In this document: piece after piece, positions 1 through 33,529 of the stretch
How the letters are laid out: each line of letters starts with the position of its first letter
Position numbering within the stretch: the stretch's first letter is position 1
Origin: Gammaproteobacteria bacterium
GTDB taxonomy: Bacteria > Pseudomonadota > Gammaproteobacteria > Poriferisulfidales > Poriferisulfidaceae
NCBI GenBank assembly: GCA_026713705.1
Contig: JAPONY010000018.1
Coordinates: forward strand, 1 to 33,529
DNA length: 33,529 nucleotides
Direction of reading: 5' to 3'
Made by a program: the position numbers and the translations under genes
Notes under the pieces: generated by a model
What the model saw: the letters and a program-made list of their open reading frames with translations, nothing else
What the model was told of the DNA's origin: nothing
Database searches by the model: none

Positions 1-172
1 GATCGGGTCGGCAGATTCCATCAGGGCCAGCGGGCGATGCTTCGGCGGGACCCGCATCAACAGGTCGAATATAAAACTGCAATCTGGCCGCCCCAGAACT
101 GTCTGGAGAGTGACTTGCGTTACAGACGGCCTTCATATAAACTGACTTCGCATCAGGCTCATGTTTCGTTGG

Positions 173-199
173 AAAGAGACTCCGAAAAGAGACTCCGAA
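173..199. repeat. 13-bp tandem repeat in the rpsT upstream region
   Basis: The unit AAAGAGACTCCGA occurs at 173-185 and again at 186-198, back to back and without mismatch, and the next base starts a third copy. It lies just upstream of the likely rpsT promoter, where a -35 element or an activator site would be expected. It may be a simple replication duplication; no function is claimed. Confidence 0.7.
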
Positions 200-222
200 G
201 CATGGAGCCTTCCCACCTCGTA

Positions 223-228
223 TATAAT
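223..228 (+). promoter_or_regulatory. Putative -10 element of rpsT, very close to the start codon
   Basis: A perfect TATAAT hexamer ends 9 bases before the rpsT ATG and is followed by a GC-rich GCGCCGC stretch, like the discriminators of stringently controlled ribosomal promoters. No convincing -35 box sits 16-18 bases upstream. With usual spacing, transcription would begin around 234-237, giving a leader of only a few bases. An additional promoter further upstream is possible. Confidence 0.45.
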
Positions 229-237
229 GCGCCGCCT

Positions 238-504
238 ATGGCTAATTCAGCTCAAGCCCGCAAGCGCGCCCGTCAGGCGGACTCGCACCATGAAGCCAAC
301 ATGGCTTTGGCATCGCGTTATCGCACTTTCGTCAAGAAAGTCGTCAAACTGATTGAACAAGGCGACCGCGAGCAGGCTCTGCAATCCTATCGGGAAGCCG
401 TTCCCGTGATCGACAGCGCAGTGACCCGCGGACTGATCCATCGCAACAAGGCGGCCCGCCAGAAAAGCCGCCTGAACGCGCGAATCAAAAGCCTCAGCGC
501 CTAA
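238..504 (+). CDS. rpsT: 30S ribosomal protein S20
   Basis: An 88-residue, strongly basic protein matching bacterial S20: it begins MANSAQARKRARQ, has the RTFVKKV helix and the conserved GLIHRNKAARQKSRL segment near the C-terminus. S20 binds 16S rRNA early in assembly of the small subunit. The ATG at 238 is chosen because the family starts MAN and because a TATAAT lies immediately upstream. The same frame is open back to 37, but those residues do not fit the family. There is no Shine-Dalgarno sequence before the ATG, which fits a near-leaderless mRNA or weak, autoregulated initiation as known for E. coli S20. It is a single-gene unit followed by a small inverted repeat. Confidence 0.97.
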   Translation: MANSAQARKRARQADSHHEANMALASRYRTFVKKVVKLIEQGDREQALQSYREAVPVIDSAVTRGLIHRNKAARQKSRLNARIKSLSA

Positions 505-511
505 AGCCCTT

Positions 512-527
512 TCCGGATTTATCCGGA
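512..527 (+). terminator. Small hairpin after rpsT, weak terminator candidate
   Basis: TCCGGAT at 512-518 and ATCCGGA at 521-527 form a 7-bp perfect stem with a 2-base gap, starting 8 bases after the rpsT stop. No T-run follows, so intrinsic termination is uncertain. Confidence 0.25.
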
Positions 528-633
528 CATCACCCTCATACTTTTGGTTCCTGAATCGATGGGGTGCCGGTAGAATCCAACCCCAGTCCTATGGGTTTCA
601 TTGCGGAGAGCCTGCAGGATGCAGGGCGCCCAC

Positions 634-662
634 TTGATTGTTTGTAGAATGACCACTAATTT
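634..662 (+). promoter_or_regulatory. Possible promoter of the small acidic protein gene
   Basis: TTGATT (634-639) and TAATTT (657-662) are separated by 17 bases, the optimal sigma-70 spacing, and end 19 bases before the GTG start at 682. The -10 hexamer is a poor match, so the call rests mainly on spacing and position. Confidence 0.3.
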
Positions 663-681
663 TCACAACTAGAGATTTGAT

Positions 682-1008
682 GTGAAAAAGTTTTGTGTCT
701 TGATGGTGCAGAAAGCACCGACCGGGAAATCTCAATACTCGTTTCATTTCGGAAATAGTGAGAACGATGCAATCCAAGAAGCCATAAGCCACTACGAAAA
801 ATTTTTGCGGGGCTGGGTTTTCAATGAAGTCCACCTTGCGAAAGCAGGGGGCGCCCCACTTCCAGAAATCACTTTAGGGAAACTTTTCAACGACCCAAAC
901 GGCCGCCGAATCGAAACCTACATTCCTATAGAATCAACGATCGTTGATATGTTTTTCGACTTGATCAGTCCCGATGAGAATGAGGATGAAGATTGGGCGG
1001 ACGACTGA
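682..1008 (+). CDS. Hypothetical small acidic protein
   Basis: A 108-residue open frame starting at GTG (682) that I do not recognise. The N-terminus (MKKFCVLMVQKAPTGKSQYSF) looks like a beta strand and the C-terminus ends in an acidic tail (DENEDEDWADD). No signal peptide or membrane helix is visible. It stands alone between rpsT and the convergent plsC. The DNA is more AT-rich than its neighbours, with codons such as AAA, TTT and GAA favoured, which suggests recent acquisition. The coherent composition and the possible promoter at 634-662 support it being a real gene. The start is uncertain because no strong ribosome binding site is seen. Confidence 0.55.
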   Translation: MKKFCVLMVQKAPTGKSQYSFHFGNSENDAIQEAISHYEKFLRGWVFNEVHLAKAGGAPLPEITLGKLFNDPNGRRIETYIPIESTIVDMFFDLISPDENEDEDWADD

Positions 1009-1071
1009 CGCCTAGTCTTGCCGTCAACCGAAGGACGCAGGGATGCGATGCCCCCAGTGATGGATCGTTCT

Positions 1072-1842
1072 TTATTCGTCCTGTCCTGAATCTCCGGGAT
1101 TTTGCTCCACGATTCCGACCACAAACTCCCGCGCCCGGTCCGCCAGATGACGGCGATCTAGGTTCCCCGGGTCGATTGCCGGGCCGATGAATACTTCCGC
1201 CTGGATCGACTTGCACCCGAGAATCTCCAGGATGCTGGCGGCCAAAGTTTGCTGATCCACGTAGGGCACCTTCGGGTGCACACCTTCCGGGTGCGGATAA
1301 CGCAATGCGACTGGCTGCACATGCATTTCGCTTTCGATCGCCGCCGCAAAAAGGCGAGGATGAAAAGGAAGCACGGTGTGACCCTTCCCAGTCGTTCCCT
1401 CAGGAAAAACCGCAACGCTTTGCTGCCGCTTGAACGCTTTACGGATCCCTTCGATGCTGCGTCGTGCTGCTCCCTCGCCTCCCCGCTCGATGAACAAGGT
1501 CCCGCCTGCCCGGGCCAAGCGGGAAATCAGCGGCCACTGGGCGACTTCCGCCTTGCTTAGAAACACCACGGGCATGGCCGAGCCCAACACCAGAATATCC
1601 AGCCACGAGATATGGTTGCACACCACCAGGCACGGCGCTTCGGCTGGCTCGCCGGTTATGGCTACCTTGATGTTCAGGCAGGCCAATACGCGCCTGAACC
1701 ATTCCCGGTTCTTCTCCTGTGCCTCAGGATCCGGGGGGTTGGATTTAAGTGCACGGAGATGCTTCGCGTTTCCCTCTACAAGCCCCCGTCCGATGAGGTA
1801 CAGCAACCTCGGAAGCCGCCATAAACCGCGTATCAATTTCAC
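1072..1842 (-). CDS. plsC: 1-acyl-sn-glycerol-3-phosphate acyltransferase (PlsC family)
   Basis: 256 residues with the acyltransferase signature: the HX4D motif in NHISWLD (His77, Asp82), an FIER block near 117-120 and the FPEGTT motif at about 146-151. A hydrophobic N-terminal segment ([15 protein letters not shown]) fits a membrane anchor. The family acylates lysophosphatidic acid to phosphatidic acid at the inner membrane; some members instead acylate other lysolipids such as lyso-ornithine lipid, so substrate is by family only. The GTG start at 1842 overlaps the stop of the upstream DUF255 gene (GTGA, 4 bases), indicating translational coupling. The assignment to the LPLAT superfamily is secure; the symbol is less so. 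Confidence 0.88.
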
Positions 1843-3857
1843 GAGGCCTGGACTCTTTCTCTAAAGGCATCAAAAGACCGGATCGGCTCTTCGCAAGTAG
1901 GCCCGACACAGACATAGGCCACCGCCTCGCCCTGTGCGGGCTTGTCCGACAGTGCCGGCGGGAGATTTTCCGCTTCTTCGGGGATGGCATAGCTGTCTGC
2001 ACGGAGGCTGCCGTGTCGCGCCGTGGATTGCCAGCGCTCCAATTCCGGCCCGCTGCCGCGCAGGATAATTTGCGGAGGAGGCTGTTCCACCGCGAGCCGG
2101 GCCTCCATGAACCGGGCGTGTTCCTGCGGCGCGTGCACGATGGCGCCTTGTGTGTTCGCCAAAGTCCGTTCCGCCAATTCCACCCAATCGCCCCGCGCGA
2201 GCAGGTGCCCGATCTGGGTCAGCCCCTCGCAGGCAACCGCGCAACCGGACGGTGCGACATCATCGGCCAGAAGCCGCGGGCGAACCAGCAGTTCCTCATG
2301 ATCGTGCGACGTGAAGAACAGCCCTCCCTCAGGATCCGCGAACTGTTCGGCGATTACTTCGGCCAGTTGCTCGGCGAATTTCAGGTCCTCGCTGTTCCAG
2401 CGGCTCTGAAGCAACAAAAGCGCCGCCTCCAGCATGAACGCATAGTCGTCCAGATACGCGTTCAGGTGAGCCGTTCCCTGGCTGAAGCTTGCCCGCAGTC
2501 GCTGGCCATCCCAAAGCCGGTCCCGAACGAAATCGAATGCCGCCTCTGCGTGGCGGAGCCAGTCCGGCTCGTCCAGCAGGCGCGAGGCCAGAACCAGGCC
2601 TCGGATCATCAGGCCGTTCCAACTGGTCAGCATCTTGTCGTCCAGCCCCGGCCGGATGCGGGCCGAGCGGGCTTCGAACAGGCGCTGCAGATCCTGGTCG
2701 AACACGCCCTGGAGCTCTTCCATCGGCTGCTTGGTGTGCGCCGCGGCTTCCAGCATGGTTCGAAACCCGTGCAGGTGCCAACGGCCCTCGAAATTAGCCG
2801 GGCGGTCCAACCCGAATCGGGATGCAAATGCCGGATAGTGCTCTTCCGGGATCAGCGCCTGCACCTCATCCGGCGTCCACACGTAAAACTTGCCCTCTTC
2901 CCCTTCGGAGTCGGCATCCAGGCTGGAGTAGAAGCCACCGGACTCATCTTGAAGCTCGCGGGTGACGAACGAGACGATGCCCTGTGCCGCGATCCGCAAC
3001 GGCAAAGACTCGGTGCGCACCCAGGCCTCCGCGTAAAGCGGCAGCAGGAGAGCCTGGTCGTACAGCATCTTCTCGAAGTGGGGAATCATCCAGTGCGCGT
3101 CAACCGAATACCGGTAGAAGCCGCCGCCGACATGATCCTGGATTCCACCCTCGGACATGCACGACAAGGTATGCGTCGCCATGTGTTGCGCCTGTGGGTT
3201 TTCCTGTTGCTGCAACCACTGCAACTGGGTCGGACGCGCAAATTTCGGAGCGCCGCCGAATCCTCCGTCCTGCGCATCGAACGATCGCGCCAAACCCTCG
3301 ATGACATCCGCCTCGAGTCCTTCCGGCCAAGGGGTTGCCTGGGGCGACTGGTGGATTTGCCGTAATGCCACGCATACCGATTCATTTTGCTGGGCCAGTT
3401 CTCCAGCATGCTCGCTGTACCACTCCGCGACCCGCTCCAGTATCTGGCTGAACGCCGGCAGCCCGTGGCGAGGCTCCGGCGGAAAGTAGGTGCCGCCGAA
3501 AAATGGGACCCGCTTGTCCGGCGTGAGGAACAGGGTCAGCGGCCAGCCGCCGCCGCGCTGGGTCAGCAGCATTTGCGCCGTTTGGTACAACTTGTCCAGG
3601 TCCGGACGTTCTTCACGGTCCACCTTGATGTTGACGTACAGGCGGTTCATCAACTCTGCAGTCGCCGAGTCTTCAAAGGACTCGTGTGCCATCACATGGC
3701 ACCAGTGGCAGGCGGCATAGCCGATTGACAGCAGGATCGGACGGCCGCTTTCGTTTGCTTCGCGCAGCGCCTCCTCGTCCCACGGATACCAGTCCACCGG
3801 ATTGTCCGCATGCTGGCGCAGGTAGGGACTGGAAGCTTCGGCGAGACGGTTTGGCAT
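1839..3857 (-). CDS. DUF255 thioredoxin-fold protein, YyaL/SSP411 family
   Basis: 672 residues from the ATG at 3857. The N-terminal thioredoxin-like domain has the family hallmarks: [21 protein letters not shown] at the start, CHWC at 50-53, [16 protein letters not shown] and FGGTYFPP. The rest resembles the (alpha/alpha) barrel of N-acylglucosamine 2-epimerase-like proteins, as in YyaL and mammalian spermatogenesis-associated protein 20. The biochemical role of the family is not established. The frame is open to a TTG at 3878, but a TATAAT at 3880-3885 on this strand puts transcription start at or inside that extension, and the ATG at 3857 begins exactly where family homology begins. The stop overlaps the acyltransferase start by 4 bases. 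Confidence 0.9.
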
Positions 3858-3879
3858 GACGAACAGGATCTTCCTCAAA

Positions 3880-3907
3880 ATTATACGGTGCGGGGTTTTT
3901 TGTTAAA
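3880..3907 (-). promoter_or_regulatory. Putative promoter of the DUF255-plsC operon
   Basis: Reading the minus strand, TTTAAC (3907-3902) and a perfect TATAAT (3885-3880) are 16 bases apart. Transcription would start near 3873, about 16 bases before the ATG at 3857. This argues against the longer TTG start at 3878. Confidence 0.5.
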
Positions 3908-4003
3908 CTGCTAGCTGGCATGCAGGCTACCCAGAGAAAACCCAGCATGATCACTATCACCTAGTCTGTCAAGATTAATTTTTGCCCTTGTCCTAGCATT
4001 CAA

Positions 4004-5323
4004 ATGACCAATTCTCGTTCAAATGTCCCCAACGGCTGCGTGTTTCGTGACCCCGCATTTATGGCGAATCGGGATGCCCCAATTCACCGTTGGGTTCCCT
4101 GGGTTGCCGGATACTCCAAGCACTTTGTCGAGGATGCGATCAATCGTCATGCGCCAGAGCCTGGCGTAGTGCTTGATCCATTCGCTGGAGTTGGCACCAC
4201 CCTAGTGGAAGCCGACCATGCAGGACATGAAGCGATTGGTTTCGAGATCAACCCATATGCCGCATTTGCTTCAGAAGCAAAACTAAAAGCCCATCGGGTC
4301 AATCTAGGTCTCCTTCAAGACTCCGTAGAACGCTTCAGCGTGTTCATGGAAAAAGGCGTGAAGGAAGGAATCAGGCCGAAAACAACGCCGCCGACTGCAT
4401 TCCGCACACGAGCACCGTTCTACAGTCCAAAAGTTGAACAGAAAGTATTGCTCGCCTTGGATTTCATCGCCCAGCAAGAACTCCGGATTGCTAATATTTA
4501 TCGCTTGGCATTCGCCGCAACGATGGTCACATATTCAAACTATTCCTATGAGCCGAGCTTAGGGCGGAAAGCGACCGTGGGGCGACCCAATGTCGATGAC
4601 TACGATGTGGCCGAAGCAGTATCAGATAAGATTCTTCAAATGGCGAACGATGCCGCTTGGTATCGAGAAACCCGCAGTAAACGCAAGCGAAAAGACGGGC
4701 GGATTTTCACTCAGTCTTTTTTCGACGGCTACTCAAAAATAAAGGAGAGCAGCGTAGATCTCCTTATTACATCTCCGCCATATCTGAACAATTACCACTA
4801 CAACCGAAATACTCGCCCACATTTATATTGGTTGGGCTTCTGCTCCACCCCAAATGACATGAAGTATTTGGAGAATCTCAACTTTGGGACCTATTGGCAG
4901 AATGCCCGGGACTGTGATCAAATCGAACTTGACCCCTCCATAAAAGACAGAGCTATCCGAAAAACAATCGCTGAGGTTCGTCGGAAAAATCCTGACAAGG
5001 GGGTTTACGGAGGAAAGGGCTGGGCAAACTATGCAACTCATTATCTCAACGACTGCGTTCGTTTCGCTAAAGGTGCTGCATGGTGTCTTCGTCCGGGATC
5101 TACCGCCCTAGTCGTTATTGGTAATTCCGTCTTGCAGGGGGTCCCCGTTCCGACGGATCAATTCCTCGCCAAAATTGCTGAATCACATGGTTTCAAAGTT
5201 ATAGATATCCATATTCCTCGCGATACACGAGTCGGTAGCAGTATTCTCAATTCGAGCGTACGCGCCAATAAAACGAACAAAGTTTCACTCTACGAAGCAA
5301 TTGTTGAACTGCGGTGCACCTGA
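4004..5323 (+). CDS. DNA amino-methyltransferase of a Type II restriction-modification pair
   Basis: 439 residues with AdoMet-dependent DNA methyltransferase motifs: motif I LDPFAGVGTT at 57-66, a following acidic position in GFEIN (79-83), and catalytic motif IV TSPPY at 256-260. SPPY is typical of N4-cytosine enzymes and of some N6-adenine enzymes, and no C5-cytosine PCQ motif is seen. Motif I lies about 190 residues before motif IV, so the recognition region is probably between them, as in the alpha-type order. The stop (TGA, 5321-5323) overlaps the ATG of the adjacent Eco29kI-like nuclease (TGATG), so the two are translationally coupled with the protective enzyme first. The gene is clearly more AT-rich than the core genes, suggesting transfer. 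Specificity cannot be read from sequence. Confidence 0.88.
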   Translation: MTNSRSNVPNGCVFRDPAFMANRDAPIHRWVPWVAGYSKHFVEDAINRHAPEPGVVLDPFAGVGTTLVEADHAGHEAIGFEINPYAAFASEAKLKAHRVNLGLLQDSVERFSVFMEKGVKEGIRPKTTPPTAFRTRAPFYSPKVEQKVLLALDFIAQQELRIANIYRLAFAATMVTYSNYSYEPSLGRKATVGRPNVDDYDVAEAVSDKILQMANDAAWYRETRSKRKRKDGRIFTQSFFDGYSKIKESSVDLLITSPPYLNNYHYNRNTRPHLYWLGFCSTPNDMKYLENLNFGTYWQNARDCDQIELDPSIKDRAIRKTIAEVRRKNPDKGVYGGKGWANYATHYLNDCVRFAKGAAWCLRPGSTALVVIGNSVLQGVPVPTDQFLAKIAESHGFKVIDIHIPRDTRVGSSILNSSVRANKTNKVSLYEAIVELRCT

Positions 5324-5916
5324 TGCCATACCTTTGGGACCCGTTAACCTTTGACAACCTCATGGCGGGAACTGTTCTGCAGTTTGAGCGGCAGGAGCAG
5401 AAGCCGCTACATGGTCTTTCAGGAGTTGAAGGGTCTGGAGTTTATGCTCTTTACTACAAGGGAAAGATGGCCGAATACAAGCCTATCGCGGGCACATGCC
5501 GCCCCATATATGTAGGCAAAGCGGTGCCCCCAGGTGCGAGAAAAGGTAGCGCCAAACCAAACCTTGACTATCCAGCATTGCAGACAAGACTCAATGAACA
5601 CATCCGGTCCATTGAGCATGCAAAAAATCTCAGTGTCGAGCATTTTTCATGCCGCGTTCTACCCGTGGTCCTGAACTTCATCGTGTTCTCCGAACAAGCG
5701 TTAATACAACAATACAAGCCCGTCTGGAACAGTTGTCTAGATGGTTTTGGGAAACATCCCCCCGGTAAGAAACGGAAAACAGGAAGTCGAAGTTGGTGGG
5801 ACACGCTTCATCCTGGAAGGCCTTGGGCAGAAAAAGAAACGGAGGATAAGACACCCCAAGAGGCTAGCCAGAAGGTCAAGAGTTTCCTGCGTGGAAATGA
5901 AAAAACATCTAATTGA
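5323..5916 (+). CDS. Eco29kI-like GIY-YIG restriction endonuclease
   Basis: 197 residues from the ATG at 5323. The GIY-YIG core is visible: GVYALYY (Tyr41), PIYVGKA (Tyr63, Lys66), a TRLNEH helix (Arg89, His93), SEQALIQQYKPVWN (Glu124, Asn136), and the conserved tail GFGKHPPGKKR...SWWDTLHPGRPWA of the Eco29kI family. Characterised members (Eco29kI, NgoMIII) cut CCGCGG; whether this one does is inference. A GTG at 5314 is an alternative start, but the ATG overlapping the methyltransferase stop (TGATG) is the better coupled start. It is followed by a 9-bp-stem hairpin, so the pair forms a two-gene unit. The C-terminus is lysine-rich and AT-rich like its partner gene. Confidence 0.9.
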   Translation: MPYLWDPLTFDNLMAGTVLQFERQEQKPLHGLSGVEGSGVYALYYKGKMAEYKPIAGTCRPIYVGKAVPPGARKGSAKPNLDYPALQTRLNEHIRSIEHAKNLSVEHFSCRVLPVVLNFIVFSEQALIQQYKPVWNSCLDGFGKHPPGKKRKTGSRSWWDTLHPGRPWAEKETEDKTPQEASQKVKSFLRGNEKTSN

Positions 5917-5940
5917 TCGCGTTTTAATCTCCATTCACTT

Positions 5941-5972
5941 GCTTTGGCATTGGAAGTGCCAAAGCTTGTGTT
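5941..5972 (+). terminator. Hairpin after the restriction-modification pair
   Basis: GCTTTGGCA (5941-5949) and TGCCAAAGC (5957-5965) form a perfect 9-bp stem with a 7-base loop, 24 bases after the nuclease stop. The following bases (TTGTGTT) are only moderately T-rich. A second perfect palindrome, GTGGGCGCCCAC, lies at 5983-5994. Together they probably separate the acquired pair from lgt. Confidence 0.45.
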
Positions 5973-6068
5973 CAGAAAATTTGTGGGCGCCCACCAAGGC
6001 AGGCGAGATTGGATCCTGCTTCTCGTTTCCCTCGGAGAATTGGCGGCACACTCCATTCGAGTCCCCCC

Positions 6069-6845
6069 GTGCTGCTTGACTGGGACCCGGTCGCCCTTGC
6101 GATAGGCCCCGTGCATATCCACTGGTATGGCCTGATGTACGTGCTGGGATTCGCCGGGTTCTGGCTGCTTGGCGTCCGTCACGCCCGCCGGGCGCATACG
6201 GCGGTCACTCCCGAACAAGTAAGCGACCTGCTGTTCTACGGAGCCCTCGGTGCCATCATCGGCGGCCGGCTGGGTTCCACCCTGTTCTACCATTTGGACT
6301 ATCTGCTCGTCGACCCTTGGATGATTCTGCGCATCTGGGAGGGCGGGATGAGCTTCCACGGCGGCCTGATCGGAGTGGGGGTCGCGATCTGGCTGTGGCA
6401 ACGAAAACTGAATGTCGGATGGCTGGCCACCGTCGATTTCTGCGTCCCGATGGTGCCGATCGGGCTGTTTTTCGGCCGGATCGGAAACTTCATCAACGGC
6501 GAGCTTTGGGGACGACCCACCGATCTGCCATGGGGGGTCATCTTCCCGGCGGCAGGGCCCGAGCCCCGCCATCCAAGCCAGTTGTACGAAGCGGCGTTGG
6601 AGGGCATCGTCCTGTTTGCGGTTCTCTGGTGGTTCGTCCGGAAGCCCCGGGCTGTCGGGGCGGTCGCGGCAGTGTTTGCCTTGGGCTATTCCGTTATGCG
6701 CTTCGCGGTGGAATTCGTGCGCCTGCCGGACGCCCACCTCGGCTACCTTGCGTTCGGCTGGCTGACCATGGGTCAGCTTCTCTGCATCCCTCTGGCCTTG
6801 GCCGGCGTGGCTATGGCCTGGTACGCCCGGAGCTCCCGGTCATGA
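6069..6845 (+). CDS. lgt: Phosphatidylglycerol-prolipoprotein diacylglyceryl transferase
   Basis: About 258 residues from the GTG at 6069. It is a polytopic inner-membrane enzyme that attaches diacylglycerol to the lipobox cysteine of prolipoproteins. Family hallmarks: [12 protein letters not shown] at the first helix, the SFHGGLIG motif, and the Lgt signature in [16 protein letters not shown] followed by HPSQLYEA. The frame is open to a TTG at 6009, but residues before the GTG (rich in Arg, Pro, Ser) do not fit the family, which begins shortly before DPV..IGP. No good Shine-Dalgarno precedes the GTG, so the exact start is uncertain. The stop overlaps the thyA start (ATGA). Confidence 0.95.
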
Positions 6846-7636
6846 AGCCATACCTGGACCTGATGCGGCACGTGCTGGAACATGGCGTCGACAAGCCCGA
6901 CCGCACCGGGGTTGGCACCCGTTCGGTGTTCGGCTACCAGAACCGCTACGATCTTGGCGAGGGATTCCCCCTGGTGACCACCAAGAAAATTCATATCAAG
7001 TCCGTGGTTCACGAACTGCTGTGGTTCCTGCGCGGGGATACTCACGTGCAGTCCCTGCAGGAGCACGGAGTGACCATCTGGAACGAATGGGCCGATGAGC
7101 AGGGTGACTTGGGCCCGGTCTACGGCCACCAGTGGCGTAGCTGGCCGGGACGAAGCGGGGATCACCATGATCAGATCAGCACCCTGATCGAACAACTGCA
7201 GGCACAACCGGACTCAAGGCGCCACTTGGTCAGCGCCTGGAACGTTTCCGATCTCGACCGCATGGCGCTGGCGCCTTGCCATGTACTATTTCAGTTTTAC
7301 GTGGCGGAGGGTAAACTTTCCTGCCAGCTCTACCAACGCAGCGCGGATCTGTTTCTCGGCGTGCCATTCAACATCGCCTCTTATTCGCTTCTGACCCTGA
7401 TGGTGGCGCAGGTCTGCAGCCTGCAACCCGGAGAATTCATCCATACGTTTGGCGACGTGCATCTGTACCAAAACCATCTGGAACAGGCGCGCACGCAACT
7501 GGAACGCACGCCGTCCCCCTTGCCGAGCCTGCACCTGAACCCTGAAGTTCGCGACCTGTTCGAGTTCAGCCACGACGATATCCGGCTTGAGAACTATCAG
7601 AGCCATCCGCACATTGCCGCCCCGGTGGCCGTCTGA
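6842..7636 (+). CDS. thyA: Thymidylate synthase
   Basis: 264 residues, the same length as E. coli ThyA. It converts dUMP to dTMP with methylene-tetrahydrofolate. The sequence shows [12 protein letters not shown] near the N-terminus, the catalytic cysteine in [13 protein letters not shown] (about residue 146), the [19 protein letters not shown] dUMP/folate segment, and the [13 protein letters not shown] block. The ATG at 6842 overlaps the lgt stop by 4 bases. A much longer frame is open upstream inside lgt but is only its shadow. It is coupled downstream to folA, so the enzyme that yields dihydrofolate and the one that reduces it are co-translated. Confidence 0.98.
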
Positions 7637-8127
7637 TGATTCTTTCGGCTGTCCTCGCTATTTCCCGGAACGGGGTGATCGGCCACGAGAACTCGCTCCC
7701 CTGGCATTTGCCGGATGATCTCAGGAACTTCCGGCGCATCACGCTCGACAAACCCGTGATCATGGGCCGCATGACTTGGGAGTCCCTTCCAAAGGGCCTG
7801 CCCCGCCGCCGTTGCATCGTGATTTCAAAGCGCCCCGTCGAGGGGGAATGCGAGTGGGCGAAAAGCCCGGAGGCGGCCCTGGAACTTTGCGTCGGAAGTC
7901 CCGAAGTGATGATTGTCGGCGGCGTGAAGATCTACCATCACTTCCTACCGCTCTGCGACCGGCTTTACCTGACTGCGGTCGATACCGATATCGAGGGCGA
8001 CGCGCGGCTCCCGGAACTGGACCTGTCAGACTTCACCCTGCAGCAGGAACAGCTTCATCCGGCGGATGAACGGCATGCCTATTCCTTTCGCCATCAGGAA
8101 TTTTTCCGGATCAAAGCCCGCTGCTGA
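7636..8127 (+). CDS. folA: Dihydrofolate reductase
   Basis: 163 residues with the DHFR pattern: ILSAVLAISRNGVIGHENSLPWHLPDDLRNFRR (shown in part: the conserved W-x-LPxD segment carries the active-site Asp), VIMGRMTWESLP and MIVGGVKIY. It regenerates tetrahydrofolate after ThyA. Its ATG shares a base with the thyA stop (TGATG). The last 34 bases overlap antiparallel with the 3' end of apaH, so there is no room for an intrinsic terminator between the two convergent units. Confidence 0.96.
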   Translation: MILSAVLAISRNGVIGHENSLPWHLPDDLRNFRRITLDKPVIMGRMTWESLPKGLPRRRCIVISKRPVEGECEWAKSPEAALELCVGSPEVMIVGGVKIYHHFLPLCDRLYLTAVDTDIEGDARLPELDLSDFTLQQEQLHPADERHAYSFRHQEFFRIKARC

Positions 8128-8930
8128 CACAGGATCTGGGTAGGCACGGGCCCGCTCGGCTCCAACCGAAGGACGGTCAGTTTCCGTCCCCAGACGCAAC
8201 CGGTATCAATCCCCCAGACGTTGTTGCCGGAATAGAACCCCAGCGTCGACCAATGACCGAAGATGATGCGCGTCCTGCGTGTCCTTCGCGCCGACGCCCT
8301 GAACCAGGGCGTCACCCCCCCTGGGCACTTGACGGGTGAAAGCTTGCAGTCCAGATCGATCCGGCCCTCGGTGTCCAGATAGCGCAGCCGGGTCAGGACA
8401 TTGGTGATGATTCTCAGGCGCTTGAATCCGGTATGCGACTCTTTCCAGCACTGCGGCTTGGGACCATAGAGTTTGTGGATCTTCTTCTCCCAGCCATCGC
8501 TGCGGAGAAACGCCTCCAGCTCTCCGGCAAGCCCCAGGGCTTGCTTCAGAGACCATTCGGGCAGCAGTCCGGCGTGCACCATTGCGTAGTCGAGTTCGGC
8601 ATCATGATGCATCAGCGGGCGCGAGCGGAGCCAGTCGATCAGCTCGTCGCGGTCCGGGGCCTCCAGGACTTCGTGCAACTGGTGTCGGGAACGAATCGGA
8701 ACCCCTGCCGCCAAGGCAAGCAGGGTGATGTCATGGTTGCCGAGCACGCAGACCGCTCGGGATCCCAAGTCGCGAATGAAGCGGAGGGTCTCCAGGGATT
8801 TCGGGCCCCGGTTGACCAGGTCGCCCACGCACCAAAGCGTGTCCTTGCGGGCGCGAAAACCCGCCTGTTTCAAAACGGAGCAGAGTTCGTCCAGACACCC
8901 CTGGATGTCACCGACGGCGAAGACTGCCAT
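8094..8930 (-). CDS. apaH: Bis(5'-nucleosyl)-tetraphosphatase, symmetrical
   Basis: 278 residues of the calcineurin-like phosphoesterase fold. Metal-binding motifs appear in order: GDIQG near the start, GDLVNRGP, LGNHD, a VHAG at mid-length and the GHW of IIFGHWSTLG, followed by GIDTGCVWG. The enzyme hydrolyses Ap4A to two ADP and in some bacteria removes Np4 caps from RNA. It follows apaG by 6 bases and is likely co-transcribed with it. The 3' end overlaps folA on the opposite strand. Confidence 0.96.
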   Translation of the reverse strand: MAVFAVGDIQGCLDELCSVLKQAGFRARKDTLWCVGDLVNRGPKSLETLRFIRDLGSRAVCVLGNHDITLLALAAGVPIRSRHQLHEVLEAPDRDELIDWLRSRPLMHHDAELDYAMVHAGLLPEWSLKQALGLAGELEAFLRSDGWEKKIHKLYGPKPQCWKESHTGFKRLRIITNVLTRLRYLDTEGRIDLDCKLSPVKCPGGVTPWFRASARRTRRTRIIFGHWSTLGFYSGNNVWGIDTGCVWGRKLTVLRLEPSGPVPTQILCQQRALIRKNS

Positions 8931-8936
8931 CCTGAT

Positions 8937-9320
8937 TCAGTGCAGGGAATGGGGGGTGGACAGAGTAAACGCGGGGATTTCGGCGTCGAAGCAAGTGCCG
9001 TCGTCACCCAGCATTTGGTAAGACCCGTGCATGGAACCCACCGGGGTCTGCAGGACTGTGCCGGAGGTGTAGCGGAAGGTTTCGCCCGGAGCCAGGTACG
9101 GCTGTTGCCCGACAACGCCCTCGCCATGCACTTCCTGGCGGTTCTCGGCACCATCGAGAATGATCCAGTGCCGGCTGACCAGACGCGCCGGCAGGCTTCC
9201 CGTGTTGGTGATGGTGATGGTGTAGGCGAAGACGAAACGGCTGTCGTCCGGCTCGGACTGCTCCGGTAGAAACTGGGTCTCTACTTGAACATCAACATTG
9301 TAATCCTGTGCGGAAGACAT
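8937..9320 (-). CDS. apaG: ApaG protein (DUF525)
   Basis: 127 residues of the ApaG fibronectin-III-like fold, with FVFAYTITITNTG, the SRHWIILDG strand, VVGQQPYLAPGE and PVGSMHGSYQM. ApaG has been associated with Co2+/Mg2+ efflux in Salmonella, but its biochemical role is unclear. In most relatives it directly follows rsmA. Here about 5.5 kb of accessory DNA separates them, and a TATAAT at 9353-9358 could give apaG-apaH its own promoter. Confidence 0.95.
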   Translation of the reverse strand: MSSAQDYNVDVQVETQFLPEQSEPDDSRFVFAYTITITNTGSLPARLVSRHWIILDGAENRQEVHGEGVVGQQPYLAPGETFRYTSGTVLQTPVGSMHGSYQMLGDDGTCFDAEIPAFTLSTPHSLH

Positions 9321-9352
9321 ACGGGTGGGGAAGTGTTCTAATTACGGTGCGG

Positions 9353-9358
9353 ATTATA
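9353..9358 (-). promoter_or_regulatory. Putative -10 of an apaG-apaH promoter
   Basis: Reading the minus strand, a perfect TATAAT lies 33 bases upstream of the apaG ATG. The -35 region is weak (CTGTGT at 16-base spacing). A local promoter is plausible because the accessory island separates apaG from its usual operon. Confidence 0.4.
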
Positions 9359-9450
9359 CCGGGTGAAGGGATCAACACAGTGCCAAGGCTCTCTAAAGCA
9401 ACCAGAATCTTTCCGTGTCGGAACCGAAGCGATCCGACACCGAGACCCCA

Positions 9451-9759
9451 TCAGCCGAGCGCGTCGAGCCCCTTCTGATCAACGAGGTTGAGCAATTTGA
9501 GAGAGGGGCCGTTGGGTTGTTTTTTACCCTGTTCCCATTTTTGCACGGTGGACGGGCTGGCATTCAAATAAGCGGCAAAGACCGCCTGGCTGGCCTTGCA
9601 ACGCAACCGCAATTTTTTGATTTGGCTGGCACTGTAGATTTTGACAGGCGACAAACACAATGCATCGAACTCACGCATCGTGGTCGCATTCATCGCGCCC
9701 GCCTTGTGCAAGCCTTTCGCTGTCTCGTGAACAGCTTCCAAAATTGGTTTACTCGCCAT
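9451..9759 (-). CDS. HigA-type antitoxin with helix-turn-helix domain
   Basis: 102 residues. The C-terminal half is a Xre-family helix-turn-helix (about residues 46-92: SASQIKKLRLRC ... AVFAAYLNASPSTVQKWEQG) followed by the PNGPSLKLLNL tail typical of antitoxins paired with RelE/HigB toxins. It should neutralise the preceding toxin and repress the operon. The start overlaps the toxin's 3' end by 11 bases, so toxin comes first, the HigBA order. Its likely operator is the inverted repeat at 10143-10165. A partial second copy of this gene lies at 10166-10262. The module looks intact. Confidence 0.87.
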   Translation of the reverse strand: MASKPILEAVHETAKGLHKAGAMNATTMREFDALCLSPVKIYSASQIKKLRLRCKASQAVFAAYLNASPSTVQKWEQGKKQPNGPSLKLLNLVDQKGLDALG

Positions 9760-10129
9760 CTTTCTTTACCTCCATCAGTTCTTTCGCATCAAGTGCTTTT
9801 TCAATTTGCGTCTCGTCATAACCCAGCAGGTCCTCTGCTAGCCGCCGCAATGCTCTGAGTTCAGAATCAGAGATGGTCGCGCGGGCTTTCTTGGCGAAAC
9901 CGTAAACGAAGAACATGCGATTGTGATCCCGTTTGAACACGAGCAAGATTCGCACACCGCCACTTTTGCCCCTGCCGGACAACGCGACTCGTTTCTTGAA
10001 CACATGTCCGCCAAGGTCGGCATCGACCAGACCACGTCGCACTTCCTCGACCGCCGTGAGAAGACTCGCATCAGTTAGCCTTTCCTTGCTTGCCCAACGA
10101 TGAATCCACCGAGTCTTGAAAATACGCAT
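9749..10129 (-). CDS. RelE/HigB-family toxin
   Basis: 126 residues from the ATG at 10129 (MRIFKTRWIHRWASKE). The pattern (TDASLLTAVEEVRRGLVDADLGG, then GKSGGVRILLVF, then MFFVYGFAKKARATI) matches the RelE-like toxin family of PF06296 type, which cleave mRNA at the ribosome or are predicted to. The frame is open to 10225, but those first residues are the decayed antitoxin remnant and a -10 box lies inside it. The ATG at 10141 would precede the expected transcript start, so 10129 is preferred. The leader would then be only about 5-7 bases with no Shine-Dalgarno. Confidence 0.87.
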   Translation of the reverse strand: MRIFKTRWIHRWASKERLTDASLLTAVEEVRRGLVDADLGGHVFKKRVALSGRGKSGGVRILLVFKRDHNRMFFVYGFAKKARATISDSELRALRRLAEDLLGYDETQIEKALDAKELMEVKKDGE

Positions 10130-10142
10130 GGCATGACACATA

Positions 10143-10165
10143 AGTATAGCATTTAGTGCCATACT
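10143..10165. promoter_or_regulatory. Inverted-repeat operator for the antitoxin
   Basis: AGTATAGCA (10143-10151) and TGCCATACT (10157-10165) are inverted copies matching at 8 of 9 positions, separated by TTTAG. The 23-bp dyad covers the -10 box and most of the spacer, where a helix-turn-helix antitoxin dimer would block RNA polymerase. Autoregulation is inferred from the family. Confidence 0.65.
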
Positions 10166-10172
10166 ATTGCAA
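10143..10172 (-). promoter_or_regulatory. Promoter of the toxin-antitoxin operon
   Basis: On the minus strand TTGCAA (10172-10167) and TATACT (10148-10143) are separated by 18 bases. The -10 ends 13 bases before the toxin ATG, predicting a near-leaderless mRNA. The -35 sits at the edge of the decayed antitoxin fragment. The operator below overlaps the -10 and spacer. Confidence 0.65.
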
Positions 10173-10262
10173 GAATTGAGAGAGGGTCCACCGGGCCGGT
10201 TTTTCCTCTGTTCCCACTTCTGCACGGCTGATGGAAGATTATGCTGCCCTGCCTTGAAGTCC
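10166..10262 (-). pseudogene. Remnant 3' half of a second HigA-type antitoxin gene
   Basis: Minus-strand translation from about 10262 gives REDFKAGQHNLPSAVQKWEQ followed by RKNRPGGPSLN. This aligns without gaps to the intact antitoxin (VFAAYLNASPSTVQKWEQ, GKKQPNGPSLK). The DNA match is also visible around the VQKWEQ and GPSL codons. There is no start codon or first helix, and the frame runs on into the toxin promoter region. The upstream end lies within about 12 bases of the helicase gene stop (10274), as if that gene's insertion cut off the rest. Confidence 0.7.
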
Positions 10263-10273
10263 TCTCGAAAAAC

Positions 10274-13200
10274 TTATTCTTCCAACGGTATTGCCTCGGG
10301 CAAGGCGCAAAGCGCGTTTACTAGCCGCACCTGCTCCGCCGTCGCGCAATTCGCATGCAGAAGCTGCGGAGACGCAAAAACCAGACTCAACCCTTGGCCT
10401 CGGCTGACCGCAACGTTGAGTCGTTCGCGCGAAAGCAGGAAACTCAATCCGCGGGAGGTCTCCTCCGCCGTCGAGGCGGTCATTGAGACCAAAGCGACCG
10501 GCGCTTCCTGCCCCTGAAACTTGTCGACAGTGCCAACGCGAATGCCAGGCAAGGCATCGGAAAGCGCGTTCACTTGCGCATTGTAGGGCGCAACCACGAT
10601 GATATCGCTCTCGCGGAACGGACGTCGGTTTCCGTTTCGATCGGTCCAAGCGCCCGCCAACAAGCGACCGATCGTTTCGCGCACGGCCTCCACTTCCTCG
10701 GGGCTAATCTGCGCGCGTCCCTCGTGGACGACCGGCACACGCCAAGCGCCCGCGGAAGGCAAGCCCGAGACCTCGACAGACTGAAGCTCGGTAGATGGGT
10801 GGTTGCGCAGTCGCCCCTCATAGAATTGTGCTGAAATGTAGGAACAAAGGTCGGGATGCATTCTCCGGGTTTCCGGCAGGAAGATGCCGTGCTCTGGATC
10901 AACGTTCCTTCCCTCTCCCAGCATCCAGTCGAGGCAGGAAAGATTGGCCGGATGCGGGTGTGCGCCCTGAGTGACCTGCGGCAATTGGCGGGGATCGCCG
11001 ATCAGGACGAGATTAGCAGCCGCATTCGACATCGCAATCAGGTTGGCCAACGGAACCTGCCCGGCCTCATCGATGAAAAGGCAATCGAAAGCGCTCCGAT
11101 GCTCATCCCGCGAGAAAAGCCAAGCCGTCCCGCCAACGACCTGGGCGGAGTGGAGCGCGGCGGCTTGATTGCTTGTCACGCAGGAAACCGCTTCCTTGTA
11201 TTCCTGCGAGAGGTCGCCCTGACTCGAAACCTTGTGAGCAATTTTCACATCGCCGACGGCCAGGCCGGCATCCTCTTCGCACAACGCGCGGGCGCATTCC
11301 GCCAAAACGTTGCGGATCGCCTCATGGCTGTTCGACGACACCGCGATGCGCCTGCCGTCCCGAACCAGCGCGAGAATCGCGCGTGCCGCCACATAGGTCT
11401 TGCCGGTGCCGGGTGGCCCCTGAACCGGGAGGACGGACCGGTCTAGGATCCGTGTCGCCTTGATCAGGCCCTGAAGCGCCCCGACACTCTCGTCCAGGGG
11501 AAGCGGCGACGGGCCGCGGAAGCGGGGGGGATTGCGCGACAGGACATCTTCGGCCGCCTGATTGCGGCGGGAACCGCATTGGTCCTCCGCGACCCTCCGG
11601 ATCGCCGCAGGAATCGGCCCCGGATTCAGGGCGAATTCGGGGAGGATATCCATCCGGTCGGGGAGCGGCGCGCCACGGCTGGGATTCAGGCAGATTTTCC
11701 GACGGTGCCGGTCAAGTTCGTTGATCTTGGCTGAGGCAAAGCCATCCTGTCTCGCGAACAGGGCGGATTTCCCCGCCCGCAGTTTCGTTTCCTGCGGCGG
11801 ATAGCGGTACTCGCGCCCGCCCGCGCCCGCCCTGCCGGATGCGACCAAGCCGGCCAGACACTCCATGTCGTCGCAAAGTTCCTCGAAGTCCTTCTCCGCG
11901 GCATCGAACACGGCCCATGCCTGAGGTTTCTTCTCTCGCCAGTGGAACACGCCTAGGTCGTAGAGCAGGCGACGACGCTCCTCCGGCAGGCCGGAAGCGG
12001 CGAGAAGGTCCGCAAGATTTTCGTTTTCTTCCTGCTCGCCTGCCGACCTGGGTGTCTCCCCTTCCCCGGCTTCGGGCCAGGAACCTTCCGCCCGGATCCC
12101 GAGCAGCCAGTCGCGCAGTTTCGCAAGCGATATGCAGTCGAGGCGGTTGTAGTCCTCGATTGCCGCGAGAACCTCGGCCTCGCCCGTCTCTCGCCACTTC
12201 TCGTAGGCCACGATCGAGTCCCCGGCGGACGCGACCGCCCCGTCACGGTCCAGATCGTAAAAAATCTCCAGATCCTTGAGCGAATAGGATGGTTCGGACG
12301 CGAAGATGCCTCCCCGTACGACGGCGTAGAGGTCGACAAAGCGCCGCTCCCGCAGCCAGCAATCCAGTTGCACCTCGCCCAGGCCGTGCCGCATGGCCAG
12401 CTGGCGCAACGCGGTGCGTTCGTAGGGCGCATAGTGATAGACATGTGCGCCGGGATGGCGCGCGAAGTGCTCCTCGAACCGGCGCAACAGGGATTCCAGT
12501 GCCTTCTTCTCTTCCACGCGGTCATGCGCCCAAAGGGCGGCGAATGCCCGTCCGTCCCAGATGCCGTGGAGATACTCAAGACCGTCCAGACCCGCCTCGG
12601 CGTAGTACGGATCCCCTTCGATGTCGTAGAAAAGGTCTCCGGGATCAGGTCGCGGCATCAGATCAAAGCCTTTCCCGAGGGCGGAAGGCCGCAGCTTGAA
12701 CGAAGGCTCGCCGGTCTTGCGGGCGTGTTGGAGCTGGGCTTGTTCACGCAATTTCTCCGCCGTCTCGTCGGCAAGCTCGGGAACCTCGCCTTCATGTCGG
12801 GCAAGCGCCTCCATCGTTCGGATCCCGGTCGCCTCCAGCTTGCCAGCTTGGCTTCTCCTGATTCCGGCGATCTGGTAAAGGCTGTCCGTCTTCCTCCACT
12901 CCTCGGCACAATGTTCCCGCCAGCGGCAGAGATCACAGAACGGACACGGAACCGGGCGAGTGGGCGGGGGCGCCTGAACAAACGCCTCAAAGCGGGTGCG
13001 CACGAAGCGTGCGTAGTCCGAATACTCCGCCAGGCGAAGGGTGGTCCGCTCGCCTGAGCCGAGCTGGATATGGGCACATTCCGGCGCATGGCCCTGAACT
13101 TCGGAGAGAAGGTCGGAGTAAAGCGCCAACTGGAGCACATGATCCGGAGCGGGCTTGCGTTTCAGCTTTGTATCCGTAACCTCGTAGGAAAACGACCCGA

Positions 13201-13573
13201 GTTTGGACGGCACCGGCACGCGCTCCAGGAAATCCGCATAGCCGCCCCACACCCCGCCTGCGAGCGCGCCCTGATAAACGATGTCCGGGCCGGCCGCCAA
13301 AGCTTTGCACGTGGCATCCACCGATTCCTCAAGGGAGACATTCTCTGTCTCGACACGCACGACTGTCTTTCCCTCGGACTCAAGCCGCGAAAGATATTCG
13401 GCCTCATGCCGCTGCCCGCGCTCCTGCAGCAACTCAGTGCCTTCACTGTCTTCGACCGGCTCAAGATCCTCTCCCTGGAGATAGGCGAGATCGAGTCTTG
13501 ACGCATGCGGGCAGGCGGTGAACCGCTTGAGATCAGAAGCCGACAGGCGGATTCCTTCGCCATCCCTTTTCAT
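10274..13573 (-). CDS. RecB-like nuclease / RNase H-like / SF1 helicase fusion (TM0106 family)
   Basis: 1,099 residues with three modules. (1) Residues 1-225: a PD-(D/E)XK RecB-type nuclease with GYADFLE (Asp114), EVTDTKLKRK (Asp134, Lys136) and Q148..Y152, plus cysteines at 21, 210, 213, 216 and 222 that could hold an Fe-S cluster. (2) About 310-490: a ribonuclease H-like domain with FYDIEGDP (Asp317, Glu319), RFVDLY (Asp415) and YNRLDC (Asp479). (3) About 690-1080: an SF1 helicase with Walker A GPPGTGKT (719-726), FIDEAGQ (Asp835, Glu836), GDPRQLPQVTQG and LSRERLNVAVSRG. All catalytic motifs look intact. The ATG at 13573 overlaps, as ATGA, the end of an rsmA 3' fragment. Cellular role is unproven; DNA repair or defence is inferred from the domains and the accessory location. 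Confidence 0.88.
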   Translation of the reverse strand: MKRDGEGIRLSASDLKRFTACPHASRLDLAYLQGEDLEPVEDSEGTELLQERGQRHEAEYLSRLESEGKTVVRVETENVSLEESVDATCKALAAGPDIVYQGALAGGVWGGYADFLERVPVPSKLGSFSYEVTDTKLKRKPAPDHVLQLALYSDLLSEVQGHAPECAHIQLGSGERTTLRLAEYSDYARFVRTRFEAFVQAPPPTRPVPCPFCDLCRWREHCAEEWRKTDSLYQIAGIRRSQAGKLEATGIRTMEALARHEGEVPELADETAEKLREQAQLQHARKTGEPSFKLRPSALGKGFDLMPRPDPGDLFYDIEGDPYYAEAGLDGLEYLHGIWDGRAFAALWAHDRVEEKKALESLLRRFEEHFARHPGAHVYHYAPYERTALRQLAMRHGLGEVQLDCWLRERRFVDLYAVVRGGIFASEPSYSLKDLEIFYDLDRDGAVASAGDSIVAYEKWRETGEAEVLAAIEDYNRLDCISLAKLRDWLLGIRAEGSWPEAGEGETPRSAGEQEENENLADLLAASGLPEERRRLLYDLGVFHWREKKPQAWAVFDAAEKDFEELCDDMECLAGLVASGRAGAGGREYRYPPQETKLRAGKSALFARQDGFASAKINELDRHRRKICLNPSRGAPLPDRMDILPEFALNPGPIPAAIRRVAEDQCGSRRNQAAEDVLSRNPPRFRGPSPLPLDESVGALQGLIKATRILDRSVLPVQGPPGTGKTYVAARAILALVRDGRRIAVSSNSHEAIRNVLAECARALCEEDAGLAVGDVKIAHKVSSQGDLSQEYKEAVSCVTSNQAAALHSAQVVGGTAWLFSRDEHRSAFDCLFIDEAGQVPLANLIAMSNAAANLVLIGDPRQLPQVTQGAHPHPANLSCLDWMLGEGRNVDPEHGIFLPETRRMHPDLCSYISAQFYEGRLRNHPSTELQSVEVSGLPSAGAWRVPVVHEGRAQISPEEVEAVRETIGRLLAGAWTDRNGNRRPFRESDIIVVAPYNAQVNALSDALPGIRVGTVDKFQGQEAPVALVSMTASTAEETSRGLSFLLSRERLNVAVSRGQGLSLVFASPQLLHANCATAEQVRLVNALCALPEAIPLEE

Positions 13574-13588
13574 CGCGCCATCTCAAAA

Positions 13589-13637
13589 GCCTGAAACAAT
13601 CGCACGAATTCCTCGTTCGAAAGTTCCTCGGCCCTTC
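13589..13637 (-). repeat. Duplicate of the rsmA 3' end
   Basis: These 49 bases match rsmA positions 14939-14987 at 46 of 49 positions, in the same orientation. The copy still encodes NEEFVRLFQA and continues to FEMAR and a TGA that overlaps the ATG of the helicase gene. The two copies are direct repeats 1,350 bases apart and flank the DUF4268 gene. They look like a 3'-end target duplication or the scar of recombination between two rsmA alleles. Confidence 0.85.
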
Positions 13638-13658
13638 CTTCACAGTTCGCCACGAACC

Positions 13659-14843
13659 TTATGCACCAAGATCTTCGACGATGCGCTTGATTCGATGACG
13701 GAACACGTTCACAAAACGATTGGATATGTCCGCGAGAAAGTCCTTGATCTCGGTTCGGTAGGTTGGATCCATCAAACCAGGGAATTTTTTGCTTGAACCA
13801 ATCCAGTGTCTTCCATCTTCTGAAGTCCACTGCACAGGAATGCCAAGTTCCTCTTCAATCCGATCCTTGTCTTCTGATAGCTGCTCAAAAATGCGATTCC
13901 CGAAATTGCCGCGGTAAGCAGTCAAGTACGCACCCACACGGCATTCTTTCTGTACAAAGTAAAGCGCAATCCAAATATCCGAATGCGGCATCCTGAAAAA
14001 TACATTTCCAGATTTTGTCAGGTTCGGATGCGGCTGATCCGGATCATCCAACTCAAGGTCGTCGATTAACTCTTTCCAGAAGTCCTGGTAGAACCGTGCG
14101 GAATCACTCAATTCGGATTCGAGTCCCTCTTCATCTTCATCAGCCACGAGACCCTCGGACTCAAGACTGACGACCGTGCGCTTGACAATAACTGATTGGG
14201 CGAGAATGCGCGGCTGGACGAGACGCCGCCCTTCAGGCATTTCGTACATCGCGACCTCGACCAAGCCGAACGTGAAATGGAGCGTGCCCTGCCGCTGCAG
14301 AAAATCCGTGATTGCGGTCACACCCTCGCGGATGCCGTCGCCGCAGATCAGCAACAGAAACCGGCCATAGCGAAGGCTACGGGAAACCTCATCAACGAAT
14401 TCGGCTTCGGTCAAACTGTCGGAGGTTTCGGCAGCAGCGACAATATCGAATAATGCGTTACCGCTACGCCCGGTACGCCGCGACACTTCCCGCTGCAAGT
14501 CTGCATAAGTCAAACGACTCAATTCCTTCGCATAGTCGAGAATTTGTCCGATCACCGCTCGTCTCGCCTCCGGGTTCCGCCAGAGCTTCGTTTCAAGGAT
14601 AATCAGTCTGCCTTTCGGCGTCGCCAGCAACGCATCCATAGGACCGGCTGGCGTGTTCAACTCCTTGCAAATCGGTATGGCGGGGGCAAATGTCCGGTCG
14701 ATCTCATTAATCGGAAGCGCTTCGGGGTGCTCGAACAGCAGGTCCTGAAGCCACCCCTCATCGTATTCGGCTGAAGTCGGTTGCAGGCTTTCCGTAGAAC
14801 CGTCGGGGCCTACGATAATTGGCATAGCGTCTCGCGAGGACAT
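13659..14843 (-). CDS. PD-(D/E)XK-like protein with DUF4268-type C-terminus
   Basis: 394 residues. The N-terminal half resembles a PD-(D/E)XK nuclease core: PMDALLATPKGRLIILETKLW gives Asp70, Glu84 and Lys86, followed by Gln100 and Tyr104 in a helix. The C-terminal part (IWIALYFVQ ... YRGNFGNRIFEQLSEDKDRIEEELG ... VQW) resembles DUF4268, often found in accessory and defence-linked proteins. A very acidic linker (residues about 232-248) separates them. The start at 14843 has AAGGTG 5 bases upstream. It lies between rsmA and the rsmA duplicate, so it is the most recently inserted piece. Nuclease activity is inferred from the motif only. Confidence 0.72.
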   Translation of the reverse strand: MSSRDAMPIIVGPDGSTESLQPTSAEYDEGWLQDLLFEHPEALPINEIDRTFAPAIPICKELNTPAGPMDALLATPKGRLIILETKLWRNPEARRAVIGQILDYAKELSRLTYADLQREVSRRTGRSGNALFDIVAAAETSDSLTEAEFVDEVSRSLRYGRFLLLICGDGIREGVTAITDFLQRQGTLHFTFGLVEVAMYEMPEGRRLVQPRILAQSVIVKRTVVSLESEGLVADEDEEGLESELSDSARFYQDFWKELIDDLELDDPDQPHPNLTKSGNVFFRMPHSDIWIALYFVQKECRVGAYLTAYRGNFGNRIFEQLSEDKDRIEEELGIPVQWTSEDGRHWIGSSKKFPGLMDPTYRTEIKDFLADISNRFVNVFRHRIKRIVEDLGA

Positions 14844-14886
14844 TTTTCACCTTCGGGTCATTCGAATGCTGGTGCAGTGGGGCATT

Positions 14887-15690
14887 TTACGGCGAGGCTT
14901 CAGCGGGCGGGGCGGCGGCTTGCCCTTTCTCCCGAATCGCCTGAAACAACCGCACGAATTCCTCGTTCAAAAGTGCCTCGGCCCTTCGCCCGGAATCGAT
15001 CTCTGTCTCCGCCCACACCGAATCCGGGATTTCCGGCAGGTTGTTGCGCAATGTCTTCCGCCGCGATGCGAATGCCTGCCAAACTAGGCGCATGAAATCC
15101 GTCCGTTCCTCCTCCCTTATGGGGAGAGACTCCTTGGGTAGAAGTCGCACCACGGTGGAGACAACCTGGGGAGGCGGCTCGAAGCATTCCGGCTCGACGT
15201 CCAGCAACTGTTCGACCTGCATCAACAACTGAACGGCCACCGACAACTGCCCACGGGACGAATCACCTGGCGGAGCAGCAAGCCGCTGTGCGACTTCGCG
15301 TTGCACCATCACGGTCAGATCCGCCAAATGTGTCCGCAACTCCATCCAACGCTGCAACAATGCGGTCGCCACGTTGTACGGCAGGTTGCCCGCAAGTCGC
15401 AAGCCTTTCGGATACGCCGACAGATCCTCGTGCAGCGCATCCGCGCAGCGGATCGTAACTCCGGGATTATCGGCAAACTGGTGTTCCAGGTATTCGGCGA
15501 GAACCGGATCCTTCTCGACAGCGATGAGGTGTCGTGTCTGCCCTGCCAGCGGGAGCGTCAACGCGCCCCGGCCAGGACCGATCTCGACCAAGGTGTCGCT
15601 CGGCCCGATCGCGGCGGCGATCTCCTCGATCTTTGCCGGATCGGAAAGGAAATGCTGCCCCAGGCGTTTTCGCGGCGGCGGCAGGGCCAT
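14887..15690 (-). CDS. rsmA: 16S rRNA (adenine1518-N6/adenine1519-N6)-dimethyltransferase
   Basis: 267 residues matching KsgA/RsmA: RKRLGQHFL at the N-terminus, the AdoMet motif VEIGPGRGALT (35-45), and catalytic NLPYN (102-106). It dimethylates two adjacent adenosines in the 3' terminal helix of 16S rRNA. The C-terminal NEEFVRLFQA segment is duplicated at 13589-13637. After it, this copy ends in an Ala/Pro-rich tail (IREKGQAAAPPAEASP), unlike the FEMAR ending of the duplicate. So one of the two ends has been replaced or has drifted. It starts 3 bases after the PNPOx-like gene. Confidence 0.97.
   Translation of the reverse strand: MALPPPRKRLGQHFLSDPAKIEEIAAAIGPSDTLVEIGPGRGALTLPLAGQTRHLIAVEKDPVLAEYLEHQFADNPGVTIRCADALHEDLSAYPKGLRLAGNLPYNVATALLQRWMELRTHLADLTVMVQREVAQRLAAPPGDSSRGQLSVAVQLLMQVEQLLDVEPECFEPPPQVVSTVVRLLPKESLPIREEERTDFMRLVWQAFASRRKTLRNNLPEIPDSVWAETEIDSGRRAEALLNEEFVRLFQAIREKGQAAAPPAEASP
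14939..14987 (-). repeat. rsmA 3' end, in-gene copy of the 49-bp direct repeat
   Basis: This is the rsmA copy of the 49-bp direct repeat (46/49 identical to 13589-13637). Two of the three differences change an amino acid (Ala to Glu, Leu to Ser) and one is synonymous. Confidence 0.85.
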
Positions 15691-15693
15691 GGT

Positions 15694-16092
15694 TCAGGCG
15701 TCGCGCTGCCAGACCTTGTCGGCACCCGCGTAGATTTCCCCGATCTCCATCAGGACCGCGCCGCGCCCAGGATAGGAGTCGTCCAGCCAGCCATGCTTCA
15801 TCGCCTCGAACACCGGTCCGTCCGCATGATAGGACAGCGGTCCTTTCAATTGGTAGGCGCGCCGAGGCTGGGCCAAAAAAACCAGGGAACCCGGACTGCC
15901 CGCCTCGATATTGGCTCGGGTCTTGCTCATGGCGTTGTCCGCCACGACCAGTTGAGCCTCGTCAGTCAGGTGCAAGCAAAGCACCCAGATTACGTTCGGT
16001 TCGCCGTTCGGAGCAGTCGTGGCCAAGGCAGCCAACGGCTCGCGCTCATTCCACGCCTGGAGGAACTCTGCCGGCAATGGAGCAGAATTCAT
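15694..16092 (-). CDS. PNPOx-like FMN-binding split-barrel protein
   Basis: 132 residues from the ATG at 16092, which overlaps the pdxA stop (ATGA). The sequence (PLAALATTAPNGEPNVIWV, then MSKTRANIEAGSPGSLVFL, then YQLKGPLSYHADG) fits the pyridoxamine 5'-phosphate oxidase-like split-barrel family, which bind FMN or related cofactors. It is much shorter than true PdxH (about 210-220 residues), so a PNP oxidase activity is not assured; such short members have varied or unknown roles. Position between pdxA and rsmA, with coupling to pdxA, suggests a link to vitamin B6 metabolism. A longer frame upstream lies inside pdxA and is discarded. Confidence 0.8.
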   Translation of the reverse strand: MNSAPLPAEFLQAWNEREPLAALATTAPNGEPNVIWVLCLHLTDEAQLVVADNAMSKTRANIEAGSPGSLVFLAQPRRAYQLKGPLSYHADGPVFEAMKHGWLDDSYPGRGAVLMEIGEIYAGADKVWQRDA

Positions 16093-17075
16093 GCTGCTTC
16101 CGCCCAATGACGGGCGGCATGCGCCTGCTGCACTGCAGAATCGACAGCCTCGAACAAGCTGCCGGGATCGGCCCGGCCTGTTCCCGCAAGGTCCAGAGCC
16201 GTGCCATGATCGACCGAAGTGCGAACGTACGGCAGCCCCAGGGTTACGTTCACGGCACACCCAAACCCGAGCGTCTTCAGAACCGGGAGACCCTGATCGT
16301 GATACATGGCGAGAAATGCGTCGACTCCTTCGCGATCGACAAAAGCCGTGTCCGCCGAAGCCGGCCCTTCCACCTGATGGCCACGTCGGCGCAGCATCTC
16401 GATAGCTGGCGCGATGACCTCCTGCTCCTCATGCCCGAAATGGCCGCCTTCACCGGCATGGGGATTAAGCCCCAGCACCCGAATCCTCGGCTGGGCCAGA
16501 CCGAACCTCGACTGCAGCCCGGCGATCAGGATGTCCAAGATGCCGGCCAGGCGCTCCCGGGTTACGGCTTCCGGCACCTCGGCCAGCGGGAGATGTGTGG
16601 TCGCGAGCGCGACACGCAGGGATTCCGCGGTCAGCAGCATGACCGGCTCGCTATGTGCCTGCTCGGCCAGATATTCCGTATGGCCGCGAAACGGCAGGCC
16701 TGCAGCCAACAACGCGCTTTTCTGCACCGGCCCGGTCACCAGCGCGTCGAATGCTCCCTCCAAGCAGACACGTCCAGCCTCGGCGATGCACTCCAAAACA
16801 TATGGGGCGAACTCCGCCTCGGCAACTCCAGCCCGGACCTGTCCCGGCATGGGGATGGCATGAACCTCCAGCGCATCCGGCGGAGGAGTGACGTCCGGGC
16901 GGTATTCCACGACCCGAACCGACTGTCCCAGTTCCTCGGCGCGCTGCCGGAGGAGCTGCGGGTCAGCAAACACGATGCAGCGGGCGGGATTTTGGCGCTT
17001 CGCCAACTCCAGCATCAAATCCGGGCCGATTCCGCCGGGCTCGCCGGCAGTCACCGCCACGCGCAGGTCAGGCAC
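16089..17075 (-). CDS. pdxA: 4-hydroxythreonine-4-phosphate dehydrogenase
   Basis: 328 residues from the GTG at 17075, against 329 in E. coli. It oxidises 4-phosphohydroxy-L-threonine in pyridoxal phosphate synthesis. It shows TAGEPGGIGPDL, LVTGPVQKSAL, the FRGHTEYLA metal-site segment, LGLNPHAGEGGHFG and MYHDQGLPVLK. A TTG at 17102 is also in frame, but the GTG has GGAGAG 6 bases upstream and its residues (MPDLRVAVTAGEPGG) match the family N-terminus. It overlaps the surA stop by 8 bases, indicating coupling. Confidence 0.97.
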   Translation of the reverse strand: MPDLRVAVTAGEPGGIGPDLMLELAKRQNPARCIVFADPQLLRQRAEELGQSVRVVEYRPDVTPPPDALEVHAIPMPGQVRAGVAEAEFAPYVLECIAEAGRVCLEGAFDALVTGPVQKSALLAAGLPFRGHTEYLAEQAHSEPVMLLTAESLRVALATTHLPLAEVPEAVTRERLAGILDILIAGLQSRFGLAQPRIRVLGLNPHAGEGGHFGHEEQEVIAPAIEMLRRRGHQVEGPASADTAFVDREGVDAFLAMYHDQGLPVLKTLGFGCAVNVTLGLPYVRTSVDHGTALDLAGTGRADPGSLFEAVDSAVQQAHAARHWAEAA

Positions 17076-18357
17076 CCTGCTCTCCGGACATGTAGCGGAC
17101 AAAGGAATTGTTCAGCAGCCGCCGCAGCCAGATTTCGATCTCGTCATTGACCCGGGAACGGGCAAGGTGGTTCAGCGCACGCGTTCGCAAGGCCGACTCG
17201 GTCTCGTCAATCCGGCGACGTTCCAGCACCTGGACGATATGCCAACCGAACGAGGTCTGGAACGGTTCGCTGATCCCATCGATTTCCAGCCGGTTTATCT
17301 GCTCCTCGAAGTAAGGGTCCAGCATCCCCGGCGAAGTCCATCCCAGATCCCCCCCGTCGGCCGCCGAGGCGATGTCGTCGGAATGCGAACGGGTCAGGTT
17401 TTCGAACTGGTCGCCACCCTCGATCCGGTCTTTCAGGGTCTTGAGTTGAGCAAGGGCTTCATCGTTGTCGACAATGGCGCTGGTGCGGATCAGGATGTGA
17501 CGCGAACGTGTCTGATTCACCATGATTTGCCCGCCGCCCTCCTTGTCCGTCAGGTAGAACAGGTGGAAGCCGCTCGGGCTGCGGAGAGGATCGGTGACCT
17601 GGCCGGCCTCCAGCTTGGAAATGGCATCAGCGGCAAACCCGGGCAATTCCGCCGCGGAGCGCCAACCCAGATCGCCTCCCTTGAGGGCATTGCGGCCGTC
17701 CGATTCGGTCAGGGCGAGGCTCTCGAAACGTTCTCCGCCGCGCACCCGCTCGGCCAGGCGTTGGGCCTTGTCGCGCACCCGTCCGATCTCCGCAGGGTCC
17801 GGCTGCCCCGGCACTGCGATCAGAATGTGAGTCAGATGGTATCGGGTGTCGGTCTGAAGGCGATCGGCATGCAACCGAATGAAATTGTCGATCTCTTCTT
17901 CGGTCACCCGCACGAGACGACGGGATTCCAGCTGCTGCACGTGCTGGGTCAGCAGCTGTTCGTGAAGGTAGTTGTAGAAGCTGGAGAAACGAATGCCTTG
18001 CCGTTCTATTTGGCGCCGGAATTCCCGGGGGTCCATCCTGTTGCGTTCCGCAAGCGACCGGATCTCGTTCACCACCGCGTCGGACGGCAGGGAAATTCCG
18101 CGCTTTGCGGCAAGCTGCAACTGCAGGCGGGCCATCACCATGTATTCCAGCACCTGGGCGATCAATTGGTCGCGCGGCGGCAACGGCGTCCCGCCCTGCT
18201 GGATCTGCTTCGCGATGATCGAGACGCGTTCTTCGAGCTCCGCCTGGGTGATGATGTCGTCTTCGACCACCGCCACCACCCGATCCAGAAGTTCAGCCGC
18301 CGCGACTCCGGTGCCCATCGCCAGGATAAAGGCCGTACAACGGATCAATGGGACCAT
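17068..18357 (-). CDS. surA: Periplasmic chaperone and peptidyl-prolyl isomerase SurA
   Basis: 429 residues with a signal peptide (cleavage near AAA, residue 21). The mature protein begins with the SurA N-domain (LLDRVVAVVEDDIITQAELEER) and has two parvulin domains, about 170-272 (YHLTHILI ... GGDLGW) and 283-385 (SRHILI ... GGDLGW ... FGWHIVQVLE). SurA escorts outer-membrane proteins, including LptD encoded just upstream, to the BAM complex. The ATG lies within the last 13 bases of lptD. Confidence 0.97.
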   Translation of the reverse strand: MVPLIRCTAFILAMGTGVAAAELLDRVVAVVEDDIITQAELEERVSIIAKQIQQGGTPLPPRDQLIAQVLEYMVMARLQLQLAAKRGISLPSDAVVNEIRSLAERNRMDPREFRRQIERQGIRFSSFYNYLHEQLLTQHVQQLESRRLVRVTEEEIDNFIRLHADRLQTDTRYHLTHILIAVPGQPDPAEIGRVRDKAQRLAERVRGGERFESLALTESDGRNALKGGDLGWRSAAELPGFAADAISKLEAGQVTDPLRSPSGFHLFYLTDKEGGGQIMVNQTRSRHILIRTSAIVDNDEALAQLKTLKDRIEGGDQFENLTRSHSDDIASAADGGDLGWTSPGMLDPYFEEQINRLEIDGISEPFQTSFGWHIVQVLERRRIDETESALRTRALNHLARSRVNDEIEIWLRRLLNNSFVRYMSGEQGA

Positions 18358-20621
18358 ACCGGCTCCCCATCCAGTTCCCCCCGCAGGTGCGTCATGACAT
18401 CCTGGCCCAGATCGGTCAAGCCGTGGAAACTAACCCGCAGCAGCAACCGGCTTTTGTATTCCTCGCCCGGATCTTCCCCGTCCCTGCGCACCTTCCAGGC
18501 CCCGACCCCCACCGTCATGCAGCACCCCTGGTACTCCAGGGCGCTCAACAGTTCGATGCTGCGGCTTTCGCGCAAATCGTAACGGTAGCGGAAGGCCAGC
18601 TGCCAGTTGCCGCCCAGCGGCATCAGCGCCTGCGCGTCCGCCTGTTCCAACGCCGGCTCGCCCGGCTCCTCCAGTACCGGATTCCCTACGTACTCCACGC
18701 CCCCGGCCCGGCGAAGGTAGCGTACCTGAAAGCGTTCGTCGTTTGCACCATTCCAGCCGATCATGTGGGAAGCCCAAGTCGTGTTGTCCCCCTCATGGCC
18801 CGGGTCGAAACGTAGTGCGGTCCGTATCTCGAGCTGCGGCACCGGCCGCACCTCAACCTCCGCAGCCCAGGCGGATTTCGAGTCGTCGCCCTCGCCTCCC
18901 TTGATGAGGCCGCCCGGCGAGCGGAAATACCAGATCCGCCCGAGCCGCGCCCGCAACTTGAGATAGCCTGAGGCCGGATCGATGATCCGCGTCGTGAGTC
19001 CCGCCGCCATAAGGTCGGCAGCACCGACCCGGTCGGGTCCCACGGCCCGCGCAATCCGGAACATGGTATCGAAGTCGGGTTCCATCCGCCGGGAATCGAA
19101 GATCGGAATGTCCGAATGGTCGCGACGCTGGCGGTTGAAGTAAAAGAGCCGCGGCTCCAGTGTCTGCAGGGCACCATTTTCCAGCTGGCGCTCAAAGCGC
19201 GCCCGGGCGTCGACGCTGAAGATCGGCAGGGTCCGGCTTGGCGAGTGATCAAGGTTTACGTCCAAGTCTTCCGCCGCCGCTTCTGCCGTGTCTGAATAAG
19301 TCAGGTCGTAGTGCGTGTGGCGCCACTGCAGGCGGGGCGTGACCTGCCAACCGGCCCCGGCGAAGCGTCGCGACATCACCAGCGAGGCATCGTAGCGCTC
19401 ACCTTGATAATGCAACGTGTCCAGATCGCCCCGGAATGCGTCCACCGCCAGCGACGGCGACAGAACCAGCCCGATCGACGGCACGCGGAAAGTGCCCTTA
19501 GTCCGGATTTTCGGCATTCGGTCCCATTGCTCGATTTCGTCCTTGAGCGGATCGCTTCCCTGCAATTCGGCGCTGAAAGTCCAATCGCTGGAGCGCCAGG
19601 CGATGCCGGCTTCCTGACGTAGCCGGGTCACCGACAAGCCGTGAATGCCCGACCTGAAGTCCTCCTGGTACTCGCGGTCGGAGACATCGGTGTAGTTCAC
19701 CTGGTAGTCCCACCCGCTCGGGCGGACGCCGCTGTGGCGCCAGTGCATCAGGTAGCGGTCATCGTCGGCCTTGTTGTCGCTCAGGAACTCGGCCCTGACC
19801 GCACCGCTTCCGTGATGCGTCCGGTAGCGGCCGCTCGGCTTGATCTGGAGGCCGCGCCTTCCCATGTAGCGGGTCGACAGCACCGCATCGTAGTGCGGGG
19901 CGAGGTTCAGGTAGTACGGCAGCTCCAGCGAATAGCCCAGGTCGTCGGAGGTCCCCACCTCCGGGACCAGCCAGCCGCTCTTGCGCGCATCTCCGATCGG
20001 AAACCCGATCCAGGGCAGGTACAGGATCGGCACGGAGCCGACCTTCAGCGTCGCGTTTCGCGCTTCCCCCTGCCTCTGCTCCGGATCGATCCGGACCGTC
20101 CCCGCATGCAGGCTCCAGTCCGGGTCGTCCAGGGCGCAAGTGGTATAGATCACCGACTCGGCCTCCACCAGGCCGTCCTCGGAGCGAACCAGCCTCCGTG
20201 CCAGCCCGGCCGCGCCACTGGCCACCCGGAAGCGGGCGTTTTCCACTTCCGCATGCTTCCGTCCATAATCCAGTTTCATCCGTTCGGCCTCCATCACTAC
20301 GCCCGGCCCGCTCACGTGAACGCCGCCGTCCAGTTCGGCGTGTTCCTTGTCTACGTCCGCAACGATGGACTCCGCGCGGGCGCGCCAAGGGCCGTGCCGA
20401 AGACGCACGTCCGAACTCAACTCCACCCGATCTCCCTCGCGCTTCATCTGCCCTGCCTCCATCTCGAATTCACCGTTTCTGCCGGCATCCGTGCCGATCT
20501 CTCTCGGCCCGCAGTGCGCGGGCTCGAGCGGTTCCGGAAGCGGCAGGGCATCCTGCGCCGCCGCCCCCGACGCCCAAGTCCCCAAGGCCAGAAAAAGCAG
20601 GATGCGGCGAAAAATCAGCAT
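18345..20621 (-). CDS. lptD: LPS-assembly protein LptD
   Basis: 758 residues from the ATG at 20621, beginning with a signal peptide (MLIFRRILLFLALGTWASGAAA). An N-terminal OstA/LptA-like jellyroll (about 45-180) precedes a C-terminal beta barrel rich in alternating aromatic and charged strands. The cysteines at 37, 162, 700 and 701 match the pattern needed for the inter-domain disulphides that E. coli LptD requires. It places LPS in the outer leaflet with LptE. The frame is open further to 20975, but the ATG preceding the signal peptide is clearly the start. The upstream region contains a GC-rich hairpin but no strong Shine-Dalgarno. It heads the lptD-surA-pdxA-rsmA operon. Confidence 0.97.
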   Translation of the reverse strand: MLIFRRILLFLALGTWASGAAAQDALPLPEPLEPAHCGPREIGTDAGRNGEFEMEAGQMKREGDRVELSSDVRLRHGPWRARAESIVADVDKEHAELDGGVHVSGPGVVMEAERMKLDYGRKHAEVENARFRVASGAAGLARRLVRSEDGLVEAESVIYTTCALDDPDWSLHAGTVRIDPEQRQGEARNATLKVGSVPILYLPWIGFPIGDARKSGWLVPEVGTSDDLGYSLELPYYLNLAPHYDAVLSTRYMGRRGLQIKPSGRYRTHHGSGAVRAEFLSDNKADDDRYLMHWRHSGVRPSGWDYQVNYTDVSDREYQEDFRSGIHGLSVTRLRQEAGIAWRSSDWTFSAELQGSDPLKDEIEQWDRMPKIRTKGTFRVPSIGLVLSPSLAVDAFRGDLDTLHYQGERYDASLVMSRRFAGAGWQVTPRLQWRHTHYDLTYSDTAEAAAEDLDVNLDHSPSRTLPIFSVDARARFERQLENGALQTLEPRLFYFNRQRRDHSDIPIFDSRRMEPDFDTMFRIARAVGPDRVGAADLMAAGLTTRIIDPASGYLKLRARLGRIWYFRSPGGLIKGGEGDDSKSAWAAEVEVRPVPQLEIRTALRFDPGHEGDNTTWASHMIGWNGANDERFQVRYLRRAGGVEYVGNPVLEEPGEPALEQADAQALMPLGGNWQLAFRYRYDLRESRSIELLSALEYQGCCMTVGVGAWKVRRDGEDPGEEYKSRLLLRVSFHGLTDLGQDVMTHLRGELDGEPVWSH

Positions 20622-20654
20622 AAAAACAATCTTGCGGCCTGATGCCGCCGTAGT

Positions 20655-20683
20655 GTATTCTACTGTTTTACCTTTCAGTTCAA
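20655..20683 (-). promoter_or_regulatory. Possible lptD promoter
   Basis: On the minus strand TTGAAC (20683-20678) is followed after 17 bases by GAATAC (20660-20655); an overlapping TAGAAT gives 15-base spacing. It lies in the 69-base gap shared with the divergent efflux operon. A sigma-E promoter would fit E. coli lptD biology, but I see no good match to that consensus. Confidence 0.3.
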
Positions 20684-20690
20684 CTTCATC

Positions 20691-21908
20691 GTGCCTTCCC
20701 TCTCCCTCCCCGATGGCCCGCGCGGCAGGCTCCGCCGGTTTCTCCCGTCGAACAGGCCGGGGTTGTGGTCGATCGGGGTTCTCGGCCTGTTCGGCCTCGC
20801 GGCTTACACCCTGATCGCCACCGCGCCGCAGCCGGAAGCGACCCTGACCGACCTGCCAAGCCTGACGGTGGAGGCATACACGGTGGCACGACAGGACGTT
20901 TCCCCGTCCGCCACCTTCACGGGCCGCCTCCAGCCGCGCCGCAGCGCAACGTTGCGCTTCGAGGTCTCGGGTCAATTACTGCAGCGCGAAGTCGAGCCCG
21001 GAATGACGGTCTCCGCCGGAGACACGCTGCTGATTCTCGATGACCGGGACTTCAAGGACCGGGAGCGCACTGCCGAGGCGGAATTGCGCCTGGAAGAAAG
21101 CGGCATCGAACGGGACCGGGTTCAGCTGGAGCAGGCGACCCGGCATCGCGAACTGCAACGCGAGGAAGTCGCGCGCCACATGCGCCTGGGCGAGCGTTCG
21201 CTGCTCTCGAAATCTTCGCTCAACGCCGCCGAACAAAAACTCACCGAGCTGGAGTCGCGGGTGGCCGAACTCACGCACTCGGTCGATACCGGAGGGCAAC
21301 GCCTGGCGCTGAAGAAGGCGAAATTCGACCAGGCCCGCCGGGACCTCGCGCGCACCCGGCTGACGGCACCTTTCGACGGAAAGGTCAACACGGTGCTGGC
21401 CGAGGTCGGCGACCGCATTACCGGGGACCAGACCATCGTCACCCTGGTCGACGTGTCGGAGCTGGATTTCTACGTGGAAGTCGACGGCACCACCGCCAAT
21501 GCGCTGGAGCTCAACCAAAAGATCACCGTGAAAACCGGAGACCGGGAACACCCCGGAGTCCTGGTCGCGCTGCAGACCGACCCGGACCCGCGCACCTTTA
21601 CGCATGCCCTGCGCATCCGGATCCCCGGCAACCGCGCGGCACCCGGGCAACTGGCCGTCGCCCGCCTGCCGCTGCCGGTCCTCAGGAATGCTCTGGTGGT
21701 CCCCGTGGAAGCCTTGCGAGTGGATGCCGCGGGCCAAGCGGTATTCCGCATCGACGGGCAGTCGCTGCAACGCATCGGCATCACGCCTGGCCCCCGCGTG
21801 GGCGTCTGGCAGGTGGTCGAATCGGAACTGAAGGAAGGGGACCGGATCGTCGCCCGTGATGCCGCGGCCATGGACGTGCGCCGCTCCGTGCGCGTTCGCG
21901 CACCATGA
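20691..21908 (+). CDS. RND efflux periplasmic adaptor (membrane fusion protein)
   Basis: 405 residues from the GTG at 20691. An N-terminal membrane anchor (about 25-45) precedes the adaptor core: a lipoyl half-motif (SATFTGRLQPRRSATLRFEV), VEPGMTVSAGDTLLILD, a long coiled-coil hairpin (about 115-225), then ARTRLTAPFDGKV and beta-barrel and membrane-proximal domains. Adaptors link an inner-membrane RND pump to an outer-membrane channel. No lipobox cysteine is seen, so anchoring is by the helix. The ribosome binding site is poor. The stop overlaps the permease start by 4 bases. Confidence 0.92.
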   Translation: MPSLSLPDGPRGRLRRFLPSNRPGLWSIGVLGLFGLAAYTLIATAPQPEATLTDLPSLTVEAYTVARQDVSPSATFTGRLQPRRSATLRFEVSGQLLQREVEPGMTVSAGDTLLILDDRDFKDRERTAEAELRLEESGIERDRVQLEQATRHRELQREEVARHMRLGERSLLSKSSLNAAEQKLTELESRVAELTHSVDTGGQRLALKKAKFDQARRDLARTRLTAPFDGKVNTVLAEVGDRITGDQTIVTLVDVSELDFYVEVDGTTANALELNQKITVKTGDREHPGVLVALQTDPDPRTFTHALRIRIPGNRAAPGQLAVARLPLPVLRNALVVPVEALRVDAAGQAVFRIDGQSLQRIGITPGPRVGVWQVVESELKEGDRIVARDAAAMDVRRSVRVRAP

Positions 21909-24900
21909 TCCGCTTCTCGCTGCATAACGCGCTGCTGGTCAACCTGGTGCTGGTGCTGGTGCTGGTGCTGGGCGTGCTGGCCTGGCACTCGATGCCGCAG
22001 GAGGTGTTCCCCGTCTTCGACCGCAACGTTCTCCAGGTCCGCACCACGTTCGAGGGCGCTTCGCCGGAGGAGATCGAGCGGCAGATCACCATCCCGATTG
22101 AGGAGGCCCTGGACTTCCTCGTCGACATCGATTCGGTCACCTCGCGTTCCCAGGAGGGCCTGTCCACCATTCAGTACAAGCTGATGGAGGGTGCCGACCC
22201 GGACGAACTGCTGCGGGAGATGCGTACGGAAATCGACGCCATCGAGGATTTCCCGGAAGACGCCGACACGCCCCAGGTCAGCCAGCTCAAGCATCTGTTC
22301 CCGGCCATCAGCATTGCCCTGCACGGCGAAGCGCCGATGCCGCTGCTGTACGACGTGGCCGACCGGCTGCGGCGGAGCCTGCAGCAGATCCCCGGGGTGT
22401 CCGGCGTCGGCGTGACCGGCAACCGGGACTGGGAGACGTGGGTGGAACTGGACCCGCATGAGCTGGCCGCACGGGGGGTGACGCTGAACGAGATCTCTGC
22501 GGCCCTGCGCGGCAACCTGCGCGATACGCCCAGCGGCATCATTCGCAGCACCGAAGGCGAGATTCTGTTGCGCGGCCTGGGCGCGGAGGGGATCGAGGCC
22601 ATCGGCGAGGTCGTGGTGCGGCACAACGCGCAAGGCGGCCAGTTGCGGATCCGCGACCTGGGCCGGGTGTCCATGCAATTGGAAGAACCGATTACCCGGG
22701 GGCGCTTCAACGGGATGCAAGCGGTCAACATGACCGTCTCCAAGAGCGCCCACGCTTCCACCCACGACGTCACCACCCGGGTCCGCGAGGAGATCGCGCA
22801 GTTTGCTCTGCCCGAAGGCGTGCGCGCCAGTTTCTTCATGGACATGTCGCGGCTGATCGAAACCCGCATCAACACCGTGCAGGCCTCCGGCGTCGTGGCG
22901 TTGATGCTGCTGCTTTTCTCGCTTTACTTCCTTCTCAACTTCCGGATGGCCCTGATTACCGCCTTGGGGATTCCCGTGGCCATGCTGACCGCCGTGATCG
23001 TGATGGCCATGTTCGGGCACAGCATCAACATGGTCAGCATGTTCGCCTTCCTGGTCGTGCTCGGGCTGGTCGTGGACGACGCCATCATCATCTCCGAAAA
23101 CACCCACCGCCATATGGAGGAAGGGATGGAAGCGCACGAGGCCGCCTATATCGGCGCGCGGGAGGTCATGTGGCCGGTGCTGGCCTCGATCTTCACCACG
23201 GTCGCGGCATTTCTCCCTCTGTTGGGCGTCTCTGGAATCCTCGGCCAGTTCATCGCGGTCATCCCGGTCGTGGTGGTCGCGGCACTGTTCGGCTCCCTGC
23301 TGGAAGCGTTCCTGATCCTGCCGTCGCATGCGGCCGAAATCCTCAAGCTGCGCCACACCTCGCACAACACGGAACACTGGCATGCCTTCCTGGATCGCTA
23401 CCACGTCCTGCTCGAATGGGGCGTGCGGAATCGCTACCTGGTGGCCAGCATAACGATTGGGGTGCTCTTGGTCACACTGGCTTTCCTGTTCACCCGGATG
23501 CCGTACACCCAGTTCACCGATGTCAAGACGAATCGGTTCCTGATCAACGCCGAAGGGCCGAATACCTATGGCCTGGCCGACTCCAATGTCCTGGCGGAGC
23601 GTATCGAGAATGCCATCTACGGTGTCATCGAACCGCATGAACTGAAGAGCCTGCAGACCAACGTCGGGGTGAACATGATCGGCTTCGACCAGTACTCCCT
23701 GAGCACTCATTACGTGCAGATCAGCGTCAACCTGACGGATCCGGCGCCGGACGGATGGATCGAAGCCTACGTCGCCCCGCTGATCAACATGAAATTCAAA
23801 AACCGGGGTGTGCGCGAACGCACGACCGAGCAGATCCAGAACGAGGTCCGGACCACGTTGAAGACGGTGCCCGGGATTCAGCGTGTCTCTTTCCAAAGGG
23901 ATCAGGCCGGGCCTGCCGGTGCCGATATCGAGGTCGGCATCATCGGGCCGGAGCTGGACCAGCTTCAGCGATACGCTGAACAAGTTCGAGAATTCCTGGC
24001 CCGCCTTCCCGGCGTTGAAGACGCCCGCCACGACCTGGACCCCGGGAAAGTTGAATACCAGTACGCCCTGAATTCGCGCGGGCGGGAGCTCGGCATCACC
24101 CAGGCCGAACTCGGTGCGGCCGTCCGCATGGGCTACCAGGGCGACAAGGTGGTCTACATCAGCCAAGGCGACCAACGCGTGCCGGTCCGGGTGCTGTATC
24201 CGCATACCATGCGGCATGACTCCGCGGCTTTCGACCGCCTGCCCATTACCACGGACAGCGGCGTGGTCTACCTTGACGAGGTGGCCGACATCACCACGGC
24301 CCGCGGCCTGGCCACGGTGCGGCGACGCGACGGCGAGCGCATGGCGACCATCACGGCCGAGGTCGACCCGGCCGTCACCTCGCCGGGGGCCGTCACGGCG
24401 CTTCTGGACCAGGAATTCGCCAGCCGCTTCCAGCCCCTGAGCGACTACCGGATGACTTATCTGGGCGAAAAGCGCGAGACGAACATCGCGATCGCCGACA
24501 TGAAGCGCGCTGCATACGCGGCACTGGCGATCATTTTCTTCATCCTGGCCGCCCTGTTCCGGTCCCTGCTCGACCCGCTGGTGGTGATCGCCGCGATCCC
24601 GTTCGCGCTGATCGGCGTCGTGGTCGGCCATTACGCCGCGGGGATCCATCTGCAGTTTCTGTCATTGATCGGCATGCTCGCGCTGGCCGGGGTGGTGGTC
24701 AACGACTCCCTGATCCTGATCAATTTCGTGAAACAGCTCCGCCAGCGCGGGCACGAGCGCATCGAAGCGGTGCTGCTCGGCAGCCGGGCGCGTTTCCGCG
24801 CCATTCTGCTGACCACGCTGACCACCTTCTTCGGAGTCTCGCCGCTGATCTTCTTCTCGAGCGGGCAAACACGGTTTCTGGCCCCGATGGCGATCAGCCT

Positions 24901-25027
24901 GGGGGTCGGCCTGCTGTTCGCGACCGTGCTAATCTTGTTGGTCCTGCCCTGCTTCTACCTGATCATGGATGATTTCCGAAACAAGCTGTCCAGCCTGCGG
25001 GCACGCCTTCTGAAGGCTCCCGCATGA
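21905..25027 (+). CDS. RND-family efflux permease
   Basis: 1,040 residues, the usual size, with two repeats of an N-terminal helix, a large periplasmic loop and five or six helices. TM4 carries VLGLVVDDAIIISENT with the paired aspartates (Asp391, Asp392) that relay protons in AcrB-like pumps, and TM10 carries LALAGVVVNDSLILINF. It resembles the AcrB/MexF-like superfamily, with substrate unknown. No outer-membrane channel gene follows, so the pump would use a channel encoded elsewhere. The ATGA overlaps on both sides imply strict co-translation with the adaptor and the downstream exported protein. Confidence 0.94.
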   Translation: MIRFSLHNALLVNLVLVLVLVLGVLAWHSMPQEVFPVFDRNVLQVRTTFEGASPEEIERQITIPIEEALDFLVDIDSVTSRSQEGLSTIQYKLMEGADPDELLREMRTEIDAIEDFPEDADTPQVSQLKHLFPAISIALHGEAPMPLLYDVADRLRRSLQQIPGVSGVGVTGNRDWETWVELDPHELAARGVTLNEISAALRGNLRDTPSGIIRSTEGEILLRGLGAEGIEAIGEVVVRHNAQGGQLRIRDLGRVSMQLEEPITRGRFNGMQAVNMTVSKSAHASTHDVTTRVREEIAQFALPEGVRASFFMDMSRLIETRINTVQASGVVALMLLLFSLYFLLNFRMALITALGIPVAMLTAVIVMAMFGHSINMVSMFAFLVVLGLVVDDAIIISENTHRHMEEGMEAHEAAYIGAREVMWPVLASIFTTVAAFLPLLGVSGILGQFIAVIPVVVVAALFGSLLEAFLILPSHAAEILKLRHTSHNTEHWHAFLDRYHVLLEWGVRNRYLVASITIGVLLVTLAFLFTRMPYTQFTDVKTNRFLINAEGPNTYGLADSNVLAERIENAIYGVIEPHELKSLQTNVGVNMIGFDQYSLSTHYVQISVNLTDPAPDGWIEAYVAPLINMKFKNRGVRERTTEQIQNEVRTTLKTVPGIQRVSFQRDQAGPAGADIEVGIIGPELDQLQRYAEQVREFLARLPGVEDARHDLDPGKVEYQYALNSRGRELGITQAELGAAVRMGYQGDKVVYISQGDQRVPVRVLYPHTMRHDSAAFDRLPITTDSGVVYLDEVADITTARGLATVRRRDGERMATITAEVDPAVTSPGAVTALLDQEFASRFQPLSDYRMTYLGEKRETNIAIADMKRAAYAALAIIFFILAALFRSLLDPLVVIAAIPFALIGVVVGHYAAGIHLQFLSLIGMLALAGVVVNDSLILINFVKQLRQRGHERIEAVLLGSRARFRAILLTTLTTFFGVSPLIFFSSGQTRFLAPMAISLGVGLLFATVLILLVLPCFYLIMDDFRNKLSSLRARLLKAPA
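21944..21970 (+). repeat. CTGGTG hexamer repeat in the permease start
   Basis: Four and a half uninterrupted copies of CTGGTG encode the Leu-Val run of the first membrane helix (about residues 14-22). A multiple-of-three unit would lengthen or shorten the helix rather than shift frame. Confidence 0.7.
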
Positions 25028-25761
25028 ACCTCCGGATTGCCTTGGCTCTTGCGCTGATGGTGGCAGGCTCCAGTTTGCCCGCGCAGGAAGAAGAAACCCA
25101 GATGCCGCTGTCGCGCGCGGCGGTGCGGCTGATGCTGGATCAGGCCGACGATGCGGCCCTGAAAGCACAGGCGCGTCACTTCCCGGAGCATTACGACGCC
25201 CTGATCTCGCAACTGGTCGAACTCAAGCGCCACGACGACCCGAAACAGGCCAGTTTGGCCCTAGCGCAGGCCTCGCACCGGAACTGGGCGCGCTACAACG
25301 AACTGGTGCGCCAAGGTGACCCGGTCGACTGGCGCACGCTGGTTATACAGCGTCGAGACCTGCTCGCTTTGATCGACCGGATCGACGGAGCCGAGCGGTG
25401 CCTTGCGTACGAATATCAGGGCGTGCAGGCACTTGCCGACGACGACAACCCCGCATACCGCGAGCCGGTCAGCGCTTACATCGAGTCATTTATCAACGCG
25501 GCGGCGCAGGCGCGTGGCGCGCCCCGGCAATGGCGGGAAACCCGGGCCGAGGACCTGAATCTGTTGTACGCCACGCTCGAGGCGCAGGACACCGACCCTG
25601 AGCTGATGAGCGCCTTGCGTCCCGGCGATACCGCGCACTCCCGGTTCTGCGAGGCCATGGTGGCAATCATGGACGCCGCACTGACGCTGGAAGGCGAGGC
25701 TGGCGCCTTGGTCTGGCGTTTCCTCGTGACCACGGGCGACGTGGTGGAGTCCGAGGACTAG
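25024..25761 (+). CDS. Exported protein of unknown function in the RND operon
   Basis: 245 residues that I do not recognise. The N-terminus ([21 protein letters not shown]) is a signal peptide, probably cleaved near Ala20; no lipobox is present. The mature part is mostly helical and acidic, with only two cysteines (one in RCLAYEYQG). It overlaps the permease stop (ATGA), so it is made with the pump and presumably works in the periplasm, perhaps as an accessory factor. It ends 25 bases from the convergent pyrophosphatase gene. Confidence 0.8.
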
Positions 25762-25786
25762 GCCGCAATCCGCTTTTCGCGCGCCC

Positions 25787-27799
25787 TTACAGCAACGGCG
25801 CAATCACCAGGCTGACGATCGCCATGACGTTGATCAGGATGTTCATGGACGGCCCGGACGTGTCCTTGAACGGATCACCAACCGTATCGCCGACCACGCA
25901 AGCATGGTGCGACTCGGATCCCTTGCCGCCGTGATGACCTTTTTCGACATACTTCTTGGCGTTGTCCCAAGCCCCGCCTGCATTCGCCATCATCAACGCC
26001 AGCAACACGCAACCGAGCAGCGCGCCGCCAAGCATCCCGCCAAGTGCCTGCGGGCCTAATCCGAACCCGACCACCACCGGCGCGATGACGGCCAGCGCCC
26101 CGGGCGGGATCATCTTGACCAGCGCCGCCTTCGTCGCAATATCCACGCAACGGACCGTGTCCGGTTTTCCGGTGCCTTCCAGCAGGCCCGGAATCTCCTT
26201 GAACTGGCGGCGGATCTCCTTGATCATCTCGAACGCGGCGTCTCCCACCGCGGTCATGGTGAGCGCCGCGACAATGAACGGGAACGTCCCGCCAATGAAC
26301 AGGCCGACCAGCACCAGCGGATCGTTCAGCCGAAGTTCGACGGCCGCGCCTTGGCCGTGGGCGACTTCAGCCAGGAACGCCGTGATGATGGCAAGCGCCG
26401 CAAGCGCTGCGGCACCGATCGCGAACCCCTTCCCGATCGCGGCCGTCGTGTTGCCGACTTCGTCGAGCGTGTCGGTGATGTGGCGGGTTTCTTCGCCCAA
26501 TTCCGCCATTTCCGCGATGCCGCCCGCGTTGTCCGCCACGGGCCCGTAAGCATCGATCGCCATGGTCATGCCGACCGTGGCCAGCATCCCGACCGCGGCA
26601 ATCCCGACCCCGTAGAGGCCTGCTGCCATATGCGCGAAATAAATGATGGCGGCAATGGACAGTACCGGCACAGCCACCGACTGCATGCCGGTCGCGAGAC
26701 CCCGGATCATAACCGTGGCCGGGCCGGTCTCCGACGCAGCGGCGATCCGCCGCACCGGCGAACCCGCCGTGAAATATTCCGTCACTAGGCCGATGATGAT
26801 GCCGCCGACGGCACCGGCCAGCACTGCGGTCCAGATCCCGGAAGCCAGCCCGAACTGTCCGATGATGAAGTACGCCAGCACGATGAACAGCACGGCTGAA
26901 CCGAAAGTGCCCAAGCGCAAGGCGGCATCAGGCCGGCTTTGCACCCGGCTGCGGACCAGCAGGATGCCGATCATGGAGCACACGAGGCCCACCGACGCCA
27001 ACGCCAGCGGCAGGAACATCAGCACCTGCTGGGGACCCAAGTCCGCCAGCATCACCGCCGGCAGGGTGGAAGCCAAAGCAATGGTCGCGATAATCGATCC
27101 GCAGTACGACTCGAAGATGTCCGATCCCATGCCGGCGACATCGCCGACATTGTCGCCCACATTGTCCGCGATGACTCCCGGATTCCGGGGGTCGTCTTCC
27201 GGAATCCCCGCCTCGATCTTGCCGACCAGGTCCGCGCCCACATCCGCGCTCTTGGTGAAGATGCCTCCACCGACACGCGAGAACAAGGCCACGGAAGATG
27301 CACCCATGCCGAAGCCGTGGATGATATGGGCCGTCGCCGGATCCTGTCCGTAGATCAGGTAGAGCGAGCCCAGGCCCAGAAGGCCCACCGCGGCGATGGT
27401 CAGGCCCATGATCGAGCCGCCGTAGAAGGCCAGGGACAGCGCGGTCGGAGCACCGGCCATGTTGGCCGCCACAGCCGTCCGGACATTGGCGCGGGTCGCC
27501 GTATACATGCCGATGAGGCCGGCGAGCGACGAGCAGGCCGCGCCGGTCAGGAAGGCGGCCATGGTGTGGACGCCCAGATCGGACACGGCGATGGCGACCG
27601 CGACGACCGCGATGAACAGGTACATCACCAGATACTCGCGGCGCATGAACGCCATGGCTCCCTGTTGGATTTCCCGGGCGATCTCGGCTACCCGTCCGTG
27701 GCCTGCGGGATAGCGCAGGATGATGCGGTACAGAAGAAGGGCCGCCAATAGTCCGGCAACCCCCAGCACCAGCGGCATGTGATCAAGCGAAATGTTCAA
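25787..27799 (-). CDS. hppA: Membrane-bound ion-pumping pyrophosphatase, K+-dependent type
   Basis: 670 residues, polytopic. Substrate motifs DVGADLVGK (186-194) and DNVGDNVGD (212-220) are intact, with further conserved motifs in [16 protein letters not shown] and near the C-terminus. [10 protein letters not shown] (449-458) has Ala where K+-independent enzymes carry Lys, pointing to the K+-dependent group. SDIFESY (226-232) resembles Na+-pumping members, so H+ is not assured. The enzyme couples pyrophosphate hydrolysis to ion export. The TTG at 27799 is chosen because AGGAG lies 7 bases upstream; a TTG two codons earlier would sit too close to it. Confidence 0.95.
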
Positions 27800-27832
27800 G
27801 GTCAAACTCCTTTGGGGGGGATTGGAGGCAGC

Positions 27833-28063
27833 TCAGCCGCCCGTGACAGGGGGGAAAAATGCGATTTCATCACCATCCTGGATCTTTGCGTCAAGCGCGG
27901 CATGCCGGGCGTTGACCGCCGCGAGTACCCTTGCGTCCGGCTCCTGTTCGACCAGAGCCTGCCAGACGTCCTGCACACTGCCCAGGTCGTCCGCATCGAT
28001 TTCGATGCTTTCAAGACCGACCCGGTCGCGGAGGCTGGCAAAAAATCGGACCGTAATGCTCAT
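27833..28063 (-). CDS. moaD: Molybdopterin synthase sulphur carrier subunit
   Basis: 76 residues with the ubiquitin-like MoaD fold: MSITVRFFASLRDRVG at the start, DGDEIAFFPPVTGG at the end. The terminal Gly-Gly is adenylated and thiocarboxylated before sulphur transfer by the MoaD-MoaE complex in molybdenum cofactor synthesis. No moaE or other moa gene is next to it: one side has hppA, the other the Type ISP gene. The latter may have interrupted a moa cluster. Confidence 0.9.
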   Translation of the reverse strand: MSITVRFFASLRDRVGLESIEIDADDLGSVQDVWQALVEQEPDARVLAAVNARHAALDAKIQDGDEIAFFPPVTGG

Positions 28064-28185
28064 AGGCAGGGAGATTGTCCCTGCATTTTACCGTCAGTCC
28101 TCTGCCCGAAATGGTTCTAGGTGTCTGCGCAGTCGTATTTGGCTGGGTGGACACGTGGATGCACACCTGATCCCCCGGCTCTCGT
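28064..28185. other. Gap between moaD and the Type ISP gene
   Basis: This 122-base segment holds no gene I can support. It carries the region where a moaD promoter would lie and the 3' border of the acquired restriction gene. I see no terminator with a T-run. Confidence 0.4.
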
Positions 28186-31100
28186 TCATTCGATAACCAA
28201 TTCAGGGAGAGCCCGCACGATCTTCATCGTCTCCAAGCTGACCGCAACGACTCGCAGGAACAGGTTGAGTGGATAACGTGGGTCGCCCACCGTCTCGATC
28301 GCGTAGCGGTTGGCATCGCTGACGATGCCGCTGGCCTTGTCGGTCTGGACACACTGGCGTTCCATGACCCATTGCAACGCAGGCTTGCCGTTCACGACAT
28401 AGTCCCACGCCCCCTCGGGGATGTCGCGAATGGTGACGTGCGCGTTGTAGATGACCGTCGATCGGTCTTTGTTCTTTCCTGACCCCGGGTGCCGCATTTT
28501 CGTGACCCGGTAGGCCGCCTCCAAGTTGGCCTCGATCTGTTTGGCATCAATTTCGAGGGTGAGGGCATGAGGTTCAACCGACTCATAGCCGACATGCAAC
28601 TCGCCGAGCCGTTTGCCCGCGTCACGAAAAGCACGATAGTCCTCTACCCGATTTATACAAGGAATTCGCGGTAGTTCTTTGGTGAGGTTTGCGGCGTACC
28701 GGCTACGGTAATCTTCGGAATGCAACAGACCGTAAATGTAATGGAAGATGTCTTCCTTAGTAATGGCTTCATCTGGATGGGCTGACTGAAAGCGCTCCAA
28801 GCCATAATCCGTAATGGCTTCACGACGACAATTGCTATTGTCGTCAGAACCCGTGAACAAAGAGTCTTCTGTTGGTGCAGTTTTCTCGTAGAGCCAGAAA
28901 GGAAAACACTGGCCCGTATCTACCGTATGTAGGTTTGGCAGTGCGTCCACCATCAAGACTGAAAAACCCGAGCGCCCCCCTTTCCCTGTGACCGCAATCG
29001 CGCGGTTAGGCAATTCACTATCGGGGAAGATTCTGGGCATTTGGTAGACCATTTCATTTAAACGTCGACTATAAAACTGCCACTGCTTGGTAAAAGGGCG
29101 GTAAACACAAGGTACGAACTGCCCGTCACTCAAGTTTAGGCTTTTTTGCTTCTGCAAATCTTGTTTAAGGGCTCTAGTCCAACTGATTTTCTTGGGATCA
29201 GTCGAAACAAAATCATCTACTTTCGGCAAAGTCGTTCGACTATTGCGGGCGTTATCCTCCACATCTATCCATCTCTCAAGTTCGGCATTGTAGAAATCGA
29301 TCGTCGCCCTGATATTTTCGGCCAGTGCTGATTTTGAGGGATTGATACACCAAGGATCCCGATTGGTGACCACACCTAGGGAATAGTTGCCAAACAAAAC
29401 CTGCCTGGTCTTGTTTTTCTTGTCGCCAATCTTCGGATATGCATCGAAGCCCGGATCACGATGATCCAACCAGTCCCCATGCTCATCAGGCATAATTTTG
29501 GTCCACCCGTCCACTTCCCCAATCCCACGGATACTTCCAAAATGTTCGATGATGCCGAGTTTTTGCTTCCGATCCAGATAATCGCCAATGTCGTGGAAGA
29601 AGATATGCCCCTGCTTCTCCGCATCCGGATTCTTGACGAAGACGGTGATGGCGACTCCTGTCATCGTTCCTTGGCCAAACACATTTTGGCCCTCACCCGC
29701 CAAACCACCGGACAACATGTTCTTGCGAATGTCACCTCGGAGGTGAAAGACATGAATGCTGGCGAACTCCTCCGCCAAACATTTGCGTAATCCATCGGCA
29801 AAGGAGCGTTCTATCCATGCACTGCCGGAAACATAAGCCATCACCCCGGCTTCACCCAAGCGGTCGCTACCCCAGCGGATCGCCCGAATGTAGCTGTCAT
29901 AGAGGTTCTGTAGCAGGCCCGCCTCAGAGCGTTCCGCATAAGTCGATCGGATCCGTTGATCGAGTCGTGAATATACAACGTTTTTCGCATTATCGTCTTC
30001 TTTTTTTTGGCCCGCCGAATACGGCGGATTGCCCATGATCACCCGAATGTCTGTTTCTTTCTGGCGCTCCCGTCGGTCGGTATTGTCTTTCATATAGAAA
30101 GACAGTTCATCGTCGCCTTCATGCAAGGCGAAAGTGTCAGTCAAACAAATTCCCTCGTATGGCAAATATTCATCCTTCTTAGCCTCCGCATGAAACACCG
30201 TCTCTATGTTGATCGCCGCAATGTAATAGGCAAGCAGGATAATGTCGTTAGCATGAATTTCCTCCCGGTATTTGCGCTCCAGATCCTCAGGAGCAATCAA
30301 ACCGGACTGTAGTAGGCGGGTGATGAAGGTGCCTGTCCCGACGAAAGGGTCGAGGATATGGACGCCCTCGGAGCCAAGTGATTGCTTGAACTCAGCCCGC
30401 AAGACTTCATCCACCGAGCGGATGATGAAGTCCACGATTTCGACTGGCGTATAGACGATCCCGAGCATTTGCGTAGCACGTGGAAACGCGGTTCGAAAAA
30501 ACTTGTCATAGAGCTCGACGATCAGTTTCTGCCGGGCTTGTGGGTCGGTGACGCCGGACGCCCGTCTGCGCACAGAGGAGTAAAACCCTTCCAACTGCTT
30601 CGCCTCGCGCTCGACCTGCGCCTCATCAATTACCGAGAGCACCTCCGTCATCGCGGCCGAAACAGGATTCTGCTCCACAAAGGCATGATTCTCGAACAAG
30701 GCGTCAAACACGGGTCGGGTAATCAAATGCTGTGCCAGCATCTCGATGGCATCAGACTCTGTCACCGATTCGTTGAGATCATCGCGAACCTCCAGAAGAA
30801 AATCCTGAAAGAACTTGCTGGCATCACTTTCCGGCTGCGAAACAAGATCGGTAATCCGAGTTACATGCCGTTCTGCAATCTCGGCCACATCCTTCGCCCA
30901 ATCTTCCCAGTATTCGCGAGTCCCACATTTCTCGACGATCTTTGCCATGACGGCCCGTGAAAAATCGTCGATGATCAGCGGCAATATTTCTACCTCGTCT
31001 ATCCGTCCTCTGGTGTCGTCCCCTCCCCCGGAACCGATTTCTGAACGCTGGCGACGAGGCGGACTCGGCAAGTCTTCCACCCTCGCTGTTATTTTCTCAA

Positions 31101-33084
31101 GCTCAGCATTATCAGCGGGCGATCTGCCATCCAGAATCGTGATGCGGTCGCTGACATCCTGACCCAAGCCACCCTGGTTGATCACGGCGTCTAGCCTTTC
31201 ATCATGGGCTCGAAGAGCGTTGAGTATTTGCCAAACGACACGGTATTTTCGGTTGTCGTTCAGCGCCTGATCTGCAGGGATTCCCGGTGGAATGCCTACC
31301 GGAAGGATGACATAACCCATCCGTTTGTCCGGCGCCTTGCGCATCACCCGGCCGACCGCCTGCACCACGTCGATCTGGCTGTTACGCGGATGGAGGAATA
31401 GGATCGCGTCTAGGGCCGGGACATCGACACCCTCAACTAGGCACCGGGCATTGCTCAGGATTCGGCAGACATTCTCTCCTGCATCTTCCTTGAGCCAATC
31501 GAGCCTTTGCCCTCGATCTCGGGCATTGTAGGTGCCGTCGACGTGCCGAACCTCGCAAGTAAAGTCGTTTCGGTCTTCGCCGTTGCCTTGTTTCTGGAAT
31601 TCTTCGACTACCTGCTCGAATTCGCTCCGGATCAATTTCGATTTTTTGATGCCCTGACAGAACGCCAAAGCACGACACATCGGTCCTGTGTCATCAGTGG
31701 CACCTTCTGTCAGCCCCGTCTTGGACAGGGCTTTCCAGCACCCCACAATTTTCGTTGCGTCATCGAGAACAAGTTCGCTGTCTTCGTCAGCCAAACGTTT
31801 CTGTACAGCCGCATTCACTTCACCTTCATCCATGACAAGAACGATCACGCGGTAATCCGTCAGAATATCTCTTTCGACTGCACGCGCGAATCCGTGGTGA
31901 AACAAAACTTCGCCGTACACATCCGGATCGTCCATGGAAGCCAGAACCGCCTTCACATCGCTTGCCTTTGACTTCGCATTCTCGCCATAGATGCGGGGGG
32001 TGGCCGTCATGTAGAGTCGCTTGCGTCCCCGAATAACCTCGTTGTCATGCACCTTCACAAAATTCGACTGATCCTCGCCCGCAAACGTCACGCCAGTCGT
32101 ACGATGGGCTTCGTCGCAGACAATCAAGTCGAAATCAGGAAGATCGTGGCGTTCCTGTGCGCTCGCAATGACCGAAATCGATTGATACGTCGCAAAAACG
32201 ACGCGCATTGCGTTGCTGTCCGAGCTAGCTTCTACCCGCGCCAGTGATTCCGGATCCGTCGTCGCCGGGAAAGCGAGATCCGTCACCTCAAGCTCTGCCA
32301 CATCATCCCGGGCCCGGCGACGCCTGCCCACCTGGGCATCCGAACATACAGCAAGGCTTGTGAGCGGCAGGACCGCATCGGCACACCATTCATGGACCGT
32401 CTGCGACATCAGCGCCAAGGACGGCACCAGAAACAACACCCGTCCGCCAGAACCCGCCAACTCCTCGGCAATCCGCAAGCCGGTCAGGGTCTTTCCGGTG
32501 CCACAGGCCATGATGAGCTTGCCCCGGTCAGCCTCGGCTAATCCTGCCTTTACTGCTTCCAACGCCTCGATCTGATCCCCGCGCAGTTTTTTCGGCTCCG
32601 GGCGCACAATCTCGCGGGTTGCCTCGAACCTCGACCAATCGACGAGGCTGTCCCGCAGGTCACGTACGCCGATACGTGTCGTGGGGATCACCTGATCCCG
32701 GAGCATCACCTCGGCCTTTTCGCTCCACGCCACTTCGGTGGTCTCAACGATCAGTCGCTCGGCGAATGCGTGCTTCGCCGATGCCGAAATGAAGCTGTCA
32801 ATGTCACCCTTGCTGATTCGCCGGTCAGGATCGAAGAATTTGCACTGAATGGCGGCAAGCTTTCCGTCATGCCGCGTTGCCACAAGATCGATCCCGGTGT
32901 CGCTGCGGTCCTGCTGTTGGCGGCGCGCCCAATCAGACCAGAGTTCGGCGCGCTTGAAGCGTTGCGTCTGCACCGGATCGGTAGTCAGCCATGCGGCGAC
33001 TAGCTTCTCGAATGCAGTTCCTTTGTCTCGCTCGCTGAGCGAGGCGGTCCGGTAGGTCTTAAGCAGACGATCTAGCGCTCTCAT
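28186..33084 (-). CDS. Type ISP-like single-chain restriction-modification enzyme
   Basis: 1,632 residues. Order: Mrr-like nuclease (about 15-110; GIDLVA with Asp66, then IQCKFF with Gln80 and Lys82), SF2 translocase (Walker A ACGTGKT 193-199, DEAH 324-327, MTATP 359-363, QAVGRVMR 575-582), a helical coupler (about 690-870), an N6-adenine methyltransferase (motif I LDPFVGTGT 911-919, motif IV NPPY 1019-1022), and a C-terminal target-recognition region. This is the layout and size of LlaGI/LlaBIII-type enzymes, which methylate one strand of an asymmetric site, translocate DNA and cleave upon collision. All key motifs look intact. The ATG at 33084 has AGGA 7 bases upstream. The gene is more AT-rich than moaD and hppA, suggesting transfer. 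No separate specificity or restriction gene is nearby, as expected. Confidence 0.92.
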   Translation of the reverse strand: MRALDRLLKTYRTASLSERDKGTAFEKLVAAWLTTDPVQTQRFKRAELWSDWARRQQQDRSDTGIDLVATRHDGKLAAIQCKFFDPDRRISKGDIDSFISASAKHAFAERLIVETTEVAWSEKAEVMLRDQVIPTTRIGVRDLRDSLVDWSRFEATREIVRPEPKKLRGDQIEALEAVKAGLAEADRGKLIMACGTGKTLTGLRIAEELAGSGGRVLFLVPSLALMSQTVHEWCADAVLPLTSLAVCSDAQVGRRRRARDDVAELEVTDLAFPATTDPESLARVEASSDSNAMRVVFATYQSISVIASAQERHDLPDFDLIVCDEAHRTTGVTFAGEDQSNFVKVHDNEVIRGRKRLYMTATPRIYGENAKSKASDVKAVLASMDDPDVYGEVLFHHGFARAVERDILTDYRVIVLVMDEGEVNAAVQKRLADEDSELVLDDATKIVGCWKALSKTGLTEGATDDTGPMCRALAFCQGIKKSKLIRSEFEQVVEEFQKQGNGEDRNDFTCEVRHVDGTYNARDRGQRLDWLKEDAGENVCRILSNARCLVEGVDVPALDAILFLHPRNSQIDVVQAVGRVMRKAPDKRMGYVILPVGIPPGIPADQALNDNRKYRVVWQILNALRAHDERLDAVINQGGLGQDVSDRITILDGRSPADNAELEKITARVEDLPSPPRRQRSEIGSGGGDDTRGRIDEVEILPLIIDDFSRAVMAKIVEKCGTREYWEDWAKDVAEIAERHVTRITDLVSQPESDASKFFQDFLLEVRDDLNESVTESDAIEMLAQHLITRPVFDALFENHAFVEQNPVSAAMTEVLSVIDEAQVEREAKQLEGFYSSVRRRASGVTDPQARQKLIVELYDKFFRTAFPRATQMLGIVYTPVEIVDFIIRSVDEVLRAEFKQSLGSEGVHILDPFVGTGTFITRLLQSGLIAPEDLERKYREEIHANDIILLAYYIAAINIETVFHAEAKKDEYLPYEGICLTDTFALHEGDDELSFYMKDNTDRRERQKETDIRVIMGNPPYSAGQKKEDDNAKNVVYSRLDQRIRSTYAERSEAGLLQNLYDSYIRAIRWGSDRLGEAGVMAYVSGSAWIERSFADGLRKCLAEEFASIHVFHLRGDIRKNMLSGGLAGEGQNVFGQGTMTGVAITVFVKNPDAEKQGHIFFHDIGDYLDRKQKLGIIEHFGSIRGIGEVDGWTKIMPDEHGDWLDHRDPGFDAYPKIGDKKNKTRQVLFGNYSLGVVTNRDPWCINPSKSALAENIRATIDFYNAELERWIDVEDNARNSRTTLPKVDDFVSTDPKKISWTRALKQDLQKQKSLNLSDGQFVPCVYRPFTKQWQFYSRRLNEMVYQMPRIFPDSELPNRAIAVTGKGGRSGFSVLMVDALPNLHTVDTGQCFPFWLYEKTAPTEDSLFTGSDDNSNCRREAITDYGLERFQSAHPDEAITKEDIFHYIYGLLHSEDYRSRYAANLTKELPRIPCINRVEDYRAFRDAGKRLGELHVGYESVEPHALTLEIDAKQIEANLEAAYRVTKMRHPGSGKNKDRSTVIYNAHVTIRDIPEGAWDYVVNGKPALQWVMERQCVQTDKASGIVSDANRYAIETVGDPRYPLNLFLRVVAVSLETMKIVRALPELVIE

Positions 33085-33529
33085 CGTGGGATCCTATCCC
33101 CTCCGGACAGAACATACGCGTCAAAAACAAACACGTGAGATTGCTCGGGGCAAACTAGGCACGAAATACTCGAGGGCGAATCTCTCCAGATTGCGGGAAC
33201 CAGCATTTCCGTCTTTCGCGGTTACAAGCAAGACGGCGCTCGCCATCATCCGTGTCTCTTCATGGCGTAGAAAGCGCCCAAACTACCATAGGACTGCCCA
33301 TGCAAGCAAGGTCGCGCGATTCATGCGCTTGTCTTCGCCCTTCGTTCTCGAGTTGTGTGGCGTACCAGCGAGCGCATTTAATCCAATACGGGGTGTACGT
33401 CAGATTTGTTAGATTTTCCTTCATCAGGCCGCCTTTAGGGGTCGCGATTTCGGTTTGAGCCCGGTAGATTGGGCATTTTCGTCTGATAATGAATCCTCTA
33501 TCAGATCGGTTGCCGGGCGGGCGCGGCGC
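33085..33529. other. Upstream flank of the Type ISP gene, no gene supported
   Basis: 445 bases without a convincing gene. Short open frames occur on both strands but their composition is unlike coding sequence and I recognise none. A TGATAAT at 33484-33490 could be a promoter element for a rightward gene beyond the window. The Type ISP promoter should lie near 33090-33150 but no clear hexamer pair is visible. Confidence 0.35.

Follow-up and report, generated by a model that had tools for sequence, protein, structure and literature searches.

The rsmA-apaG interval of a Poriferisulfidaceae genus as a small accessory site with probably anti-phage contents

Genes and features of the interval

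The window is the whole 33,529-nt stretch of contig JAPONY010000018.1 (GCA_026713705.1) that was analysed, from a Gammaproteobacteria bacterium of the Poriferisulfidaceae. Its rsmA-apaG interval (9321-14886) holds a cargo of a DUF4268 gene, a TM0106-family gene and a RelE-HTH toxin-antitoxin pair, all of them encoded on the minus strand, as are lptD, surA, pdxA and rsmA. An earlier sequence-only reading had placed these genes between rsmA and apaG in the orientation of the lptD operon, and their coordinates and strand were confirmed. From the rsmA side to the apaG side the features are:

14887..15690, minus strand: rsmA (ksgA), left flank (TIGR00755, 4.6e-67)
14939..14987, minus strand: 49-nt direct repeat, copy 1, within the present rsmA 3' end (46/49 to copy 2)
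13659..14843, minus strand: PD-(D/E)XK nuclease + DUF4268 gene (PF14088, E 3e-9)
13589..13637, minus strand: 49-nt direct repeat, copy 2, left over from an older rsmA tail, colinear with rsmA-TM0106 of congener G003
10274..13573, minus strand: TM0106-family protein, 1099 aa (TIGR03491, 8e-77; PF13482, PF13086, PF13087)
10176..10234, minus strand: remnant antitoxin 3' end, diverged in sequence, on the upstream side of the toxin gene (59-nt repeat)
10143..10172, minus strand: promoter-like TTGCAA-18-TATACT (promoter scan; a single hit, not above the chance expectation)
9749..10126, minus strand: RelE-family (PF06296) toxin gene (E 1.1e-42)
9451..9759, minus strand: HTH_3 antitoxin gene (profile match; HTH antitoxin-family matches below curated cut-offs)
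9353..9358, minus strand: TATAAT ahead of apaG (sequence comparison)
8937..9320, minus strand: apaG, right flank (NF003967, 5e-51)

Neither an integrase nor a transposase was found in the interval by ORF list and profile search, and no RNA families were found in the window. The interval is not classed as an integrative mobile element, its 49-nt repeat being direct and a recombinase gene missing; instead it combines fixed core flanks, variable content and a lack of dedicated mobile-element genes, the features of a core-gene-flanked defence hotspot. The TATAAT ahead of apaG is conserved in all six congeneric genomes compared, and the whole cargo lies upstream of it.

The PF06296 toxin and HTH_3 antitoxin genes overlap by 11 nt and have the layout of a putative RelE-type type II toxin-antitoxin system. 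The antitoxin 3' end is repeated beyond the toxin gene (9497-9555 against 10176-10234, 59 nt, 76%); the copy at 10176-10234 has the frame-2 translation SAVQKWEQRKNRPGGPSLNSC, and this diverged tail apparently marks an earlier toxin-antitoxin layer. The promoter-like site is overlapped by a near-palindrome, AGTATGGCA-CTAAA-TGCTATACT, and the two together are likely the promoter/operator of the pair. That site is the sole one found, and the scan gave none ahead of either nuclease gene. Both nuclease genes lack an obvious promoter and are probably transcribed together with lptD-surA-pdxA-rsmA; the earlier suggestion that the cargo may use transcription of the lptD operon is plausible for these two genes.

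Occupancy of the site in the genus and the class

Comparison of six congeneric genomes (G000-G005, the window's genome and five congeners) shows the site to be a turnover hotspot within the genus. Three of the five congeners have nothing at the site, G003 has TM0106 and no other gene there, and the fifth has a scarred site in which TM0106 scars are accompanied by an antitoxin tail and a remnant of MntA-HepT; the window's allele alone of the six carries three layers. No second TM0106 copy is present in the congeneric genomes. In the tree rooted on G005, ((G000,G004),(G001,(G002,G003))), TM0106 comes out as ancestral and its losses as clean. An age comparable to that of the flank is also indicated by the divergence of the gene from that of G003 (dS 0.86, dN/dS 0.14), which resembles that of rsmA (dS 0.88, dN/dS 0.12), so that TM0106 has long been present at the site.

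The sequence-only reading took rsmA and apaG to be normally contiguous and their junction to be an accessory hotspot. Both statements stand within narrower limits. In empty alleles and in the members of the order that were tested the gap is 4-59 bp, and contiguity thus applies to genus and order but only partly to the class: at 48 sampled loci from other genera the gap is at most 255 bp in 11 and 0.5-4.2 kb in 8, and apaG does not lie within the examined stretch at 29. The separated loci examined carry glucokinase-like, 6-phosphogluconolactonase-like, aminotransferase-like and universal-stress proteins or similar ordinary genes, judged by sequence only. The hotspot likewise holds for the genus, with its empty, partly filled and scarred alleles, but not as a property of the class, where the two genes are adjacent, unlinked or parted by metabolic genes.

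The two nuclease genes and their probable role

The TM0106-family protein joins an Fe-S RecB-like nuclease (TIGR03491) to an RNase_H_2 domain and an AAA_11/12 SF1B helicase of the SMUBP2/UPF1/Dna2 type. The TIGR03491 match, over residues 11-490 (the RecB-like and RNase H region), scores 259 bits against a curated cut-off of 97.45. By alignment the nuclease residues D114, D134, K136 and Q148 are intact, as are the Fe-S cysteines C21, C213, C216 and C222 (jointly lost in just 2 of 16 relatives), the RNase H carboxylates D317, E319, D404 and D479, and the helicase Walker A and B motifs. The full architecture, cysteines and motifs are those of the family, from which the window's gene differs in having no WYL partner and in a start codon overlapping the older rsmA tail's stop (ATGA), as is also seen in G003. 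The family is sporadic, occurring in 12 of 274 genomes of the class and on 68 plasmids; a divergent WYL gene accompanies it in eight of nine plasmid regions with an identity of 47% or more, and McrBC, SIR2+ATPase, HsdR and DNA methyltransferase are further plasmid neighbours. Assignment to Mokosh was rejected, as the MkoA profile matches the helicase part only (788-1065) and no PLD-nuclease domain was found in the site's proteins. So was assignment to Shango (SngABC): SngB is missing from G000, and SngB (6/274) and TM0106 (12/274) occupy disjoint sets of genomes; a role as Shango accessory would rest on four Mesorhizobium loci, with 0 of 274 genomes holding both.

The DUF4268 protein scores 37.4 bits against PF14088 (gathering cut-off 27) and matches five profiles of the PADLOC candidate PDC-S11 with weak to moderate scores (best 1.5e-13). 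As in PDC-S11/DUF4268 proteins, a single stand-alone gene encodes both the N-terminal PD-(D/E)XK nuclease and the DUF4268 C-terminus. A D...ExK...Q active site (D69, E83-x-K85, Q99), invariant in 47 homologues, lies on the conserved core fold in the alignment and the AlphaFold model. The model resembles NucS/EndoMS (Z 9.8, rmsd 2.4 across 108 residues; of NucS, the C-terminal nuclease domain, 126-233, is all that aligns), PaqCI (8.5) and SduA (7.6); the PDB gave no match by sequence. The DUF4268 domain at the C-terminus has a likeness to type III secretion chaperones and YbjN (Z ~8), which may reflect a common arrangement only. Like Shedu (SduA), the protein is a stand-alone PD-(D/E)XK nuclease with an extra domain; unlike Shedu, it has its closest fold in NucS/EndoMS, and neither Pfam nor PADLOC gives an SduA/DUF4263 match. 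DUF4268 is most often associated with DUF262/DUF1524 (GmrSD) proteins (PMC4619093), but DUF4268 is the sole one of these domains found here, and GmrSD type IV restriction was rejected.

The gene is low in GC (0.53; GC3 0.59 against 0.71-0.77 in core genes) and absent from 54 other genomes searched; its nearest relative, at 70%, is in a Rhodospirillaceae MAG, with nucleotide similarity limited to the gene. It is apparently a foreign and recent arrival in the window's lineage. A phage origin was set aside, with no match among 50,697 phage records. Homologues lie near GajA, beside a Vsr/methyltransferase/Z1 cluster and, in several cases, among housekeeping genes. At 80 loci scored with PADLOC, defence genes occur both beside the DUF4268 gene and 6.5 kb away; the neighbourhood alone is therefore no proof of a defence role, and neighbour enrichment was discarded as evidence for this gene.

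Defence is nevertheless the likeliest predicted role of each nuclease gene, because active sites are intact, distribution is sporadic, plasmids carry the genes, and defence neighbours recur (WYL regulators, McrBC, SIR2-ATPase, Shango and GajA). The earlier view of these as candidate defence genes is accordingly upheld gene by gene, on family, active sites and island context. That they are instead DNA-repair or stress genes for replication-fork processing, the site being a neutral safe harbour, is unlikely: the helicase type, strong purifying selection and the DNA polymerases that adjoin some plasmid copies of TM0106 would suit such a role, but TM0106 is sparse in the class, missing or decayed in four of the six congeneric genomes, carried on conjugative plasmids and repeatedly found next to genes for restriction and further defence functions: it is mobile and sporadic, and no housekeeping factor.

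A joint set, as the sequence-only reading had proposed, did not emerge. The DUF4268 nuclease and TM0106 are not one system, because their co-occurrence is rare and their gene order is not conserved: they lie within 10 kb of each other at 5 of 80 DUF4268-gene loci, from two lineages, in varying order and with other defence genes, including complete systems, between or beside them. The pairing does recur on occasion, and the fusion is no housekeeping factor, so that the findings which the sequence-only reading had named as contrary to it did not come about. It is nevertheless highly improbable that the two form, possibly with the toxin-antitoxin pair, a composite system in which one nuclease nicks or senses target DNA and the helicase-nuclease degrades it. 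The adjacency and co-orientation in the window, the four Mesorhizobium loci in which both genes flank Shango, and a Saprospiraceae locus in which the nuclease-RNase H half of TM0106 directly follows the DUF4268 gene speak for such a machine; the differing ages and distributions of an old TM0106 gene and a later DUF4268 gene, and the solitary TM0106 of G003, speak with the rarity of the pairing against it, and rule it out as the main reading.

The rsmA seam, order of events and significance

Two seams, the repeats of the rsmA and antitoxin 3' ends, were overlooked by the first reading. The DUF4268 gene sits between both copies of the rsmA 3' end in an A-h-S-h-B structure (h = 49 nt) known from one MAG contig; the 46/49 identity has a chance probability of ~1e-15 by binomial estimate, and exactly two copies exist genome-wide. 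The older tail, copy 2, had been joined to the TM0106 gene, and the rsmA C-terminal tail varies among the congener alleles compared. From its position between the two copies, the DUF4268 gene therefore arrived with a replacement rsmA tail. Insertion of a 1.35-kb unit by a trans-acting site-specific recombinase, with the 49-nt repeats as attachment sites, would also give the exact structure and its 1350-bp unit, but seems rather improbable: no integrase or terminal inverted repeat occurs in or near the unit, both copies are merely rsmA coding sequence with 3 mismatches in 49 nt, similarity to the nearest homologue stops at the gene, the adjacent TM0106 insertion has no such repeat, and one rsmA crossover plus one illegitimate join yields an identical structure.

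The comparison of alleles suggests the following order. A TM0106-family gene would have joined the rsmA 3' end before the congeners split, through the stop/start overlap, and afterwards been lost cleanly in two lineages and left scars in a third. Toxin-antitoxin genes would then have entered on the apaG side, partial replacement leaving the antitoxin tails. Most recently, in the window's lineage, the foreign PD-(D/E)XK-DUF4268 gene would have come in with its rsmA tail, and the former tail of 49 nt would have stayed ahead of TM0106. The clean losses and the repeat point to filling and emptying by recombination in the flanking housekeeping genes. In function, TM0106 would be a helicase-nuclease that uses ATP to unwind foreign DNA and degrades it, the DUF4268 protein would work as a stand-alone nuclease in the manner of Shedu or of type IV restriction enzymes, and the toxin-antitoxin pair would act on its own. 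A tentative and rather doubtful extension is that the rsmA 3' end is a renewable seam, where further cargo joins together with a replacement tail and no recombinase so that defence genes stack singly, and that TM0106, normally WYL-partnered, was captured earlier by the overlap into the lptD-surA-pdxA-rsmA string as a constitutive single-gene defence.

The site is a genuine location of gene exchange that belongs to a known kind, rather than a single novel multi-gene defence system. P. aeruginosa cDHS1 and cDHS2 hold accessory immune genes between fixed core genes with high turnover and are not obviously part of one mobile element (PMC10250203), features shared by the rsmA-apaG site. In PA14, cDHS1 has a Shedu nuclease system beside a large multi-domain helicase and Shango, a pairing of nuclease and large helicase like that seen here. 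The P. aeruginosa sites are much larger (cDHS1 median 26 kb; PMC10250203) and have other flanks, whereas the rsmA-apaG site has single-gene layers within a string of housekeeping genes and readable 3'-end scars. Another known case likewise has clean empty and filled alleles and neither integrase nor transposase; the rsmA-apaG site differs in that the incoming genes carry a new 3' end for the flanking gene with them, and the earlier end stays in place.

With good though not full confidence, the interval is read as a small accessory site of the genus whose contents were independently acquired and are probably anti-phage genes, neighbours rather than parts of one machine. One short stretch thus shows single defence-type genes stacked amid housekeeping genes without an obvious mobile element, and the empty, single-layer, multi-layer and decayed alleles of sister species document the stacking. 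It offers two concrete single-gene candidates with identified catalytic residues, the DUF4268 nuclease and the TM0106 helicase-nuclease, the latter annotated on many plasmids, with no paper on the protein in a full-text search of an open-access library.

Alleles of the rsmA-apaG interval

The interval between rsmA and apaG at 9321-14886 (-), within a draft genome of 1.94 Mb that is 95.6% complete, holds four intact genes, all of them called correctly in the sequence-only reading. Upstream of it on the same strand run lptD-surA-pdxA-(PNPOx-like)-rsmA; apaG-apaH come next downstream.

13659-14843 (-), DUF4268 protein gene, 394 aa
10274-13573 (-), TM0106-family protein gene, 1099 aa
9749-10126 (-), RelE-family toxin gene
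9451-9759 (-), HTH antitoxin gene

The site was compared in the window's genome (G000) and five congeneric genomes (G001-G005). The gap is 56-59 bp in G002, G004 and G005. G003 carries only TM0106, 80% identical to the window's and with a start that overlaps the rsmA stop (GCGATGAG). In G001 the TM0106 gene is deleted except for its two ends, which are followed by an MntA-type nucleotidyltransferase gene, a truncated HepT-like frame (the two at 10740-11480 of locus L035) and apaG; the HepT-like frame is fused in frame to the antitoxin's final 24 codons. Toxin-antitoxin genes thus appear to have been replaced successively in G001, leaving scars. A TATAAT preceding apaG is conserved in all six genomes with every cargo gene upstream of it, which places the site after the last rsmA codons that are required and ahead of the putative apaG promoter.

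On the tree rooted with G005, ((G000,G004),(G001,(G002,G003))), TM0106 was therefore probably present in the common ancestor of G000-G004 and lost without trace in G004 and G002. The rsmA tails of the latter two are ordinary ones, and clean loss with the tail restored fits recombination against an empty allele.

Ages and seams of the layers

Between the window and G003, TM0106 (dS 0.86, dN/dS 0.14) resembles rsmA (dS 0.88, dN/dS 0.12); it has therefore resided at the site for about as long as its flank, under purifying selection. GC3 is 0.59 for the DUF4268 gene, 0.56 for the toxin and 0.64 for the antitoxin, versus 0.71-0.77 for the listed core genes. The DUF4268 gene is absent from the 54 other genomes searched, congeners among these; its best relative (70%) is in a Rhodospirillaceae MAG, with similarity limited to the gene.

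Two repeats mark the seams.

14939-14987, rsmA 3' repeat, copy 1, within rsmA
13589-13637, rsmA 3' repeat, copy 2, directly ahead of the TM0106 gene
10176-10234, relic of the antitoxin-gene 3' end, ahead of the toxin gene (59-nt repeat, 76%)

The rsmA repeat comprises the final ~50 nt of rsmA's conserved portion; its copies are 46/49 identical (chance expectation ~1e-15 by a simple binomial estimate), and the genome has no third. The DUF4268 gene occupies the space between them, at a start-to-start spacing of 1350 nt. Because copy 2 is colinear with the rsmA-TM0106 junction of G003, it is the old rsmA tail; the present tail arrived together with the DUF4268 gene. One crossover in rsmA and one illegitimate join would suffice for such a replacement; no recombinase gene is present. 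The 59-nt antitoxin repeat is older than the rsmA repeat.

Predicted activities and neighbourhoods

Among 16 TM0106 relatives the nuclease residues D114, K136 and Q148 are invariant (D134 in 15/16), as are the RNase H carboxylates, Walker A/B and the motif VI arginine of the SMUBP2/UPF1/Dna2-type helicase. Cysteines C21, C213, C216 and C222 are kept in 14/16, with the spacing of AddB/Cas4 iron-sulphur nucleases. Relatives on Piscirickettsia (L136) and Acaryochloris (L137) plasmids have lost all four Fe-S cysteines and retain the nuclease residues. In the DUF4268 protein D69, E83-x-K85 and Q99 are invariant in 47 homologues, and residues 27-208 of its AlphaFold model (pLDDT 89) match best the NucS/EndoMS nuclease fold (Z 9.8, rmsd 2.4, 108 residues), followed by PaqCI (Z 8.5) and, lower, Shedu SduA (7.6), Hachiman (6.7) and McrC (6.5). 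Both enzymes may cleave invading DNA.

Elsewhere 68 plasmids, of which 25 are conjugative, carry TM0106 relatives. Of nine examined regions (at least 47% identity), eight have a divergently oriented gene for a WYL regulator upstream; no WYL gene adjoins the window's TM0106. Other neighbours encode McrBC, SIR2 with an ATPase, HsdR, HEPN and DUF3883 proteins, and DNA methyltransferases. The DUF4268 gene adjoins SngABC and TM0106 in Mesorhizobium, lies beside a TM0106 half and GajA at a Saprospiraceae locus, and on a Rhizobium plasmid adjoins a Vsr/C5-methyltransferase/ATPase/Z1/PD-(D/E)XK cluster. Against this, defence genes occur 6.5 kb away from the DUF4268 gene as well as adjacent to it, and certain copies are located among housekeeping genes. 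TM0106 and Shango share a genome in 0/274 cases. The idea that these genes make up a new, jointly acting set finds no support; the cargo is probably defensive, as judged from these features.

Four Mesorhizobium loci (L077, L085, L098, L103) carry a conserved defence block with TM0106 divergent from SngABC (Shango), then the DUF4268 nuclease gene and, further downstream, a MobA/MobL relaxase-helicase gene (SngABC and MobA as read in L077).

A restriction-modification pair of type II at 4004-5916 (+), an N6_N4 methyltransferase and an Eco29kI-type endonuclease (GC 0.49-0.50), separates a DUF255/thioredoxin-like gene (1839-3878) from lgt; in each of the four sister genomes having both, these two are direct neighbours. 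Lying 3 kb from apaG, the pair represents a second insertion of defence genes. At 28186-33084 (-), in a low-GC stretch, a full-length restriction-modification enzyme of type ISP (1632 aa) brings the number of defence loci within 29 kb to three.

Scope of the hotspot

In 48 sampled loci of other genera the rsmA-apaG gap is at most 255 bp in 11 and 0.5-4.2 kb in 8, and apaG was not found within the examined stretch in 29; the long gaps inspected contain metabolic or ordinary genes, judged by sequence. TIGR03491 is present in 12/274 class genomes, with no further case of TM0106 next to rsmA where both positions are listed. The accessory hotspot with candidate defence cargo that had been claimed is a real, layered, core-flanked landing site with empty, filled and scarred alleles, limited to the window's genus and not extending to the class.

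Sites of this kind are already known: hotspots that lack mobile elements and diversify through recombination in the core genes on either side (PMC5635113), and the core defense hotspots (PMC10250203). More distinctive are the ATGA coupling to rsmA of a helicase-nuclease that is usually WYL-partnered, and the tail-replacement seam at rsmA.

Follow-up and report, generated by a model that had tools for sequence, protein, structure and literature searches.

The window, a 33.5-kb stretch of DNA that forms one entire contig of a fragmented assembly (1.94 Mb, 98 contigs) of the sponge-associated gammaproteobacterium Candidatus Porisulfidus, carries two types of rsmA ending in tandem, one completing the present rsmA gene and the other displaced to a position in front of a helicase gene. 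We consider it likely (probability of about 0.8) that a resident chromosome in which rsmA ran straight into the helicase gene acquired, through recombination inside its rsmA 3′ end, DNA that bore a helicase-free rsmA end followed by a DUF4268 gene. The join between the two allele types probably arose by homologous recombination at the 3′ terminus of rsmA, with no integrase involved.

According to the original prediction, a 49-bp segment of the rsmA 3′ end recurs in direct orientation with three mismatches and brackets a single gene. On recomputation the coordinates, orientation and mismatch count all proved right: the two copies (Table 1) are identical at 46 of 49 bases, are offset by 1350 bp, have a longest exact common run of 18 nt, and bracket a 1.3-kb segment that encodes the DUF4268 gene alone. 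The copy in rsmA is near the end of the gene but not at its extreme 3′ end, as rsmA continues for another 52 bases to position 14887 and is still complete despite the repeat. When every 49-mer of the window was compared exhaustively with every other in the direct orientation, no other pair reached 42 identities, shifted versions of the repeat aside. The displaced copy lies between the DUF4268 and helicase genes, all on the minus strand, and both its predicted reading frame, VANCEGRAEELSNEEFVRLFQAFEMAR, and the overlap of its terminal TGA with the helicase ATG (ATGA, positions 13570 to 13573) were borne out. A search of the assembly yielded these two places and no third copy, and in the relatives G002 and G004 rsmA was the sole match, all other hits being at chance level. 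No further copy was found in the genus, nor at other insertions in the assembly and the relatives searched, where one had been thought worth looking for. Family scans of the genes in the region found neither an integrase nor a transposase, in agreement with the earlier remark that no integrase is present.

Table 1. Features of the rsmA-apaG region of the window, in the order of the minus strand
Feature	Positions	Strand	Basis
rsmA (ksgA), 16S rRNA dimethyltransferase	14887..15690	-	TIGR00755 above cut-off, PF00398
49-bp repeat, copy within rsmA	14939..14987	-	repeat comparison
rsmA tail, helicase-free allele type ('E' tail, AIREKG...)	14912..14938	-	17/28 to G004 in register
DUF4268 gene, N-terminal D...ExK nuclease-like motif; PDC-S11 candidate	13659..14843	-	PF14088, PADLOC PDC-S11
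21-nt joint, DUF4268 stop codon to duplicate	13638..13658	-	sequence
49-bp repeat, displaced copy of rsmA 3′ end	13589..13637	-	repeat comparison
Possible 27-codon mini-ORF (GTG start), keeps stop-start overlap with helicase	13570..13653	-	reading frame only; translation putative
rsmA tail, helicase-bearing allele type ('H' tail, AFEMAR*), ending in ATGA overlap	13570..13588	-	19/28 to G001, 16/28 to G003, 8/28 to G004
TM0106-type RecB-like nuclease / SF1 helicase fusion	10274..13573	-	TIGR03491 above cut-off, RNase_H_2, AAA_11/AAA_12
HTH antitoxin 3′-end remnant	10176..10234	-	76% to 9497-9555
RelE-family toxin ORF; toxin domain from about residue 33	9749..10225	-	PF06296, E 2.9e-43
HTH antitoxin; 3′ end surviving also in G001	9451..9759	-	HTH_3 above cut-off; G001 alignment
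apaG, far border of variable spot	8937..9320	-	NF003967

The nearest relative of the window is G004 (92% in rsmA), while G001, G002 and G003 form a second clade (79 to 80% to the window) and G005 is less closely related (61% identity in the rsmA protein). In G004 and G002, which lack the helicase, rsmA is followed by apaG after a gap of ∼57 nt that is intact, common to both and alignable throughout, and in G005 the two genes are adjacent or overlap. Directly consecutive rsmA and apaG genes were also found in 13 of the 13 order-level relatives for which both genes were within reach, the gaps in all these genomes ranging from −35 to +57 nt. The adjacency is therefore ancestral, and the E. coli cluster surA-pdxA-rsmA-apaG-apaH has the same order. 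The helicase is itself an insertion into this ancestral pair, present in the gap in three of the five close genomes, whole in the window and G003 and as a remnant in G001.

G003 also provided what the original prediction had proposed to search for, a strain in which rsmA overlaps the helicase gene directly. In G003, rsmA (terminus ...EEFVRLFQVSGALR) ends ...GEEFVRLFQVSGALR*, and its TGA overlaps the first codon of the helicase as ATGA. This genome has no DUF4268 gene at the locus, and the helicase is followed by apaG, with spacing below 100 nt. In G001, rsmA has an ending of the same kind (...EEFVRLFQALGVAQ), after which come ∼106 bp of decayed helicase 3′ end, a nucleotidyltransferase (NTP_transf_2) gene, a shortened HepT-like gene and then apaG. 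The nucleotidyltransferase/HepT pair seems to have taken the place of a RelE-type pair. The truncated HepT-like gene reads on in frame into the final 23 codons of an HTH antitoxin resembling that of the window.

The same two core genes thus border differing accessory content across related genomes: the DUF4268 gene, helicase and toxin-antitoxin genes in the window, the helicase in G003, the remnant with NTP_transf_2 and HepT-like genes in G001, and nothing in G004, G002 and G005, with antitoxin sequence in the gap in two of the five close genomes. In this genus, defence and toxin-antitoxin genes turn over in the rsmA-apaG gap. We considered it as a general hotspot and rejected the idea, as the six wide gaps inspected in other Gammaproteobacteria appeared by eye to hold ordinary housekeeping genes and not defence genes; at five loci of other Gammaproteobacteria, rsmA and apaG lie 2 to 12 kb apart with genes of that appearance inside. 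Within the window, a 59-nt copy of the antitoxin 3′ end, 76% identical to positions 9497 to 9555, separates the helicase from the RelE toxin, so that a cassette in this spot is again bracketed by the remnant of a gene end.

Two sets of data indicate the order in which the genes arrived. The helicase of the window is 81% identical to that of G003 at the amino acid level, with at most 39% elsewhere in the class sample, and the dS between the same two genomes is 0.86 for the helicase, 0.88 for rsmA, 0.78 for apaH and 1.00 for pdxA. Because its dS matches that of neighbouring core genes, the helicase would have been present before the two clades split, or have been exchanged at about that time. 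The DUF4268 gene occurs at the rsmA-apaG locus only in the window among genus members (G001 has a weak match of 27% elsewhere in its genome), and its G+C content of 52.9% is set against 62.8% for the helicase, 61.9% for rsmA and ∼62% for the surroundings. Since the helicase is chromosomal in both dS and G+C, and the DUF4268 gene is found at this locus in the window only and is G+C-poor, we conclude that the helicase came first and the DUF4268 gene later. The direct coupling of rsmA to the helicase, proposed as the earlier state, is seen in G003, and the later arrival of the DUF4268 gene is backed by independent genomes, dS and G+C; no relative lacking the DUF4268 gene was found with both copies of the repeat. 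What needs refining is the view of the copies as simply a target duplicated by one insertion, as they lead into two allelic endings; the insertion would have brought along a helicase-free type of rsmA end or recombined with one.

Beyond the repeat, the present rsmA continues as GATTCGGGAGAAAGG..., like the helicase-free G004 (GATCCAAGAGGAAGG...) and G002, whereas the displaced copy continues as TTTTGAGATGGCGCGATGA, like the helicase-bearing G001 and G003. Over 28 nt compared in register with G004, the present tail is identical at 17 positions and the displaced tail at 8 (Table 1), and the match of the present tail is equalled at a fraction of only 0.00016 of window positions. The helicase-bearing allele has its own last rsmA codons, ending at or near the stop-start overlap. 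We also considered whether the gap between rsmA and the DUF4268 gene is homologous to the rsmA-apaG gap of G004 and rejected this, as similarity beyond the first 28 nt was not significant (shuffle P of 0.1 to 0.35). At positions 14887 to 14938, rsmA no longer has the stop codon of its G004 and G002 counterparts and has gained the C-terminal extension QAAAPPAEASP.

Both 49-bp copies carry a window-specific AA at rsmA positions 724 and 725, found in no other relative, and four clade-marker bases common to the window and G004 against G001 to G003. Because these markers are in both copies, the duplicate is taken to be the old rsmA end of the window's own lineage and not one imported with a helicase from the other clade. 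Simple target duplication is unlikely since the present rsmA has the helicase-free ending, unless the insert carried that ending. Recombination is also apparent in G002, whose rsmA is G003-like (25/26) up to position 726 and G004-like from 727 (24/26, compared to 19/26 for G003). The 7 mismatches to G003 among positions 727 to 752, with 5% expected, have a binomial probability of 0.0003, a value drawn from five genomes and short tracts. In this other lineage, too, a helicase-free end and a helicase-type end have therefore been exchanged, in one direction or the other, inside the same 26 bp. Together with the tail switch in the window, this partner switch constitutes a recombination signal in the flanking core gene rsmA.

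We propose that the event would have started from a chromosome of the window lineage with rsmA overlapping the helicase. Incoming DNA with a helicase-free rsmA end and then the DUF4268 gene would have recombined with it inside the rsmA 3′ end, such that resident rsmA, incoming tail and DUF4268 gene became joined and the old rsmA end was stranded before the helicase as a scar. No integrase would be required, as the observed product could come from one crossover with a circular molecule and equally from unequal recombination. The scar may owe its persistence to the helicase start region and the stop-start overlap that it contains. Several points weigh against this scenario. A donor with the DUF4268 gene behind a helicase-free rsmA end was not seen; the tail match is limited to a short stretch of 28 nt, albeit in register and rare by chance; the copy within rsmA has a helicase-type base at rsmA position 749, which places the crossover in the last few bases or calls for conversion; and both allele types seem to date back to the clade split, which presupposes repeated exchange. 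The assembly is fragmented, the window being one whole contig, and the 1.3-kb segment also fits a small integrative or transposed unit mobilized by an enzyme in trans.

Such a unit would be a small integrative element with the DUF4268 gene as cargo, site specific for the rsmA 3′ end, with the two copies as attachment sites and its integrase acting in trans or since lost. This would explain why direct repeats are found at the 3′ end of a gene and why there is a single, G+C-poor cargo gene, and because integration supplies the gene tail from the element, also for the changed tail beyond the repeat. We nevertheless regard it as unlikely: the segment has no integrase, the repeat is nowhere else in the assembly or relatives, the DUF4268 protein is on no annotated phage record, and the present tail resembles a chromosomal helicase-free rsmA of the same genus, not foreign sequence. 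Of the earlier hint at integrative elements, the direct repeats at a gene 3′ end stand, but an element is not needed and found no direct support.

The copies could instead be the remains of an ancestral tandem (rsmA, spacer, second rsmA end, helicase), with the spacer since deleted in G003 and G001 by repeat-mediated recombination and the island gone from G002 and G004. A deletion of that kind would leave precisely the arrangement of G003, and both tail types are present in the window; the copies, however, share the window-specific bases and differ at 3 of 49 positions, compared to 11 or 12 differences across this stretch between the window and G003 (binomial probability of 0.001 to 0.007). 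The duplication therefore looks younger than the clade split, unless the copies were converted. With the DUF4268 gene also missing at the locus in all other members and the one common gap of G004 and G002 intact, we find an ancestral tandem highly improbable. Least credible of all is a misassembly that merged two strains into a chimera, rsmA-DUF4268 coming from one and rsmA-helicase from the other: the 98 contigs and the two tail types from two allele types would suit it, but the longest exact shared run is below usual assembly k-mers, no shared sequence covers the joint at 13637/13638, and the duplicate itself is of the window's lineage.

The scar includes the helicase start region with the ATGA overlap, and a possible 27-codon mini-ORF starts five bases past the DUF4268 stop codon. 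Judged by this reading frame, stop-start coupling to the helicase could possibly have continued after the DUF4268 insertion. A broader proposal, in which the rsmA 3′ end is a recurrent recombination joint throughout the genus and the displaced piece was selected as a translated leader preserving helicase coupling, appears doubtful to us.

The DUF4268 protein matches PDC-S11, a candidate single-gene defence family in PADLOC, with E values of 1.5e-13 to 8.8e-6. Its homologues have a conserved D-x(n)-ExK in the first third of the protein, a motif typical of PD-(D/E)XK nucleases. One homologue in Rhizobium adjoins a cytosine methyltransferase with Vsr and one in Bosea is near a CRISPR-associated gene, both on plasmids. 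DUF4268 has also been reported as an extra domain in GmrSD-type restriction proteins (PMC4619093). An antiphage function is likely; the window protein resembles PDC-S11 in having both the profile match and the DUF4268 domain, although PDC-S11 is a candidate family only. No homologue was found in annotated phages and no match among solved structures. Two IMG/VR viral contigs encode relatives of its N-terminal part (33 to 37%). We also looked for the gene beside rsmA elsewhere; the only good relative in the class (49%) is on a 6-kb contig with no apparent rsmA.

Integrase-free small defence spots are common, while a trace of how a gene gets added to one is rare. Here, sister genomes provide empty, helicase-only and decayed states, the order of insertion can be read from sister species with and without the older helicase gene, and the scar shows two allele types stacked and not one replaced by the other. 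The case lends support to simple recombination at the end of a core gene as the route by which such spots grow. Compared to integrative elements at gene 3′ ends, the window likewise has a direct repeat of the gene 3′ end flanking an inserted segment and a restored gene, but it differs in having no integrase, a single cargo gene, a repeat that does not recur and a tail that is a genus-specific chromosomal allele. Oliveira et al. (2017) found that many hotspots are without integrases and that their flanking core genes recombine more (PMC5635113). The rsmA-apaG spot resembles these hotspots in its variable accessory genes between fixed core genes, with cargo differing per relative, in the lack of an integrase and in a flanking core gene that bears marks of recombination. 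It differs in its small size (0 to about 5.6 kb) and in the tandem stacking of two allele types, with a displaced core-gene piece as a readable scar. It is a clear example of a known process, the turnover of defence genes at a hotspot flanked by core genes, and not of a new kind.
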